From NCBI RefSeq assembly GCF_014062315.1, contig NZ_JACGLT010000003.1:1-64000 (forward strand): 64,000 bases of DNA, written 5' to 3'. The DNA is from Gelidibacter maritimus (GTDB taxonomy: Bacteria; Bacteroidota; Bacteroidia; Flavobacteriales; Flavobacteriaceae). Position numbers and translations under genes: made by a program. This document shows, one piece after another, positions 1 through 64,000 of this stretch (the stretch's first letter is position 1; every line of letters starts with the position of its first letter). The notes beneath the pieces are model-generated. The model was not told where the DNA came from and made no database searches. It was given only the letters and a program-made list of their open reading frames with translations.

Positions 1-1744
1 AAGAGGCTGTCTAAAAAGGCAGTCTCTTTTTTTATGCTTTAGATTTAGAAAAAAGCTTTGATTTTCGTATCTTAATGTTATGAAAAGCAACGTTATATGG
101 AAGACCAATAGCCAGTCACAATTGAGTCTTCTCCCACCCAGTTATAATGATTTTGTTCCAGAGCATCATCCCGTGCGTATCGTCAACAGCATTCTTGATC
201 AAATAGATATCAGTTCCATAGAAAGGACCTATAAAGGCGGTGGCACCTCGAGCTATCATCCCAGGGATCTGCTCAAAATTTTGGTCTATGCTTATCTTCG
301 CAACTTATATTCATCCCGTAAGATCGAACAGGCCTTGGGTGAGAACGTCCATTTTATGTGGCTCGGCGGCTGTATCCAGCCTGACCATAATACCATCAGT
401 AATTTTCGATCGGGAAAACTCAAGGGAAAGTTCAAAAAGATCTTTAACCAAGTTGTCATTCTGCTGGCAGAACAGGGCTACCTGAGCTTAAAGGACATCT
501 TTGTTGATGGCACCAAGATCGAGGCCAATGCCAATCGCTATACTTTTGTTTGGGGAAAGAGCATCAAGACCTCGCGCACGCGCATTGAAAAACAGCTCAA
601 GGATTTATGGCGCTATGTAGAGACCGTATATGCAGAGGAAGAACAAAAGCCCAACCAGCCTGATAATTTTAAAGCCATAGATCCCAATGAAGTATCCCAA
701 ACGATCGATAAGATCAACCGGGCTCTCCAGGGAAAGGATGTTGATAAGAAAGTAAAACAAAAGCTCAATTATGCCAAGAAGAACTGGCCAAAGAATATTG
801 CCAAATACAATAGCTACGAAGCGCAGATAGGCGGGCGCAACTCCATGAGCAAGACGGATCCCGACACCACCTTTATGAGGATGAAAGAAGACCACATGCT
901 AAATGGCCAGCTCAAACCAGGTTATAATCTACAGGCAGCCACCAACAACCAGTTCATAGCAAACTACACCCTTGCACAGACCACGGCAGACACTGCCACA
1001 CTTATCGAGCATACCGAAGATTTTATAAAAGGTTATGGAAAACCGCCCGAAAGACTGACGGCCGATGCAGGCTATGGCAGTGATGAAAACTACACCTACC
1101 TCGAAGACAATGATATTGAGGCTTTTGTAAAATACAATTACTTCCACAAGGAACAGTTGGATGAAAAACGTGGCAAGAACAAAAATCCTTTTGCAGCAGA
1201 TAAGCTGTTCTATAACGATGAAGCAGATACCTATTATTGCCCTATGGGGCAGCCGATGGATAATATAGGGAGCTATGTGAGAAAAACAGCTACCGGATAT
1301 GAACAGAAAATAGACAGATATCAGGCTAAAAACTGTATAGGCTGCCAGCTTAGAAGCCTGTGCCATAAATCAAAAAGCAATCGTATTGTAGAGAGGAACC
1401 ACAAGCTGGTCAGGCTTAAGGCAAGAGCGAAACAAAAATTATTGAGTCCACAAGGTATTGCCCACAGAAAACAAAGATGTTGGGATGTGGAGGCAGTATT
1501 TGGTAACATAAAACACAATATGAACTTCAGAAGGTTCATGTTAAGGGGCCTTGATAAGGTAGAAACAGAAATAGGCCTCATTGCCATGGCGCATAACCTT
1601 AAAAAAGTGAGTTTAGCGATGTAAGAATCGCTTTGCCCAATTTTAACCCAGAACTAATTGCCCAATTATCCGAGCAAATCCATAATGAAACCAAAAGAAC
1701 CAAAAAAATAAAAGGTCGCCTAAATAGTTTTTAGACGACCTCTT
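1..1744 (+). mobile_element. IS1182-family insertion sequence
   Basis: A single transposase gene is flanked by imperfect terminal inverted repeats. Bases 1-17 (AAGAGGCTGTCTAAAAA) match the reverse complement of 1728-1744 at 15 of 17 positions. The left tip may begin just before the window, so a target duplication cannot be assessed. The right end carries a hairpin (about 1714-1740) that may shield the element from, or terminate, transcription. The transposase frame is intact, so the copy may be active. It sits about 300 bp from the tracrRNA end of the CRISPR-Cas9 locus. Confidence 0.82.
80..1624 (+). CDS. IS1182-family transposase
   Basis: This 514-residue transposase would cut and join the ends of the surrounding insertion sequence. 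The N-terminal ~100 residues resemble the DUF772 DNA-binding region of IS1182/IS5-like transposases. The DDE core follows, with a first-Asp motif DGTKIEANANRYTFVW near residue 143, a second ADAGYGSDENY near 328, and a C-terminal Glu motif WDVEAVFGNIKHNMNFRR near 467. A Cys pair region around residues 390-430 (YYCPMGQP, CIGCQLRSLC) is the zinc-ribbon-like insert common in this family. Length is usual for IS1182 and no frameshift is visible. The ATG at 80 follows the left terminal repeat by about 60 bases, as expected for such elements. Confidence 0.92.
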   Translation: MKSNVIWKTNSQSQLSLLPPSYNDFVPEHHPVRIVNSILDQIDISSIERTYKGGGTSSYHPRDLLKILVYAYLRNLYSSRKIEQALGENVHFMWLGGCIQPDHNTISNFRSGKLKGKFKKIFNQVVILLAEQGYLSLKDIFVDGTKIEANANRYTFVWGKSIKTSRTRIEKQLKDLWRYVETVYAEEEQKPNQPDNFKAIDPNEVSQTIDKINRALQGKDVDKKVKQKLNYAKKNWPKNIAKYNSYEAQIGGRNSMSKTDPDTTFMRMKEDHMLNGQLKPGYNLQAATNNQFIANYTLAQTTADTATLIEHTEDFIKGYGKPPERLTADAGYGSDENYTYLEDNDIEAFVKYNYFHKEQLDEKRGKNKNPFAADKLFYNDEADTYYCPMGQPMDNIGSYVRKTATGYEQKIDRYQAKNCIGCQLRSLCHKSKSNRIVERNHKLVRLKARAKQKLLSPQGIAHRKQRCWDVEAVFGNIKHNMNFRRFMLRGLDKVETEIGLIAMAHNLKKVSLAM

Positions 1745-2042
1745 TTTGTTTTAGGTGGGTTTTGACTTTTCGATTGAGTCAACTTAGTGCGTAAATCGCA
1801 TCATAACACAATACGGTTTTTATGGGTTTGGAAGCTTTCGGGATTCCGCGAGCGAAAGAAGTAGGATCCAGCAAACTATATCAAACTGTAAAGAATTAAT
1901 TTATTTCCTTTACTTGTTTTCATGCACTATCCATACTTTATCCATACACTATCCATGGAGTATCTACGCTATACCTATTTTGTAAGACCCATCCTAGAGG
2001 CATATCCAGAGAAATATTTATGAAGCGATTTTATCTATAAAA
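1745..2042. other. Intergenic stretch with 11-bp iterated motif
   Basis: About 300 bases between the insertion sequence and the tracrRNA contain no credible gene. The one visible structure is an 11-bp periodic motif: TATCCAT begins at 1928, 1939 and 1950, and a weaker TATCTAC begins at 1961. The meaning is unknown. It could be a protein-binding array or a relic of the region that was there before the IS landed. Confidence 0.5.
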
Positions 2043-2133
2043 CAAAAAAAGTCCTACCGAAGCAGGACTAAAGATTTTCATCTACGGCATATAGCCTTAT
2101 TGTGATAAGATTAAAGATTAGAAGTTTTAATCT
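2043..2133 (-). ncRNA. tracrRNA of the type II-C CRISPR-Cas9 system
   Basis: Read on the minus strand, this segment has the layout of a II-C tracrRNA. Bases 2100-2124 form the anti-repeat: 16 consecutive bases (complement of GATTAAAGATTAGAAG) plus TTGTG pair with the CRISPR repeat, around a 4-base internal loop. Then come a short nexus hairpin (GGC-TATAT-GCC), a second small hairpin (AGAT-GAAA-ATCT), and a strong terminator hairpin (GTCCTGC-TTCG-GTAGGAC, 2051-2069) followed by a T-run. The start near 2131-2133 is inferred from the promoter just upstream. Complementarity proves that crRNAs are made from the plus strand of the array. The RNA is transcribed away from cas9. Confidence 0.88.
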
Positions 2134-2137
2134 GAGA

Positions 2138-2168
2138 CAAACATAATAAAATGTTTTCAAATAAGCAA
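2138..2168 (-). promoter_or_regulatory. tracrRNA promoter
   Basis: On the minus strand TTG (2166-2168) is separated by 20 bases from TATGTTTG (2138-2145). This is an exact match to the Bacteroidota housekeeping promoter TTG-N17-23-TAnnTTTG. It places the transcription start about 5-7 bases further on, immediately before the anti-repeat. Confidence 0.8.
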
Positions 2169-2233
2169 TAAGGTTTCCAGTACATTAGATTCAACTTAAT
2201 GTGTATCTTGAAGCAATTAAAATTGAAAATATC

Positions 2234-5200
2234 ATGGCAAAAGTATTAGGTTTGGATTTGGGGACGAACTCGATTGGGTGGGCAGTGGTTGATGATGATA
2301 AACAAAAGATATTCGGTATGGGGAGCCGGATTTTTCCGGAAGGTGTTGTTGCTAAAACAATAGGAAAAGGAGAAAAGGAAGAATCGAAAAACGCAGCGCG
2401 AAGGAACAGTAGGCAACAAAGACGTCAGTATTACAGAAAGCGTTTAAGGAAAATAAAACTGTTGAGAACACTTATTGATTTAGATATGTGTCCATTAACT
2501 CATAAAGAACTTGATTTATGGGCAAAATGGGATAAATATAGAGGAAAGGCTGGGCGAATTGCTCCAAGTTCAAAAGTTTATATTGAATGGCATCGACAAA
2601 ATCCTTATCACTTAAGAGATAAGGCCCTAAACGAAGACTTAAGCTTACATGAAATGGGGCGTGTTTTGTACCATTTAATTCAAAGACGAGGTTTTTTGAG
2701 CAATAGAAAAGGAAAGGATGATGGTAAAATCTACAAAGGTAAAGAAGGAATGGTTGGTATCGACCAAACTAAAAATAGTATCGATAACGGTACGTTAGGC
2801 AGTTTCTTAAATTCAATTTATCCGCCAGAAGGAGAACCATTCCAATTAATAACTGACGAAAACGGCAATGAACTTCGTGTGAGAGCAAGATACACGTTGC
2901 GGGATATGTACGTTGAAGAATTTGATAAAATATGGGAGCGACAGGCAAAGCCATTGGGATTGTTGGAAAAAACAGGAGAAAAAAAGAAGCTGACTTTTCT
3001 AAAAGGAAATTTGGATGCCAATAGAAACAAGAAGAAAATAGAAAAATTATATCAAAAGTATGGGGAACCAAACGTTACCATTACAGAAATAGAAAATAAA
3101 GATACTAGAAAAAGTATTTTTAAGGTTGTGGTTAAATCGATTGTGCCCTTAAAGGAATTTTTTGGAGGAGAAATCGAATATGATAAAGAAGGAACAATTA
3201 AACACAAAAGTCAAGATAGTGTCTTGTTCTGGCAAAGACCCTTGCGATCTCAAAAAGGGCTATTGGCAAAATGCCGATTTGAACCAACTGTAACTAAAAA
3301 TGGTAAATATCTGCAAAGAGGAAAATCTCCTTGCCATTTGTCACATCCAGTTTATGAAGAATTCAGAGCCTACCAGTTTATAAACAATATTGAATACGGT
3401 CGAAAACAAAAACTTAATGAATACCAAAGATTGCAAGTTTTGGCTTTGATGAATGGCAAAGACAGTAATTTTAATTTTTCGGAAATTCCTAAAAAGCTCA
3501 AAATGGAATATGAAAAATGGAACTACGCCGATGACCAGAAAGTGCCAGGAAATTATACCACAAAACATTTGTCGAGTTTATTTTCTAAGGAAGTATGGGA
3601 AAAATACAAACATGAGATTTGGCACTGCTTTATGGATTTTGAAGACAATGACAATTTAATTGAAAAATTGATTTCAGATTTTGATTTAAATGAAAAACTA
3701 ATCGACAAAGTAGAAAGAATTAATCTTAAAGAGGGTTATTCCAATGTGTCGTTAAAAGCCATAAAGAATATTCTGCCTTTTCTAAGAGAAGGATTTCAAA
3801 TGAGTGATGCCACTATTTTCGGAGGTGTAATGAATGCTTTTGGTGATCAAATAAACTATTTCAAAGATTCAAAAGAACAATTAAAAAAAGATGTTCTGAA
3901 TATTGTAAGAGACAAAACCAATAAAGAGGGAGATGCCATTGAGAAAATCAAATCCTATTTGGTTGAAAACGATTTTGGATTTACACCAGATGATAAACGG
4001 TTTATAAAATTGTATCACCATAGTCAGGATATAGAAACGAAAGAGTTGAAAGACAAACTGGATGCCATTGAAAATTTAAGAAACCCGATTGTTCAACAAG
4101 GACTCAATGAAACCAGACGGCTTGTCAACCATTTGATTGATGAATATGGGAAATTTGATAGAATTCAAGTTGAATTGGGTCGTGATGTCAAAAACAGTAA
4201 ACAAGGAAGGCAAAATCAGTCGAATAGGATCAAAGAAAATACAACAAAAAATGATGCTGCCAGAAAATTACTTACCGAATACGGGTTAAGGCACACTAGA
4301 GTTAACCTCCAAAAAGTCTTGCTCTATAAAGAAATGCAAGATCGTGGCGTTGTCACTGTTTGTCCTTACACAAACATTTCCATCAATATAAGTGACGTCT
4401 TGGGAAGGGAAAACAAGATACAGATAGAGCACATCATGCCCAAAAGCACCTCATTAAATGATAGTTTTGGAAATAAAACTTTGTGTGATTCTAAATTCAA
4501 TGGACTAAAAGGTAATCTTACACCCTATCAATTTTACTTAAAAAACAATGATCCGAAAATATGGGGTGGCGCAGAAACCTGGGAAGACATCGAGCAAAGG
4601 ATTTATAGGTTGTTGCCATATCCTAAAGCAAAACGATTTACTTCAAAAATAAAGATCGAAGATGCTGATGTACAAAATAGCTTTATCGAAAGACAGTTGA
4701 ACGACACCCGGTATATCAGCAAAAAGACCAAAGAAATCATGAGTCAGGTTTGCGAAGATGTGAGAGTGCTGCCCGGAGGGCTTACTTCGGAATTAAGGCA
4801 CTTATGGGGTTTGAATAATATCTTACAGCCGGTTATGAACTTGGACATCAACCTCAAGAACATGGAAGAGGATCGAGTCTATCCACATTATGTTGTAATG
4901 GACGAAAACAATAATCTCATTTCGTCATTACCAATTTATAATGAAAAGCCAACATTGGAAGCTAATCAAACCACTATCACAGGGAAAGTAAATAAAGGTG
5001 TATTCAAAACGTTAAACAACTATGTCAATATAACTGTTAGTGTGCCAGAATTGACCAATGGAAATTATTGGTTAAAATTGAACATTTCTGAACCCAAAAA
5101 AGTGGTGCGTATCTTTAAGGAGCGACCGGAAAGTACAGAAAACACGATTGTATTAAGAGGGAATGTAGAACGGGAAAAATTTAAAAATAATAGTATCGGA

Positions 5201-6832
5201 CTAGTTTCTGCCAAAGCTATTGACAATGGGTCATATTGGGCGAAATTGCCAGTTATAGATAAAAAATTCATTGTTCCAGAAAAAGAAAAGCAACCCAAAA
5301 AAACAGGAAAGCAGATTCTGTTGTTTGGCGAAGTAAAAGATAATTATTTCAAATCGTACATCTATGAATGCGAAACTAATACGACGGATGGAAAATATTG
5401 GCTGCTATTGGATCTTGATACAGAGCATCCAGTTTATGAGAGAGCCATTAACGAAAAACCGAGCTTTGCTTCAAACCAAATTTGTATTGAAGGAACGGTA
5501 AATGACCAAGGTGTTTTTGTTTCAGAGATAGATGCAGAGCATCAATTTGCTACCAACGAAAAGGAAGGAAAGTATTGGGTGGTGTATGACATCGTAAATG
5601 AGCCAAATGAATTCAATGCCATTGAGAACCAAAAACCCCCGATAGAAAAAAATCAATCGTTGATAGAGGGAAACATTTGGGTGGATAAATACACAGGGGA
5701 GATAAAATTTGACCCCAAGAAAAATAGGGATGATCATAGGCACCATGCCATAGATGCCTTGGTTATTGCCTTGTCAAAACAAAGTTATTTTCAACAATTA
5801 AGCACATACAATGCACAGCGGGTGGCAAAATACAAAGGATTGCCTTTTGAAAAAGACCAATTAAATTTCCCTGTACCATGGTTGAATTTCCATACGTCGG
5901 CAAAAAAGGAAGCTGAAAAGATCTTGGTGTCACACAAGCAAAATCGAAAAGTGTTGACACAAGTAAGAAAACGCATTACTAAAAATGGCAAAACTTTTAC
6001 AAGTGTAGGAGACGCCGTAAGGGGTCAATTGCATAAGGAAAATATTTATGGGCAAAGACAGGCACCTGCGGAAGTTAGTAAAGGATATCACATGCGGAAG
6101 AAAGTGAGCGATTTAAAAGACAACCAGCTAAAGAAAATCGTTGACCCAGAAATACGAAGAATTATTACGAAAGCGAGAATAGAAGAAGTTAAAATCAATA
6201 AAGAAATCGCTTTATTGGAAAAACAAAAAAAGCAAAAAGGAGTTAGTGATGAAGAGGAATTGGTTATCGTAGATCAAATCAACTCGTTAAAAAATGACAT
6301 CCAACAACTCTATACTTTAAAAAATAAAAACGGAGAACGCGTTCCTATTAAAAAGGTAAGGTTAAGGGAAGAAATGTCCAATGCACAAAAATTAAAAGAG
6401 GCAAATCAATATGTGAATCCGAGGAATAATCATCATATAATTATCTATGAAGATAAAATGGGAGAACTTAAAGAAACTATAGTTTCTTTTTGGGAGGTTG
6501 TAGAAAGGCAAAAACAAAATCAAGAAATTTATCAACTTCCTGAATTTGATAAGCACGGTAAAATTATAAATACCTTACAAGAAAACGATATGTTTGTGCT
6601 GGGCTTGGATGATGAAGAGTTTAATGAAAATAAATTAGACTCTAAGTTTTTAATACAATATTTATATCGCGTTCAAAAAATATCAGCGGGAGATTATTCG
6701 TTTAGACATCATTTGGCATCCACCCTGAGAAACAAGGAAGAGGAAGTTAGAGTTACAAGTTTAAAGAGATGGAATGAAATAAATCCTATAAAAGTAAATC
6801 TGACAGAAACAGGTTCAATAATTGAAGCCTAA
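2234..6832 (+). CDS. cas9: Cas9 endonuclease, type II-C, long form with tandem-module insert
   Basis: RNA-guided DNA endonuclease of the locus. The start at 2234 (MAKVLGLDLGTNSIGWAVV) is preferred over an in-frame ATG at 2201, because Cas9 proteins begin right before RuvC-I. This gives 1532 residues. Visible parts: RuvC-I with Asp8; an Arg-rich bridge helix (residues ~58-80); RuvC-II with Glu647 (IQVELGRDV); HNH with CPYTN and His733 (QIEHIMPKS); and RuvC-III with His1171 and Asp1174 (HHAIDALVIALS). All catalytic residues are present. Between the conserved LRHLWGLN block (~853) and RuvC-III lie four tandem ~57-residue modules (905-1133), each ending near G-x-YW, plus a partial fifth. This explains the large size. 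Bacteroidota Cas9s are often over 1400 residues, so the insert may be shared with relatives. No csn2 or cas4 is present, which fits II-C. Confidence 0.95.
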   Translation: MAKVLGLDLGTNSIGWAVVDDDKQKIFGMGSRIFPEGVVAKTIGKGEKEESKNAARRNSRQQRRQYYRKRLRKIKLLRTLIDLDMCPLTHKELDLWAKWDKYRGKAGRIAPSSKVYIEWHRQNPYHLRDKALNEDLSLHEMGRVLYHLIQRRGFLSNRKGKDDGKIYKGKEGMVGIDQTKNSIDNGTLGSFLNSIYPPEGEPFQLITDENGNELRVRARYTLRDMYVEEFDKIWERQAKPLGLLEKTGEKKKLTFLKGNLDANRNKKKIEKLYQKYGEPNVTITEIENKDTRKSIFKVVVKSIVPLKEFFGGEIEYDKEGTIKHKSQDSVLFWQRPLRSQKGLLAKCRFEPTVTKNGKYLQRGKSPCHLSHPVYEEFRAYQFINNIEYGRKQKLNEYQRLQVLALMNGKDSNFNFSEIPKKLKMEYEKWNYADDQKVPGNYTTKHLSSLFSKEVWEKYKHEIWHCFMDFEDNDNLIEKLISDFDLNEKLIDKVERINLKEGYSNVSLKAIKNILPFLREGFQMSDATIFGGVMNAFGDQINYFKDSKEQLKKDVLNIVRDKTNKEGDAIEKIKSYLVENDFGFTPDDKRFIKLYHHSQDIETKELKDKLDAIENLRNPIVQQGLNETRRLVNHLIDEYGKFDRIQVELGRDVKNSKQGRQNQSNRIKENTTKNDAARKLLTEYGLRHTRVNLQKVLLYKEMQDRGVVTVCPYTNISINISDVLGRENKIQIEHIMPKSTSLNDSFGNKTLCDSKFNGLKGNLTPYQFYLKNNDPKIWGGAETWEDIEQRIYRLLPYPKAKRFTSKIKIEDADVQNSFIERQLNDTRYISKKTKEIMSQVCEDVRVLPGGLTSELRHLWGLNNILQPVMNLDINLKNMEEDRVYPHYVVMDENNNLISSLPIYNEKPTLEANQTTITGKVNKGVFKTLNNYVNITVSVPELTNGNYWLKLNISEPKKVVRIFKERPESTENTIVLRGNVEREKFKNNSIGLVSAKAIDNGSYWAKLPVIDKKFIVPEKEKQPKKTGKQILLFGEVKDNYFKSYIYECETNTTDGKYWLLLDLDTEHPVYERAINEKPSFASNQICIEGTVNDQGVFVSEIDAEHQFATNEKEGKYWVVYDIVNEPNEFNAIENQKPPIEKNQSLIEGNIWVDKYTGEIKFDPKKNRDDHRHHAIDALVIALSKQSYFQQLSTYNAQRVAKYKGLPFEKDQLNFPVPWLNFHTSAKKEAEKILVSHKQNRKVLTQVRKRITKNGKTFTSVGDAVRGQLHKENIYGQRQAPAEVSKGYHMRKKVSDLKDNQLKKIVDPEIRRIITKARIEEVKINKEIALLEKQKKQKGVSDEEELVIVDQINSLKNDIQQLYTLKNKNGERVPIKKVRLREEMSNAQKLKEANQYVNPRNNHHIIIYEDKMGELKETIVSFWEVVERQKQNQEIYQLPEFDKHGKIINTLQENDMFVLGLDDEEFNENKLDSKFLIQYLYRVQKISAGDYSFRHHLASTLRNKEEEVRVTSLKRWNEINPIKVNLTETGSIIEA

Positions 6833-6880
6833 AAAAACTTACAAGTTTGTTGACTTGAAATTAAACCTTTTAAATTTTAA

Positions 6881-7126
6881 ATGATGGCACTTCAATGTAT
6901 TACATTGACCAAACAAAATAATGATTGGTTAGAAAAGCAAGTAGATGCGCAAGAATTTCTCAGCAAAAGTGAAGGGGTAAATTATTTAATTAATCAAGCA
7001 CGAGAGAAACAAGAATACGACGATTTTGTTCAAATAAAAATTAACAAAGGCTTGAAAAGTGGCTATACAAAAAAGCAGACAAGAGAAGAGATGTTGGCTG
7101 AAATTAAGAGTAATTTGAAATTTTGA
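6881..7126 (+). CDS. ParD/RHH-like small protein (orphan antitoxin-like)
   Basis: An 81-residue protein encoded 48 bases after cas9 on the same strand. Its layout resembles ParD-type ribbon-helix-helix antitoxins: a short N-terminal strand (ITLTKQNNDWLEKQV), a helical stretch with SKSEGVNYLINQAREKQ, and a charged C-terminal tail (KINKGLKSGYTKKQTREEML) like the toxin-binding tail of ParD. No ParE-like toxin gene follows, only the array leader. The role here is unknown. It could be a solitary antitoxin, a DNA-binding regulator of the CRISPR locus, or a relic. The second codon is also ATG, so the start could be 6884. Confidence 0.6.
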   Translation: MMALQCITLTKQNNDWLEKQVDAQEFLSKSEGVNYLINQAREKQEYDDFVQIKINKGLKSGYTKKQTREEMLAEIKSNLKF

Positions 7127-7197
7127 TCGTTGTAAGATGGTAAGATTTTGCAAATAAAAGTTCTTTGACATAAATGGCTTTATCTTAAACAGCCAAG

Positions 7198-7250
7198 CCA
7201 CAACGAAAAATTGACGCTTTTTAATTTTTGTCAACGATTTTTCGTTGTGG
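7198..7250. repeat. Inverted repeat ending in a CRISPR-repeat fragment
   Basis: A 14-bp perfect inverted repeat (CCACAACGAAAAAT at 7198-7211; its complement at 7237-7250) sits between the ParD-like gene and the array. The right arm runs into GTTGTGGTTT (7244-7253), identical to the first ten bases of the CRISPR repeat. No T-run follows, so it is not a standard terminator. It may be a scar of an old repeat or a structured element at the array border. Confidence 0.6.
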
Positions 7251-7298
7251 TTTACAAACATATTATTCTAATATTATTTGAATGTTTGTGAATCTCCT

Positions 7299-9046
7299 TC
7301 GTCGATTTTATTGAAGATTAGAAGATACGATATTACCGTCAAGATGGTTTCGCAAGGACACGCCGTTGTGGTTTGACTAAAGATTAGAAGACACGATATT
7401 TTAAATATTTAATCGTAATAAAACTCGTACGTTGTGGTTTGATTAAAGATTAGAAGACACGATATTCTGTTTTATTGAACAGCAATCCAATGTCCGTTGT
7501 GGTTTGATTAAAGATTAGAAGACACGATATTTTCTGTCAGCCGTAGGCTTTGGATGATGTCGTTGTGGTTTGATTAAAGATTAGAAGACACGATATTGAT
7601 TTAGGAATTGTTACCTGCTTTAAACCGTTGTGGTTTGATTAAAGAATAGAAGACACGATATTATATCTAACAAAGTCATTTAGGTACTTTGTGTTGTGGT
7701 TTGATTAAAGATTAGAAGACACGATATTTATTCCCGCAACTCTTAAACCTTCTAATTTGTTGTGGTTTGATTAAAGATTAGAAGACACGATATTTCCTTC
7801 TCGTTTACACATGTTAAGACAGGCGTTGTGGTTTGATTAAAGATTAGAAGACACGATATTTAGACGTTTAAAGAATTATACAACGTTTGGGTTGTGGTTT
7901 GATTAAAGATTAGAAGACACGATATTGGAGTTTCGGAAGTGAAAAGAAATTAAGTTGTTGTGGTTTGATTAAAGATTAGAAGACACGATATTTGTAGTTA
8001 TACTGGCTTCGAGTTGGAAAGTGTTGTGGTTTGATTAAAGATTAGAAGACACGATATTACAATGCTGTTATCTGTGATGTAGTAGCCAGTTGTGGTTTGA
8101 TTAAAGATTAGAAGACACGATATTACCTTGCCAAATGGACCACTCGTATCACGGTTGTGGTTTGATTAAAGATTAGAAGACACGATATTTGAAGCAGGAG
8201 GTTGAGCAGTATCTTAAGCGTTGTGGTTTGATTAAAGATTAGAAGACACGATATTCCTAATGAATATAAAAATATCAAAGTTACTGTTGTGGTTTGATTA
8301 AAGATTAGAAGACACGATATTAAGAATACACAGGAGATATTACAGCGGTTAGTTGTGGTTTGATTAAAGATTAGAAGACACGATATTGTTTCGGGTTCAA
8401 CTCTTAAAGCAATCGTTGTTGTGGTTTGATTAAAGATTAGAAGACACGATATTGCATTGGCAGAGGGCACATCCTTGACCGATGTTGTGGTTTGATTAAA
8501 GATTAGAAGACACGATATTATGGTCTGTAAGTTTTAGCCGCCCGGCATTGTTGTGGTTTGATTAAAGATTAGAAGACACGATATTGGACGAAAATAAGAT
8601 AGGTGTGTTTAACGCGTTGTGGTTTGATTAAAGATTAGAAGACACGATATTACAACAAAAACTTTGCTGTCGTCATCCAGGTTGTGGTTTGATTAAAGAT
8701 TAGAAGACACGATATTGAGGAAGATGATTTGATTGCTGGGTATATTGTTGTGGTTTGATTAAAGATTAGAAGACACGATATTTGAGTCCGACGAGCGCCG
8801 TACATCGCTGTTGTTGTGGTTTGATTAAAGATTAGAAGACACGATATTCAAGTTGGGCCATTAATTCAGCTTCTTCTTGTTGTGGTTTGATTAAAGATTA
8901 GAAGACACGATATTAACGCAACGGTTAAAGAATTAGCCGAGTCTGTTGTGGTTTGATTAAAGATTAGAAGACACGATATTCCTCAATACTAACGTCAAAC
9001 GTCAAAATCAGTTGTGGTTTGATTAAAGATTAGAAGACACGATATT
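7299..9046 (+). CRISPR. Type II-C CRISPR array, 27 repeats and 26 spacers
   Basis: The repeat is 36 bp, begins GTTGTGGTTTGATTAAAG and ends GACACGATATT. Spacers are 29-30 bp. The first unit (7299-7334) is degenerate: its left seven bases are mostly lost and there are scattered changes. Repeat 2 (7365) has one T-to-C change and repeat 6 (7627) one T-to-A. All repeats further right look identical. This puts the old end at the left and the growing end at the right, beside cas2/cas1. Pairing with the tracrRNA shows transcription left to right, so new spacers would join at the downstream end. Each repeat holds TTTG and, 21 bases later, TATT at its last four bases. That can form part of a TTG/TAnnTTTG promoter running into the spacer, which would fit repeat-borne promoters as described for other II-C arrays (inference). 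Confidence 0.97.
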
Positions 9047-9101
9047 AGTTGGTCTTGTACCTTCTGATAGTCATGTGCTTAAAGCAAGATATCGTATAAG
9101 A
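9047..9101. promoter_or_regulatory. Array flank next to the youngest repeat (possible integration leader)
   Basis: This AT-rich stretch abuts the last intact repeat on the side where repeats are perfectly conserved and where cas2 and cas1 lie. If spacers are added at this end, the Cas1-Cas2 anchoring signal should be here. The element GCTTAAAGC (9078-9086) is palindromic. Assignment as leader is inference from repeat decay polarity only. Confidence 0.35.
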
Positions 9102-9149
9102 AAATGCTTCTTTTTTGCAGTGATAAGGCAAGATTGAGGCATTTTTTTG
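9102..9149 (+). terminator. Terminator downstream of the array
   Basis: Plus-strand stem AAATGCTTC (9102-9110) pairs with GAGGCATTT (9136-9144) with one G-U pair. It is followed directly by a T-run. This would end the crRNA precursor before the convergent cas2 gene. Confidence 0.5.
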
Positions 9150-9151
9150 TT

Positions 9152-9481
9152 TTAAAATAACTCCAGTTGTGTGGGTAATGGCTCTTTTGGGACTTCGGCG
9201 CGTCCCCAAAAGTTCATAATATTGCCAAATTGTTTATCGGTAATTCGGAGGACGCTCACTTTCCCTAAAGGAGGTAATAGGCGTTTAATACGTTTTTCAT
9301 GCACATCAGCACTTTCGCTACTGGCACAATGCCGCATATAAACTGAGTATTGCATCATAGTGAAGCCATCTTTTAATAGGTTTTTTCTAAAGCCTGCAGC
9401 ATTTCGTCGGTCCTTGGGCGTTTCAGTTGGTAAATCAAAAAATACAAATAACCACATAATTCTATAACCGTTTAGTTCCAT
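9152..9481 (-). CDS. cas2: Cas2, CRISPR adaptation protein
   Basis: A 109-residue Cas2 that would act with Cas1 in spacer integration. The N-terminal strand YRIMWLFVFFDLPTETPKDRRNA carries the conserved Asp after FF. It is followed by FRKNLLKDGFTMMQYSVYMRHC, the typical Cas2 core, and KVSVLRITDKQFGNI near the C-terminus. Its ATG overlaps the end of cas1 by about ten bases, so the two are translationally coupled. The pair is transcribed toward the array, opposite to cas9. This convergent arrangement differs from the usual collinear cas9-cas1-cas2 order. Confidence 0.94.
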   Translation of the reverse strand: MELNGYRIMWLFVFFDLPTETPKDRRNAAGFRKNLLKDGFTMMQYSVYMRHCASSESADVHEKRIKRLLPPLGKVSVLRITDKQFGNIMNFWGRAEVPKEPLPTQLELF

Positions 9482-10355
9482 AATTTTGGATATTTAATTT
9501 TCTTTCTTTCACCAGTGTAACATTGTTGAAGTGAACTGGCTGTTTTTTGAAGGCCAACCATTAAAGGGCTTTTTTCGTTTTTGAAATAAACGGTTCGCGT
9601 CAGCACCTGAAGCAATTCGGATTTTATCTCTGTGGTCAAATCTTGCTCATCATAATGTTGCATGATGAAATGAACAGCTTCATCTACGGCCGGCCGAAAA
9701 GGTTCCATAATATCATCGGCCAGAGCAAATGCGTTGTACTTACTTTTATGATGTATGCCCAATGTATTCAGTAATCCACTTCCGGATAATGCTCTTGCGG
9801 TTGCTGCACGTAAAATAGCATATCCGTAATTGAGAAAATTATTAGGGTAATTGCCAAATCGTTCTCTTTTAAAATCGATGTTAAAAAACGATTTCCAATA
9901 AAAATTAGCGGCTACGGCCTCCATATTTGTAGAATCTCCGCTTAAGACTTTGCTCTCCAAAAATTCGAACGAATTTTTTTTATTTGTTATTTTCTCTAAT
10001 AGAATGCCTTGATTTCTGATTTTTTCCTTGATGGTCTGTTGCCACAATTGTTTTTTAAAGGTAAACTAGCGGCTATTTGATATTTGAAAATTTCTTGTTG
10101 TATATGATGACTGTTGAGGTTGAGAAGCATTCCATTTGGAAGATGTTTGTCATCGCAGATAATACAAGCACAATTATTATTAATTAATTTATTAAGCGCG
10201 GGAATACTTATATATACTTCATTATGATCAATAACGACATAACCGATATCTTCTATTGGAATAGTTCTGTTTATACTGTCTGAAGTGATTACAAGCTGCT
10301 CATTAGCGGTAGTTATGGCGCATTTGTTTGCAAAGAACAATGTTTTTTTTAGCAT
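9472..10355 (-). pseudogene. cas1: Cas1, split by a one-base frameshift at an A-run
   Basis: The integrase of spacer acquisition, in two frames. The first 119 codons (10355 to 9996) give MLKKTLFFANKCAITTANEQ and continue to AASLPLK, then run into an unrelated tail and stop. The rest (LWQQTIKEKIRNQG onward, to KYPKLWN at 9472) is in the -1 frame. It carries the catalytic regions, with Glu in NMEAVAANFYWKSFF and His/Asp in LGIHHKSKYNAFALADDIMEPFRPAVDE. The break lies at six A residues (minus strand; 10051-10056 on plus). A seventh A would restore a normal Cas1 of about 294 residues. The zero-frame sequence there is A-AAA-AAC, a known -1 slippery heptamer, so ribosomal frameshifting could also yield full-length protein. 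Sequencing error in the homopolymer or true inactivation are the alternatives. Confidence 0.88.
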
Positions 10356-11019
10356 AATTGGTCAGTAAGTTAGGTTGGAATTTTGCCAAGCATAAGCGGG
10401 AGGGAACTTTAAATATATAAAATTCAGTTGTTAAAATGCTGAAAGCCAGCAAGATTTTTTAAGGCAACTACTTCATCCTTTGGTTATAAATCTAAACCAC
10501 ACTATTAAAGCACACCTTACAAGCCAAGCTGCCAAATTACAATGACCGTGTTTTTTCTACTAAATAATACATCTTATAAGTGCATTCTATTTTTGCCATG
10601 CGTGCAATGATAGAACCCATTATGTAAGTTTATTGCACCATAATAAAAAATGTTAAAAGGGTATATCTTTCAATAGTCTAAACCAAGATCAAATAGCTTT
10701 ACTCCCATCAGTATTTTTTAACACCTCCGAGCCTATTTCAACTAGTAAAAGACAATTTTGATTCATACCTCGTGCCCTTATCCGTCCGTTCCATTCGGAT
10801 GGACCCCAAGGTTCTTGCATAATGTATTCGGAGAAATTTCAACATTTAGTCCAGCAGAAAGAGTCAATTTAATTTTTATTGTTTAAAATTCTAAAATTCA
10901 GTGTGTTGCGATTTTGATTGACATATTTAATACTAAAAAAGATGATTTTTTAAAACCGACCCTTTGAAAATCTCGTAAGTAGAGTTCAAAGCAAAATAGT
11001 TTAACAAAAAATCAAAAAC
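10356..11019. other. Intergenic stretch upstream of cas1
   Basis: About 660 bases between divergent cas1 and the CHRD lipoprotein gene, AT-rich, with stops in all frames. I see no gene or clear TAnnTTTG promoter. A short stretch at 10489-10502 (AATCTAAACCACAC) resembles the complement of the start of the CRISPR repeat but is too short to call. Confidence 0.5.
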
Positions 11020-12579
11020 ATGAAAACCAAAATTTTAACTTCACTGTTAGTCACCTTCTTAATGTTCACGAGTTGTAGTAATGACGACGACGCTGCTATG
11101 ATCCAAGAAACGGGAGAGCGCAAAACCTATTCTTTAATGGCTGTTTCCGATCCGTCAATTTCAGGAATGGTCACGTTTGTAAAGAACACCGATAATTCAA
11201 CTACTGTAAAAGTAGATTTGGATGGGACCTCATCAGGAATGCATCCGGCCCACATTCACATTAATACGGCTGCCGAGGGTGGTGCTATTGCCATTAGTTT
11301 AGAGCCAATAAATGGGGCTACGGGCATGAGTTCTACAACCTTTAGTACAAAGGATGACGGCACACCGATTAGTTACGAACAGCTATTGGATTTTAATGGC
11401 TATGTCAATGTGCACAAAAGTGCCGACGATCTTGGAACCTTGATTGCTCAAGGCGATATCGGTCAAAACGAATTGACCACTATGTCCAAAACCTATGCCT
11501 TAGGCTCTAAATCAGATCCAAGTATTATGGGCGATGCCAAATTCACAAAACGCGTTAACGGCACCACATTGATTGAGATCATGTTGGAGGGTACGTCTGC
11601 CGGTGATGAGCATCCAGGACATATTCACATGAATACTGCCGCTGAAGGTGGAGACATTGCCGTAACCTTTACCCCGTTAGACGGAGCAACTGGGATGAGT
11701 AAAACGCAGGTTGCAATGTTGGCTGATGGGACAGCAATTTCTTATGATGAACTTTTAGATTATAACGGATACATCAATATTCACAAAAGTGCCGACGATC
11801 TTGGAACCTTGATTGCTCAAGGCGATATCGGCCAAAACGAATTGACCACTATGTCCAAAACCTATGCCTTAGGCTCTAAATCGGATCCAAGTATTATGGG
11901 CGATGCCAAATTCACAAAACGCGTTAACGGCACCACATTGATTGAGATCATGTTGGAGGGTACGACTGCCGGTGATGAGCATCCAGGACATATTCACATG
12001 AATACTGCCGCTGAAGGTGGAGACATTGCCGTAACCTTTACTCCATTAGACGGCGCTACAGGTATGAGTACAACGCAGGTTGCTATGTTGGCCGATGGGA
12101 CAGCCATTACCTATGACGAACTGTTAGAATTTGATGGGTATATCAATATTCACAAAAGTGCCGACGATCTTGGTACCTTGATTGCTCAAGGTGATATCGG
12201 TCAAAACGAATTGACCGGCGAAGCTAAAGCATACACTTTGGTTACGGTTGGCAGTTCTGGTGTTGACGGTGAGGCCACGTTTTATGAGAGAACAAATGGT
12301 GAGGCTTTATTGGTTATTGCCGTGATGGGAACCATGAACGGAAACAGTCATCCGTCTCATATCCATATCGGCGATATTAATAATCCTGGTGCTATTGCGG
12401 TAAGCCTTAATCCTGTGGATGGAGATAGTGGCATGTCTATGACAAATATTGCTAAATTGGATGATGATAGTGTATTTGGCTATGAAGACGTATTAACTTA
12501 TAACGGCTATATTAACGTCCATAAAAGCGCTGCAGAATTGGATGTTTTATTAACCCAAGGAAATATTGGTGTCAACTAA
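11020..12579 (+). CDS. Lipoprotein with four tandem CHRD domains
   Basis: An exported 519-residue lipoprotein: hydrophobic N-terminus with lipobox FTSC and Cys19, then an Asp-rich spacer. Four CHRD-type units of about 123 residues follow. Each has an HP-x-HIH motif (PAHIHIN, PGHIHMN twice, PSHIHIG), a GA-TGMS segment, and an NGYxNxHKSADDLGTLIAQGDIG block. CHRD domains take their name from chordin, and their bacterial function is not well known. The HxH motifs suggest possible metal binding (inference). Units 2 and 3 are almost identical at DNA level with a 369-base period (11471 and 11840), a sign of recent duplication or gene conversion. The gene stands alone with its own terminator. It likely sits on the periplasmic or surface face of the envelope. 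Confidence 0.82.
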   Translation: MKTKILTSLLVTFLMFTSCSNDDDAAMIQETGERKTYSLMAVSDPSISGMVTFVKNTDNSTTVKVDLDGTSSGMHPAHIHINTAAEGGAIAISLEPINGATGMSSTTFSTKDDGTPISYEQLLDFNGYVNVHKSADDLGTLIAQGDIGQNELTTMSKTYALGSKSDPSIMGDAKFTKRVNGTTLIEIMLEGTSAGDEHPGHIHMNTAAEGGDIAVTFTPLDGATGMSKTQVAMLADGTAISYDELLDYNGYINIHKSADDLGTLIAQGDIGQNELTTMSKTYALGSKSDPSIMGDAKFTKRVNGTTLIEIMLEGTTAGDEHPGHIHMNTAAEGGDIAVTFTPLDGATGMSTTQVAMLADGTAITYDELLEFDGYINIHKSADDLGTLIAQGDIGQNELTGEAKAYTLVTVGSSGVDGEATFYERTNGEALLVIAVMGTMNGNSHPSHIHIGDINNPGAIAVSLNPVDGDSGMSMTNIAKLDDDSVFGYEDVLTYNGYINVHKSAAELDVLLTQGNIGVN

Positions 12580-12601
12580 ACTTTGGTTTGTTGTGATTGC
12601 T

Positions 12602-12635
12602 GAAAGGCTGCCTACTAATGGGCAGTCTTTTTGTT
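12602..12635 (+). terminator. Terminator after the CHRD gene
   Basis: Stem GGCTGCC / GGGCAGTC followed by five T residues, 25 bases after the stop codon. Confidence 0.65.
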
Positions 12636-12687
12636 TGATCCGTAATTCATATTAAGCGTCAGATAGCCAAGCACAAATTGGTTAAAA

Positions 12688-12724
12688 AAAATCCCACAGA
12701 TGATGATATCTGATGGGATTTTAG
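12688..12724 (-). terminator. Terminator of the exported-protein block (bidirectional)
   Basis: Hairpin of ATCCCACAGAT and ATCTGATGGGAT, flanked by A-run and T-run. On the minus strand it lies about 70 bases beyond the end of the 206-residue protein gene. Confidence 0.6.
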
Positions 12725-12790
12725 GTTGTGTTGCTACTATTGATTTTAGCAGCTCCAGATTAATTAAATAAGGCTTTAATTCTTACTGAT

Positions 12791-13411
12791 TTAGTTATCA
12801 AATCGTTGTAAATGTAAGATGTCAATTTTTGATTTATCGTTCCGTGAGCGCACCAAGATGGTAAAATAATGTTGTTCTACATTATCATAATCTGCTCCAG
12901 CGCTGTAGCTAAGCGGTTTCACATCTATCATGGTATGCCAATTGCCGTCAGCATTGGCCTTTACGGGTCTCCAGTCTTCAATTACCTTACTGTAATAACG
13001 ATTGGTATCGGTATAGTTATCAACCGTCCTTTTTCCTGATTGCACTCTAATTTCAATCCATTGGCGTTTGTTTGTACGACCTTTTACGGTTATTTTTCCA
13101 TTCAACCCTTCGCCTACCGAGAGATTGCTTTTTGGTGATGTAATGGCTACGTAAACTGCTTCCGTTGTTGGCGTGATGACTTGTTCTCCCGTAATGGGGT
13201 CAATGCGGCCATGCTTTACACGTTCTTTAATTGGGGTCACCTTGGCTTTAGACCGTGGTATCACCTTCATTTCCTCCATAGTCTTGGCTTTTTTGGTTTT
13301 TTCTACCTTGACTTTTTGTTCCACCTTTTGCTTTGAGGTTTTCTGTGCGTATAATTGAGAGGTCATTACCATCAATACTACTGTTGCTGTCATTAATAAT
13401 TTAATTTTCAT
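12791..13411 (-). CDS. Exported protein with one Ig-like module
   Basis: A 206-residue protein with a signal peptide (cleavage expected after QLYA, before Q23), then a Lys-rich linker of about 50 residues. A motif IDPITGEQ follows, then a single beta-sandwich-like module (ITSPKSNLSVGEG to HLQRF). The module is clearly related to the C-terminal third of the 416-residue protein at 17169-18419: both contain ITSP-SNL, TVKGR, EIRVQ(S/T)G, VI-DW and end LVR-K-I-LHL. It has no known enzymatic motif. It is the last gene of the exported-protein block, 206 bases after the tail-sheath-like gene. A structural or binding role at the cell surface or periplasm is likely. Function is unknown. Confidence 0.7.
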   Translation of the reverse strand: MKIKLLMTATVVLMVMTSQLYAQKTSKQKVEQKVKVEKTKKAKTMEEMKVIPRSKAKVTPIKERVKHGRIDPITGEQVITPTTEAVYVAITSPKSNLSVGEGLNGKITVKGRTNKRQWIEIRVQSGKRTVDNYTDTNRYYSKVIEDWRPVKANADGNWHTMIDVKPLSYSAGADYDNVEQHYFTILVRSRNDKSKIDILHLQRFDN

Positions 13412-13617
13412 AAACTGTTGTTTTAATTAATATTCTATGTTAATCGATGTGTTTGCTTTAACTGAAAGCAAGTCGGTTTTCTATGCTCATGCCAGCTTTT
13501 GGTCAAAATGCAAAATTTTTGGCGCAGTCAGTTTTTTTTTAATTATTGACTCTTGACATCTCACATGTTGTTAATAAAGTGGTATCACAAATCAAGCGTT
13601 AATGGACGGCGTTCTAA

Positions 13618-15186
13618 TTAATTGTCGTGCATATCTTGAGAAATCCTTAACAACGAGAATTCTGCTGGTCTCGATGGTGATATCCCGATGTCTACAATCA
13701 TCTTTCCGTTATTTACATCGTGTTCTGTCATGGTTTCATTCAGACCCACCCTTACAAAATAAGCCTGTTCTGGTTTAGCACCCATTAATGCGCCCGCTCG
13801 CCAGAGCTCGATGAGGTAATTTGTGATCATTGCTTTCACATTGCTCCACGTTGCAGGGTTGTTTGGCGCATTTTTAAATTGTGCCAGAGCATTTTTTACT
13901 GAGGTTTCAATGGTCATGCCCATTCGCATCACAGGAATATAGCGCCATTCGTAATCATTGCTGGCCAATGTGCGGGCACCCCAAACCATAACCCCTTTGC
14001 CTTTAAAACTTCTAATGGCATTAATGGATTTTCCTGAGCTGTCAACATTAAGATTGGCCTGAGCATTGTTATCAATGGCTAGTGTTGGTGCTGTAACCTT
14101 ATTCAGGGATATATTGGCTGGTGCTTTCCAAACGCCTCTGGAGGCATCAGCCTTGGCGTAAACACCAGCAACAGCTGCACTGGGCGGTAATTTGAGATGG
14201 ATTGTATTGATCCTCTGTTTTATCTGTTGGTATTGTGTTCTATAATTTCCATTATCAGCGTGATATAAAGAGGTCTCAGCTTTGCTTGGATCTCTTGCAA
14301 TGAGGTCTTCAGGATGCTTCAACACCATGGTTTTATTGTTTTGATTTAGCTTTACTTGAATCTTATCTTCAGAAATATGGTAATTAAGGGTTGTTTGCAA
14401 GGATGGAAAGTAAGCCGCTCCATATTTAAGATTTTCGGTCCCCATCGAGAATCGGAATTTTTCTACCGAATCTGAAATATCACTATTTGATTCTTTGACA
14501 TCGCAGATCAGAAAACGATCCTTTCTTTCGGCACATTGGGCAAGTGCGGTCTTATAGACTTCGGCTGGGTCTCCAATGTTTTCAGAACTGCTGATATCCG
14601 GAAACAGAATCAAGGTTGGTATGTCTTCGTTTTCCAGCAATGCTAAACCCGACATAAAGTCTTCATTTTGTATGAGATTATCATAATGGCCAACCGAGGT
14701 AATGAAACAATCGTCACCGCCATTGGCAAAAAAAAGTTCCAACATATAGTACATCTTGTATTTTGGAGTAGTCAATAGCTCTGGGGGAATGATGCTTCCG
14801 TCATTGGTTATCTGAAACACACCTAAATCAGCTGGGTTAGCGCCACCAAATTTAGATATATACTCCTGCATAGAACGGATCCGTGTTGGGCTATTGGAGC
14901 CTTTTTCAGTATACCCTATAAAAGCAGGAATAGACGTCTCCACTTGTGTAATTGAAGGGATGGCACTTGAAACTTCTTGAACATAAACGCCTGGAGTGCT
15001 TCTGTTTTTATGAGCATTGCTCCCTTTGTTATCCTTACTAACCTTAGGCATCTTCTTTAGCCGTTTGTGAGGTAGGCTACGTTCTGTTTTTGTCTTTCGA
15101 TTTGTGATCTTGTTTTTAACCTGTGAGAAAGATCCATAGGAAAAAATGAAAAGAAGGATAATACAAAAAAGGTGTGTTTTGTTCAT
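13618..15186 (-). CDS. Phage/eCIS tail-sheath-like protein with an N-terminal signal peptide
   Basis: This 522-residue protein is a tail-sheath homologue from residue ~64 onward. PGVYVQEVSSAIPSITQVE (65-83) and IPAFIGYTEKG are the standard sheath N-terminus. The middle has a domain with LALLENEDIPTLILFPD, KDRFLICDV and YGAAYFPSL. The C-terminal domain (~395-520) has KGVMVWGARTLAS, EWRYIPVMRMGMTIETS, ELWRAGALMG and YFVRVGLNETMTEHD. Sheaths normally polymerise in the cytoplasm around a tube. Here residues 1-21 form a credible Sec signal peptide (cleavage SFS-Q22), then a Lys-rich linker, as in neighbouring exported proteins. An internal ATG at residue 46 (15051) would give an ordinary sheath start, so the longer start needs proof. 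No tube, baseplate or ATPase genes are in the window. A terminator upstream suggests its own promoter. Confidence 0.85.
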   Translation of the reverse strand: MNKTHLFCIILLFIFSYGSFSQVKNKITNRKTKTERSLPHKRLKKMPKVSKDNKGSNAHKNRSTPGVYVQEVSSAIPSITQVETSIPAFIGYTEKGSNSPTRIRSMQEYISKFGGANPADLGVFQITNDGSIIPPELLTTPKYKMYYMLELFFANGGDDCFITSVGHYDNLIQNEDFMSGLALLENEDIPTLILFPDISSSENIGDPAEVYKTALAQCAERKDRFLICDVKESNSDISDSVEKFRFSMGTENLKYGAAYFPSLQTTLNYHISEDKIQVKLNQNNKTMVLKHPEDLIARDPSKAETSLYHADNGNYRTQYQQIKQRINTIHLKLPPSAAVAGVYAKADASRGVWKAPANISLNKVTAPTLAIDNNAQANLNVDSSGKSINAIRSFKGKGVMVWGARTLASNDYEWRYIPVMRMGMTIETSVKNALAQFKNAPNNPATWSNVKAMITNYLIELWRAGALMGAKPEQAYFVRVGLNETMTEHDVNNGKMIVDIGISPSRPAEFSLLRISQDMHDN

Positions 15187-15360
15187 AATTCATTGTCGTT
15201 TTTGATGATTATACTCGCATTTCTATAGCTTGCTTCGAATTCCACTTCCAAATGTCGTCATCATCTCTGATAGCCCTACGGGATAAGGACACTCCGCCAA
15301 ATTTCACTTTTTCGTTTAAGGTTCTGTTTTTCGTTTTATCAAGCACCTATTCGAATACTT

Positions 15361-15399
15361 CAAAAACCCTTCAGATCTTTACTATCTGGAGGGTTTTGA
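15361..15399 (-). terminator. Terminator between the 549-residue protein and the sheath-like gene
   Basis: Minus-strand hairpin AACCCTCCAGAT / ATCTGAAGGGTT with T-run. It ends the upstream transcript, so the sheath-like gene likely has a separate promoter in 15187-15360, where I find no exact TAnnTTTG. Confidence 0.6.
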
Positions 15400-15421
15400 A
15401 TAGAGGAGATGATTAATTGTT

Positions 15422-17071
15422 TTAGTCAACGAGTTCAAAACGCATCCAAACAAAAGCTTTTCTATTGTTATGAGCGTTTCTCATGCGGCCTCGAATAGGT
15501 CCCTCTAAAATTGTCCTTCCTGAATAACTCACCTTTCTAAGAGGTAAGGATGCATTGTCAAAATTATCAAATTTCAAGGATTGACTCACATCACCATCAA
15601 AATATGTATGGGATGCATTTAAGTCCTTAGTGCCATTTAAAATGGCAAGAACGTCGTAGATGGCAACTCTCATTTTTCGAGGATCTTTGTTGAGTACATT
15701 ATCATAATCTTCTCTTACTAAAATATTGGATAGTGTTGTACTACTGTATTCTTTAATCCAGGTGTCTATTGTGAATTCGGCATTCCTGTCATTGGCTTCG
15801 TCAGGGGTAATTTCAAAAATAACAGAGTTGTTGATATTTGGCGACCGTCTATCAGTTACTTTTGATTCTTGTACTTGAATTTGCCTATCTCTATTGCCGC
15901 AAATCAGAGCTGTTGACCCCGCCCAATAACTATTTTGGTCTCCCGGTTTACATTTTCTATTGTTACGAAACTTTTTGATGTCCCTGCTAATCGGACTTTT
16001 TATCTTTCCATTAGCCTTATATTTCACATGCTGCGTGATGCCATAATCATCTATTTTATCGTCATCTTTTGATACTGCACATTGAATTTCAAGCAAGGTT
16101 ACTTTTAATTTCACATTAGGAATGGGTTTCCACATCGTCTTGGTGGTTGGTTCAGAATAAATGGTTCTGGTTGCTTTGTTACCTACTTCCTTACCATTTT
16201 CTTTTCGTACTGCTGTGATATCGTGAGTCACCTTACCATCTGCTTTGTCCACCTTTATAGAATAGAGCTTAACCCTGCCCCATTCGCCTTTGTTGTCTGT
16301 AGATAGATTGGTTTTTGTTCTTTTTGTAATCGCCTCGCCATTTTCTTTATAGGTAGTTGTTATCATGAGTTCGATATCACTATTCCTTTTGGCGGTGCCC
16401 CCAAATACAACGGGAATTTTGGTGAATGATGAAATTTGCGGTGGAGAAATGATGCGTGTTTCTGTATCCTCAAGATCTAAATTGAGGGTGTTGCCAACAT
16501 CTAATTTCTTATCTACTTTTACTGGCGTCTTCATTTTTGCAGGCTGTTTAACCAGGCGCCGCTCAACCTTGGATGATGGGACTTCTTGAGGCACCAAGGT
16601 GAGCTTTGGATTGAGTGCCCTGAATTTCTTTTCAGTCATCTCCACTCGAGAAATCATTTGAATGGGCTGATTGGTTGAAACACTGATTTTCTTTTCACTA
16701 TCGGTCCTTGAATTATCTGTAACTATAATTTCAAAACGGAGATTTTTTGAGCCCTCTGGAGCCCACAAATTAACAGGCGTACTTTGCCATTTCCCATTGT
16801 TGCTGGCTGTTGCTGTAAATGTACCCAAGCCTTGATCTCCACCACTGTAAATTGCCTTAACCTTTATGGAAACGGTTGTTTCTTTTGGCGCTGTACCAGA
16901 AATAGTCAAGGGTGATGAGACTTTTGACTTGTTCTTGGGAGAGGTGATAGAAAGGTCAATACTATTTCGGAATTTAACTTGCGCTTTTTTGCCCCTAATT
17001 ACTTGAGCATGAAAGGGCGTTGAGGCCATTAGGAAAAAATAGACTCCTAAGAATAAAATTGCTTTTTTCAT
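15422..17071 (-). CDS. Exported protein with two Ig-like modules and a novel C-terminal domain
   Basis: A 549-residue protein with a signal peptide (cleavage after PFHA, before Q23). Module 1 (~residues 36-125) has ITSPKNKSKVSSPLTISGTA and a NLWAPEGSKNLRFEI segment. Module 2 (~205-305) has ISPPQISSFTKIPVVFGGTA. Both are close to modules in the next gene (17169-18419). The last ~230 residues (from WKPIPNVKLKVTLLEIQC) form a different domain with three Cys (C-x-V-S, KCKPGD, ICGNRD) that I do not recognise. Proteins with such PLTI-GTA modules usually act as adhesive or structural parts outside the cytoplasm. It is co-oriented with its paralogue, 97 bases apart, and is followed by a terminator. 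Confidence 0.7.
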   Translation of the reverse strand: MKKAILFLGVYFFLMASTPFHAQVIRGKKAQVKFRNSIDLSITSPKNKSKVSSPLTISGTAPKETTVSIKVKAIYSGGDQGLGTFTATASNNGKWQSTPVNLWAPEGSKNLRFEIIVTDNSRTDSEKKISVSTNQPIQMISRVEMTEKKFRALNPKLTLVPQEVPSSKVERRLVKQPAKMKTPVKVDKKLDVGNTLNLDLEDTETRIISPPQISSFTKIPVVFGGTAKRNSDIELMITTTYKENGEAITKRTKTNLSTDNKGEWGRVKLYSIKVDKADGKVTHDITAVRKENGKEVGNKATRTIYSEPTTKTMWKPIPNVKLKVTLLEIQCAVSKDDDKIDDYGITQHVKYKANGKIKSPISRDIKKFRNNRKCKPGDQNSYWAGSTALICGNRDRQIQVQESKVTDRRSPNINNSVIFEITPDEANDRNAEFTIDTWIKEYSSTTLSNILVREDYDNVLNKDPRKMRVAIYDVLAILNGTKDLNASHTYFDGDVSQSLKFDNFDNASLPLRKVSYSGRTILEGPIRGRMRNAHNNRKAFVWMRFELVD

Positions 17072-17168
17072 GATTAATATATTGTTATAATGATTATTTT
17101 ATAGGATAACATTTCACTTGAAGACTTCAGAATCCAATTCATAAAAATGGACCTGATGGAATATTTCC

Positions 17169-18419
17169 TTATCGTCTCAAATGCAATACTGTAATTTCAG
17201 ACGGGTTTCTTTTATCGCGAACCAATACGGTGAGTTTGTACTCTTTTTGTGATGCACGGCCGTTATTGGTTTTTGGTGTTCCTGTATTTAACTGTGTGCT
17301 CCAATAGCCTCTGGAATCTACAGAAACTGAGGTCCAATCTTTAATCACCCTCCCGTTGTTCTGTTGCTGATAGTTTCCAGCACTGCCTTGCCCTGTTTGT
17401 ACGCGGATTTCCAAAGTGTGGTTTTTCATTGCGCGTCCCTTGACCGTAAATGGTGATCTCACTTTTTCGCCTTGATAAAGATTACTCTCTGGTGAGGTTA
17501 TCTTCAGTCCCAATTTTTCTTTGGCTTGCGAGTTGACCGTTACCGAGGCTTTATTCCCTTGTTCTGAATTGTTGACAACCCTGACTGCCGTAATCTCAAG
17601 AGTGACATTGTCATCGGCGGCGTCCGCTTGAATGGAATAAAGTTTGCCAGATTTCCACTGACCATTGGCGTCTGTTGATGCATTTAATTCTGTGCTTTGC
17701 CTAATGTCCTGACCGTATTGTGTGTAATGGCGATTAATAACAATTTTAACCTCACTGTTTTTTTGTGCAGTTCCAGTGATTATCAATGGAAAGTCAACAT
17801 TGGTATTACTGGTTGGCGAGGTGATATATGTATTGGGTATGTTGCTTGACGGTCTTTGAGGGCGTTGATGTCCAGTTATGGGATCAATTGGGCTCTGAGT
17901 TACTCTTTCTGGCATCTCAGTCAACTGAGGATTGAGTTCTTTTATCTTCTTCGCCGTCATTTCCACACGTTCAATTCTTTGGATATTGCTGGTAGGAGAA
18001 ACGATTATTTTTTTTGAATTTGGTTTCCTTAAGCGTTTCATCTTCGATTTCTCTACCACTGATTCTGAAGCCATGATTTCAAATTTTAAGTTATTTACGC
18101 CCTCTGGAGCCCACAGATTGATAGGTGTGCTTTGCCAAATTCCATTGCGGTTGGAGGTTATTTCAAATGTCCCCAAATCTTGATCGCCTTCCGCGAAGGT
18201 GGCTTTGACGTTGAGGGTTACCTTGGCGTTTTTTGAAGCCGTACCGGCAATGGTAAGCGGTGAAGAAACCTTGGCATTATTTTTTGGAGAAGTAATGGAC
18301 AGCTCAGCGCTGACGTTTTTTGGAGATTTGATAGTTTTGCCTAAAGTTCTTTGCGCATACATCTGGGTGGAGATGATTAAGAACACAAATGATGCTAAAG
18401 TTAAAATTGGTTTTTTCAT
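17169..18419 (-). CDS. Exported protein with three Ig-like modules
   Basis: A 416-residue protein with a signal peptide (cleavage after QMYA, before Q23). Three beta-sandwich-like modules follow. Module 1 (~38-130) has LSITSPKNNAKVSSPLTIAGTASKNAKV. Module 2 (~195-295) begins ITSPTSNTNVDFPLIITGTAQKNSEV. Module 3 (~305-416) is TVKGRAMKNHTLEIRVQTG and ends LHLRR. A linker around residue 180 holds PIDPITGHQRPQRP, echoing IDPITGEQ in the 206-residue protein at 12791. Modules 1 and 2 match those of the 549-residue neighbour, and module 3 matches the 206-residue protein, so the three genes share a domain pool. A surface or periplasmic scaffold role is inferred. No enzyme motif is seen. Confidence 0.72.
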   Translation of the reverse strand: MKKPILTLASFVFLIISTQMYAQRTLGKTIKSPKNVSAELSITSPKNNAKVSSPLTIAGTASKNAKVTLNVKATFAEGDQDLGTFEITSNRNGIWQSTPINLWAPEGVNNLKFEIMASESVVEKSKMKRLRKPNSKKIIVSPTSNIQRIERVEMTAKKIKELNPQLTEMPERVTQSPIDPITGHQRPQRPSSNIPNTYITSPTSNTNVDFPLIITGTAQKNSEVKIVINRHYTQYGQDIRQSTELNASTDANGQWKSGKLYSIQADAADDNVTLEITAVRVVNNSEQGNKASVTVNSQAKEKLGLKITSPESNLYQGEKVRSPFTVKGRAMKNHTLEIRVQTGQGSAGNYQQQNNGRVIKDWTSVSVDSRGYWSTQLNTGTPKTNNGRASQKEYKLTVLVRDKRNPSEITVLHLRR

Positions 18420-18577
18420 GATATATGGGTTTAGGTGTTACTGTTTATTTTGGGGTAATCCCTGATTAAGTTTTTTTAATTTGAAGCGGTTATGATGTGT
18501 TTAGTCGGTTATTGATCAGTCGGTTTTTTATGTATTTAGAGATAATTTGAATATGCTTTTAGCTTTTGAAAAAGGTT

Positions 18578-19072
18578 TTAATCCACTCGCATAAAAACAA
18601 AAACCAAGACTTCTGGGCCCGATGCTGTGCCTTGATATCTCTCGCGTCTTGCCGCCTCTGGAATCTCTTCAAGCTTTAGGGTTGTTTGGTTAATTTGAAT
18701 GATCCTGAATTCTCTAATCGGCGGGAACGGACTGTCTTGATAGGGTCTGCTGTCGGACAAATCAATTTTTAAAGTATTGCCTTCCACATGGTATTGTCCA
18801 ATGAAATATTGATAGATGGCGCAATGGTCATCGTACCAGCGTAAATTCATTTTACCGTCTGACGAAAAGCGCAACTGATCACTGTTTCTATGGCATACAT
18901 TCTGATAATTGTAAAGCCGCTCATTAGAGCCATTGATAATGGTGCCCGTTTTTACAAAGGCCCAATCACCCCAAAGACTTCCTGGCAAAGGTTGTTGCAA
19001 GGTGACACAACTCATGGTCATGCTACAAATGCTTAGAACTAAAATGAGGTTTCTAAATTTTATGTCTTTCAT
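18578..19072 (-). CDS. Lipocalin-like lipoprotein
   Basis: A 164-residue lipoprotein: hydrophobic N-terminus with lipobox MSC (Cys22). The mature part looks like a small beta-barrel of the lipocalin-like type: GSLWGDWAFVKTGTI, QLRFSSDGKMNLRWYDDHCAIYQYFIGQYHVEGNTLKIDL, then FRIIQINQTTLKLEEI. These 'W-F-G-Y-G-L-I' patterns are common in Bacteroidota lipocalin_4 or META-like proteins. The ligand is unknown. It starts 22 bases after the end of the preceding lipoprotein gene, so the two are almost certainly in one operon. Confidence 0.62.
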   Translation of the reverse strand: MKDIKFRNLILVLSICSMTMSCVTLQQPLPGSLWGDWAFVKTGTIINGSNERLYNYQNVCHRNSDQLRFSSDGKMNLRWYDDHCAIYQYFIGQYHVEGNTLKIDLSDSRPYQDSPFPPIREFRIIQINQTTLKLEEIPEAARRERYQGTASGPEVLVFVFMRVD

Positions 19073-19094
19073 TAGGTGTTTGTTTTTGGGGTCA

Positions 19095-19712
19095 TTATAA
19101 ATAATTTGGAACTTTCACCACCACACGACCTTTAATTTGGGAGATGTTCTCTTCATAATCTTCAAACTGACCGTCAAACACTAAGGTATAGCCTAAGGAG
19201 CCACCTTCATGACTCTTTAAGCCGTAAGTGATATTGGATAATTTGATTTCGCCAGACATACTATTCTGTACGTCAGAGGAAGGCGGTGCGATTGAAATAA
19301 TCAGATTGGATTTTTCTTCAGAATCATCTTCTGAACCATCAAATAAGTCGGCAACGGAACCATCGGCATTTTGAAAAAGGAGTCCGTGAAGGAGTATATC
19401 GTCATTGCCTATTCGTAAAACAATGCCCTTACCATTTTCAGTATTGCTATAGGCTGAAAAGTTGTTCATGCTGCCTGCATCTGTTGATACATTTTTAATG
19501 TCTCCCTTTAAGTGGCGTTCGTTGGCACTTCCTGGATTTATGGTAATATCATAGGTGTGATTTTCGCTTTGCGCATCCTCTTGACGTTCTTGGACAGGTG
19601 TTTCAGAAGCCTCTTCAACCGTATCTTTTGATTTATTGTTATTGCCACAACCAAAGACCAATGTAAGACAGATGAGAAGTAGGAGGGGCGTTGTTTTTTT
19701 AAAGTTGTTCAT
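19095..19712 (-). CDS. Lipoprotein of unknown function
   Basis: A 205-residue lipoprotein with lipobox VFGC (Cys22) and a low-complexity spacer rich in Asn, Lys, Glu and Asp (about residues 23-52). The mature domain has alternating beta-strand patterns (HTYDITINPGSANERHLKGDIKN, GKGIVLRIGNDDILLHGLLF, LGYTLVFDGQFEDYE). These suggest an all-beta fold that I cannot place. An acidic segment (DLFDGSEDDSEEK) resembles a similar one in the 328-residue exported protein at 25736. It is upstream of, and coupled by 22 bases to, the lipocalin-like gene. Confidence 0.6.
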   Translation of the reverse strand: MNNFKKTTPLLLLICLTLVFGCGNNNKSKDTVEEASETPVQERQEDAQSENHTYDITINPGSANERHLKGDIKNVSTDAGSMNNFSAYSNTENGKGIVLRIGNDDILLHGLLFQNADGSVADLFDGSEDDSEEKSNLIISIAPPSSDVQNSMSGEIKLSNITYGLKSHEGGSLGYTLVFDGQFEDYEENISQIKGRVVVKVPNYL

Positions 19713-19816
19713 GGTTATTTTGTTTCATTATTAAAAATTAATTCTGAGGTGTTTAGGTTGTGTTAAGTCAATTCATCGCTTATATAATTTTGGAAGGGTG
19801 TAAATTTCAAATCGGT

Positions 19817-21028
19817 TTATAGCTTTTTGGCATCCCAACCAGTTTTTGTGGCTTCGTCATCACAGTAGCCCCATCGGCCTTCAAAGTCGGTAAAATCTTC
19901 ATTGAACTTAAGCACCAAAGAGCCCCAGTTTTTTCTGCCGTAAATGTCTGTTTTACATTTTTTAGCCGAGCCATTTTCAACCCACTGTCCAACCATGGTA
20001 TGGGAATCGGTCATTTTTCCTAAAATTTCGCCACCATCGTTTTCATACCAACCGGCAATGACATCTCCATATTTATAGATACGGAGATTTCCCTCTGCGG
20101 TTGTTTTCCAAGTTCCTACAACACCTTTTTGCTCTATTTCGTTGTTTTGGAAAACAATGAGCTCTACTCTTCTGTTTTTCGCGCGTCCTTCTTCCGTAGT
20201 ATTATCGGCAACGGGATTTGTTTGTCCAAGCGCTTTGGTTTCAATGCGGTTGCGGTCAATTCCAATGGTTTCAATCAAATAAGTTTTTACCGCATCCGCT
20301 CTGTTTTTGGATAGTGTCAAATTACTTTCAGCCGAACCGACATTATCGGTATAACCTTCAATAAGCACCATGCCGTTGAGCTCTTTTATTTTTTCGGCCA
20401 TGTCAGCCAACTCCTGTGTGTCTTCTTTAAGCGTGTATTTTCCGGTATCAAACGATACTGCCGCATTTAACTGAAAATTGATACTAGAGCCAATAGCGCC
20501 TATGGCATCAATATCAGCACCGGGCCATTTGCCGCTCTTTTTTTCTTTAACATCTACCACTTTGACATACCTAAACACATCCGATTTTTCAACATAGTCG
20601 GCAATGTCAATCGCCGAAAATCCGCCACCGGTACGCCCTACAGAAATCCATGCTTCGCCATCTTTGGAGATGTAGGCATCAACAGGTTCGGTTAATGCCC
20701 CTATTTCCAAGATAAATAAATCAGGACCTTCAATGTCGTATAGCACGTTATCGGTAAATTTCACAACCAACTCTCCGCCATAGCCCAGGGTGCAAAAGTT
20801 GCTGTAAGGTGAGGTTTTAGAATCTGGAATGCCAAGGGCTTCCTCTGGACCAAAGCCTTCAATCGGGCTTGGATTGCCAACCTTGAAACTGACCACTTCA
20901 TCGGCAAAGGATATGTCGCCATAAGGGAAAAACACCCTGTTTCCGTGACCGTCGGGATAGGTTCTTCCTATTTGAGAGTAACATAATGCCGAGATCATGA
21001 GCATCAATGAAGTTATAATATATTTCAT
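19817..21028 (-). CDS. OmpA-domain envelope protein
   Basis: A 403-residue protein with a signal peptide (cleavage after LCYS, before Q20). Residues ~45-180 look like a beta-sandwich recognition domain (GYGGELVVKFTDN, GPDLFILEIG, YISKDGEAWISVGRTGG, DIDAIGAIG) found in surface proteins. Residues ~185-297 are an OmpA C-terminal peptidoglycan-binding domain: VSFDTGKYTLKED, IEGYTDNVGS, NRADAVKTYL, and RAKNRRVELIV. That order carries the conserved Asp and Arg used to bind diaminopimelate. Residues ~300-403 are a further beta domain (VGTWKTTAEGNLRIYKYGD). It would anchor the surface complex to the cell wall. It is 41 bases downstream of the small barrel gene, in the same operon. Confidence 0.82.
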   Translation of the reverse strand: MKYIITSLMLMISALCYSQIGRTYPDGHGNRVFFPYGDISFADEVVSFKVGNPSPIEGFGPEEALGIPDSKTSPYSNFCTLGYGGELVVKFTDNVLYDIEGPDLFILEIGALTEPVDAYISKDGEAWISVGRTGGGFSAIDIADYVEKSDVFRYVKVVDVKEKKSGKWPGADIDAIGAIGSSINFQLNAAVSFDTGKYTLKEDTQELADMAEKIKELNGMVLIEGYTDNVGSAESNLTLSKNRADAVKTYLIETIGIDRNRIETKALGQTNPVADNTTEEGRAKNRRVELIVFQNNEIEQKGVVGTWKTTAEGNLRIYKYGDVIAGWYENDGGEILGKMTDSHTMVGQWVENGSAKKCKTDIYGRKNWGSLVLKFNEDFTDFEGRWGYCDDEATKTGWDAKKL

Positions 21029-21069
21029 CTTATTTTGATTTTGAGCTTGATTTTTTACATTTTTAAATT

Positions 21070-21600
21070 CTAAATATTGAATTTAACTCCAGCTGCAATA
21101 ACCAATTGTCCGCCGTCAATAATGACGTATTTGAGTTCAGCAAAGGGCATTATGCCACTGTTGCTTATATACATTTTGGCACCTGCACCTAGATTAAGGC
21201 CAAACCTTCCATCGCTGGCACTATAGCTTCCAGGAAGTTCTTCATAACCAGCTCCGTCATATTTAGCTTTTACGCTGCTATAGTTTAAACCGGCAAGCCC
21301 ATAGACATGAAATTCCCCGTCGTTTACAAAGTAATAATTGGCATTTCCGTTGACTTCAAACCAGTTGACCTTAATTGGTCCTTCTGTTTTTGGAAAATAA
21401 TAGATGAGACTTGGTGATATACTGAGGTTGTCGGCGATGCCAAACTCGGCGTTGGCCCCAATTCCAATATTTTCAATTTCAGTACCGTAGGCGAGCATGA
21501 CCCCAAGTCGGGTGTCAATTTCCTGCGCATTTGCAGTGGTCGAAAAGAAGCCAATAAAGGCTAAACTAAGGGTTGCAATAATTAATTTTTGAGTTTTCAT
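21070..21600 (-). CDS. Small outer-membrane beta-barrel protein
   Basis: A 176-residue protein with a signal peptide (cleavage after ANA, before Q26). The mature part has regularly alternating amphipathic strands (RLGVMLAYGTEIENIGIGANAEFGI, LSISPSLIYYFP, FEVNGNANYYFV, FHVYGLAGLNYS, FGLNLGAGAKMYI). It ends in LVIAAGVKFNI, a C-terminal aromatic-rich strand typical of outer-membrane insertion. About eight strands fit, as in OmpX/OmpW-size barrels. It precedes the OmpA-domain gene, and together they could form a membrane and cell-wall anchor pair. Confidence 0.75.
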   Translation of the reverse strand: MKTQKLIIATLSLAFIGFFSTTANAQEIDTRLGVMLAYGTEIENIGIGANAEFGIADNLSISPSLIYYFPKTEGPIKVNWFEVNGNANYYFVNDGEFHVYGLAGLNYSSVKAKYDGAGYEELPGSYSASDGRFGLNLGAGAKMYISNSGIMPFAELKYVIIDGGQLVIAAGVKFNI

Positions 21601-21704
21601 GAGTATTGATTTTAATTTAAAGAGTTATAATTTTGTGCAATAGTACGTTTGTGTAGAATTGGTATTAACGTTTGTTATAAGTTGTTCTTTCAGCCTCCTT
21701 CCGT

Positions 21705-21839
21705 TTAAGTGAGTTGCCTATTAAATTTGGAATTTGTTGTACCTGACGGAACCAGTTCAGGCGATTGAGCCATAAGATAGGTGACCAAAAACAAACTCAG
21801 AACTATGTACACTATGGTTTTAAGGTTTTTTGTTATCAT
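21705..21839 (-). CDS. Putative 44-residue exported peptide
   Basis: A short frame between two exported-protein genes, ATG at 21839, stop TAA at 21705. The product starts MITKNLKTIVYIVLSLFLV. It has one hydrophobic segment (residues 8-23) and a signal-peptidase site LMA-Q25. This leaves a mature peptide of about 20 residues beginning QSPELVPSGTT. It is on the same strand and within the same apparent operon as its neighbours, and the signal-peptide style matches theirs. It may be a genuine small secreted peptide. The alternative is the preserved head of a deleted larger gene. Confidence 0.5.
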   Translation of the reverse strand: MITKNLKTIVYIVLSLFLVTYLMAQSPELVPSGTTNSKFNRQLT

Positions 21840-21948
21840 ATTAATTAGTTGTTATTTCTTGGGATGCTTTAAGATCTTTCTTGGTTATCTGTGTGTCCAA
21901 TTATTCCAAAACTTGTTTATTCCACTTCATTTCTTTTAAATTTTACGT

Positions 21949-22482
21949 TTAAAGTTTATCAATAATAAGCTTCGCTAGAGCCAATGTTTGTGTCTTGTTG
22001 GAATCAGCATCCGCAGAGGTTCTTGCGTGTACGTGAATTAAATTACCCTTGTATAAAAAAGTAAGTTGGGTTTTTTTCGTGCTCCAGGTCGCCATATCAC
22101 CAATGTCATCAACGGATTCACCATCTTTATAATAAGATACAGAAGATTTATACTGTGCTTCTTTAATGTTAGAAACCTGTACAATGCTCATTTCGGCCGC
22201 ATAGTTTGCCATGTGGCCGTTCATCACTTCATAAGGCCAGGTGATAGATTCCCATTTGTAAAAACAGGTAGGAAAAGTGGTGTTTTTTTCTTTCATACTT
22301 GTTTCAGTTTCTGTAGGAATAGACAATGTGTTTTTGATTTCTGTTTCGGACAACAGTTCACAAGGCGATTGAGCGCGCGATTTATCTGAGCCATCCTGAA
22401 TTTTATCAGAATTGGATTTTTCAGAGTTTCCGCAAGCAAAGACACTTAATACAATGGCAATTAGGACTAATGATTTTTTCAT
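21949..22482 (-). CDS. Lipoprotein of unknown function
   Basis: The start at 22482 (MKKSLVLIAIVLSVFACGNSEK) is chosen over an upstream ATG at 22506, because it gives a compact lipoprotein signal with lipobox VFAC. The 177-residue product has a Ser/Asp-rich spacer. Its alpha/beta domain begins SPCELLSETEIKNTLSIP and continues with TFPTCFYKWESITW, VDDIGDMATWSTKKTQLTFLYKGNLIHVHA and a C-terminal helix. This pattern resembles the DUF3558-like or sensor-type lipoproteins in which CxLL...V and a later Cys form a pair, but I am not certain. It is the first recognisable gene downstream of the LytTR-type promoter at 22843-22932, after a long leader. Confidence 0.6.
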   Translation of the reverse strand: MKKSLVLIAIVLSVFACGNSEKSNSDKIQDGSDKSRAQSPCELLSETEIKNTLSIPTETETSMKEKNTTFPTCFYKWESITWPYEVMNGHMANYAAEMSIVQVSNIKEAQYKSSVSYYKDGESVDDIGDMATWSTKKTQLTFLYKGNLIHVHARTSADADSNKTQTLALAKLIIDKL

Positions 22483-22842
22483 TGTTTTCAATTTAATTAT
22501 TCGCAACTATTTGACGTTTTAATACAGGAAAATTGGTGCGCCAAGATGTCTTTTGCTCTATAGTTGCTTATAAATCAACAGGAGTTAGGGCACTATTTCT
22601 AAATTCAGTTAAGAATAGAGGTGGTGGTTAAATGGAATATATAGTGTTTCAATGGCATCATGGACGAGTTCATTTTTAAAGGTTTTAAAAATAACGAGCG
22701 TAAAGCATAGGCTTTTAACTCATTTCTTGAACTGGGGATTCAACTCTTAAATGCAATGGATAAGCTAATCGTCATTAATTTTGAAATTTAACGACAGTCA
22801 ATTTTTCATTTTTAGGAAATAAACTAAAATTAGTTATACCTG

Positions 22843-22872
22843 CAAATATAATGGACGTATTTTCTTACGCAA
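22843..22872 (-). promoter_or_regulatory. Promoter in front of the lipoprotein/OmpA operon
   Basis: On the minus strand TTG (22870-22872) is followed after 19 bases by TATATTTG (22843-22850), an exact TAnnTTTG match. The same geometry and much of the same spacer sequence recur at 26971-27000. Confidence 0.75.
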
Positions 22873-22880
22873 GACCAAGT

Positions 22881-22932
22881 CAGAATTTGGCAGTTCATAC
22901 TTAGTATTTGACAAGGTTGACTTAGAATTCAG
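22881..22932 (-). promoter_or_regulatory. Triple direct repeat with 21-bp period, likely LytTR operator
   Basis: Read on the plus strand, CAGAATTTGG (22881), TAGTATTTGA (22902) and TAGAATTCAG (22923) start exactly 21 bp apart. They lie just upstream of the minus-strand promoter at 22843-22872. A 21-bp spacing of short direct repeats is the mode used by LytTR proteins such as AgrA. The arrangement is repeated at 27009-27060 and, with two units, at 30052-30082. Confidence 0.7.
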
Positions 22933-23228
22933 TAAGAGGGATGTTTCAAAAAGAAGCTAATAAATTAACAAATACATAAAAGTGCGGTCTAGCACTATAA
23001 CATTATTGTCTGACTAACCAACGGTTCATACGCTGCTTCCGATTGGGATTCATATCAGCTACTTTCAGATGTCTTAACTACGAACTTCGCCCGAACAGCT
23101 TGTGGTTTTACACCAATAATATTGTGATTCCAAATTATTTTTACCAGTTAGTTCACAAAGCCGACTTTCAGTGTACAAGTATAAAACTGTCAATTTTCAA
23201 TGATCTGAACCCAGTTTTAGGATAGGGT

Positions 23229-24152
23229 CTAATGAGTTTGGAATCGGATTTCTTGTATTTTATCTGTGTCAGAAATTAAATATTTTACAACGAGGTTGCC
23301 CTTGAAATCAAAATGCGCAATACCTTCATGATCAGCATTGATATATCTATAATAGCCTTCGTTTTCTGAAGGCACTAATCGGGCGAAAGTCTTAGAAGAA
23401 CCGTTTTTGTAAAGGTTAAACCCATTTTTACTTTGTTTCAGCTTGTAGCTTATATTTTTAAAGCGCAGCTGTGTTGGTGCTTTGATCACCTTAGTTTTAG
23501 AGGTAGGGTTCTTCATGAAATCTGGTACATCCAAGCCTTTCCCTGCTGTTTTAGCATTGACATTATGCCAATGGTCAGGCGTTGCGATGCCTACTTCTTC
23601 TGCTTTATCGTTTGGATTGTGAAAATGGTCAGGAACCGCTACACCTTTTTTTTCCGTATTGTTGTTGGAGAGTTTTCTCTGTTGATGCTTATGAACTTTT
23701 ATGGATTTAGCTTGTGACTTCATTTTTACATTTGAAAAACTATAATTCAATCTTTTGATGGGTTCAAAGGCATTCACCAGGGCGTCCTGATAGGCCGATT
23801 TATTTTCTCTTTTAATGAGACCTTCTTGCCCGCTCTCAAAAACGACCTTGCCATGACAATTTTTCAAGGTTGATATGAGTTTGTTTGCGCTGTCTTCGGA
23901 AACTTTATCTACATCCGCATGAAGTCCAAAGCACGGGTTCTTTTTAAGTTCTGTTGGCATTTTACTGCCTTTTATAATTGTTATGAAACCTTCTTTCTGA
24001 AATAATTTAGTGGTGAGAGACGTTAATTGGTAGGCCTTGACGTTAATCCCAAAAGTTTTTGGAACAATGATATATTTATAGCCGTTAAGATCTTGTGCAT
24101 TAAGCGCATTTAATCCGACGATCAGTGCGATAAGGAAAAATATCTTTTTCAT
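23229..24152 (-). CDS. Exported protein with His-rich short repeats
   Basis: A 307-residue protein with a signal peptide (cleavage after ALNA, before Q20). The N-terminal domain starts YKYIIVPKTFGINVKAYQLTSLTTKLFQKEGF, a pattern I associate with a Flavobacteriia-specific exported family of unknown role. In the middle (~170-220) are three ~20-residue repeats: VPDHFHNPNDKAE, TPDHWHNVNAKTA and VPDFMKNPTSKTK. The first two carry H-x-H and could bind metal (inference). The C-terminal ~80 residues form a beta-rich domain (LKQSKNGFNLYKNGSSKTFARL, GIAHFDFKGNLVVKYL). It is probably the last gene of the transcript starting at 26971. Confidence 0.65.
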   Translation of the reverse strand: MKKIFFLIALIVGLNALNAQDLNGYKYIIVPKTFGINVKAYQLTSLTTKLFQKEGFITIIKGSKMPTELKKNPCFGLHADVDKVSEDSANKLISTLKNCHGKVVFESGQEGLIKRENKSAYQDALVNAFEPIKRLNYSFSNVKMKSQAKSIKVHKHQQRKLSNNNTEKKGVAVPDHFHNPNDKAEEVGIATPDHWHNVNAKTAGKGLDVPDFMKNPTSKTKVIKAPTQLRFKNISYKLKQSKNGFNLYKNGSSKTFARLVPSENEGYYRYINADHEGIAHFDFKGNLVVKYLISDTDKIQEIRFQTH

Positions 24153-24312
24153 TATTTATACTATATAGTTAAAGGTTAACATTCTGTTCCTTATCGAGAT
24201 TCATTTCAGTTTTTCTTTTTTGCCACGTCTAGATTAAAATTGAAATGGGTTATATGATTATTTTTTAATGCACAGTAATTATAAACTCTGAGCAGTGTTT
24301 TAATCATTATTC

Positions 24313-25659
24313 TTACGAACTTTCAAGCGTAGGAATCTCTTTTCCTTTCCAATCAGAGAACAGCTTTGGGGTATTATCCAGACTGAGATTGGCATGTTCT
24401 AAATGAGATTTTTCTGCATTTTGTATACTTATTCCATACTCAAAACAATTTTTAAATACCACATCATGGATCTTTAAAAACCTTGAAGTTTCCAGAAAAA
24501 TGGCACCGTTAGGTTTTTTGGTGGTTCTGCCGGCATTTTTTATGATGACGTGTCCAATTTCATTTAAAGGACTGCTGGATCTCACATTGATTTGTTGCCA
24601 AAATCCAGCAATATCATGTTCTCCACGAATAGTAATGGGATTATCGGTGGTGCCCACCATAATCAATGAGGCGTTGTCATCTACGTGAATCCATTTTTGT
24701 GTAGACATGATAACTTCAGTGCCAGGCGCTACCGTAAACACGCCATCTTCAATCCTAAAGTTACTTTGAATGAAGTAGGGCACATCCAATTGAGCCCAAG
24801 TAGCGTCGCCGTGTATGGTTCCACCATCTAATTCAATATAATCCTTTTCATTTCCAACGAATTTATTGGTGTCATTAAATAATCTTAAACGCGAGACATC
24901 CGTTTTAAAAGGAATTTTATTTTTTGTGAAGGTGCAGTTGGTCATGGTTATATTTGATACATCTTTTCCTACCCGTTTATTGGTAAGCATTCCATAGTTT
25001 TTACTATTTGAAAACGTACACCGATCAAGCGTTAACGTGCTAGTATCGTTTTGAATGTTCAAAGCCGCTTTTGAGTTGCCACCGGCATAATCAACAGTAA
25101 CATACGTCATGGTATTGATCATACTTGAGCTTTCCGTATAAATGCCTCTCCAAAAGCCTTTTATTTTTTCTTTGGCAGTAAGTACAATTGGTTTTTCGGC
25201 AGTTCCTTGTATTTTAAAGGAAGATTTACTCCCAAAATTCAGTCCTGCATCCTGTTCAAAGGCAATAACTACACCTGGTTCTATGGTTAACTTGCCATCA
25301 ACCCTAGCCATACAAGAGATGACATAATCTATTTCGGCTTTTGGGTTGTCCTTTAAGATGGCATTGGGGTGTTCATTAAAATAGTTGCAGTCCAATAAAA
25401 CGGCCGATGTGTCGGCCTCCGAGAAATCAGGACTCGCGGTGCCTGGAGCATCTGGAGCAATTTGGGATCGATCAGCCTGTTCCGAATTTGAACTTATCGC
25501 CTCACTTTGGCTAGCAGTGGCTTTGTCAGCTTGGCTTGGATTTTGCTCTGACTCTAAATTTTTTGTGTCACCTTTTTTATCATCGCCACAACTGACAGCA
25601 GCAAAGCCCACCAAAAGCAAAAATAATACGATTTTGAATTTTAATTGGATTGTTTTCAT
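24313..25659 (-). CDS. Beta-helix lipoprotein
   Basis: A 448-residue lipoprotein with lipobox VSC (Cys24). A Ser/Gln/Ala-rich flexible linker (~residues 35-80) is followed by a right-handed parallel beta-helix. Regular rungs are visible: GKLTIEPGVVIAFEQDAGLNFGSKSSFKIQGTAEKPIVLTA, then a coil of STLTLDRCTFSNSKNYGML. The same pattern repeats in the second half (FTVAPGTEVIMSTQKWIHVDDNASLIMVGTTDNPITIRG), with HVIIKNAGR and FLKIHDVVFKNC. The two halves look like an internal duplication. Such proteins in Bacteroidota are surface-exposed and often bind or process glycans, but no catalytic residues stand out. It lies 76 bases after the first gene of the transcript. Confidence 0.75.
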   Translation of the reverse strand: MKTIQLKFKIVLFLLLVGFAAVSCGDDKKGDTKNLESEQNPSQADKATASQSEAISSNSEQADRSQIAPDAPGTASPDFSEADTSAVLLDCNYFNEHPNAILKDNPKAEIDYVISCMARVDGKLTIEPGVVIAFEQDAGLNFGSKSSFKIQGTAEKPIVLTAKEKIKGFWRGIYTESSSMINTMTYVTVDYAGGNSKAALNIQNDTSTLTLDRCTFSNSKNYGMLTNKRVGKDVSNITMTNCTFTKNKIPFKTDVSRLRLFNDTNKFVGNEKDYIELDGGTIHGDATWAQLDVPYFIQSNFRIEDGVFTVAPGTEVIMSTQKWIHVDDNASLIMVGTTDNPITIRGEHDIAGFWQQINVRSSSPLNEIGHVIIKNAGRTTKKPNGAIFLETSRFLKIHDVVFKNCFEYGISIQNAEKSHLEHANLSLDNTPKLFSDWKGKEIPTLESS

Positions 25660-25735
25660 GTGTAATGGAGTTTATTGAGTTTTGTATCTTTTGTAATCAT
25701 TTTATATTCATTTATTTTGGACAGAAAAAACCCGC

Positions 25736-26722
25736 CTAATCCTTCGTTAAGGTGAGTGCTTCGCCGTCTCTTATAACTACAAGTTCTGTTTTTGTAAGCA
25801 GTTGGATTTCCCAAATAGTACTGTTTCCATTTTCAATCACCTTGATTTGATCGTCAGCGATAAACTTAAAAGTTGCATTTATCGTGGCACCAGCTATACA
25901 TTTGTCACTACTATGGTCTTCAGCATAGGGTTTTATGTGTAAGATATAATCGTCTGTAAATTGAAAAAAGGTTTTTTTAGTGCATACGGATAAGGCCGGG
26001 TGTCCTTGAATACGTTCATAATACCATTTGCCAATAATAATGTCTTCAGGAGGCAGTTTAACAATTGAAGAAGATGCAACACCGCTTAGGGCAGGATCTC
26101 CTTTTATTGTAACCCGGTCACCGGTAACCATGAAAGGCTCTCCCGGAAATCCATAGACTGTGATTTGTTCAGTGCTGACCTCCTTAATAGGCATAGCACC
26201 CATGCGGTGATCATTGTTATAAAAAGACAAAAAATAAGTGGTGTCCAAAACCTCCAATTGGACCTTTTTTTCAGAGTCGTCTTCTGTTGAATTAAAACTT
26301 ATTGGGAGGGTTTTATTTTGATAAGTTACTTCATAATTCAGTTGCTTTATTTCGGCCCTGGTCAAGCATGTTTGCGTGGGTTGCAAGCGTACAAAATCAA
26401 TAGGTTGCTTTGCGCGATCTGGTATTAAACGCAAGCGATTGGGATTCACAAACAGAAACTCTCCTCCAATTGGAATTGAGCTGTCCTCCACAGCGAGTCG
26501 ATTATCCTTGATATGGTAGGTAGTTGCCGATTGACGTTGGTCAAAATCATAAAATATCAAACTGTCTCCGGAGAACTGAATCACAGTGGAATGTCGGCTA
26601 TTTATTTTAGAGATATACCACTTCCCTTCCAAGCTTTGTGCTAAAGATGGCGTGCTTGTAAAAACCGTAACCAGAGTTAGTAAAACCAATATAGATTTGA
26701 AAATAGAGGCGTTTGTTTTCAT
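25736..26722 (-). CDS. Exported protein with two lipocalin/META-like halves
   Basis: A 328-residue exported protein with a signal peptide (cleavage near SLAQ, ~residue 28). It has two related beta halves. The first begins LEGKWYISKINSRHSTVIQFSGDSLIFYDFD. The second is GKWYYERIQGHPALSVCTKKTFFQFTDDYILHI and ends TIWEIQLLTKTELVVI. The 'GKWY...F...D' start of each half is typical of lipocalin-like domains that report or bind small hydrophobic ligands, so two tandem copies are likely. This is the first gene behind the regulated promoter at 26971-27060, after a leader of about 240 bases. Confidence 0.6.
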   Translation of the reverse strand: MKTNASIFKSILVLLTLVTVFTSTPSLAQSLEGKWYISKINSRHSTVIQFSGDSLIFYDFDQRQSATTYHIKDNRLAVEDSSIPIGGEFLFVNPNRLRLIPDRAKQPIDFVRLQPTQTCLTRAEIKQLNYEVTYQNKTLPISFNSTEDDSEKKVQLEVLDTTYFLSFYNNDHRMGAMPIKEVSTEQITVYGFPGEPFMVTGDRVTIKGDPALSGVASSSIVKLPPEDIIIGKWYYERIQGHPALSVCTKKTFFQFTDDYILHIKPYAEDHSSDKCIAGATINATFKFIADDQIKVIENGNSTIWEIQLLTKTELVVIRDGEALTLTKD

Positions 26723-26970
26723 ATATTAAAAGCATTTCTGACAAATAAATGGCCAGTTTCATAAGCTCTATGCGCTTTAGGCGCTATAAGCTTGTGATTA
26801 AAACACCTGCCATACTTTTCTGGCGAGATATATATTTATGCGCACTTAGGAAAACTTTAGATATGTAAAAGTTTTCTTTCGATTTAATGAAAGGGATCCA
26901 ATTGTTTTATGAAATATTATTAATGCAGGGGGATTCAGGTGAATAGTTGTTTTGAAAAAACACTAGGGTC

Positions 26971-27000
26971 CAAAGATAGTCGATGTATTTTCTTACACAA
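26971..27000 (-). promoter_or_regulatory. Promoter of the exported-protein operon
   Basis: On the minus strand TTG (26998-27000) is separated by 19 bases from TATCTTTG (26971-26978), an exact fit to TTG-N19-TAnnTTTG. It is near-identical in layout to the promoter at 22843-22872, including a shared GTATTTTCTTAC segment (plus strand) between the boxes. Confidence 0.78.
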
Positions 27001-27008
27001 GTCGAAAT

Positions 27009-27060
27009 CAGAATTTGGCGGCTAAGACTTAGTATTTGACTACTTTGACTTAGAATTCAG
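27009..27060 (-). promoter_or_regulatory. Triple direct repeat with 21-bp period, likely LytTR operator
   Basis: Plus-strand units CAGAATTTGG (27009), TAGTATTTGA (27030) and TAGAATTCAG (27051), each starting 21 bp after the last. They are the same three units in the same order as at 22881-22932, placed at about -45 to -95 of the minus-strand promoter. The likely regulator, a LytTR response regulator, is encoded next door. Confidence 0.72.
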
Positions 27061-27220
27061 GCATACATCTATTTATAGAATATTTTTTATTTGTAAGTGA
27101 ATGGAGAAATGGAGAAGAATACACACTCTGAAAATATTGCGTTTGAAAAAGACGAATGGAGGACTGAAGCGTGTTTTTTAGGTGTATTATTTAAATACTA
27201 TCACCATAACGGATAACTAA

Positions 27221-27979
27221 TTACTTAAAACGGATCATGGTTTCCAGGATTTCATTGATCTGTTGTCCTTTTTGTCTTGATACAGGAATTTCCACATTAT
27301 CATGCATTATAAGACTACCTCCATCTTGTTTAAGAATCCCTTTTACAAACTGGGGGTTTATTAAATGCGATTGGTGTACCCTAACAAAACCGTGGTCCTG
27401 CAAAAGTTCTTCTATTTCCTTTAAGGTTCTGCTGATTAAAATTTTGTTTTGGTCCTTACAGAATATATAGGTGTAATTGCTATCGGATTGACACCTGACA
27501 ATATTCTGAATCTCCGTTATTTGGTAACCAACACCTGTAGGCAAGGCAATTTGAGAACAATTTTTATTATCGTTTTTTAAATGATTTTGTAGGAGTTGCC
27601 ATTGCTCTCCGCTCGTTTGTTTACGTCGCTTTTCCCAATTGGAAAGTGCTTTGACAATATTTTTTTCTGTAATGGGTTTCAATAGGTAGTTGATAGCACT
27701 ATATTGAAAGGCTTTAATGGCATACTGGTCATAGGCGGTGGTAAAAATAACATCAAAATCAATGGGTAGCAGATTGTCCAATAGTGCAAATCCGTTGAGG
27801 TTGGGCATTTCTATATCCAGAAACAGCAAATCTGGAGGATTATTTTTTATAAATTCCAATCCAGTGAGCGGATTCGTAAAAACACCGATAATATTATAGT
27901 CGGCGTGCACTTTCTTAATTAAATTTTCCAAGACATTGGTGCAATGGTCTTCATCGTCGATAATAATTATGTTGGTCAT
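27221..27979 (-). CDS. LytTR-family response regulator
   Basis: A 252-residue regulator. The N-terminal receiver (1-~120) has the acidic pair in IIDDEDH, the phospho-acceptor Asp in LLFLDIEMPNLNG, the Thr in VIFTTAYD and Lys in YLLKPI. The C-terminal ~100 residues are a LytTR DNA-binding domain (IVRCQSDSNYTYIFCKDQNKILISRTLKEIEELL, FVRVHQSHLINPQFV). It starts three bases after the kinase gene stop, so the pair is one operon. LytTR proteins bind short direct repeats about two helical turns apart. Such repeats lie upstream of the kinase gene and of two promoters in the adjacent exported-protein block. Confidence 0.94.
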   Translation of the reverse strand: MTNIIIIDDEDHCTNVLENLIKKVHADYNIIGVFTNPLTGLEFIKNNPPDLLFLDIEMPNLNGFALLDNLLPIDFDVIFTTAYDQYAIKAFQYSAINYLLKPITEKNIVKALSNWEKRRKQTSGEQWQLLQNHLKNDNKNCSQIALPTGVGYQITEIQNIVRCQSDSNYTYIFCKDQNKILISRTLKEIEELLQDHGFVRVHQSHLINPQFVKGILKQDGGSLIMHDNVEIPVSRQKGQQINEILETMIRFK

Positions 27980-27982
27980 GTC

Positions 27983-30007
27983 TCAATATTTATAAGTTAA
28001 TGTAATACGCGTACCCAGTGCTCGATTGTCTTCTTCAAGATCAGTAATTTGAAGATAAATGGCCAGGTCATTCAAATGATTATATAGGGTCAATCGGTCC
28101 TGAACAATGGTTGTGCCCATAGAGTTATGCAATCTTTTACTCTTCTCACTTGCTTTTCTGCCAATACCGTTGTCTTCTATAATGATTTTTAAATCCTTGC
28201 TGGTGTCGAAAGTAATGGTCAATCTTTTCTCGGCTTTTAAACTGGGGTGTAGGCCATGCCAAATAGCATTTTCTACAATAGGCTGTAAGAGTAACGGTGG
28301 AATTTCAAATTGCGAGAGCGCTTCTTTGGAATCCACTTCTATGACATAGTTGAAATTCTTGCCCATCCGACTTTGTTCCAAAGAAAGATACAATTCTAAA
28401 ATTTCCAATTCCTCCTCCACAGTTATTTTTTTGCGGTTGCTATTTTGCAGGATCTCACGAAGCAAACTTGCAAAATCGTCTAAATAGATTATGGCGTCTT
28501 CATTTCTAGAGGTCATAATCAAATTTTTTATAGCGTTCATGCTATTGAAAATAAAATGCGGATTCATTTGAGAGCGTAAGGCCATCATTTCGGTTTCCTT
28601 TATTTTCTTCAGAAAATCATCCTTTGTTTTTTGTGTCTTTTCACGCTCTATTTCGGAGTAAAGACGAATGAGTTCTTGGGTCTTTTTTTGTACTATTTCA
28701 TCGAGTTTACGATTCATAGTTTTTTGCAAATGTTGATTCTCCTTAAGTTGGTCAATAAGTTCTTTATTGGCTTTTTCTTTATCTTGTTGAAGTAAAAACG
28801 TGTTTTTTCCTAAAGCGAGTGAAAAACAATACACCTCCGCCAATAAACCGATCTGAAAAATAATATTGGGAGATTCTTTAAAATTAAAGAAATGACCAGG
28901 GATGAAGTTCATTCCAGTGTATGCAACATAAGTGCTTAATAAGGCACCAATAAAGAAGAAGGTCTGTCCGATGATAAAATAGATCAACAGTGGATGCTTC
29001 ACTTTGTAGATGATCCAGAAAATCAAAATGAAATTTGCGGGAAGAATTATATAGCGTACGATATAGAAAATTCGGACCGCGTATTTTCCATTAAGCAGAA
29101 AATAGCTCACGGCAAAATTAGTTATTGCGTATAGAAAACAGAGAAGTCCGAGATAAAAAAGAATTTTGGCAAGTAGCTTATCATAAGATTCAATCTTTAA
29201 AAGCTGCAAAATAAACAAGACATAAAAACCAATAAAAAGAAATTGAATGGGTTCAAATAAATCGAATGCCAAGCTCGGGTTATACTCAAAAAAATTGCCG
29301 ATTGGCGCCATGGTATTCCTGAGTGTCAAGAATCCATAAACAAGCTGAAAAAGTAAATAGCCCAGATAGTAGAAGTAAAGTTTTTCGCGCACTCGTAACC
29401 AAAATACAAGTGCGAAAATGGATATTGTGATTAGTGATATAATGTAGAAATAGATAAACCCTATGGCGTAGGTTTGATCATCATAATGGCTAACGTAGGC
29501 CTCCCAATAGCCCAATTCTGAAAAAAGAACTGGTGTATCTCGAGGTTTTAAGTTTTCAATGTCAAGTTTGACATAAACCAGTGACGATTGGAGGGGGGAT
29601 AAGCGTAATTTGGTAAACGTTGGATCTGATGGATTGGCTCTTTCGGATAAGGGAACATAATAACCATTGATCAGGGTTTCCTTCTGCCGCCCATTTTGAT
29701 GGTAAACAGTTGTATAATCATAATTGCTATATAGATGAATGTCTACGGGTTCTCTCGATTTATTTTCAATTTCAACTTTAAGCCATAGCGAAGTTTCTAA
29801 GGAAGCTGTGTGTGTTGCTTCATAAGGGCGCCAAGATGAATTTTGTCTGATATCGTTAAAAGATGCTGCTCTATCAGCTTGAAGAACTTGTACATTTTTA
29901 TTCCCGGCTAATGTTACTTGTTCAGGAAGAGAATCTGCCATAATCTGCCCAAAGAGTTGAGTAAAACCCAATGATAAATAGCAAATTATAAGCGCAAGTA
30001 TTTTCAT
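27983..30007 (-). CDS. 7TMR-DISM sensor histidine kinase of the LytS/YehU type
   Basis: A 674-residue inner-membrane sensor kinase. A signal peptide and a periplasmic DISMED2-type beta domain (~30-165: SLETSLWLKVEIENKSREPVDIHLYSNYD, SLVYVKLDIENL) come first. Seven transmembrane helices (~178-395) and a coiled coil (~405-460) follow. The kinase core has the His in MNPHFIFNSMNAIKN, then LLLQPIVENAIWHGL (N box) and IIEDNGIGRKA (G1 box), the layout of kinases that partner LytTR regulators. The periplasmic domain may sense carbohydrate or envelope state, which would suit control of the neighbouring envelope proteins (inference). Confidence 0.93.
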   Translation of the reverse strand: MKILALIICYLSLGFTQLFGQIMADSLPEQVTLAGNKNVQVLQADRAASFNDIRQNSSWRPYEATHTASLETSLWLKVEIENKSREPVDIHLYSNYDYTTVYHQNGRQKETLINGYYVPLSERANPSDPTFTKLRLSPLQSSLVYVKLDIENLKPRDTPVLFSELGYWEAYVSHYDDQTYAIGFIYFYIISLITISIFALVFWLRVREKLYFYYLGYLLFQLVYGFLTLRNTMAPIGNFFEYNPSLAFDLFEPIQFLFIGFYVLFILQLLKIESYDKLLAKILFYLGLLCFLYAITNFAVSYFLLNGKYAVRIFYIVRYIILPANFILIFWIIYKVKHPLLIYFIIGQTFFFIGALLSTYVAYTGMNFIPGHFFNFKESPNIIFQIGLLAEVYCFSLALGKNTFLLQQDKEKANKELIDQLKENQHLQKTMNRKLDEIVQKKTQELIRLYSEIEREKTQKTKDDFLKKIKETEMMALRSQMNPHFIFNSMNAIKNLIMTSRNEDAIIYLDDFASLLREILQNSNRKKITVEEELEILELYLSLEQSRMGKNFNYVIEVDSKEALSQFEIPPLLLQPIVENAIWHGLHPSLKAEKRLTITFDTSKDLKIIIEDNGIGRKASEKSKRLHNSMGTTIVQDRLTLYNHLNDLAIYLQITDLEEDNRALGTRITLTYKY

Positions 30008-30051
30008 TGTAGCTAAAATACCATTCTATTTTTAAATGATTGGCTGTGGCT

Positions 30052-30082
30052 TAGAATTTAGCTCCTTTGATTTAGTATTTGG
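30052..30082 (-). promoter_or_regulatory. Double direct repeat with 21-bp period upstream of the kinase gene
   Basis: TAGAATTTAG (30052) and TAGTATTTGG (30073), plus-strand reading, start 21 bp apart. They match the units found at 22881-22932 and 27009-27060. They lie 45 bases before the kinase start, which suggests autoregulation. No perfect TAnnTTTG is visible between them and the gene. Confidence 0.55.
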
Positions 30083-30251
30083 TATGTTTTGAGTTTTTAA
30101 CCGCCCATGGAACCGTCCAAACTAAATAATCATTATATAATTAATGATTTCTAAGAATTGTCTTTTGGTGTGCTTTTCAAATTAATCATGGATAAAACTA
30201 CTGGAAACAAGGGGAACTTGTCATTTATTGTGATTTTCACTTGAATTTGTT

Positions 30252-31691
30252 TTATAGACCCCACAATATGGGTAGGATATAATAAACAAATAAGGTTAAA
30301 ACTATAATTGATATCAGATTCATCCAAAATCCAGATTTCATCATATCAATGATTCTTAAATAACCAGAGCCAAAGACGACGGCATTTGGTGGTGTAGCTA
30401 CTGGCAACATAAAAGCACATGAGGCAGCTGTAGTTGTTGCTACAATTAACACAAAGGGGTTAACGTCTAAACTCACTGCAATTGGTGCCAAAATTGGTAA
30501 GAGCATAGCTGTAGTCGCCAAATTGGAAGTTATTTCCGTCAAAAAGTTTACGGCAACGATAATAATGAAAACTAATAAAAACAGAGAAACTCCAATCAAT
30601 AAATCAATCTGACTTCCCAACCACAACGCTAAACCAGTTTCTTTAAAACCTGCAGCTAAAGCCATTCCTCCACCGAACAATAAAATTATTCCCCATGGAA
30701 TTTTTACAGCATCTTCCCAGCCGATAATTCTTTGGTTTTTATTTTTCGTAGGTAAAATAAATAAAATCATGGCAGCACTCATCGCTATGATCGTATCATC
30801 TATTCCTGGAATTATGGACTGAAGTACAAAGGAGCGTGTAATCCAGCAGATTGCTGTGAAAATAAAAACAATTAAAACAAGTTTTTCTTCAAATTGCATT
30901 GGTCCCAATTCTTTTATTAATCGATTGATCTCTCCTTTCCCTCCGGGAAATTCCTTTTGTTTAAACTTGAAAGCCACACGTGTTAAATAAAGCCATGCAA
31001 TTGTTAATAATATGATTGAAATTGGCAGTCCATATTGAATCCACTGCCCAAAGGTGATTTCTATGCCGTAGGCTTTTTGAACAAACCCTGCCATTACTAA
31101 GTTGGGTGGTGTACCAATTAGCGTTGCAATTCCACCAATGGACGCTGAATAGGCGATACTGAGCATTAAAGCTTTTCCGAAATTAGTATTCTCATTTTCT
31201 ATAGTTGTAGGGTTGTCTTTCAATTGAGCAACTATGGACATCCCCATAGGTAGCATCATGACTGCCGTAGCAGTATTCGAAATCCACATGGATAGAAAAG
31301 CAGTGGCCACCATAAAACCAAGAATTACCTTATAGATATTGGTTCCTATTCCTTTGATAATGTATAGAGCGATGCGTTTATGTAAATTCCATTTTTCGAT
31401 AGCAATTGCTAGAAAAAACCCTCCTAAATAAAGAAACACATACTTATCACCATAGGCGGCAGTAGTATCTTCAATTCTCATAATACCTGTTAAAGGAAAT
31501 AAGATTAAGGGTAACAGTGCTGTTGCAGCTATAGGGACGGCCTCTGTTGTCCACCATATTGCTACCCAAATAGTGACTCCTAACATAAAATGGGCACTCT
31601 CAGGCATGTCTTGAGGTTTGTCTATAAGTGTTAGGATAAAAAAGGATAATGGCCCAAGGATTAGAGCTATAGTTTTTTTTGGGAAAGTCAT
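30252..31691 (-). CDS. SLC13/DASS-family sodium:anion symporter
   Basis: A 479-residue inner-membrane transporter with about 11-12 hydrophobic helices. Two inverted SNT signature motifs are visible: WISNTATAVMMLP (~135) and TEITSNLATTAMLLP (~385). These bind sodium and the carboxylate or sulfate substrate in VcINDY-like proteins. WWTTEAVPIAATALLP near the N-terminus is also typical. Family members import di- and tricarboxylates or sulfate. In this carbohydrate locus it may take up an acidic sugar derivative or sulfate released from the glycan (inference). It is the last gene of the locus, about 110 bases after the lyase-like gene with a hairpin in between. Confidence 0.9.
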   Translation of the reverse strand: MTFPKKTIALILGPLSFFILTLIDKPQDMPESAHFMLGVTIWVAIWWTTEAVPIAATALLPLILFPLTGIMRIEDTTAAYGDKYVFLYLGGFFLAIAIEKWNLHKRIALYIIKGIGTNIYKVILGFMVATAFLSMWISNTATAVMMLPMGMSIVAQLKDNPTTIENENTNFGKALMLSIAYSASIGGIATLIGTPPNLVMAGFVQKAYGIEITFGQWIQYGLPISIILLTIAWLYLTRVAFKFKQKEFPGGKGEINRLIKELGPMQFEEKLVLIVFIFTAICWITRSFVLQSIIPGIDDTIIAMSAAMILFILPTKNKNQRIIGWEDAVKIPWGIILLFGGGMALAAGFKETGLALWLGSQIDLLIGVSLFLLVFIIIVAVNFLTEITSNLATTAMLLPILAPIAVSLDVNPFVLIVATTTAASCAFMLPVATPPNAVVFGSGYLRIIDMMKSGFWMNLISIIVLTLFVYYILPILWGL

Positions 31692-31749
31692 GAATGTGGT
31701 TTTTATACTCTGTGAAGCTTAGGACGATGAAAAAATCATAATTACTAAC

Positions 31750-31772
31750 AAGCCATACTACTAAGTATGGCT
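31750..31772 (-). terminator. Hairpin between lyase-like and SLC13 genes
   Basis: AGCCATACT and its complement AGTATGGCT flank a short loop. No strong T-run follows, so it may only reduce read-through or mark an RNA processing site. Confidence 0.35.
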
Positions 31773-31800
31773 CATTGATGATTTTTACCGTAAACTCATT

Positions 31801-34419
31801 TTATTTAGAAACTTTCTCTTTGTCAGTTTTTTCTAACCAATACAGCAAATAAGGAATGTTGTTTGCATGCGTCCATCCAAAAACTCGAAGTCCCATATTC
31901 AGCTCCCAAATTGCAGCTCTATCTGAATCTTCTGGTAGTCTCGAGATTTCCAATAAAGCATCACTAAATTCTTTTTGAGTGGTTGCGCTACTTATTGTTA
32001 TTGGAAGTTTTGACACTTTTAGGGTCTCGGCTCTTTTTTGGGCTTCATCAAAATAAGCTTTGTTTCCACTTAATTCATATCCAAGAATTAGTGGATAGAT
32101 AGTAGCTAAATAAGACTCCATTTTATGGTTCAATGGCGGTACGTTTTTAACCCATCTGGCATGATCTATAAGTGCTTTCTTCACCTCTTCACTTCCAGTT
32201 AATTGATAGTATTTATTTAAGCCTTGGGCCACATAGGTTTGTGAATAACCATATCTGTCCAATAAAATATTCCCGCCTTGTTCTTTTTGAAGGTCCAGCA
32301 AAATTCTTACACGATCGTCCAGTTCAGTTTTATATTTTTCTAATTTGGTAGCGTCATAGAGTTCCATTAAATTAAGTACAGACAAATATAATCTTCTGCC
32401 TCTTAAGTCGTGATCTCCCCAAATTCTCTTTATATAGGTGTCTCCGGTCATTTTCGCAACCTCGAGCGCTCTTTGATCTCCTGTTATATAATATGAAGCT
32501 ATCCAACCTTGAATCCAAACATGGGCACTAAGGACGGCATTCCAGTGCTCACTAGCGTGTCTGAGACCAACTCCTAAATAGGGTGTGGATTCTGGTTCAT
32601 CTTGATAATTCCAAAAATCAATCGACTCATTAATTTCTCCTATGTAAATTCTTTTTTTAGGCCAATGAATATTGTCGACATCCATGGTATGCTTACTCAT
32701 GCTCTCGGCCATGTGATAGTATTTAGGATTGCCTGTTCGCATAAAATTTGTCCATAAACTAAAGTCAGCAGTCGGTTCATTGTTGTTCCACATATACCAT
32801 TGATCATTGAAATAATATGTTTTCATATCACCATAATTAAACATACCGTACCAAGATTCCCATTCTTGATTAAAGGCCATCCAATCGTACTTATATTGTA
32901 AGGCATTTTCAAATTCTGGAAATTTGGTGCTATAAGGCGCCATATTTCCATAAACTTTAGAATCGGTATACCATTTTGGACTTGCATGGGCAATAGGAGG
33001 GTCTAAAACATAATCCATGGTGTTTTCAATGATTTCTGTTTTTTGGGCAGTATGAAAGTAATAAATGAACTCAGTAGTTTTAGTAATTCCTTGAGCGAAG
33101 TTGGCTAACATTTCACTATCTACCTTTGTATTGGCTCGTTCGAAACTCATAGGATCAATACTGGCTGGCCATACATATGCATTAACCGAGTTAGTAGTGG
33201 GGTCAATTTCTAATTCTTTGGGATATTCTTGAAGAAAGTTCTTTATTCCTATGCTAATTCCTTTTGACTTATCAGAAATATCAATCCATCCTTTCGCCCT
33301 TTCGGCATATACAAGTGGTGATTTATCATTAAAAACCGTTGCAGAGAACCCTTTTTCTTTTTCTGTGGAAGTAGAAGTTTCCATAGCTTTCTTTTGCTGA
33401 GGCCCTATCTGTAAAACTCCCATCTTCTTATCGGCAAGTGTCGTATCAAATGCGTCGTCAGCTTGAATTGTGTTTAAATCCCTGTCGGTGTTGGTTGAAG
33501 TAGAAAATTGAACCTCTTTATCTAAATGGTATTTAAACGTTAAACCACATCCAGCAATTTGATCATTAGGTTGGGTCCATCCTATATCATCAGTTGAGGC
33601 TTCTGAAATAATGTTTTTGTTTTGAGTAGCAATATTGGCATATTCGCCTTCTTGAATTTTATGTTTATCTGGTACACCGGTATAGGTGAGTGTGTGCAGT
33701 ACTTTAATGTAACTTTTTCCTGCATAGGCGTGAATTCTTAATGTGAAAGGCGAGTCGTTATTGTCGCTTTGATTATATTTATATGTGCCTTCTATTCTAA
33801 ATATGATATGTAAAGGTCCAGAGCCTTTTTCTCTGAAAACTTCATTGACGATGGCTTTTGAAAGATCAATTCCAGAATCGTCTAATATGTCTAAAAAGGT
33901 GCCTCTATAGTTTTCTGGTGCCGATGCAATCAATTCATCTTTTGAGTAATCTTTGTCACCGTTTTTATCTATATATACTTCATCTAAAAACCCATGTCCT
34001 TTCTTATTAATATTAAATTTTAAGGTCCCGGTGTTTACCATTATACCTCCAGTAGGTCTCATATTGTTTGAAGAAATAATTCGCTTTTCTGGTTCCATAG
34101 GATAGATACCTTCGCCATACTCCAGAGTATAATCAGAGGCTTCATCTGCAAAAAAGAATACCCAAATCCATTTAATACTGTCGTCTGCCGGTTCCCATGT
34201 TGTAACTTCTGTAGTTTGAGATACAATTTCTTTCCCCTTACTATTTAGCATCCTAACATTATCAACTGAAAATAATTCACCTTTCGGAAACGGAATTCCT
34301 AAGGTTATCGGAGCCCCTTTTTTATTGTTTTCAATTTTTATAGGGATTTGTTTTTGGATTGCTGCGCTAATATTAAATGTTATGATTAGTGCTAGCAACA
34401 ATAATATTCTATTTTTCAT
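31801..34419 (-). CDS. Exported exo-polysaccharide lyase-like protein (PL26/YetA-type)
   Basis: An 872-residue protein with a signal peptide (cleavage after ISAA, ~residue 20). The N-terminal ~100 residues (IPIKIENNKKGAPITLGIPFPKGELFSVDNVRMLNSKGKE) look like the RIFT-barrel domain of the PcRGLX/YetA family. A central beta-sandwich (~190-430) follows. The C-terminal ~400 residues are helical, with WESWYGMFNYGDMKTYYF, RHASEHWNAVLSAHVWIQGWIASYYITGD and SQTYVAQGLNKYYQLTG, an alpha/alpha toroid pattern. Known PL26 members cleave rhamnogalacturonan, but the sequence alone does not fix the substrate. It is probably periplasmic and acts on the glycan imported by the SusC/D pair. It overlaps nothing, with four bases to the kinase gene. 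Confidence 0.6.
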   Translation of the reverse strand: MKNRILLLLALIITFNISAAIQKQIPIKIENNKKGAPITLGIPFPKGELFSVDNVRMLNSKGKEIVSQTTEVTTWEPADDSIKWIWVFFFADEASDYTLEYGEGIYPMEPEKRIISSNNMRPTGGIMVNTGTLKFNINKKGHGFLDEVYIDKNGDKDYSKDELIASAPENYRGTFLDILDDSGIDLSKAIVNEVFREKGSGPLHIIFRIEGTYKYNQSDNNDSPFTLRIHAYAGKSYIKVLHTLTYTGVPDKHKIQEGEYANIATQNKNIISEASTDDIGWTQPNDQIAGCGLTFKYHLDKEVQFSTSTNTDRDLNTIQADDAFDTTLADKKMGVLQIGPQQKKAMETSTSTEKEKGFSATVFNDKSPLVYAERAKGWIDISDKSKGISIGIKNFLQEYPKELEIDPTTNSVNAYVWPASIDPMSFERANTKVDSEMLANFAQGITKTTEFIYYFHTAQKTEIIENTMDYVLDPPIAHASPKWYTDSKVYGNMAPYSTKFPEFENALQYKYDWMAFNQEWESWYGMFNYGDMKTYYFNDQWYMWNNNEPTADFSLWTNFMRTGNPKYYHMAESMSKHTMDVDNIHWPKKRIYIGEINESIDFWNYQDEPESTPYLGVGLRHASEHWNAVLSAHVWIQGWIASYYITGDQRALEVAKMTGDTYIKRIWGDHDLRGRRLYLSVLNLMELYDATKLEKYKTELDDRVRILLDLQKEQGGNILLDRYGYSQTYVAQGLNKYYQLTGSEEVKKALIDHARWVKNVPPLNHKMESYLATIYPLILGYELSGNKAYFDEAQKRAETLKVSKLPITISSATTQKEFSDALLEISRLPEDSDRAAIWELNMGLRVFGWTHANNIPYLLYWLEKTDKEKVSK

Positions 34420-34422
34420 ATT

Positions 34423-35280
34423 CTAAGTTGTCGTATTGTTATTTGATTTTTGGATGCATAAAGAGGCTGCACCTAATATTGCCGATCCTTTTGTAGTTGA
34501 TACTTCAATTACTAAATTTTCGATTTGTTTTTGATAAGCAAAAGAACTCAAACTTTCAAGCATGGCATCTTTAAAATAAGGATAGGCCTTACTGATGGAG
34601 CCTCCTAAAAAAATGGCATCCGGTGCGAACAAATACAAGATATATTTAAGGGTTTCACCCAAATGTTCTCCGTATTCTTTAAAAGCCTTCAATGCTATTT
34701 CTTGTCCTTTTACTGCTTTTGTCGCCACATCTCTGGCTGTTGAATTATAATGTTGGGAAAAGAAGAAACTTCCAGCGTAGTTTTCGATAATACTATCTTT
34801 ATAAGGCAACATTCCTATTTCGCCAGCCCCACAAAGCACACCGTTATAAAGAACTTTATTAATTATTATTCCCATACCAACACCTGTGCCTAAAGAAAGT
34901 CCTATAACATTTCCGTACTTCTTGGCTTGACCATATGTAAATTCTCCCAAGGCGAAACAATTGGCATCATTGTTTATAAAAACGGGAAGATTAAATTCTT
35001 TTTCAAGGATTTGTTTCAATGGAATTTCCTTCCACGCAGGTATATTTTGCACATCATACACTATTCCATTGACAGGATCTACTACTGCTGGAACGCCAAC
35101 ACCAATGGCTATCACTTCTGAAGTTAGATTTTCGCGTATAACCTGTGTCAAATTTCGCAGAGTAACATCTGCAGTGGCAGTGCTATCAACTAAAATATGA
35201 GCTTCATTTTTAATCGAATTACCTTGAACTGTACCGACATTAATTGTCGTTCCTCCTATATCTACACCTAGTATTTCCAT
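34423..35280 (-). CDS. ROK-family sugar kinase
   Basis: A 285-residue cytoplasmic sugar kinase. The N-terminal phosphate loop LGVDIGGTTINVGTV, the catalytic Asp in VFINNDANCFALGE, SLGTGVGMGIIINKVLYNGVLCGAGEIGML and the C-terminal FLGGSISKAY are all ROK marks. The usual zinc-binding C-x-C-x4-C segment of many ROK kinases is absent. Substrates are typically glucose, GlcNAc, ManNAc or allose. With two deacetylases nearby, an amino sugar or its deacetylated product is a reasonable guess (inference). It lies ten bases after the MFS transporter gene. Confidence 0.9.
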   Translation of the reverse strand: MEILGVDIGGTTINVGTVQGNSIKNEAHILVDSTATADVTLRNLTQVIRENLTSEVIAIGVGVPAVVDPVNGIVYDVQNIPAWKEIPLKQILEKEFNLPVFINNDANCFALGEFTYGQAKKYGNVIGLSLGTGVGMGIIINKVLYNGVLCGAGEIGMLPYKDSIIENYAGSFFFSQHYNSTARDVATKAVKGQEIALKAFKEYGEHLGETLKYILYLFAPDAIFLGGSISKAYPYFKDAMLESLSSFAYQKQIENLVIEVSTTKGSAILGAASLCIQKSNNNTTT

Positions 35281-35290
35281 TATCCCAATT

Positions 35291-36553
35291 TTAATTGCTC
35301 TTTTTAAGGCTTATGGTTTTATTGTTTACTAAGGGTTTGGCCCAAAAGCCAATGGAAAGGATGAACAGTAAAGGGATGATAAGGAAAAACAATGCTGCTC
35401 TTAAACTTATAAGTTCACCCAGCCAGCCGACGATAAAAGGAACAATAGCACCGCCAGCTATCCCAGTACATAAAATCCCTGATAGAGACCCATGGTGGCT
35501 CGTAACCGAGTTAAGTGCCAGTGAGAAAATAATGGACCACATAACTGAGATAAAAAACCCAATAAGTGGGAAAGCTATCAACGCTACATTAAGTGAGCCA
35601 GTAATAGCTACTATAACTGTAACTATGGTAATTGCAGTCGCCAGGATAAGGAGCTTTCTACTATCCATAATTTTTAAAAGCAATAGTCCTAAAAGACAAC
35701 CTATAGTAAGCATTGCCCAGAAATACGAGACTGTATCTGCACCGATGGTTTGTGCATCAACATTGTGATATTCCAGTAAAAACTGAGAGATCCAGCTGCC
35801 TATCCCTTGCTCAGTTCCTACGTAACAGAAAATTCCTAAAAAATAAAGTATGGTCCACTTATTTTTCAAAAGATTCATATAAGAACTCTTATCTCCGGCT
35901 CTTTCATCTTCATTTTTTTCAACTTGTGGATACTTTATAAAAAGAACCACGATCAACATAATCAAGGCGATAAATGAAAAAACAAAATATAAGGATACCC
36001 AAGGTAGGTTTGAGGGAACAAAATCTCTCAATAAACTAGCTACAGTCTGTGTGTTTGAGCTGATATCACTTACTAAATACTTATATAAATAAGGACTTGC
36101 AAAAGACGCCAAGCCAAATATGAGTTGTGCTAATACAGAATTGAATGCAAAATGTTCTTCCCCTCCCGCAACTCTAAGCATTGGGTTAATAACCACTTGA
36201 AGGACCGCCATACAACATCCCAAACTAAATAAAGTGATGGTAAATGTGATATAGCTTGGGTTGATCGCAAACAAAAACGAAGCGAGAGTCATCACAAAAA
36301 ATGATGCTACCAATAAGGTTTTGTTGCCATATTTTTCCGATAAAAATCCTGCAGGAATGGACATTACCCCATAAGCAATAAAAAACGAAAATGGGAGCAA
36401 GCCTGTGAGAGTTAGACTTAAATCAAAACTCTGCTTAACGTCTACAATTATAGAGTTAAGTATGTTTGTTATAAAAGAGATCACAAAGAAAACTAACATT
36501 ACCAATAATATGATATGGTAGAATCTCTTTGTTGCTTTATCTTGGTTAGTCAT
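35291..36553 (-). CDS. MFS sugar transporter (FucP/GlcP-like)
   Basis: A 420-residue inner-membrane transporter with twelve hydrophobic helices. SFFIAYGVMSIPAGFLSEKYGNKTLLV (loop 2-3 motif) and the proline- and glycine-rich helices match the FHS subfamily that includes FucP and the Bacteroidota GlcNAc transporter NagP. The second half begins after a charged loop (YPQVEKNEDERAGDKSS). It would import the monosaccharide that the adjacent ROK kinase phosphorylates. It is separated by 49 bases from the upstream PIG-L gene and belongs to the same operon. Confidence 0.9.
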   Translation of the reverse strand: MTNQDKATKRFYHIILLVMLVFFVISFITNILNSIIVDVKQSFDLSLTLTGLLPFSFFIAYGVMSIPAGFLSEKYGNKTLLVASFFVMTLASFLFAINPSYITFTITLFSLGCCMAVLQVVINPMLRVAGGEEHFAFNSVLAQLIFGLASFASPYLYKYLVSDISSNTQTVASLLRDFVPSNLPWVSLYFVFSFIALIMLIVVLFIKYPQVEKNEDERAGDKSSYMNLLKNKWTILYFLGIFCYVGTEQGIGSWISQFLLEYHNVDAQTIGADTVSYFWAMLTIGCLLGLLLLKIMDSRKLLILATAITIVTVIVAITGSLNVALIAFPLIGFFISVMWSIIFSLALNSVTSHHGSLSGILCTGIAGGAIVPFIVGWLGELISLRAALFFLIIPLLFILSIGFWAKPLVNNKTISLKKSN

Positions 36554-36602
36554 GTTCAGTTATTAATTTAGTGTGATAGTTAGGTGTTTATGTGTAGTGC
36601 TT

Positions 36603-37493
36603 CTATTGCTTTAGCATAGGAAAGAAGTGTTTAATTTCTTCATCAGTAGGTTGTTTGCCATACTCACAGATTTCAAAAAATTCTACGTTTTTTACTTTTG
36701 ACACATCTGCATTTGGATACCATTTATTTAAAGCCTCTGAGCCGGTCTTATCTAATGGTCTTCCCTTCAGAAAAACATTCTTCATCCATTCAAAACGTTC
36801 GTTTTCTCCTTTAGGAATCTCGTCCATATTCATTCCCATGACCCATGGCATCCATTCAAATACTTGCGATTCATGAGCTGCAAAAGCTCTTTGCTTTTGT
36901 TCCATAACATCATCAATAACCACAGCGATGTCTTTAGAGAAAGGATAGGGTTTTTGAAAGTTATCTTGCATATACAAAAAGATTGGATTCTTTTGTAATG
37001 GTGGTGTATCTGGTGTGACATTTGGAACAATGACTAAGTACGCAGCATCTTGAACGGCAATCCCGGCATTTCTATGATCCGGATGATAATCATTAGGTCG
37101 TAAACCAAGAACAATATCTGCATCCCATTCTCTAATGGCCCTAATGACTTGATGTCTGACCGCTAAGGTTGGAAATAATTCGGCGTCATGATTATCTAAA
37201 ACTTCATATTCAATGCCTAATATTTCTCCTGCCTTTTGAGCTTCTGCACGCCTTCTTTTACCTAGTACGCCACCGCCCATATCTTGATGACCTGCATCAC
37301 CATTAGTGAGTGCAAGAAATTTAACCTTGTGTCCTAACTTCGCATATAATGCAGCTGTTCCACCAGCACCAAAATCACAATCGTCAGGGTGGGCACCAAT
37401 GGCAATGATCCTTAACGGAGTATTTGATTTCTCTTGAGCAAAGGTGTAAAGGCTCATTAAAAGTGTGAATAATAAAAATGCTGTTTTTTTCAT
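36603..37493 (-). CDS. Exported PIG-L/LmbE-type deacetylase
   Basis: A 296-residue zinc deacetylase with a signal peptide (cleavage after TFA, before Q20). The PIG-L zinc motif is AHPDDCD (residues ~33-39) with partner His in NDYHPDHRNAG (~140-150). The conserved LTNGDAGHQ segment is also present. PIG-L enzymes remove N-acetyl from GlcNAc-like residues on lipids, mycothiol precursors or glycans. Secretion points to action in the periplasm on glycan or amide-bearing breakdown products. It is a paralogue of the next gene upstream, 11 bases apart, and the pair probably differ in substrate position. Confidence 0.92.
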   Translation of the reverse strand: MKKTAFLLFTLLMSLYTFAQEKSNTPLRIIAIGAHPDDCDFGAGGTAALYAKLGHKVKFLALTNGDAGHQDMGGGVLGKRRRAEAQKAGEILGIEYEVLDNHDAELFPTLAVRHQVIRAIREWDADIVLGLRPNDYHPDHRNAGIAVQDAAYLVIVPNVTPDTPPLQKNPIFLYMQDNFQKPYPFSKDIAVVIDDVMEQKQRAFAAHESQVFEWMPWVMGMNMDEIPKGENERFEWMKNVFLKGRPLDKTGSEALNKWYPNADVSKVKNVEFFEICEYGKQPTDEEIKHFFPMLKQ

Positions 37494-37504
37494 TTTGTTT
37501 TATT

Positions 37505-38398
37505 TTAGTTGATTAACATTGGGAAAAGTCGTCTGATGTCTTCATCAGTAGGTTGTTTTCCGTATTCACACACCTCAAAAGATTCCACATGTTTTGCTTT
37601 TTTTGCTTTTTCTGATCCGTACCATTTCGTTAAAGATGCCCGTGCATTATCAGAAACTGGTCTACTCCAGGCGTTGATCAGAAAGGTTCTCTTGTCCTTT
37701 TCGTTCTTAGGAACTTTTGAAAGCATTCCTGCTGTCCAGGGCAACCATTCATAAAACTGGGAAGTGTGTGCATCCAAAGCATCCATCTTCTTATCAAAAA
37801 CACTGGTAATATCAACAGTGATATCTGCTTTAAATGGAGTTGGTTTTTGAAAATGATCCTGTAGGTAAAGAAAAACAGGATTCTTTTTTAATGGCGGTGT
37901 ATCTGGTGTGACGTTAGGAACGATAACCAAATAGGCTGCATCTTGTACCAGAACGCCGGTATATCTGTGGTCTGGGTGGTAATCTACTGGTCTATGTGTA
38001 AGTACGACATCGGCATTCCATTTCCTTATTTCTCTGATAACTTGATGTCTTACTTCAATAGTTGGAAACAGTTCACCATCATGATTATCAAGTACGGTGT
38101 ACTCTATGCCTAATCTTTTGCCAGCTTCTTGTGCTTCAGCGCGTCTGATTTTTGCAAGATGACCACCACCTTTTTCATAATGGCCTGCATCTCCATTTGT
38201 TACTGACACGAATTTGACCCGGTGACCCATTTCGGCAAATAATGCTGCCGTACCGCCCATTTTATTATCACAATCATCAGGATGCGCACCAAACACAATA
38301 ATATTTAGTGGCTCGTTCACTTTCTCTTGTGCGTTGATAGTTGTAAGGCTAAATATAAAGCACGACGTAACCATCAATTGAATAATTTTATTTTTCAA
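37505..38398 (-). CDS. Exported PIG-L/LmbE-type deacetylase (paralogue)
   Basis: A 297-residue protein, about 50-60 percent alike by eye to the neighbouring deacetylase. It has a signal peptide (cleavage after INA, before Q24) and zinc motifs AHPDDCD and VDYHPDHRYTG, and shares VTNGDAGHYEKGGGHL. Both end in a near-identical CEYGKQPTDE(D/E)I tail. Tandem exported PIG-L copies directly behind SusD are the distinctive part of this locus. The substrate is unknown. Confidence 0.92.
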   Translation of the reverse strand: MKNKIIQLMVTSCFIFSLTTINAQEKVNEPLNIIVFGAHPDDCDNKMGGTAALFAEMGHRVKFVSVTNGDAGHYEKGGGHLAKIRRAEAQEAGKRLGIEYTVLDNHDGELFPTIEVRHQVIREIRKWNADVVLTHRPVDYHPDHRYTGVLVQDAAYLVIVPNVTPDTPPLKKNPVFLYLQDHFQKPTPFKADITVDITSVFDKKMDALDAHTSQFYEWLPWTAGMLSKVPKNEKDKRTFLINAWSRPVSDNARASLTKWYGSEKAKKAKHVESFEVCEYGKQPTDEDIRRLFPMLIN

Positions 38399-38436
38399 AA
38401 TTGAAAATTTAGAGGTTATAATATGATTTCATAGAA

Positions 38437-38467
38437 ATTGGTCACACACTATTCATGTGTGACCAAT
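38437..38467 (-). terminator. Hairpin after the susD-like gene
   Basis: Perfect 11-bp inverted repeat (ATTGGTCACAC / GTGTGACCAAT) between susD and the first deacetylase gene. No T-run follows. Such intra-operon hairpins often set the higher mRNA level of susCD relative to downstream genes. Confidence 0.55.
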
Positions 38468-38478
38468 TAGAAGTAATT

Positions 38479-39873
38479 TTAGTTTGTGTTTTGAACAAAA
38501 CCTGTGTTGATGTCCATTTCCCTTTGTGGGATGTAGAATAAATTTCTAACAGCAGCTTCTGCAATGAACGGTTCTGCCTCGTGAACTTTTTGAGCAGCCA
38601 CACCAAATCTTTTTAAATCTGGCCATCTATGATTCTCAAAAGCTAATTCCACTTGTCTTTCATTTAGTAATTTTTCTGTGAAAGTACCGGGAGATGATGC
38701 ATCAATATCTGCTAAACCTGCTCTTGTTCTTACTTCATTAATTAAATCGTAAGCTTCAGTAGATTCTCCAATAGCCTCAGCAAGCATTAATAGAACATCT
38801 GCATACCTGAAAACTACGAAGTTATTATCTGCATCATTTTCAGTTGGTGGATCACTCCAAAACTTTTTAATGTATTTGGCTAATACCGTATCACCAGAAG
38901 CATTGATGTATGAAGTTCCCAAAGAAGGATCCAGTCTTAAATCGCCAGGAGCGTATGCGGCAACCAAAGCATCTGTTGGTCTGTTTCTACCAAAACCTTG
39001 ACCTGTCTGCAAAAATGCACTTGGAGAAAAATCATTGGTAAATGAACTACCTTGGCCTATACCGCCACTCATAAATTCCACTTCAAAAATAGACTCCTTG
39101 TTATTTTCATTAGCCTGTCCCCACAGATTAGCATAATCACTTACTAATTCATAGCCATAGGAGGTTTTAATCCGTCTTAAGACTACTTCAGCTTCGGAAT
39201 TTTTGTTGAGCGTCAATAAAACCTTTGCCAATAAAGTGGCTGCTGCACCTTTGGTAGCTCTTCCTTTATCTCCAACAGAATAAGAAACTGCCAGATTGCT
39301 TTCAGCTAACGCTAAATCTGAGCTTATTTGTGTTAAGACTGTATTCGCATCCACTTGAGTCAATTCATCTCCAACAGAAAATGGGGTTAATTGTAATGGG
39401 ATATTTCCATAAGCGATGGCTAAATGATAATACATAAGAGATCTTAAAAATAAGGCTTCGCCAATAATTCTATTTTTAACATCAGCATTCATTTGTATGC
39501 CATCTATTCGATCTAAGATGACGTTACAATTTGCAATAACAGAGTAGGAATCTGTCCATACGGCAGTAATCTGCTCATTCAAAGGGTCTTCAGTGAATGC
39601 GTTTATTTCAGCATATACCCTTGCTAAACCTGTAGCGTCTGGACCTTGGTCGGTATTGTCACCTCTCATTTCAAACATTGTCCAATAGCCTCGTCCATAT
39701 ACACCGTTGTTTTGTAAACCGGCATAACTAGAGTTAATAGCGGAAACGAAGTCGTTTTCGGTGTTATAAAAGTCTGCCTCATTCCGGTTAGAAATAGGTG
39801 CTAAGTCAGTAAAATCACTGCTGCAAGAACTTAAGACTACCATTGATAGAAATACTATAATTATATTTTTCAT
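38479..39873 (-). CDS. susD: SusD/RagB-family glycan-binding lipoprotein
   Basis: A 464-residue outer-membrane lipoprotein (lipobox LSSC, Cys17) that caps the SusC channel and binds its glycan. FYNTENDFVSAINSSYAGLQ, MRGDNTD, EALFLRSLMYYHLAIAYGNIPL (the conserved RAL-YF-L-YG block) and the C-terminal RYADVLLMLAEA, INEVRTRAGL, LLNERQVELAFENHRWPDLKRFG are classical. It follows its SusC partner by 17 bases. Ligand specificity cannot be read from the sequence. Confidence 0.96.
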   Translation of the reverse strand: MKNIIIVFLSMVVLSSCSSDFTDLAPISNRNEADFYNTENDFVSAINSSYAGLQNNGVYGRGYWTMFEMRGDNTDQGPDATGLARVYAEINAFTEDPLNEQITAVWTDSYSVIANCNVILDRIDGIQMNADVKNRIIGEALFLRSLMYYHLAIAYGNIPLQLTPFSVGDELTQVDANTVLTQISSDLALAESNLAVSYSVGDKGRATKGAAATLLAKVLLTLNKNSEAEVVLRRIKTSYGYELVSDYANLWGQANENNKESIFEVEFMSGGIGQGSSFTNDFSPSAFLQTGQGFGRNRPTDALVAAYAPGDLRLDPSLGTSYINASGDTVLAKYIKKFWSDPPTENDADNNFVVFRYADVLLMLAEAIGESTEAYDLINEVRTRAGLADIDASSPGTFTEKLLNERQVELAFENHRWPDLKRFGVAAQKVHEAEPFIAEAAVRNLFYIPQREMDINTGFVQNTN

Positions 39874-39890
39874 TTTGATTCGTTTTTAAG

Positions 39891-42800
39891 TTAGAAATTA
39901 AGATTCAGTCCCACAGTAAATGACTTTGTCAATGGGTAAGCTCCATAATCTTCACCAGGAGTTAAACTACTATTTGGACTTGCACTTACTTCTGGATTGT
40001 ATCCTAAATAGTCAGTTTTAGTAAACAGGTTTGTTCCAGTCATATAAATTCGAAGCTTGGTAATGTTAGCTCCAAAAAGATCTTTAGTTGGTAAGGTATA
40101 ACCAAGGGTCATGTTTCTTAATCGTACAAAAGATCCATCTTCTACCTGAAAAGATGAAGGTCTTGCATTGTTTCCATGATTTCCTGATAGCCTATCAGCT
40201 CTATGAATCTTTCCGTTTCCTGGTTCGGCTTCTGATTTCCATCTGTCATTGAAAACTGCGTACGAATTGAAGTTTGCCTCACCATTTTTCAAGTGTCTGC
40301 TAGTTAAGTTTAAAATTTCATTTCCTTGAACTCCTTGAATTAGGAAGCTGAAATCAAATCCTTTGTAACCAAATCTGTTCGTCATTCCCCACGTATAATC
40401 TGGAAAATAACTCCCTGTTACAGTTCTGTCGGACGGCGTAATTTTTCCATCACCGTCGACATCTTTAAACTTTAAATCTCCAGGTGCAGGATTTGGTGCT
40501 TGAGTATCTACAGGAGAGTTTGCGATATCTTGGGCGTTTTGATAAATCCCATCAACAACGTAACCATAATAACTTCCTATTGGATCGCCAACACGAGTAA
40601 TATGTCTGATTCCTGCCTGACCTGATGAGAAAATAGGCTCACCTTTGGAGTTAAGAGATAATACTTCATTTTTGTTTGTGGAAAAATTAAGATCTGTTTC
40701 CCATGTAAACTCTCCAACAAAATTTCTGCTTTTTAAAGCAATTTCAAATCCTTCATTCTTTACCTCTCCAATATTCTGTAAGGTAGTTTGAAAACCTGAA
40801 ACGCCCGAAATTCCGACATTTAAAAGTAAATCTGAAGTAATTGTTCGGTAATAATCTGCCAATAAAAATATTCTGTTATTAATTAAGCCTAATTCTAATC
40901 CGATGTTCGTTTGTTGAGATTTTTCCCATGTTAAATTTGGATTAGGAATCGTTGATTGAATCAAACCGTTGATTTCATTGCCACTAATGTTATAGTTGTT
41001 TGGTGAGAGTAGGCCGATAGCGCCATAATTCGGGATCTCAAAATTCCCTGTTTCTCCCCAACTGAATCTAAATTTCAACTCTGAAATAGATTCTATAGAT
41101 TGCATGAAGTCTTCTTGAGTAACTCTCCATCCCACAGAAAATGATGGAAAATATCCGGTTTGATTGTCCTTTCCAAAACGAGAGGATTTATCAGATCGAA
41201 ATGTTCCTGTAAATAGGTATTTGTCATCATAACTATAATTCAGTCTAAACAATGCAGAAACTAAAGACCATTGCTCTTTAATTGAATTACCTGCATAGAC
41301 TTGCCCGCCACTGATAGTATGCACCAAATCATCTGGAAAGTTGTCTGCCATCACTTGCTTTATACCAATATTGTCTTTTTGGGCGGTATATCCTGCAATA
41401 GCATTAAAATAGTGTACGTCAATTTCTTTTTCCCAATTTAGGGTATTTTCCCAAAGCCAATTAACTTCTGTAGAAGATGAGGCCTGGGCATAAGAGACGC
41501 CTTCTGTTGCTTCTCTAAAAAGAAGTGTGTTGGCTCTATAAAAATCCCTGTTGTAAACATTAACGTAAGTACCTCCAAAAGTCTTGAATGTTAATTCTGG
41601 TAGAATTTTATAGGACAAGCCTAAAGACGCTCTTGTTTGAAATTGAAATAACTTATCATCAATAGCATCAATAATCGCTAAAGGGTTACTTGCAGAGGTG
41701 GTCCCGCCTCCTAAATGAGATTGATTGTCTGTTTGATTATACGATCCATCGGCATTATAAGGATTAACTGTTGGAGAATGAACTAGAGCTGAATAAACTA
41801 TTCCAGGAGGCGTTGCAAAATATGGTGCAGACCCTGGTTGTCTTTTGTTTTCTGTTATGGTTGGTGCAATTCTTAAATCTAAATTAAGTTTTTCACTCAC
41901 TTGAGAATTTAAATTAAGCATCAAGTTATATCTTTCGAAATTAGATTCTGGAATAATACCATCTTGTTTAAAATAGCCAGCAGAAGCATGGTAGCTTGTT
42001 TTATTCTTCAAAGGAGAAGCATAAGAAAAATTATAACTCTGTGAATTTCCAGTCTTAAAAATTAGATCTTGCCAATCTGTATCTGTGCCATCCCAATTAA
42101 TAAAAGAAATTGGCATTTCATAATTGGCGTTTCCTCTATCTCCTGGGCCAATTGGATCACTTGCTGATGCACCTGGGTTATCCTGCAAATAGGCGTTATT
42201 TCTTGCATCTCTTGTAAAGTCTATTAGCTGTTGTGAGTTCATTAAATCAACTTTTTTAGCAACATTTTGAGTACTATAAAAAGAATCAAAGGAAAAAACT
42301 CCTTTATCAGAAGATGTTCCGCTTTTAGTTGTAATTAAAACTACACCATTACCACCTCGGGAGCCATAAATTGCTGCTGCAGAAGCATCTTTTAATATCT
42401 CTATTGATGCAATGTCGTTAGGGTTAATAGTTGCCAATGGATTTACTGGAGGCGCTTGAAAATTGCCGCCTCTTTTAGCCAAATCTCCTTGAATTCCTAT
42501 AGTTGTTAAGTTTTTTGAAATGGGAATACCATCTACTACAAATAATGGATCATTACCAGCTGATATGGAACCAGAACCACGTATCCGTATGTTTGGACTT
42601 GAACCTGGTTCACCCGATGTCTCTTGAACCTGTACACCTGCTACTTGACCAATTATTGCATTCTCTGCACTTATGACAGGAATGTTTACAATGTTTTGTG
42701 GCGATATCGACGAAACCGCACCTGTTACTCTTTTCTTAGATAAAGTTCCATAACCAACAACTACAATTTCATCTAAGGCCGCCGCATCTGGAATCATGGT

Positions 42801-43403
42801 TATGGTGATGTTCGATTTTCCTTCAACATTTATATTCTGAGTTTTGTAACCAACGTAAGATACTATGATTTCTGTACTATTCGTTATATCCACTTCAAAA
42901 TTACCATCAAAATCTGAAACGACTCCTACGCCAGTACCGGTTACTTGAACAGTTGCTCCAATCAATGGCACGCCTGATTCATCCAGTATAGTTCCTTTAA
43001 GCTTGTTCTGAATTTTAATAATAGTCTTGTCTTTTATAATTTCAGGAACAACTGTATTTTCAGTCTTTTTTGTTACTACAATTTGGTTAGAAGTGATTTC
43101 ATAATTCAAATTTGAGTTTTTAGAAAGTTCTTTTAGCAACTCTGATAAATGAACTTCATTAGATACGAGATTTACTTTCTTCTGGGTCTCAATATCTGAT
43201 GTTTCATAAAAGAACATATATCCTACAGAATCTGTAATAGTCTTAAAGACCTTTTTTAAAGGTTCGTTTTTGATGTTAACAGACACAATCTCATTCTGTT
43301 CGCATAAAATGTTTGCATTTGCATTTATGCAAAAAAGCAGTGACAAGAATAGAGAGGCTCTCGTCAAGTTTTTTACTCTTGGTGTTGTAATTATTTGCAT
43401 CAT
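39891..43403 (-). CDS. susC: SusC/RagA-family TonB-dependent outer-membrane transporter
   Basis: A 1170-residue TonB-dependent transporter. After the signal region it has a secretin/TonB N-terminal (STN) domain (~35-110: VSVNIKNEPLKKVFKTITDSVGY), then a carboxypeptidase-like regulatory domain (~135-215: GTILDESGVPLIGATVQVTGT). Next come the plug with the SusC signature (DEIVVVGYG, IRIRGSGSIS, ILKDASAAAIYGSRGGNGVVLITTK) and a barrel ending in FTVGLNLNF. The STN domain predicts signalling to the adjacent FecR anti-sigma factor and ECF sigma factor, so transport and induction are linked by substrate. Confidence 0.96.
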   Translation of the reverse strand: MMQIITTPRVKNLTRASLFLSLLFCINANANILCEQNEIVSVNIKNEPLKKVFKTITDSVGYMFFYETSDIETQKKVNLVSNEVHLSELLKELSKNSNLNYEITSNQIVVTKKTENTVVPEIIKDKTIIKIQNKLKGTILDESGVPLIGATVQVTGTGVGVVSDFDGNFEVDITNSTEIIVSYVGYKTQNINVEGKSNITITMIPDAAALDEIVVVGYGTLSKKRVTGAVSSISPQNIVNIPVISAENAIIGQVAGVQVQETSGEPGSSPNIRIRGSGSISAGNDPLFVVDGIPISKNLTTIGIQGDLAKRGGNFQAPPVNPLATINPNDIASIEILKDASAAAIYGSRGGNGVVLITTKSGTSSDKGVFSFDSFYSTQNVAKKVDLMNSQQLIDFTRDARNNAYLQDNPGASASDPIGPGDRGNANYEMPISFINWDGTDTDWQDLIFKTGNSQSYNFSYASPLKNKTSYHASAGYFKQDGIIPESNFERYNLMLNLNSQVSEKLNLDLRIAPTITENKRQPGSAPYFATPPGIVYSALVHSPTVNPYNADGSYNQTDNQSHLGGGTTSASNPLAIIDAIDDKLFQFQTRASLGLSYKILPELTFKTFGGTYVNVYNRDFYRANTLLFREATEGVSYAQASSSTEVNWLWENTLNWEKEIDVHYFNAIAGYTAQKDNIGIKQVMADNFPDDLVHTISGGQVYAGNSIKEQWSLVSALFRLNYSYDDKYLFTGTFRSDKSSRFGKDNQTGYFPSFSVGWRVTQEDFMQSIESISELKFRFSWGETGNFEIPNYGAIGLLSPNNYNISGNEINGLIQSTIPNPNLTWEKSQQTNIGLELGLINNRIFLLADYYRTITSDLLLNVGISGVSGFQTTLQNIGEVKNEGFEIALKSRNFVGEFTWETDLNFSTNKNEVLSLNSKGEPIFSSGQAGIRHITRVGDPIGSYYGYVVDGIYQNAQDIANSPVDTQAPNPAPGDLKFKDVDGDGKITPSDRTVTGSYFPDYTWGMTNRFGYKGFDFSFLIQGVQGNEILNLTSRHLKNGEANFNSYAVFNDRWKSEAEPGNGKIHRADRLSGNHGNNARPSSFQVEDGSFVRLRNMTLGYTLPTKDLFGANITKLRIYMTGTNLFTKTDYLGYNPEVSASPNSSLTPGEDYGAYPLTKSFTVGLNLNF

Positions 43404-43468
43404 ACTTTTTATAAATTTTGAGTTTAGTTATTGATTAGTGTACTAGTGATAATTCATTTACTTCATAA

Positions 43469-44647
43469 TCATTGAGGGTTTTTAGGGTTATTTATAGTAA
43501 TGATCTCATCTTTTCTTTGGAAGGAAAAGTTAGTATGGGTCTTTATAGTATTTAGGATTTTTTCAATACTATCATTTTTAAAAGTTCCATTATATCTGAA
43601 ACTATTAATGTCGTGAAAGTTATTTATGATTTTAACATTATAATGGCGTTCTAGAGTTTTTTGGATCGTCTCAAACTTTTCATTTTCGAAAGTCAATATC
43701 CCTTCTTTCCATGAAATATATTTTTGGATATTTACAGTAGTAATCTCTACATCTTCCGAATTGCTTGAGAGTGAAGCCTTTTGAGATGGAATCATCATCT
43801 GATAGTTCTCTTGGCCTTTTATCGAGGAATTTGTTTTTACCCCTACAGAGCCTTCAACTAAAACTATTTCTGTCTTATCATCTTCTGAATAACAGGACAC
43901 ATTGAATTCCGTACCGTAAACCTTTGTAATACTATTTTTCGAATTCACAATAAAAGAGGAATTTGGAGCCGTAGTAACTTGAAAGAACGCTTCACCTTCT
44001 AAAAAAACTTCTCTTGGTTCATTTTTAATAAAAACATTTGGATATTTAAGAAGACTGCCAGAATTTAATAGTATAGATGACCCATCTGACAACACCACAT
44101 TAAATGTTTTTCCATAGGGAACTTTAAGGATGTTTTGAAGTGGTTTGTTCTTTCTGTTAGTCGGCTCGGCTACATAGGTTAAGACGCCATTCTCCACAAT
44201 GGCAACTTCGTGACCGGTTTTAGTCTTAATAGTTTTGTCTGTATCAATATTAAAATATTGCTTGTCACCATTGATAAGTTGTAATGTGACCTGATCTGTC
44301 ATTTCCACAAACGGACTGACGTGGTTTTCTTTCTTTAATAAATACAATGTTGATAATAGAACACCTACAATCACAGCTGCATATTTAAAGTAACGAACAA
44401 ACCTTTTTATTCTGAAATTAGATTTGGATTTGGAAGTACGTATTTGCCTTAAGAAATCATCAAAGGCAGTTTGGACTTCACTACTGTTATAGGCAATATT
44501 AGAAAGTTGATGTGCCTGAACGAATTCTTTAAATATCTTTTCATTTTTCTTTGAGCCTACCCAGCGGAGAAGTTTCTCTGTCTCCTGAGGTGTCGCTTCA
44601 TTTACCAAATACTTGACAATGATTTTCTTGGCATTAAATTCCTTCAT
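43469..44647 (-). CDS. FecR-type anti-sigma factor
   Basis: A transmembrane anti-sigma factor. The start at 44647 (MKEFNAKKIIVKYLVNEATPQE) is preferred over an ATG five codons upstream, because FecR proteins in this group begin close to the I-x-KYL-x-x-EAT motif. The cytoplasmic N-terminus binds the sigma factor. One helix (~residues 80-100, YFKYAAVIVGVLLSTLYLL) crosses the inner membrane. The periplasmic FecR domain (VPYGKTFNVVLSDGSSILLNSGSLLKYP, EVFLEGEAFFQVT) and a C-terminal STN-like segment receive the signal from SusC. It lies between the sigma gene and susC. Confidence 0.93.
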   Translation of the reverse strand: MKEFNAKKIIVKYLVNEATPQETEKLLRWVGSKKNEKIFKEFVQAHQLSNIAYNSSEVQTAFDDFLRQIRTSKSKSNFRIKRFVRYFKYAAVIVGVLLSTLYLLKKENHVSPFVEMTDQVTLQLINGDKQYFNIDTDKTIKTKTGHEVAIVENGVLTYVAEPTNRKNKPLQNILKVPYGKTFNVVLSDGSSILLNSGSLLKYPNVFIKNEPREVFLEGEAFFQVTTAPNSSFIVNSKNSITKVYGTEFNVSCYSEDDKTEIVLVEGSVGVKTNSSIKGQENYQMMIPSQKASLSSNSEDVEITTVNIQKYISWKEGILTFENEKFETIQKTLERHYNVKIINNFHDINSFRYNGTFKNDSIEKILNTIKTHTNFSFQRKDEIITINNPKNPQ

Positions 44648-44747
44648 ACAAAACTTAAACAATTGTTAAACTTATTAATAAGACGTAAGAATTTTAATAA
44701 ACCCCCACTCTTGTTTATACAATTATAATAAAACTATAAGTTTATTG

Positions 44748-45329
44748 TTAAAAAGGTATGTGAAGGTTATGGAGTAAGTGAAAAAAAAGGATAATTATTT
44801 TGAGACCTTTTCTAAGTCTCCGTAACGCCTTAGTCATATGTCTTTCTACGGTTTTTATCGAGATATTTAATTCTTCAGCAATTTCCGAATATTTAAGGCC
44901 ATCTTTTTTTGCGAGTAAGAACACGTTCTTGCACTTCTCAGGTAATTTGTTTACTTCAGAAAGCACTAAGTTGATTTGCATATCTAATTCGTAATTGGTG
45001 AAATCTACTATTTCATGAATGGCATTTTGTTTTAATTGCTCTAAGAGTTGAAGTTCTTTTTTGTCTTTTCTTTGTAAATCTATGTAGAGGTTATAGCCAA
45101 TTTTAAATATATATTTCTTTAAGGAAGAATTAATAGATAGCGATTCCCTTTTATTCCATATTTTGATGAAGACTTGTTGCGATAATTCTTTTGAAATCTC
45201 TACACTACCAGAAATGGATGTGAGATAAGCCCTTAACTCGGAGTAGTAAAGAGTGTAGAGGTGTTTGTATGAAGTTTCATTACCTTTTCTTAAGCCTTCA
45301 ATAAGTGTTTTTTCACAATTGTTATCCAT
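44748..45329 (-). CDS. ECF RNA polymerase sigma factor
   Basis: A 193-residue ECF sigma factor of the Bacteroidota SusC-linked group. Region 2 is at ~10-75 (YKHLYTLYYSELRAYLTSISGS, ISKELSQQVFIKIWNKRESL). Region 4 is at ~115-170 (VNKLPEKCKNVFLLAKKDGLKYSEIAEELNISIKTVERHMTKALRRLRKGL). It is intact, unlike the homologous gene at 58620-59199. Released from FecR when SusC binds substrate, it would switch on the downstream locus. A 421-base gap without genes lies upstream. Confidence 0.95.
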   Translation of the reverse strand: MDNNCEKTLIEGLRKGNETSYKHLYTLYYSELRAYLTSISGSVEISKELSQQVFIKIWNKRESLSINSSLKKYIFKIGYNLYIDLQRKDKKELQLLEQLKQNAIHEIVDFTNYELDMQINLVLSEVNKLPEKCKNVFLLAKKDGLKYSEIAEELNISIKTVERHMTKALRRLRKGLKIIILFFHLLHNLHIPF

Positions 45330-45751
45330 TTAGATTACTTAATTCGATTTAATTTGAATGAGAAAAATAAATAAATTGTAATTTATATTTACTTTAAAAC
45401 TATAATTCCATTTGACTTTTTCGTCTTAAAATCCTAAAAATTAATGTCTTAATGGATTGTTTAATTCATTTAGGTTCAGATAGCATTCTTTACAATATAT
45501 AGATATTGGTAAAGAGTTAAACAGCCACTGTCTAAATGTATAATAATTATCTTGATTTTGAATAATATTATAAGAAAGAGTAGATTTTCGTAAGTAAAAC
45601 ATATAGTTTTGGGATTAGTATAGGTAATGCTCTGTCTTTAATAAATCCTCCTTTCGACAGAAAACTCCAAAAAATTAAAAGAGCCCTAATTTTCATCAGA
45701 GCTCTCTTCAATTAAGTACTAAAATCCCTTGAAGTACGTAATAAATATATA
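45330..45751. other. Intergenic region upstream of the ECF sigma gene
   Basis: An AT-rich gap of about 420 bases. It includes the terminator of the AraC-type gene (45678-45712) and presumably the sigma gene promoter. I see no gene in it. Confidence 0.5.
45678..45712 (-). terminator. Terminator of the AraC-type gene
   Basis: Minus-strand stem AGAGCTCT...AGGGCTCT followed by TTTAATTTTTT, about 40-70 bases beyond the stop of the AraC-family gene. Confidence 0.5.
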
Positions 45752-46780
45752 TTATGCTGAAACAGCTAACTTATTTTTCTTGTAATCGCTTGGCGTACAG
45801 TCAAAACGTTCCTTGAATATTTTTGAGAAATAGCTTCGGCTTGTAAATCCAACAGTATAAACAATTTCTGAAATATTCAAATCAGTATTGATGATCAGGT
45901 CCTCTGATTTGGTCAAGCGTACGGATCGGATGTATTCACAAACTGTCAATCCGTGTTGGAATTTAAAGCCTTCCTGCAACTTGGCAGCCGACAGACCAAC
46001 TTTGTCACTCAAATTTTCTACCTTATGGTCAAGATCTGGATACTCATTGATGTATTCGGTTAATTTTGCAATGCCATTCAATTCCATTTTGGTTAAGGAG
46101 GTAGGCTCCATTTCCAAACCTTCAATATCATTATTATGGTGCTCTATTTCAAGCGCCAAAATGACGTTAACTATACCTTTGGTCAACAATTGCCTTACCA
46201 GGCCTTCCTGCTTGATGCTTTGAAGTTGTTTGATGCTTTCGGCTATTTTAAGGTTGTAAGAACCAATGTATAAATAGTCCTCCTTTTTATTTTCTATAAA
46301 GGCTTCCTTTAAACTGTTACTCCATTGGGAGTTTTTACTTTCGGCTGTGTTGACAGAAATTAAAGTCGCCACAGTTTGTACATCCTTCTCAATAAAAACA
46401 ACATTATGGCCGGATATGATATTGGCAACAATGCTGGTTTGAAAAGCGTCAATATTCTTGATTTGATCTGGGTTGCTTTCTCTATCAGCATCTTTATGGA
46501 AAGCATGGGAAAGTTTTCCTTTTGAGCAATACATAAAGTTGACATGAGTGGCGAGAAGCGCTTCAATGGAAATTTCTATAGTCTCACTGGCAAGAATATC
46601 AAATTCAAGTACAGAAAGTCCATCTTCTAAAATAATGGAACGAATGCTACCGTTTGCCAGCTCATTTTTAATTTCAAGTTTACATTCTGTCGTACTTTTT
46701 GCTAACGTACCACCAATCTCACTTTGAAGTGTGTCGAAAAAAGAATAAAAATCGTTTACTTTGGATGCAATTGTTATCAT
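45752..46780 (-). CDS. AraC-family transcriptional regulator
   Basis: A 342-residue regulator. The last ~100 residues are a double helix-turn-helix AraC domain: LSDKVGLSAAKLQEGFKFQHGLTVCEYIRSVRLTKSEDLI, then LNISEIVYTVGFTSRSYFSKIFKERFDCTPSDYKK. The N-terminal ~230 residues form an effector domain without a recognisable ligand pocket motif, of the kind seen in PchR-like regulators. It is separated by terminators from the sugar locus, so it is probably not its regulator. The target is unknown. Confidence 0.9.
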   Translation of the reverse strand: MITIASKVNDFYSFFDTLQSEIGGTLAKSTTECKLEIKNELANGSIRSIILEDGLSVLEFDILASETIEISIEALLATHVNFMYCSKGKLSHAFHKDADRESNPDQIKNIDAFQTSIVANIISGHNVVFIEKDVQTVATLISVNTAESKNSQWSNSLKEAFIENKKEDYLYIGSYNLKIAESIKQLQSIKQEGLVRQLLTKGIVNVILALEIEHHNNDIEGLEMEPTSLTKMELNGIAKLTEYINEYPDLDHKVENLSDKVGLSAAKLQEGFKFQHGLTVCEYIRSVRLTKSEDLIINTDLNISEIVYTVGFTSRSYFSKIFKERFDCTPSDYKKNKLAVSA

Positions 46781-46823
46781 GGCGTGTTATTTTTATGGTT
46801 AATTAATGTTGATTGGTTCGGAT

Positions 46824-46949
46824 CTATTTTTGACCCTTTATTGTTTTTAATACCCTAATACGGGCATTGGTTGCAGAAAAAATGTTCTTTGGAAAAACTC
46901 TTGCGACTTTAGCATATTGTCTTTCTGACGATGTTAGATTGGTTTTCAT
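46824..46949 (-). CDS. Possible small basic protein (41 residues)
   Basis: An ATG frame (start 46949, stop TAG at 46824) in the gap between a small membrane-protein gene and the AraC-type gene. It encodes a basic 41-residue peptide beginning MKTNLTSSERQYAKVARVFPK. It has no signal peptide or known domain. The length is too short for statistical support, and it could be chance. Confidence 0.3.
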   Translation of the reverse strand: MKTNLTSSERQYAKVARVFPKNIFSATNARIRVLKTIKGQK

Positions 46950-46984
46950 AACTTTTAGTTTTTATTGATTTTATATCTTAATTT

Positions 46985-47131
46985 TTAACGTTTCTCCAAC
47001 ATTCCAGCGACTCCTAAAAGAGCAGCGGTCAATAGTAAAAAATGAACTGGAGTTTTAAGACCATACACAAAGTAGCTTACTGCCCATATAATGACTACGA
47101 GAACTGATACCGTGTAAAAAATCGTCTTCAT
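46985..47131 (-). CDS. Small lmo0937/DUF5670-like membrane protein
   Basis: A 48-residue protein from the ATG at 47131 (MKTIFYTVSVLVVIIWAVSY). An in-frame ATG further upstream at 47194 would add 21 charged residues and is less likely. Two hydrophobic helices are separated by FVYGLKTP, the second ending LLGVAGMLEKR. This matches the usual W-x-x-G-x-x-x-G-x-x-I-H-x-L-L pattern of the lmo0937 (DUF5670) stress-linked small membrane proteins. Such proteins are common in Flavobacteriaceae. The function is unknown. Confidence 0.6.
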   Translation of the reverse strand: MKTIFYTVSVLVVIIWAVSYFVYGLKTPVHFLLLTAALLGVAGMLEKR

Positions 47132-47250
47132 ACTAAAATCGGCTTCTTTCTTTATCTTCCTATTCATCTGCAATACAAAGATGCGCCAATACACTGCCTT
47201 TTTTCTTACAGCATTTTCCGAATTGATTATAGAATTCCCATAAACGCATA

Positions 47251-47283
47251 AAAAAACACCTTATTTGGGCAAAATAAGGTGTC
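47251..47283 (-). terminator. Terminator of the CHASE3 kinase gene
   Basis: Near-perfect hairpin ACACCTTATTT / AAATAAGGTGT with a run of seven T residues on the minus strand. Confidence 0.85.
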
Positions 47284-47306
47284 AGATTGAAGCAACTAAA
47301 AAGTGA

Positions 47307-49103
47307 TTAGCTGGTAATTGGAAGATACACAATAAATGTAGAGCCTTGATTAGGGTAACCTTCCGCAGTGATATAGCCGTTATGGTTTTCAACTATTTTC
47401 TTGCAAATAGAAAGTCCGATGCCAGTACCGGAGTATTCGTTTTTGTTATGCAATCTGCTAAAGAGCGTGAAAATTTGCTCGGCGTATTCTTGGTCAAACC
47501 CAATGCCATTATCCTTAATAGTAATTGTATGATAGCGACTGTGCTTTGAATATTTCAGATTTGGCACTTCGCTTGCGTGAGTTTCCGAATATCTGATGGA
47601 GATGACCGGTGCCACATTTTCTCGACGGTATTTTAAAGAATTACTGATCAGGTTTGAGAACAGTTGCTTGATCTGAAATGGGATGACCTTCATGGACGGA
47701 ATTGAATCTGATGAAATACGCGCTCTTGTGTCCGATATGATTTCAACTAAATCATGTTTTGCGGTTTCTAAAAGGATGTTGATGTTAGAATCCTCAAAAG
47801 CTTCTTCCGATTTGTTGGTTCTTGAAAATTGAAGTAAGTCGTCAATTAAAGAACGCATCCGAGCCGAAGATGATTTGATGCGCTTTATATATAGTTTTCC
47901 GTTGTCAGTTAAGTTTTCTTGTTCTTTATCTTCCAAACGTGAGATAAAGGTTTGGATCTTACGGAGTGGCTCTTGTAAGTCGTGGCTGGCAACATAATTA
48001 AAGGATGCTAACTCTTTATTGTTGCGTTCCAATTCTAGGTTGCGTTCTTCAATCAAACGGTAGTTTTCAATTTCGTCGGTAATATCGGCAGTAGTTCCCA
48101 ACAGCTTTTTATGACCATCGGAATCTATAAGAACCTTACCATAAGCCTTAAAATGCTTTATGCTGCCACTTTTTTGAATAATGCGATAATGGATGAAAGG
48201 TAAGTCTTCGTTTTCCATCATTTTATTGACTTGCTCCGTGAGTTTATCCAAATCTTCAGGATGGGTGAAGGCTATGAAATTTTCAAGGGTAGGTTCAAAA
48301 GATTGAGGCTCTTCACCCAACAATCGATAAAGGTTGTCTGAATACTCAAAGGTGTTGTCGTCAATATTCCAAATCCAATTGCCATGTTTGCTTATAATTT
48401 CAGATTGTGTGGTCGACTCCTTAAAGGTTTCCAGAAGTTCATTTTTTTCTTTTAGAATCTTTAAGTTCTTACTGATTTGTAAATAGATCAATAAAAGGAT
48501 TAACAGTGAAAAAATTAAAACATAATAGACCACCATTGGTGCATTTGAAAGGCTCTTTGAACTTCTTTCTTTTTTGGTGCCCAACAGGTCACTTTCATGA
48601 GTGGTTATTTCAAGGACTTTAAAACGCACACTGTTCATGTTTTGTCTTCCTTCTTTGAACGCCGAGATAAACTCCGCCGATTCTATTTCATTCTTTTGGG
48701 CGAGTTGTAGGGTTTTTTCAAAGATGCGTAAACTGTTATCTATTTTGATTTCTAAATCCGCTATTTTCTCTTCCTGATCAGGATTGCCTTGAGTAAGCGC
48801 TTTCAATCGTTGTAAACTAAGGTCAAGCTCTGAGCCACTCACCCATAAAGGTTCTAAAAATGTGGAGTCCTTGGAGATTATGTAGCCGCGTTTGCCACTT
48901 TCAGCATCTTTTAAAGCAGACAGTAATTTCTCCAATTCAATGTGCAATTGGTAAGCTTCTTGAACTTCATCAAAGGAATCAGAGAGTTCCTTGATATAGC
49001 GATACGCCAAACCTCCCATGACCAAAACAATGAATAAACTCAAACCGAAAATGATTTTTAAGAAGCGTTCAGAATTGTATAAGGATTTGAATTTCATGGT
49101 CAT
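47307..49103 (-). CDS. CHASE3-PAS sensor histidine kinase
   Basis: A 598-residue membrane sensor kinase. Helix 1 (~15-33), a periplasmic CHASE3 domain (~40-180, with LLSALKDAESGKRGYIISKDS) and helix 2 (~190-210) come first. A PAS domain (~240-345: WIWNIDDNTFEYSDNLYRLLGEEP, YRIIQKSGSIKHFKAYGKVL) and a HisKA domain with the phosphorylated His in VASHDLQEPLRKIQTF (~374) follow. The HATPase domain has NLISNSLKYR, TIKDNGIGFDQ and SGTGIGLSICKKI. It has no receiver of its own. The receiver-only protein encoded 22 bases upstream is the likely partner. Confidence 0.93.
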   Translation of the reverse strand: MTMKFKSLYNSERFLKIIFGLSLFIVLVMGGLAYRYIKELSDSFDEVQEAYQLHIELEKLLSALKDAESGKRGYIISKDSTFLEPLWVSGSELDLSLQRLKALTQGNPDQEEKIADLEIKIDNSLRIFEKTLQLAQKNEIESAEFISAFKEGRQNMNSVRFKVLEITTHESDLLGTKKERSSKSLSNAPMVVYYVLIFSLLILLLIYLQISKNLKILKEKNELLETFKESTTQSEIISKHGNWIWNIDDNTFEYSDNLYRLLGEEPQSFEPTLENFIAFTHPEDLDKLTEQVNKMMENEDLPFIHYRIIQKSGSIKHFKAYGKVLIDSDGHKKLLGTTADITDEIENYRLIEERNLELERNNKELASFNYVASHDLQEPLRKIQTFISRLEDKEQENLTDNGKLYIKRIKSSSARMRSLIDDLLQFSRTNKSEEAFEDSNINILLETAKHDLVEIISDTRARISSDSIPSMKVIPFQIKQLFSNLISNSLKYRRENVAPVISIRYSETHASEVPNLKYSKHSRYHTITIKDNGIGFDQEYAEQIFTLFSRLHNKNEYSGTGIGLSICKKIVENHNGYITAEGYPNQGSTFIVYLPITS

Positions 49104-49125
49104 ACCAAGTTAAGTTTAAGTGGTA

Positions 49126-49572
49126 TTATAAACGTAATAGGAAATTATCTTTGTTCAATCCGCTGGTATGGTATTGCCAGTTCATGGTGACTACGTCGGA
49201 TAGGATTTTCTTGAGCACCTTAAAATCATTAGGTTTTTTGATGTAGATATTGGCACCACTTACAAAGGTGTCTTCTATATCTTCTTCTGAGGCAGAAGTA
49301 GAATATATGGCGATGGCAATATCCTTAAACCTCGGATTGCTTTTAATTTCTGTAAGACATTCCAAGCCGGATTTCATGGGCATGTTCAAATCTAAAAAAA
49401 GAATGTTTGGCAATGTTGATTCCGACTGGTTTAGTGCGTTCATCAAATCCACGCCATCTTTATAGATATCTACTTTGGTCTTCATCTTCAATTCGTCAAA
49501 GGCCTCCGTAAAAAACAAGCGGTCATCTTCGTCATCATCGGCTAATACCACATAAGTGTAATTTTCTCGCAT
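49126..49572 (-). CDS. Stand-alone receiver-domain response regulator
   Basis: A 148-residue single-domain receiver (CheY/Rcp1-like). The acidic cluster is in LADDDEDD, the phospho-acceptor Asp in LFLDLNMPMKSGLECL, the Ser/Thr in IYSTSASEED, and the Lys in IYIKKPNDF. It has no output domain. It lies between an AraC-like gene and the CHASE3 kinase gene with gaps of 11 and 22 bases. It may relay phosphate to another protein or act by protein contact. Confidence 0.92.
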   Translation of the reverse strand: MRENYTYVVLADDDEDDRLFFTEAFDELKMKTKVDIYKDGVDLMNALNQSESTLPNILFLDLNMPMKSGLECLTEIKSNPRFKDIAIAIYSTSASEEDIEDTFVSGANIYIKKPNDFKVLKKILSDVVTMNWQYHTSGLNKDNFLLRL

Positions 49573-49583
49573 AGTTTTCAGTA

Positions 49584-50147
49584 TTAGTTCTTATTGTCGC
49601 TCAAAGCTCTTCTTTTAGCAATAATTCGTTGAAATGTGGTAGGCGTAATGCCAGTTGTATTCTTAAATTGTGTACTTAAATGGGCTACACTAGAATATTG
49701 CAGCCTAAACGCAATTTCCGTTAAAGATAAGTCGGTATTGATCATCAGTGATTTTGCATGTTCAATACGTTGCAGGATGATAAAATTCTCAATAGAAGTA
49801 TAGGTCACTTCCGAGAATACATTGGACAGATATCCATAGCTATGACCCAATTTTTCTGAGAGATATACCGAACTTTTTACGTTGACGGTATCATCTGTAT
49901 TTAAGACCATCTCAATGATGGTGTCTTTTATTTTTTGAACTAAAATAACTTTCTGGTTTTCTATTTTTTCTATCCCGTATTCTCTGAGGATAAGGTCAAA
50001 TGCTTTCAGTTTATCAGATGGTACGTCTTCCAAAAACTCAATCTCGCCAAAATTCAACATCCGATATTTGATACCAAGTTCCTCCAGTTTTTCATCGATG
50101 ACTCTGGTGCAGATCTGGGTAAAATCAAATTTAATAAAGATTTTCAT
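49584..50147 (-). CDS. Short AraC-family regulator
   Basis: A 187-residue protein. The C-terminal half is an AraC helix-turn-helix pair: LSEKLGHSYGYLSNVFSEVTYTSIENFIILQRIEHAKSLM, then LSLTEIAFRLQYSSVAHLSTQFKNTTGITPTTFQ. The N-terminal ~75 residues (MKIFIKFDFTQICTRVIDEKLEELG) form a small alpha/beta domain without ligand motif, seen in Bacteroidota AraC proteins linked to signalling genes. It is the first gene of the operon with the receiver and the CHASE3 kinase. Confidence 0.88.
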   Translation of the reverse strand: MKIFIKFDFTQICTRVIDEKLEELGIKYRMLNFGEIEFLEDVPSDKLKAFDLILREYGIEKIENQKVILVQKIKDTIIEMVLNTDDTVNVKSSVYLSEKLGHSYGYLSNVFSEVTYTSIENFIILQRIEHAKSLMINTDLSLTEIAFRLQYSSVAHLSTQFKNTTGITPTTFQRIIAKRRALSDNKN

Positions 50148-50352
50148 AACGTACGAAATAGATTACAAAAGTAAACATTATTTTTATACTGTAAACACCA
50201 TAATTCCTTAGTTAAACACACTGAAAACAAGAAGTTTTAATGGCGGTCCAATTTAAACATTTTTTATATTTTTTAACGGTTTTTGTTGTCTCAAAAACTT
50301 AGAAGTTTAAACCTATTCCTATTAAAATACAATATAATACCACTAGTGGGTT

Positions 50353-53300
50353 CTAATACTCCACAGCTCTTGATTCCGTTGGCAGATATATATCAAACTT
50401 GGCGCCTTGGTTTAACTTTCCATTGGCGTGAATAATACCTTCGTGATTTTCAATGATTCTTTTCACGATTGCCAACCCAATTCCCGTGCCTGAATATTCA
50501 TCTTTACTATGTAAGCGTTGGAACACTTCAAATATCTTTTGGTTGTATTCAGGTTCAAAACCAATGCCATTATCGGTATAGCTGATATGGTAAAAATGAG
50601 CATGATCTGAGGGCAGTGCAATGTCCAAGCTTTTTGCTTCAACTTTCTCACAATTAATTTCAATAACTACGGGAAGTTCTGCCTTTGCAAATTTTATGGA
50701 ATTGCTGATCAAATTATGCATGATTTGTTTAAATTGTACAGGGATCACTTCAATAGCGCATATATTATTGAGTTTGATAGTAACCTGATGCTCTTCCAGT
50801 TCTTCGCTTAAGGTTTCTTTCAGTTCTTCAATTACCTCACTGAGGTCTACACTTTCAAAATTTGATTCTTGAACATTGGTTCTTGAATACGAGATCAGAT
50901 CTTGAATTAAATTTTGCATTCTGTACGCCGACTTCTGCATCCGGTTAAAATGTTTCTTGGCCCGATCAGATAGGATGTCATATTCGGTTTCAAAAATCCG
51001 GGAAGAAAAGGTCTGGATTTTTCGTAAGGGTTCCTGCAGGTCATGACTGGAGATATATACAAACGACTGTAATTCTTTATTTATTTTTTCAAGATCAAGG
51101 TTCTTTTTTTCCAATTCATTGGTTCGCAATTGGACCATATTTTCCAACTCCGTCGTAAACATTTTTTGCTCTTGGATATCGGTACTTGATCCCACCCACA
51201 TTTTAATATGGCCATCAGCATCCTTTTGCGGGATTGCCCTGCTCAATTGCCATCGGTACTCGCCATTGTACTTCTTAAATCGGTGTTCTATTAAAAAGTC
51301 ATTGCCCGTGCTTATGGCGTCGTTCCATTGTTTCATATTCTCTTCCCAATCGTCGGGGTGCACAATCTGTATCCATCCATCCTTAATAATTTGTTCAGGC
51401 GTCAATCCGGAATAATCATAAACCGATTGATTAAAATAATTAAGGTTGCCATCAGGATCTGAAGTCCACACATGTTGCGGCATGGAATCGGCCAGAAGCC
51501 TAAATTTTTCCTCGCGCTCCAGCAATTGTTGTTGAAAGCTGCGTTCTTCGGTAATATCTCTAACGGTACCCAATAATCTGAGAGGCTCGTTATTATCGTC
51601 GTAAAACACTTTGCCTTTGGCGTCTATCCAATGTAACGATTGGTCTTTCCAGATTACCCTTGCCTGGTAGTGAAGTGTCCCTTCTGCAAATGCTTTTTTG
51701 AAGGCCTTTTTCCTAACGATATGATCCTCAGGATGGAGGGTGGTAATAATATCTTTATGTGATAGCTGGGCTTTTTCTGGAAAACCTAAGATCTCATAAC
51801 AGCGTTCAGAAGCGTTAATTTCACCCGATTTCAAATTGGCATCATAAACCCCTAACTCGCTAGCCTCAATGATAAGTTTAAGCTTTTCTTCGTTTTCCTC
51901 AATCAGATGCTTGGTCTTAACCATCGCGGTGACCTCCGAAGCCACTACCATGACCCCAATGATGTTGTTGTTTTCTTTTAATGGATGGTAAACAAAATTG
52001 TAATAGCCTGTTTCAGTCGTACCGTGTCGGTCAAGTTTGATTGGAAATTCATATCCGTAAAAAGGTCTTCCGGTTTTATAAAGATCGGTAATAATGGGCG
52101 ACATCACATCCTCTACCTCTGGTAAGACTTCAAAAAGTGGCTTGCCTACAAATTGTGCTTCAGTTTTCTCTATTAACTGTAGATAGTTGTCATTGGCCAT
52201 TTCAATGACATTCTCTTTACCACTAAAAATAACAATGCCCAAAGGAGCTTGCATTACCATATCGCGGAAACGCTTTTCACTTTCTTCTACTTTCTGTTTG
52301 GCTTCATTGAGCTCTGTAACTTCAGCGGCCGTATTCATTACAGCATAGACATTGCCAGAGGCATCAAGTAAGGGTGTGAAACTGTAATTATAATAAAAGG
52401 TATTTAGTTTGCCGTTTATAACAATCTCGACCCTTTGATTTTTAGTGTGAAAAGGAATACCGGTACGCAGCACTTTTCTTATCTGATCAAAAATATGTTG
52501 GCTGCCAAATTCTGGTAGGATATCGGCGTATAATTTACCGATAACGTCGTTTCCTTTACCCCAAGCATCCATAACCGACTGATTGGCAAGTAGTATTCTC
52601 ATATCATCCCCGGTGAATACCGCAATTGGAAATGGTGCACTTTCTACTAAAGCCCGCATGTTCTGCTCACTTTCTTCCACTTTCTTTCGCGCCTCTACTT
52701 GCGGTGTAACATCAGTACCAATAGCCATAACGCCATTAATATGGCCATCAGTATCGTAAAGTGCCTCGAATGAAAAACTGATATAGATAAGGACTTCTTC
52801 GTCATTTTTGGTAAATTTTACTGGCATTTCAGAGGTTGAAAAGCGTTGTCCAGTAGTATATACGCCATCCACAAAATCCTTTATGCCTTGTGATACAAGT
52901 TCAGGCAGGGTCTCAAAAACGGGTTTATTCAAGACTTGTTCCTCAGTCCGTCCCCATAGTTGGAGTGCTAATCTATTGGCAATTTCAACCTGGTAATCGG
53001 GTTCTCTGAAAATGGCTATGGCCACAGGGGCTTGAAGGATCATTAGCCGAAGACTTCTTTCGCTTTCTTCAATCCTCTTTCTTTCCAGCACTCTATTGGT
53101 GACATCCTCTATAGTACCGGTCAGTCTGTAAGCAATTTTCGCTTTATTAAACCATGCACGCCCTCTGGCATGAACAATAATGGGTTTGCCCGAGTCAGGA
53201 TTTATAAGGCTGTATTCGATATTGTAACTTCCAGAAGAGGATGGCTGTAAGACGTCAGAAATGGCTTCTAATACACGTTCTTTATCTTCTTCTGCAATGA

Positions 53301-53958
53301 CATCTATGGCGTTGGAGAGTTCAATACGCTCTTCTGATGGTAATCCAAACCAATTCTTCAATCGGTTGTTGGCGGTAAAATTTTTGGTGATGGGATTGTA
53401 ATCAAAAGTGCCCAATTCTGCGGTATCTATGACAAACTCCAATTCATTTTTACTTTCTTTTAAAGCCTCTTCAGCTTTCTTCTTATTAGTGGTCTCAACA
53501 ATGGTTACCAACACGCCGCCCACAGTGCCATTGCTCATTCTTATAGGGCTGTAGGCAAAATCAAAGTAACAGACTTCTACTTGTCCATTTCGGTTTAATG
53601 GCAACATAAAGTCCGAAAAGCCTATTGGTGTTCCTTCCATGACGCCATCAAACATTGGCCTCACGATGTCCCAAATTTCTAAGAAGGTATCTTTTGTGCT
53701 AGTGCCTAAAGCCTGTGGATGTTTATTGTCGGCCAAGATAGGACGGTAAGCGTCGTTATAAATTTGAGTATAGTCTTCTCCCCAAGCAATATACATCCCA
53801 AAAGGATTGTCGAGCATGACGTTGACCATGGTCTTTAATGTTTCCGGCCAGGTTTCGGGATGGCCCAATGGCGTTTGGCTCCAATCCTTGGCTCTGATGA
53901 GTTGACCCATTTCGCCGCCACCTTGCAGAAAGTTATATGATGTGCTGTTGCTATCCAT
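50353..53958 (-). CDS. Large multi-PAS sensor histidine kinase (soluble)
   Basis: A 1201-residue kinase without transmembrane segments. It is built from about seven PAS/PAC units in series (recurring pattern EE-x-F-R-L...PVAIAIF, G-x-V-x-GV-x-x-V). The first unit begins at about 40 (MYIAWGEDYTQIYNDAYRPIL) and the last is at ~835-960 (LLADSMPQHVWTSDPDGNLNYFNQSVYDYSGLTPEQI). A coiled coil leads to HisKA with His in ISSHDLQEPLRKIQTF (~973). HATPase motifs are NLISNSIKFA, YTDNGIGFEPE and SGTGIGLAIVKRI. The domain order and the nine-base gap to a receiver-only gene mirror the CHASE3 kinase pair at 47307-49572. Such kinases integrate redox, light or small-molecule cues. Confidence 0.93.
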   Translation of the reverse strand: MDSNSTSYNFLQGGGEMGQLIRAKDWSQTPLGHPETWPETLKTMVNVMLDNPFGMYIAWGEDYTQIYNDAYRPILADNKHPQALGTSTKDTFLEIWDIVRPMFDGVMEGTPIGFSDFMLPLNRNGQVEVCYFDFAYSPIRMSNGTVGGVLVTIVETTNKKKAEEALKESKNELEFVIDTAELGTFDYNPITKNFTANNRLKNWFGLPSEERIELSNAIDVIAEEDKERVLEAISDVLQPSSSGSYNIEYSLINPDSGKPIIVHARGRAWFNKAKIAYRLTGTIEDVTNRVLERKRIEESERSLRLMILQAPVAIAIFREPDYQVEIANRLALQLWGRTEEQVLNKPVFETLPELVSQGIKDFVDGVYTTGQRFSTSEMPVKFTKNDEEVLIYISFSFEALYDTDGHINGVMAIGTDVTPQVEARKKVEESEQNMRALVESAPFPIAVFTGDDMRILLANQSVMDAWGKGNDVIGKLYADILPEFGSQHIFDQIRKVLRTGIPFHTKNQRVEIVINGKLNTFYYNYSFTPLLDASGNVYAVMNTAAEVTELNEAKQKVEESEKRFRDMVMQAPLGIVIFSGKENVIEMANDNYLQLIEKTEAQFVGKPLFEVLPEVEDVMSPIITDLYKTGRPFYGYEFPIKLDRHGTTETGYYNFVYHPLKENNNIIGVMVVASEVTAMVKTKHLIEENEEKLKLIIEASELGVYDANLKSGEINASERCYEILGFPEKAQLSHKDIITTLHPEDHIVRKKAFKKAFAEGTLHYQARVIWKDQSLHWIDAKGKVFYDDNNEPLRLLGTVRDITEERSFQQQLLEREEKFRLLADSMPQHVWTSDPDGNLNYFNQSVYDYSGLTPEQIIKDGWIQIVHPDDWEENMKQWNDAISTGNDFLIEHRFKKYNGEYRWQLSRAIPQKDADGHIKMWVGSSTDIQEQKMFTTELENMVQLRTNELEKKNLDLEKINKELQSFVYISSHDLQEPLRKIQTFSSRIFETEYDILSDRAKKHFNRMQKSAYRMQNLIQDLISYSRTNVQESNFESVDLSEVIEELKETLSEELEEHQVTIKLNNICAIEVIPVQFKQIMHNLISNSIKFAKAELPVVIEINCEKVEAKSLDIALPSDHAHFYHISYTDNGIGFEPEYNQKIFEVFQRLHSKDEYSGTGIGLAIVKRIIENHEGIIHANGKLNQGAKFDIYLPTESRAVEY

Positions 53959-53966
53959 GTATTGAT

Positions 53967-54413
53967 TTAAGGGTGAATTATAAAGTGTTCTCTTGAAGGT
54001 GGTTTAACTGTAGTATTGCCAAATAATGCCACTACTTTTTCAATAACGCTTTTTATACTTGCAAACTCCGCGGGTTTTTGAATATAATGATGGGCTCCCA
54101 TATCGTATAAATTATTGACAACCGTTTGATCAAGAGAAGTAGAGTAAATGACAATGGGGATATGCGATAAGCTGTCTGAAGCTTTGATTTCTGCAATACA
54201 TTCCATTCCCGATTTTTTTGGCATGTTAAGGTCCATAAATATCAGATTTGGTAGATGATCCGGTGCAGATAGTAGAAATTCCATCAGCTCCACCCCATTG
54301 TTCAAGACAGTGAGTTTACAGGCATGATATGTTTCATCAATGGCATCTCTAAAAAATTCGCAGTCGTCTATATCATCATCCGCAAGTAGCAAGTGTAGCT
54401 TTGTGTTTTTCAT
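53967..54413 (-). CDS. Stand-alone receiver-domain response regulator
   Basis: A 148-residue receiver (Rcp1-like). LADDDIDDCEFF gives the acidic cluster, LIFMDLNMPKKSGMECI the phospho-acceptor Asp, VIYSTSLDQ the Ser/Thr, and HHYIQKPAEF the Lys. It is nearly a copy in layout of the receiver at 49126-49572. It is first in a two-gene operon with the multi-PAS kinase. Confidence 0.92.
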   Translation of the reverse strand: MKNTKLHLLLADDDIDDCEFFRDAIDETYHACKLTVLNNGVELMEFLLSAPDHLPNLIFMDLNMPKKSGMECIAEIKASDSLSHIPIVIYSTSLDQTVVNNLYDMGAHHYIQKPAEFASIKSVIEKVVALFGNTTVKPPSREHFIIHP

Positions 54414-54758
54414 TTTAGTCCCACATGTTGGTTTTAGAACGTTGAGATTTACTATATCAAAAATATGGTTTTTTATTTAGATCTTTTTGACATACCCACC
54501 TGAGAAAGTTCGGAAGGACCCGGAGGTTCTTGGTTAAAACTCGTTTAGGTTTGTTAACGGTCAGCTCTACATAAGTATTAAAAACCTTTAAAGTTAATAT
54601 TAAAATCTGTTCGTATGTAATTCTTTTTGAACATACAATTCGTCCGTTGTCCGATCAACTCACATATTGTCCGTACTACAAAATTCATTATATTAGTGTC
54701 TTGTAAATAAACGAATTTTCTATTTTAAAATGGAATTTTTGTTAAAAACCACCTGTTT
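54414..54758. other. Divergent intergenic region
   Basis: About 345 bases between the divergent receiver and lemA genes. It should hold both promoters, but no exact TAnnTTTG box with a paired TTG stands out. No gene is seen. Confidence 0.45.
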
Positions 54759-55313
54759 ATGATTGGATATATTGTTCTGGGCGTTATTGTCCTACTTGTT
54801 TTTTTAATGGTCTCAGTGTTTAACAACTTTGCCAAGAACCGTAATGTGGTAAAGGATGCCTGGGGTAATATTGATGTGGCTCTTAAGCGCCGCTATGATT
54901 TAATCCCGAATCTTGTTGAAACTGTTAAAGGCTATGCCACTCACGAAAAAGAAACCTTAGAAAGCGTCATTCAGGCTCGAAATGTAGCAATGCAAGTGCC
55001 CGATGGCGATATTAATGCGCAGATAAAGGCAGAAAATCAATTGCAACAAACCTTGAGAAGTATTTTTGCACTTAGTGAAGCTTACCCCGATTTAAAAGCT
55101 AATGCAAGTTTCCTCGATTTGCAGAATAAGCTTAATGAAATTGAAGAAAACCTTGAACGCAGTCGCCGCTATTACAACGGAACGGTACGCGAAAATAATA
55201 CTTATGGCGAAAGTCTTCCGGGTGCATTGTTTTCTGGAGTGCTTAAGTACCAGCATTTCGACTATTTTGAGGCGGATGCTGCTAGTCGTGAGAATGTAAA
55301 GGTGAGTTTTTAG
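54759..55313 (+). CDS. lemA: LemA family protein
   Basis: A 184-residue membrane-anchored protein. One N-terminal helix (MIGYIVLGVIVLLVFLMVS) is followed by a four-helix LemA domain. Its hallmark stretch is NVVKDAWGNIDVALKRRYDLIPNLVETVKGYATHEKETLESVIQARN, with LKANASFLDLQNKLNEIEENLERSRRYYNGTVRENNT. LemA proteins are widespread envelope proteins of unclear function, often linked to membrane-protein turnover. Here the gene is followed after 90 bases by a DUF2207 protein, a common pairing. Confidence 0.95.
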   Translation: MIGYIVLGVIVLLVFLMVSVFNNFAKNRNVVKDAWGNIDVALKRRYDLIPNLVETVKGYATHEKETLESVIQARNVAMQVPDGDINAQIKAENQLQQTLRSIFALSEAYPDLKANASFLDLQNKLNEIEENLERSRRYYNGTVRENNTYGESLPGALFSGVLKYQHFDYFEADAASRENVKVSF

Positions 55314-55402
55314 CATTTAAGTAACTATTGAATCCCCTCGGCATTTTTTTACTATGCCAATTTTAAATACGTACTAGTTCTGCGTATTTTAGACCTGTAT
55401 CA

Positions 55403-57100
55403 ATGAAACAGCTATTATTTTTACTTCTTGCTTTACTGTGCCTGAATTTTGGCTATGCGCAAGATTTTACCGTGGATCATTATAAAGTGGAAATCACCCT
55501 TCATGAGGACGGTTATTTTGATGTGATTGAAAATTATGACCTCACTTTTGAAATCCCAAAGCACGGAATTTATAGAGATATCCAAACCAAATATGATCTT
55601 TTGACCGAATCTGGTAATCAGGAGATCCGAAAAATTAAGATTAGTGATGTTGATGTGCCTGGGCACAATTTTGAAAAGCCATCCGGATTTGAGCAAAAAT
55701 TCTCGTCGGCCTACCAAATAAAAATTGGTGACGCCAACAAGACCGTCGTGGGACCGCAACACTATGAAATCAGATACCGAGTTCACAATGCTTTCCTGCA
55801 TGAATCTGATGGCGTGAAATTCTACTGGAATTTAAAACCCAACAACTGGCGGACCACCTTTAATGCTATAGAATTTAAAATACACCTCCCGTCTTCAATT
55901 ACACTAAGTTCAGACGATGTGTTTGTGTATTCGGGAGCCTTAGGTGATACGACCGAAACCCAAGACATTGATTTTGTTGTTTCCAACGCTATAGTTGAAG
56001 GTAAAAGTCTACCTACTTTTAAGTCCCATCAAGGTCAAAGTGTGACCATCTTAATTAATTTACCACCAAACGCCATTGCCGAAATTAAACCATTCTGGCC
56101 GTTTTGGACCGATTACGGATGGGTGTTTGTTTTGGCTGTGTTGCTAGGTGGATTTTACATGACTTGGTTGCGTTACGGTAAGGACGATAAAGTAGTGAGC
56201 ATTACCAGCTATTTTCCACCGGAAGGGATGGATCCTGCTATGGCTGGGTTTCTGATCAATGATGCCGATGATATTTCTGATTTAATTGCCTTGATCCCCT
56301 ATTGGGGTTCAAAAGGAATTTTAAGAATAGAAGAGATTCCTAAAAAAGGTTGGTTCTCATCATCTGATACCAAACTGATTGCCTTAAAACCACTGTCCGA
56401 GGATGCCACGAGTTATGAAAGAACCATTTTTGATGGATTGTTTGGAACGTCCATTGTTCCAAATGAAACCGAAGTACTCATTAGCAGTCTGAAGAATAAA
56501 TTCTACACCAAAATGAGCAGTGCACGCAGTTCTTTAAAGAAAGCTGCAAAACCGTACTACGATGGAGGAGCCAAGCGCGTACAGATCATCACTTACGTGG
56601 TGCTTGTTTTACTGGTTTTAGGATTGGCGCCATTGCTATTATTTGTTTGGGGTTTTATTGCCATGTTTGCTGTGATCATTCTGATTATGTTCTTACTCTT
56701 TATGAATAAATTCATGATAAAAAAGAACGTGAAAGGAAATACAGCCTTCTCCGAATTGAAAGGGTTTAAGCAATTTATAAAAGTGGCTGAACTAAATAAG
56801 TTGAGGATGTTGATTGCGGAAGATCCTTCCTATTTTGAAACGACTATGGGCTACGCCTTGGCATTTGGGCTGTTTGATAAATGGGCCAATAAGTTTGATG
56901 CCTTAAATGTGCCACCACCACAATGGTATAGTTCAACCTCAACAGTGCCTTTAACCATGAACAGTTTTTCCAATTCTTTTGCTAATACGATGTCTTCGGC
57001 AAAATCGACCATGGTCAGTTCGCCAAGCAGCAGTGGGTCTTCGGGAGGCGGTGGTTCGTCCGGAGGTGGATTTGGCGGCGGTGGAGGTGGGAGCTGGTAA
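55403..57100 (+). CDS. DUF2207-family membrane protein
   Basis: A 565-residue protein with a signal peptide (cleavage after GYA, before Q20). The periplasmic beta domain (~22-225) carries DFTVDHYKVEITLHEDGYFDVIENYDLTF, typical of DUF2207. A helix follows at ~235-255. The cytoplasmic domain (~265-395) has SYFPPEGMDPAMAGFLINDADDISDLIALIPYWGSKGIL. Two adjacent helices (~395-435) and a tail very rich in Ser and Gly ending GGGGGSW complete it. The Gly-rich end is seen in many members and in TPM-domain partners of LemA. The role is probably envelope maintenance together with LemA. Confidence 0.88.
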   Translation: MKQLLFLLLALLCLNFGYAQDFTVDHYKVEITLHEDGYFDVIENYDLTFEIPKHGIYRDIQTKYDLLTESGNQEIRKIKISDVDVPGHNFEKPSGFEQKFSSAYQIKIGDANKTVVGPQHYEIRYRVHNAFLHESDGVKFYWNLKPNNWRTTFNAIEFKIHLPSSITLSSDDVFVYSGALGDTTETQDIDFVVSNAIVEGKSLPTFKSHQGQSVTILINLPPNAIAEIKPFWPFWTDYGWVFVLAVLLGGFYMTWLRYGKDDKVVSITSYFPPEGMDPAMAGFLINDADDISDLIALIPYWGSKGILRIEEIPKKGWFSSSDTKLIALKPLSEDATSYERTIFDGLFGTSIVPNETEVLISSLKNKFYTKMSSARSSLKKAAKPYYDGGAKRVQIITYVVLVLLVLGLAPLLLFVWGFIAMFAVIILIMFLLFMNKFMIKKNVKGNTAFSELKGFKQFIKVAELNKLRMLIAEDPSYFETTMGYALAFGLFDKWANKFDALNVPPPQWYSSTSTVPLTMNSFSNSFANTMSSAKSTMVSSPSSSGSSGGGGSSGGGFGGGGGGSW

Positions 57101-57136
57101 GCAGATTGTTATTTGGACGGTGTTACTTATAGGTAT

Positions 57137-57164
57137 AAAAAAACCCCCTGATGGAGGTTTTTTC
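57137..57164. terminator. Bidirectional terminator
   Basis: Hairpin AAAAAACCCCC-TGAT-GGAGGTTTTTT between the convergent DUF2207 and DUF2383-type genes. It is flanked by A and T runs, so it can serve both. Confidence 0.75.
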
Positions 57165-57186
57165 AATGATCTATTTCAATTTGTGA

Positions 57187-57660
57187 TTATGAAATATCTT
57201 CAAGGGTTTTGACGCGGTTAAGCGTTCCTTGTATATCTCTTAATTGCGATTGTAGAACGTTTTGGATTTTTGGAGCTAACGTGTTTTTCTTCATGACATC
57301 TTCATATTCATCAACACTTGCTTTTTCTCCGCGAATCACTTCTTCCAACACAGCTTCGTCGTCGTTTCCGGCCACAGAGCTTTTAATGTCAATCCAGGCA
57401 CGGTGTAAAGATCCGGTAACGCTTCCGCTTTCTTTAGGCGCTTCGCCCAAATCGCGCAATTCTTTATCAATAGCCGTAGCAAAGTTACTACGTTGTACAG
57501 CCTGTTGCTTTAGAAAATTTTTCAACGCTGGATTTTCAGCATCCTGCATCGCTTTTTTATAGCCTTTTTCGGCGTCGTAATTCTTTTCAATGATACCTTG
57601 TAAAACATTAACGGTATCTTTATGTGATTGTTCTCTAGCTTCTTCTAATGAGGTTTTCAT
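57187..57660 (-). CDS. PA2169/DUF2383-type four-helix-bundle protein
   Basis: A 157-residue, highly helical protein: VLQGIIEKNYDAEKGYKKAMQDAENPALKNFLKQQAVQRSNFATAIDKEL, then AWIDIKSSVAGNDDEAVLEEVIRGEKASVDEYEDVM. It fits the PA2169/DUF2383 ferritin-like family, which is stress-related and of uncertain function. Glu and His/Asp residues that could hold a di-iron site are present but not in a clear ferritin order. It is a paralogue of the gene at 58001-58471. Confidence 0.85.
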   Translation of the reverse strand: MKTSLEEAREQSHKDTVNVLQGIIEKNYDAEKGYKKAMQDAENPALKNFLKQQAVQRSNFATAIDKELRDLGEAPKESGSVTGSLHRAWIDIKSSVAGNDDEAVLEEVIRGEKASVDEYEDVMKKNTLAPKIQNVLQSQLRDIQGTLNRVKTLEDIS

Positions 57661-58000
57661 GATTCTATAATTTTTAAGTTCATCTCTAAATTACAATTAT
57701 CAGATCTAAAATTATCTTAAAGAAATCTTATTTAGCATAGGATTAACGTTGCGAATTAGTTTTCTTAAAGAGTGTTAATGCTGGTCTAATCATGTCACCA
57801 CAGAAGACTGTTTTGAAGATATTGATCAAATATATTGCCTATCCTATTTTAGGCTGTAGGTCTTTTATACGCTTTTTAGAATTCAGAAACACCGATTGAG
57901 TTTTATGAAAATTGTCCAGAATGTGTGTATTACTATGAAGCGATTAGGCATAAAAAAACCTCCAATTTGGAAGTTGTAAAATTTTATGATCTTGGAAAGA
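57661..58000. other. Intergenic gap between the two paralogues
   Basis: About 340 bases without a gene. It contains the terminator of the upstream paralogue (57951-57977) and one isolated TAGAATTCAG (57877) that resembles a LytTR unit but has no 21-bp partner. Confidence 0.45.
57951..57977 (-). terminator. Terminator of the second DUF2383-type gene
   Basis: Minus-strand hairpin AACTTCC-AAAT-TGGAGGTT followed by a T-run, about 25 bases beyond the stop. Confidence 0.7.
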
Positions 58001-58471
58001 TTAATTGGCATTAAAGTGCTTTACATCTTGTAGCGTGTTTTTGATCGCTTTTAATTGAGATTGCAACAGATTATGGGTCTGTGGTGCCAATAAGTTGTTT
58101 TTTAGAGCATCTTTGTACTCTTTGACTTTAGCTTTCTCACCCCGAATGACCTCTTCAATAATAGTTTCATCAGCATTACTGGCAACACGAGTCTTAATAT
58201 CAATCCAGGTACGATGTAAGGTTGCTGCCATACTGCCATTTTCTATTGGCGTGTCACCTAAATTCCTAATCTGTTGATCAATTTCGTTCGTAAAGTTACT
58301 GCGCTGACGTGCTTGTTGCTGCATAAAGTTTTTTAATTCAGGATCCTGTACATCCATCATCGCTTTTCTGTAGCCTTGTCGCGCATCATAGTTCTTTTCT
58401 ATAATGGCTTGTAACACGTCAATATTATTTTCGTTTGTTTTCTGTCTAGCTCGTTCTAGGGTTGTTTTCAT
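58001..58471 (-). CDS. PA2169/DUF2383-type four-helix-bundle protein (paralogue)
   Basis: A 156-residue protein clearly duplicated from or with the gene at 57187: VLQAIIEKNYDARQGYRKAMMDVQDPELKNFMQQQARQRSNF and TWIDIKTRVASNADETIIEEVIRGEKAKVKEYKDAL align throughout. Each copy has its own terminator and presumably its own promoter, so they may respond to different signals. A role in general stress is inferred from the family only. Confidence 0.85.
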   Translation of the reverse strand: MKTTLERARQKTNENNIDVLQAIIEKNYDARQGYRKAMMDVQDPELKNFMQQQARQRSNFTNEIDQQIRNLGDTPIENGSMAATLHRTWIDIKTRVASNADETIIEEVIRGEKAKVKEYKDALKNNLLAPQTHNLLQSQLKAIKNTLQDVKHFNAN

Positions 58472-58619
58472 TGTAAATAATTTTTTGGGTTAACCATAGA
58501 ACATAAGGATTTATAGCCCTAATTCTCTTAAAAATTTCACATTTGTGAGAGTGTTAACATATGGCATTCTGAATGTTAAGGTTCAATTGTATGGGTTAGT
58601 CCACACGATGTGATGTGTT

Positions 58620-59199
58620 TCACGTATGGAATAATAGAAAAAGGATAGCGTCTGTTCTGCTTCCAATTTTTGATCGAAGGATAGAGAAGGCCTTGGTTAT
58701 ATGTGCTTCTACTGATTTGACGGAGACATTTAAAAACTCAGCAATTTCAATATTTGTTAAGCCTTCCTCTTTACTTAGCAAGAATGTTTTTTTACATTTT
58801 GGAGGTAAGTTCTGAATCTCATTTTTTACGATAGTTATTAGTCGCTCCAGATCGTTGTCATCTTCATATTCTACGAAATGACTCAAGGCTTCTATATGAA
58901 TTTTCTCAAGTGTTAAGACTTTTTTTTTGTTTCCTATAGTGATCGATAAACTCGTTGTAAACGGATCTATAGAGATAACTTTTAAAAGAGAAATCAGTTT
59001 TTAGGTTGTGGCGTTTTCTCCAAATGCGCACCAATACATTCTGGACAATATCTTCTGCTTGATCATAATCGCGGGTTAGTCCATAGGCATAAACACAAAG
59101 TTGATGATGGTAAGTATCCATCAAAAATGAATAAGCGTGTTCATTCCCATTCCTGAGTGCCTCAACTAAAATAAAATTGTCGGAAAAATCCATTTCCAT
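58620..59199 (-). pseudogene. ECF sigma factor split by a one-base change in an A9 run
   Basis: The start at 59199 (MEMDFSDNFILVEALRNGNEH) fits ECF sigma factors. The first part holds region 2 (YSFLMDTYHHQLCVYAYGLTRDYDQAEDIVQNVLVRIWRK, RSVYNEFIDHYRKQKK) but ends early at 58906. The second part, in another frame, gives VLTLEKIHIEALSHFVEYED and then region 4 (LPPKCKKTFLLSKEEGLTNIEIAEFLNVSVKSVEAHITKAFSIL). The break is in nine A residues (58920-58928 on plus). Eight would restore a 192-residue protein. It is divergent from its FecR and SusC partners, which are intact. Homopolymer sequencing error, slippage-based phase variation, or real loss are all possible. Confidence 0.85.
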
Positions 59200-59309
59200 T
59201 GTGGGTTCCACGTGTTTAATATGAAAATTGTCACAATGTATAAAAAAAGTTAAAGAAAAGTTAGGGTTGAGCAAAAGTATAACGTAATAGTTATAAATCG
59301 AATAAACTA

Positions 59310-60488
59310 ATGTTGACACCTGTCATAGAAAATATCATCGTAAAATATCTAAACAAGGAAGCCTCTCCATCTGAATTGGAGACTTTGGATTTTTGGTTGA
59401 AGGATGAGGCCCATCTGGAAATTTTTAAAAGTTACATTAAAACCAATCATCTTATAGATGCCAATGTTTTGAAATTTGATACCGATACATCCAAAAAGCA
59501 GTTGTTAGAATTGATCTCAAAAGAGAAAAAGGTGATTAGATTAAAAACTTTTTATCGAGTTTCAAGCTATGCTGCGGTGTTATTGGTGATGCTTGGCATT
59601 GGATATTTATTTAAGGATCAATTGTTTGTTACGAACGGGGAGGGGTCTAATCCACCGATAAATATGGTTAAAAGCACCATAGAAATTGGAACTGATAAAG
59701 CTACTTTAACGTTGGAAGACGGTTCTGAGGTTGTGTTAAACAAGAATACTTCCTACAAAACAGCCTATGCCAACAGCGATGGAGAGGCTCTTGTTTACAA
59801 TGATGATGATGTTGATGATGAGAGCTCTGCCGAACCGGTGTATAATGTATTGACCATTCCGAGAGGCGGGCAATTCTTTATTCAGTTGGCCGACGGCACC
59901 AAGGTGTGGCTCAACTCCGAGTCGCAGTTAAAATATCCGGTTGCCTTTGCAAAGGGAAAAACGCGAGAGGTGACCTTGGTTTATGGAGAAGGCTATTTTG
60001 AAGTGTCTCCGAGCACCAATCACAACGGCGATGCCTTCATAGTGCAATCGGAAATGCAAACTGTAGAAGTTTTGGGTACGCAATTTAATATCAAGGCTTA
60101 TAAGGACGAATCGGACATTTACACCACCTTAGTGGAAGGAAAGGTGATGGTAAATGGCGCGCATGACAACACGGTTTTGAAACCAGGGCAGCAATCTATT
60201 AATTCTCCGAATTCAAGCATGGTCGTTGTGAATGCCGATGTGAATATGGAAACAGCTTGGCGCCAAGGCCTATTTAGCTTCAAGGAAAAGTCGCTTAAAG
60301 ACATCATGATAGTCTTATCAAGATGGTATGATGTGGATATTGCGTTTGCCAATAAAGATCTAGAGAAAATTAGATTCAAGGGGGTGTTGAGCAAGGAACA
60401 AGAGCTTGAAGATATTTTATCGACCATAAAAAACCTTAAAGTAATTAATGCTTATGAAATCACTAAAGATGCAATCCTTATTAAATAA
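59310..60488 (+). CDS. FecR-type anti-sigma factor
   Basis: A 392-residue membrane anti-sigma factor. The N-terminal cytoplasmic part has IENIIVKYLNKEASPSELETLDFWLKDEAHLEIFKSY. One transmembrane helix is at ~95-112 (YAAVLLVMLGIGYLF). The periplasmic FecR domain (VLTIPRGGQFFIQLADGTKVWLNSESQLKYP, LVYGEGYFEVSPS, QTVEVLGTQFNIKAY) leads to a C-terminal STN-like end (FSFKEKSLKDIMIVLSRWYDVDIAF). It is divergent from the broken sigma gene, about 110 bases apart, and upstream of susC. Confidence 0.93.
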   Translation: MLTPVIENIIVKYLNKEASPSELETLDFWLKDEAHLEIFKSYIKTNHLIDANVLKFDTDTSKKQLLELISKEKKVIRLKTFYRVSSYAAVLLVMLGIGYLFKDQLFVTNGEGSNPPINMVKSTIEIGTDKATLTLEDGSEVVLNKNTSYKTAYANSDGEALVYNDDDVDDESSAEPVYNVLTIPRGGQFFIQLADGTKVWLNSESQLKYPVAFAKGKTREVTLVYGEGYFEVSPSTNHNGDAFIVQSEMQTVEVLGTQFNIKAYKDESDIYTTLVEGKVMVNGAHDNTVLKPGQQSINSPNSSMVVVNADVNMETAWRQGLFSFKEKSLKDIMIVLSRWYDVDIAFANKDLEKIRFKGVLSKEQELEDILSTIKNLKVINAYEITKDAILIK

Positions 60489-60588
60489 AAATTAGGGGAA
60501 TAAAAGCAACTACCGTCCAAAGTACACTGCTTCCTCCCCCTTTAGTAGAAAATGATTAATTAGTAACTAACCAAAATCAAGTAAATTT

Positions 60589-63500
60589 ATGAAAATTAAT
60601 TTAACTGACGGTTTCCCTAACCTGCGGAAAACGATGCTCCTATCACTTATGAGACTATTTCTCTTATTGTTTTGCACAACCGTGTTTAGCTTTTCATCGG
60701 TTGATTTACTATCTCAAAATGCAATCATCCGGTTTGATACAGATAAAGAACTTACTGTAGATCAGGTTTTTGACGAAATCATTGATCAAACGGATTATAC
60801 TTTTTTATACCAGATTGGGATATTTGATGGCTTACCCAAGGTGAAGGTTAGAAAGGGTAAGATCAAAGCCAACAAGCTTTTGGAAATTAGTCTTCCAGAG
60901 GGGTATTTTAGGTTTGGTGATGGAGGTAGAAATGTTATCGTAATTGAGAGAGTAACTCAAGAAGATGATCGTGTTAATGAGATCACTATGCAACAAATTA
61001 TTAAGGGGAAAGTTACAGATGAAAATGGCGCTCCTCTAAGTGGTGTAAATGTATTGTTAAAAGGTAGTCGTAAGGGAACTATGACTGATATTGATGGTGA
61101 TTTTGAGTGGACTTTGGGTGTGCAGGATGAAATCATATTAGTGTTTTCTTATATTGGAATGGTTACTAAAGAAGTGCTTATCAAAGACAATACGCAGCTG
61201 TCTATCGTAATGAAAGCGAGTACTGAAGAAATGGATGAAGTTGTGATAACAGGTATCTTTGAAAGAAGAGCTGAAAGCTTTACCGGATCCACTACCGTGA
61301 TTAAAAGAGAGGAACTTATGAAAAGTGGGAATCAGAATTTGCTTCAGAACCTAAAGAATATTGACCCTTCCTTTAGAATTCAGGATAACATAGATTTCGG
61401 CTCAAACCCAAACCGTATGCCCGATGTGCAAATTCGGGGTCAACAAGGACTTCCTGATTTCAAAGGGACTTACCAAGGGAATCCAAACCAACCACTTTTT
61501 ATCTTGGATGGATTTGAAACCGATATTTCTACCGTTTTTGATATGGACATGAACAGAGTGGAGACCGTTGTTTTGCTAAAAGATGCTGCTGCGAAGGCAA
61601 TCTACGGATCAAGAGCTTCAAATGGAGTAGTTGTTATCGAAACTCATAAACCTAAACCTGGACAACTGAGAGTATCCTACAAAGGTGATTTAAATATTAC
61701 GGTTCCAGACCTAACTGGATATAATCTTACTAATGCTCAGGAAAAATATATATTAGAGAGAGACATTATGACTCCCGACTATGATTATCATCATGAGTAC
61801 GCCTACTATTGGGAACAGCACCTTAATAATATACGGGCTGATATTGCTCGAGGAGTGGATACTCACTGGCCTTCAAAACCCCTTCAATTAGGAGTAGGTC
61901 ATCGTCATTCTGCATATGTTGAAGGCGGTGATGAATATGTGCGTTATGGTGTCGATCTGTTTTATAACGATATTAAAGGTGTTATGAAAAGGTCTGAGCG
62001 TAAGACGTTTACTGGTAGTTTTTCTTTTTCTTATCGTTATAAGAATCTTATGTTTAGAAATCTGTTTAGTGTCTCTCTGAATAGAGGTGATGATTCGCCA
62101 TATGGCTCCTTTTCAGAGTACACACGATTAAATCCTTATTGGAGTCCATATGAAGAAAACGGACAGCTCAAACGGATCTTAGGCGTTGTAGGGGGAGGTG
62201 GGCTAATGGAGACCCCGATTGGCAATCCAATGTGGAACGCGCAGATTGGTACAAAGAATTTCAGTGAATACACCGGACTTACCAATAACTTATATATTGA
62301 ATGGCAGGCGATGGAAGCTCTGAAATTGGTAGGTCGTCTTGGTCTTTCGAGAACTCAGAATACACGTGATGATTTTTATCCTGCATCTCATACCCGGTTT
62401 GCAAATTGGGACGAGAATCGTTTTTTCGAAAGGGGCTCTTACGATAAATCTTTAGGAGAGAATTCAAATATCCGTTTTGACTTAAATACACATTATTCAC
62501 ATCGAAAAGGAAAACATCAGCTTTTTGTTAATGCAGGTATAAATGCTCAGCAAAACTCATCGGAAAATGTGGGTTTTTCAGTGATTGGTTTTCCTACCGA
62601 CCGTCTTGATTTTATTGCCTCAGGCAGAGAGTATCCTTTGAATTCCCGACCTAGCGGAAACGAAAGTATAAGTAGAGAGATTGGGGTGCTTTCGGCTGCA
62701 AACTACTCGTATGATAACCGCTATTTGGCTGATTTCTCATATCGAGCTTCTGCATCTTCTATGTTTGGTAAAGAAAATCGCTGGGGACATTTCTGGTCAG
62801 CAGGTGCAGGCTGGAATCTACATAATGAAAAATTTATGGAGAATTTTGATTGGTTAAAACAATTTAAGGCTAGAGCCTCAACCGGATACACAGGTTCTCA
62901 GAATTTCAACTCTTATCAGTCATTAGCCACTTTTGGATACTATCAGTCCCAAGCATATGACAATTGGGTTGGATCTTATTTGTTCAATCTACCTAATGAT
63001 GACCTGAGATGGCAGAAGACAATGGATTATAACGTGGGTTTCGATGCCAATTTATGGGGAAGGCTTAGCATCAGTTTTGATTACTATATCCAGAAAACGA
63101 AAGATCAGCTGTTGGATCTTACCATTCCTCCTTCAATGGGGTTTCTCACCTATAAAGAAAATTTGGGAAGCACTCAAAATAGAGGTGTGGAGTTGAGAAT
63201 TAATGGACGTCTGATATCAGACCCTAAGAACGACCGAAATCTAAGTACGTTTTTCTCTATTGCTGGAAACAAAAATAAAATTGACAAAATATCAAATGCC
63301 CTAAAAAGTTTTAATGATACCAATGACGATAATTTAACCACTGGAAGTGGTTCAGCTGCCAATAGACCTTTACTCCGTTTTGAAGAAGGGCAGTCTTTGA
63401 ATGCGATCTGGGCTGTACGTTCTTTGGGCATTGATCCTGCCTCGGGAGAAGAGCTTTTCCTGACTAAAGAGGGAGATATAACTACCGAGTGGAGAGCGCA

Positions 63501-63978
63501 AGACCAGGTTGTATCTGGAGAATCAATACCCTCTTTCAATGGGAATTTTGGATTGAATGCAGATTTCAAGGGAGCTTTTATTAATATGTCATTCAACTTT
63601 CAATTTGGAGGACAAATTTATAACCAAACCCTTGTCGATAGAGTAGAAAATGCCTATTTGCCTCTGAATGTAGATAAAAGAATCTACGATTCTGTATGGA
63701 AAAAACCCGGCGACATTGTTGCATTCTCCTATGATAGTAATAAAACCACTAGACCCAGTTCACGTTTTGTACAGGATCTAAACGAATTGAGATTGTCAAC
63801 TATTAATATAGGCTACGATTTTAAACACTCGTCCTTACTTTCAATACTAAAACTAAAACAACTTAAAACGAGCTTTTATATGAACGATGTTTTCAGGGCT
63901 TCCAGCGTTAAAATAGAGAGAGGACTTGATTATCCTTTTGCGCGAACTTACTCAATTTCAATTCAGGCAACCTTTTAA
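60589..63978 (+). CDS. susC: SusC/RagA-family TonB-dependent outer-membrane transporter
   Basis: A 1129-residue outer-membrane transporter. The signal region is long (hydrophobic part around residues 22-40, FLLLFCTTVFSF). An STN domain (~48-120: IIRFDTDKELTVDQVFDEIIDQTDYTFLYQ) and a carboxypeptidase-like domain (~140-210: GKVTDENGAPLSGVNVLLKGSRKGTMTDIDGDF) follow. The plug has DEVVITGIFERRAESFTGSTTVI, PDVQIRGQQG and VVLLKDAAAKAIYGSRASNGVVVIET. The barrel ends TYSISIQATF. It is diverged from the SusC at 39891. The altered plug motif (TGIFER instead of VGYG) marks a separate subgroup. Confidence 0.95.
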   Translation: MKINLTDGFPNLRKTMLLSLMRLFLLLFCTTVFSFSSVDLLSQNAIIRFDTDKELTVDQVFDEIIDQTDYTFLYQIGIFDGLPKVKVRKGKIKANKLLEISLPEGYFRFGDGGRNVIVIERVTQEDDRVNEITMQQIIKGKVTDENGAPLSGVNVLLKGSRKGTMTDIDGDFEWTLGVQDEIILVFSYIGMVTKEVLIKDNTQLSIVMKASTEEMDEVVITGIFERRAESFTGSTTVIKREELMKSGNQNLLQNLKNIDPSFRIQDNIDFGSNPNRMPDVQIRGQQGLPDFKGTYQGNPNQPLFILDGFETDISTVFDMDMNRVETVVLLKDAAAKAIYGSRASNGVVVIETHKPKPGQLRVSYKGDLNITVPDLTGYNLTNAQEKYILERDIMTPDYDYHHEYAYYWEQHLNNIRADIARGVDTHWPSKPLQLGVGHRHSAYVEGGDEYVRYGVDLFYNDIKGVMKRSERKTFTGSFSFSYRYKNLMFRNLFSVSLNRGDDSPYGSFSEYTRLNPYWSPYEENGQLKRILGVVGGGGLMETPIGNPMWNAQIGTKNFSEYTGLTNNLYIEWQAMEALKLVGRLGLSRTQNTRDDFYPASHTRFANWDENRFFERGSYDKSLGENSNIRFDLNTHYSHRKGKHQLFVNAGINAQQNSSENVGFSVIGFPTDRLDFIASGREYPLNSRPSGNESISREIGVLSAANYSYDNRYLADFSYRASASSMFGKENRWGHFWSAGAGWNLHNEKFMENFDWLKQFKARASTGYTGSQNFNSYQSLATFGYYQSQAYDNWVGSYLFNLPNDDLRWQKTMDYNVGFDANLWGRLSISFDYYIQKTKDQLLDLTIPPSMGFLTYKENLGSTQNRGVELRINGRLISDPKNDRNLSTFFSIAGNKNKIDKISNALKSFNDTNDDNLTTGSGSAANRPLLRFEEGQSLNAIWAVRSLGIDPASGEELFLTKEGDITTEWRAQDQVVSGESIPSFNGNFGLNADFKGAFINMSFNFQFGGQIYNQTLVDRVENAYLPLNVDKRIYDSVWKKPGDIVAFSYDSNKTTRPSSRFVQDLNELRLSTINIGYDFKHSSLLSILKLKQLKTSFYMNDVFRASSVKIERGLDYPFARTYSISIQATF

Positions 63979-63991
63979 TAGAAGATAAATT

Positions 63992-64000
63992 ATGAAAATA
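63992..64000 (+). CDS. Start of a further gene, probably susD-like, cut by the window end
   Basis: An ATG with two following codons (MKI) begins 14 bases after the susC stop. This is the spacing and place expected for the SusD partner. The identity is inferred from position only. Confidence 0.4.

Follow-up and report, generated by a model that had tools for sequence, protein, structure and literature searches.

The window analysed here, the first 64 kb (64,000 nucleotides) of contig C23 in the 4.7-Mb, 70-contig draft genome of Gelidibacter maritimus (G000), encodes a 522-aa sheath protein whose reading frame, according to the ORF list, occupies exactly 13618-15186 on the minus strand and begins with ATG. 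The parts of the sheath gene and the genes discussed with it are as follows.

12791-13411, minus strand: gene immediately downstream of the sheath; its product, predicted to be exported, has a Lys-rich linker and is related to the Ig-like proteins (36% to 17169-18419 over 120 aa)
13618-14997, minus strand: sheath domains, residues 64-522 and the stop codon, with N-arm (~65-72), PF04984, PF17482 and C-arm (~506-519); Pfam, PDB sequence matches, AlphaFold (AF2) model, structural Z 41.8
14998-15123, minus strand: predicted basic, disordered linker, residues 22-63, including the Met46 codon (15049-15051); K+R 11-15 of 41 in six orthologues, low pLDDT
15124-15186, minus strand: predicted signal peptide, residues 1-21, cut before Q22; N2, K3, S21 and Q22 invariant in 6/6, hydrophobic 12-mer, Q-rule
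15422-17071, minus strand: next gene upstream of the sheath, for a predicted exported Ig-like protein; 42% to 17169-18419 over 316 aa, Ig matches below cut-off
17169-18419, minus strand: predicted exported Ig-like (Gmad2) protein, candidate associated gene; PF10648 above cut-off
18578-19072, minus strand: lipocalin-like lipoprotein; PF13648 just below cut-off, above it in the copy of genome G379; co-occurs with the exported sheath
27221-27979, minus strand: LytTR-type response regulator about 12 kb from the sheath, in the shared locus; NCBIfam BtsR model matched below cut-off
27983-30007, minus strand: probably the sensor kinase that pairs with 27221-27979; copies with 71-74% identity accompany the 86-95% identical copies of that regulator

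The sheath matches two Pfam families above their curated cut-offs, PF04984 (E 9.1e-10, residues 211-407; the one match to this family in G000) and PF17482 (E 3.7e-9, residues 410-515). Its closest solved sequence is the Anabaena injection-system (CIS) sheath All3325 (7b5h; E 2.3e-105, residues 63-521). An AF2 model built from 36 sheath sequences (mean pLDDT 82.8, pTM 0.77) has a helix at 3-14 and falls under pLDDT 50 at residues 11-74; it was substituted for a shallow model (7 rows, mean pLDDT 55.8) that was not used for searching. Structure prediction had been proposed in the first-pass annotation as a check on the protein, and the predicted fold matches eCIS sheaths, which are the best Foldseek matches (top E 6.5e-46); VIA-align superimposes the model on the AlgoCIS sheath with Z 41.8 and rmsd 2.1 over 402 residues, spanning model range 83-506, with both arms outside the matched range. 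The limits of the arms were placed by analogy with published sheaths. Domain sequence (PF04984 with PF17482) and fold (AF2 model) agree in placing the protein in the sheath family, as first annotated.

The N-terminus, MNKTHLFCIILLFIFSYGSFS followed after the predicted cut by QVKNK, is signal-peptide-like and leads into a Lys-rich tail (15 K+R and 2 D+E in 41 residues). The window sheath has five intact orthologues outside its species, some of them outside its genus (75, 71, 64, 58 and 56% identity to it), and with them makes up a set of six: the window, G. pelagius, G. japonicus, G379, Marixanthomonas spongiae and Xanthomarina sp. F2636L. The linker is basic in all six (K+R 11-15 of 41), and the sole invariant columns upstream of P65 are N2, K3, S21, Q22 and K54. 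The split copy of G. mesophilus begins likewise, with ...IYS before the predicted cut and Q after it. Gln after the cut is typical of substrates of signal peptidase I (SPI) in Bacteroidetes (the Q-rule), at a mean of 71% per species according to the available text of PMC5837995, and the predicted S21-Q22 site is conserved in 6/6. The signal peptide with its SFS-Q cut and the Lys-rich linker proposed at first pass are thus borne out among the orthologues. It had also been cautioned that an internal ATG at residue 46 would undo the export claim; this in-frame ATG exists (15051), but Met46 is found in only 2/6 intact orthologues against 6/6 for the cleavage site, and the start-codon question is settled because all the orthologues keep the signal peptide, whereas most lack Met46.

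In a comparison of 64 sheath frames taken from the fetched loci, with some duplicates among them, the arm is preceded in frame by 61-80 residues, including a hydrophobic segment, in the 7 exported rows and by 6-36 residues in the others. The most hydrophobic upstream 12-mer scores 2.48-3.13 in the exported rows; the sole non-exported row of comparable hydrophobicity, L006/L014 (one gene), has its first start codon after that stretch. A search of sheath homologues for signal peptides, suggested at first pass, therefore finds one in the five intact orthologues and the split copy, and the comparison supports a type-I signal peptide with a basic disordered tail as a feature of the exported clade, absent from the other sheaths examined. 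That the sheath is a Sec-exported protein is well supported at the sequence level. The T9SS C-terminal sorting domain TIGR04183 (NCBIfam) was not matched in the window and Marixanthomonas sheaths in a search that was positive for L010:7983-9599, so the periplasm appears at least as likely a location as the cell surface.

A tree of 60 sheaths, built without signal and linker and with duplicate and incomplete frames omitted, unites the six exported proteins in one clade (support 100/100, present in all of 200 bootstrap trees). The nearest row is an eCIS sheath of G218 (L051:17451-18836; support 100/99, 51% identity), which belongs to an eCIS cluster that also encodes a second sheath, two tubes and a gp25 protein. 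A single origin of the exported sheaths appears well supported among the fetched loci, the only ones whose N-termini were examined; independent origins elsewhere are possible. Across the sheath region (residues 64-522), dN is 0.12-0.33 against a dS of 0.66 to saturated in 15/15 pairs, and purifying selection, averaged over these residues, is well supported in several genera of Flavobacteriaceae. The linker evolves faster than the sheath region by the same measure. For the 22 signal codons of the window and G. pelagius (dN 0.22, dS 0.16) no constraint is seen in a comparison with too few codons to judge, and the export claim accordingly rests on the invariant site.

The exported form occurs in 4/9 Gelidibacter genomes (one copy split), in 1/8 genomes of Xanthomarina's genus and in 1/18 of G379's, the query genome counted in each, and in 2/397 genomes of a family sample, judged by alignments from residue 1. 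In an order sample of 395 genomes, only the window's own row begins at model position 1 among the matches listed; a contig scan limited to close relatives returned 5 loci, all in the exported clade. Seven genomes have an exported sheath if the split G. mesophilus copy is counted, within a comparison set of 13, and the frame is intact in 6/7. The G. mesophilus gene is split over two contig ends (L012:1-1384 and L013:1-899), both adjoining what we take to be transposase-like sequence; an insertion element probably interrupts it, and since this copy is split the gene is dispensable there.

Around the sheath, all 12 minus-strand ORFs of at least 90 aa at 12791-26722 start with an SPI-type or lipoprotein-type signal; a script scored 11/12 as exported, and the twelfth, 17169-18419, was scored "other" although a ...QMYAQ site is visible. 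The first-pass statement that all neighbouring genes encode exported proteins holds for this run (12/12) but not beyond it, where cas-like genes and the response regulator lie. The genes towards 2201-10355 are presumably cas9, cas1 and cas2; the 1543-aa product of 2201-6832, which we take to be Cas9, has apparent repeated segments before its last part, and ORF 8123-8470 reads through a repeat-spacer-like array. Three stretches of the lipoprotein-like product of 11020-12579 match CHRD, and its internal repeats are almost identical. Promoter-like sites (9 against 17.3 expected, in a scan that does not cover Bacteroidota promoters) and terminator-like sites (9 against 6.7 expected) were uninformative.

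The lipocalin-like lipoprotein (18578-19072) has 70-88% identical copies in G. pelagius, G. mesophilus, Marixanthomonas and G379, and lies directly before the sheath in the last two. It is present in 5/7 exported-sheath genomes (split copy counted) versus 0/6 others (two-sided Fisher p 0.021, on counts that are not independent, as the genomes share descent) and is missing from the sheath-bearing G. japonicus and Xanthomarina. In the family sample it is matched at 70% identity or more in 2/397 genomes, G000 and G379, whose sheaths both align from residue 1; three further family genomes match it at 29-34%. The Ig-like protein 17169-18419 is matched in 3/13 genomes, all with an exported sheath, and is absent from 4/7 sheath genomes. 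The downstream protein 12791-13411 has 13 K+R in 41 residues near its signal and no Pfam match.

The response regulator 27221-27979, which may have a regulatory role, is found at 86-95% identity in three other loci (G. pelagius, G. mesophilus, G379) and has a 34% match in Xanthomarina, where the 34-37% regulator/kinase pair may be coincidence; its probable sensor kinase partner (27983-30007) had no NCBIfam match. In G. japonicus (L011:10650-20000, L046:1-12508) the exported sheath stands apart from the shared locus and adjoins a LuxR-type regulator, a subtilase and a DUF6603 protein.

Pfam finds no AAA+ ATPase, spike or cap gene among the sheath and its 9 neighbours. The tube family PF06841 has no match in G000 (a 70-contig draft), G004 or the single-contig G379, in a search positive in 7/13 genomes, four of which (G003, G005, G402 and G403) have an exported sheath; the gp25 family PF04965 has none in any of the 7 exported-sheath genomes, in a search positive in G218 and G006. 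The reported lack of tube and baseplate genes nearby thereby extends genome-wide for PF06841 and PF04965, in a 70-contig draft, and the complete eCIS gene set that might have used this sheath conventionally is not found nearby, tube and gp25 profiles being without a match throughout G000.

Marixanthomonas and Xanthomarina have a pair of tube genes, tube 1 being about 60% identical to tube 1 of the G218 eCIS, located either on a different contig from the sheath or some 48 kb away from it; both pairs (L069:9078-9994 and L068:10299-11190, respectively) belong to the G218 lineage, are without a visible CIS cluster and may, to judge from their sequences, be relics of the ancestral eCIS. The one tube present in each of G. 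japonicus, G. pelagius and G001 is of a different lineage and is 53-54% identical to the G006 tube. Tube genes were considered as sheath partners and rejected: G000, G004 and G379 have none and the tubes of the others belong to two lineages, and this variation among exported-sheath genomes means that tubes are not a constant partner. The orphan tubes examined begin without a signal peptide and so would sit in another compartment than the exported sheath. G001, of the same genus, also encodes a 713-aa CIS sheath fused to a C-terminal AAA+ ATPase (L006:1489-3630, plus strand; PF17482 above cut-off, PF04984 just below, PF00004 E 1.8e-24), with no CIS cluster among the surrounding ORFs.

We lean, by a small measure, towards reading the protein as an eCIS sheath exapted as an extracytoplasmic structural protein after leaving its injection system; judged from sequence, it is probably self-assembling and tube-less. 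The chain would cross the inner membrane unfolded via Sec, signal peptidase I would cut before Gln22, and the sheath domain would fold in the periplasm. There, adjacent subunits would be joined through their N- and C-arms, giving contracted-like rings or polysheath tubules that have no tube and in which the basic tails probably face the lumen, and the co-occurring lipoprotein and Ig-like proteins could hold these rings or tubules as an envelope scaffold or coat. In its most specific form, a free-standing sheath polymer in the periplasm or at the surface, tethered by the dedicated lipocalin-like lipoprotein, the proposal is tentative and falls somewhat short of an even chance.

Export is held to be much likelier than polymerization, for which the chances are close to balanced. 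Isolated sheath proteins of FV3, T4 and phiKZ form very stable tubes alone (PMC6357053, in the text available), and sheath subunits are held to one another by exchange of their N- and C-termini (PMC6088184 and PMC8894135, likewise in part). A polymer, for instance a surface filament or coat, is plausible by analogy: isolated sheaths of several phages self-assemble, and all six intact proteins retain the arm anchor residues. As for the first-pass interpretation as a whole, its export and the lack of a CIS around the gene hold up, while its polymer (surface filament or coat) is carried forward as a conjecture.

The strongest rival reading, to which we assign a distinctly smaller though appreciable probability, has the exported sheath domain as a soluble or lipoprotein-bound monomer that forms no polymer, for instance a binding module or envelope decoy. 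The diffocin sheath CD1363 is monomeric in solution when purified (PMC6088184, in the text available), which counts against a polymer. The arms point both ways: P65, Y68, P507, E509 and F510 are invariant in 36/36 aligned sheaths, the six intact exported proteins included, which speaks against a monomer, as does the purifying selection averaged over residues 64-522; but the N-arm varies in G379, with Glu in place of Gly66, and in the split G. mesophilus copy (outside the alignment), which has PEIL where others have PGVY and lacks Y68.

Conserved positions also bear on this rival. Of 114 positions at least 90% conserved in 53 other sheaths, 15 are changed in at least 3 of the 6 exported proteins, including 438-440 and the C-arm positions 511 and 515, and 82 are retained in all six; such changes favour a monomer in that they could mean weaker contacts. 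The stretches 144-163, 184-203, 424-463 and 484-523 are rich in substitutions at conserved columns. The count used 6 exported and 53 other rows, with L006 and L007 omitted; L009, which repeats the G006 sheath of L007 and diverges most of all rows (47 of 117), was kept. Five eCIS-type control clades lost 0, 1, 0, 1 and 2 conserved positions, and a sixth, diverged non-exported clade lost 29/138; as this last clade lost more, the loss is not specific to export. A loss of sheath-tube contacts at the attachment helix was considered as well and set aside without a tube-specific conclusion, given the greater loss in the diverged non-exported clade.

Three further readings compete much less well with an exapted, exported sheath. 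A functionless, decaying eCIS remnant with a fortuitous signal-like start would fit the split G. mesophilus copy and the tube genes scattered without gp25 in relatives, but is improbable in view of a core dN far below dS in 15/15 pairs, frames intact in 6/7 genomes and a cleavage site that is invariant despite a diverged linker. Slightly more improbable still is conventional use of the sheath in the cytoplasm, with translation starting at the in-frame ATG of codon 46 and with a dispersed CIS whose tubes lie elsewhere in 4/7 exported-sheath genomes (in Marixanthomonas and Xanthomarina with the resemblance to G218 tube 1 noted above): Met46 is kept in 2/6 proteins against 6/6 for the signal-peptidase site, tube and gp25 are missing from G000 and G379 and gp25 from 7/7, and the orphan tubes examined, having no signal peptide, would occupy a different compartment. 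A prophage or phage tail, suggested by the name of the sheath family and one distant IMG/VR match (32% identity), can practically be dismissed, because the closest PDB entries by sequence are eCIS/tCIS sheaths, the sister sheath is part of an eCIS cluster, the neighbours are envelope genes and the IMG/VR relative, in a pattern-limited scan, matches from residue 59 on only.

To our knowledge, sheath proteins are known only in contractile machines assembled in the cytoplasm, and we know of no other CIS sheath that is exported as cargo. The exported sheath resembles those of eCIS (AlgoCIS Alg2, Anabaena tCIS All3325, G218) in sequence, fold and arm anchor residues; unlike them, it carries a predicted signal peptide with a basic tail and lacks an adjoining CIS cluster as well as any tube or gp25 gene in G000, and the 438-440 motif and C-arm positions are changed in most exported members. 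It shares the sheath family with phage polysheath formers (FV3 gp053, T4 gp18, the phiKZ sheath), which assemble alone; for those phage proteins, solitary assembly was observed in recombinant or purified material, whereas here a lone sheath with an export signal is maintained. With Bacteroidota SPI (Q-rule) substrates it has in common a predicted cut before Gln and an invariant S-Q; here the cargo is a CIS sheath.

No exported sheath is announced in the titles and abstract openings of the open-licence papers listed by the literature searches. In a culture of Ca. Accumulibacter, the supernatant alone contained a tail sheath protein (PMC12019908), and a Streptomyces scabiei secretome table has a row for "phage tail sheath protein FI" (PMC4098958); the portions of these two papers available mention no signal peptide for either sheath, and lysis or released particles would explain their presence outside cells. 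In Cardinium the sheath is listed among AFP-like genes and, in the available part of the paper, is given no signal peptide (PMC5698495), and the terms "signal peptide" and "secreted" have 0 occurrences in a paper on sheath evolution (PMC9230969). A survey that, according to its available text, discarded loci without baseplate, tube or sheath-initiator genes (PMC12210884) would by this filter miss the exported sheath locus.

A selected, apparently Sec-exported, tube-less sheath would show that the fold is useful outside contractile machines. The exported sheath can serve as a natural test case for polymer formation by sheath proteins after Sec export, and as an entry point to what may be a new kind of envelope structure; if the proposal is true, the envelope of these Flavobacteriaceae would contain a class of filament unrelated to pili, flagella and S-layers, built from a weapon part.
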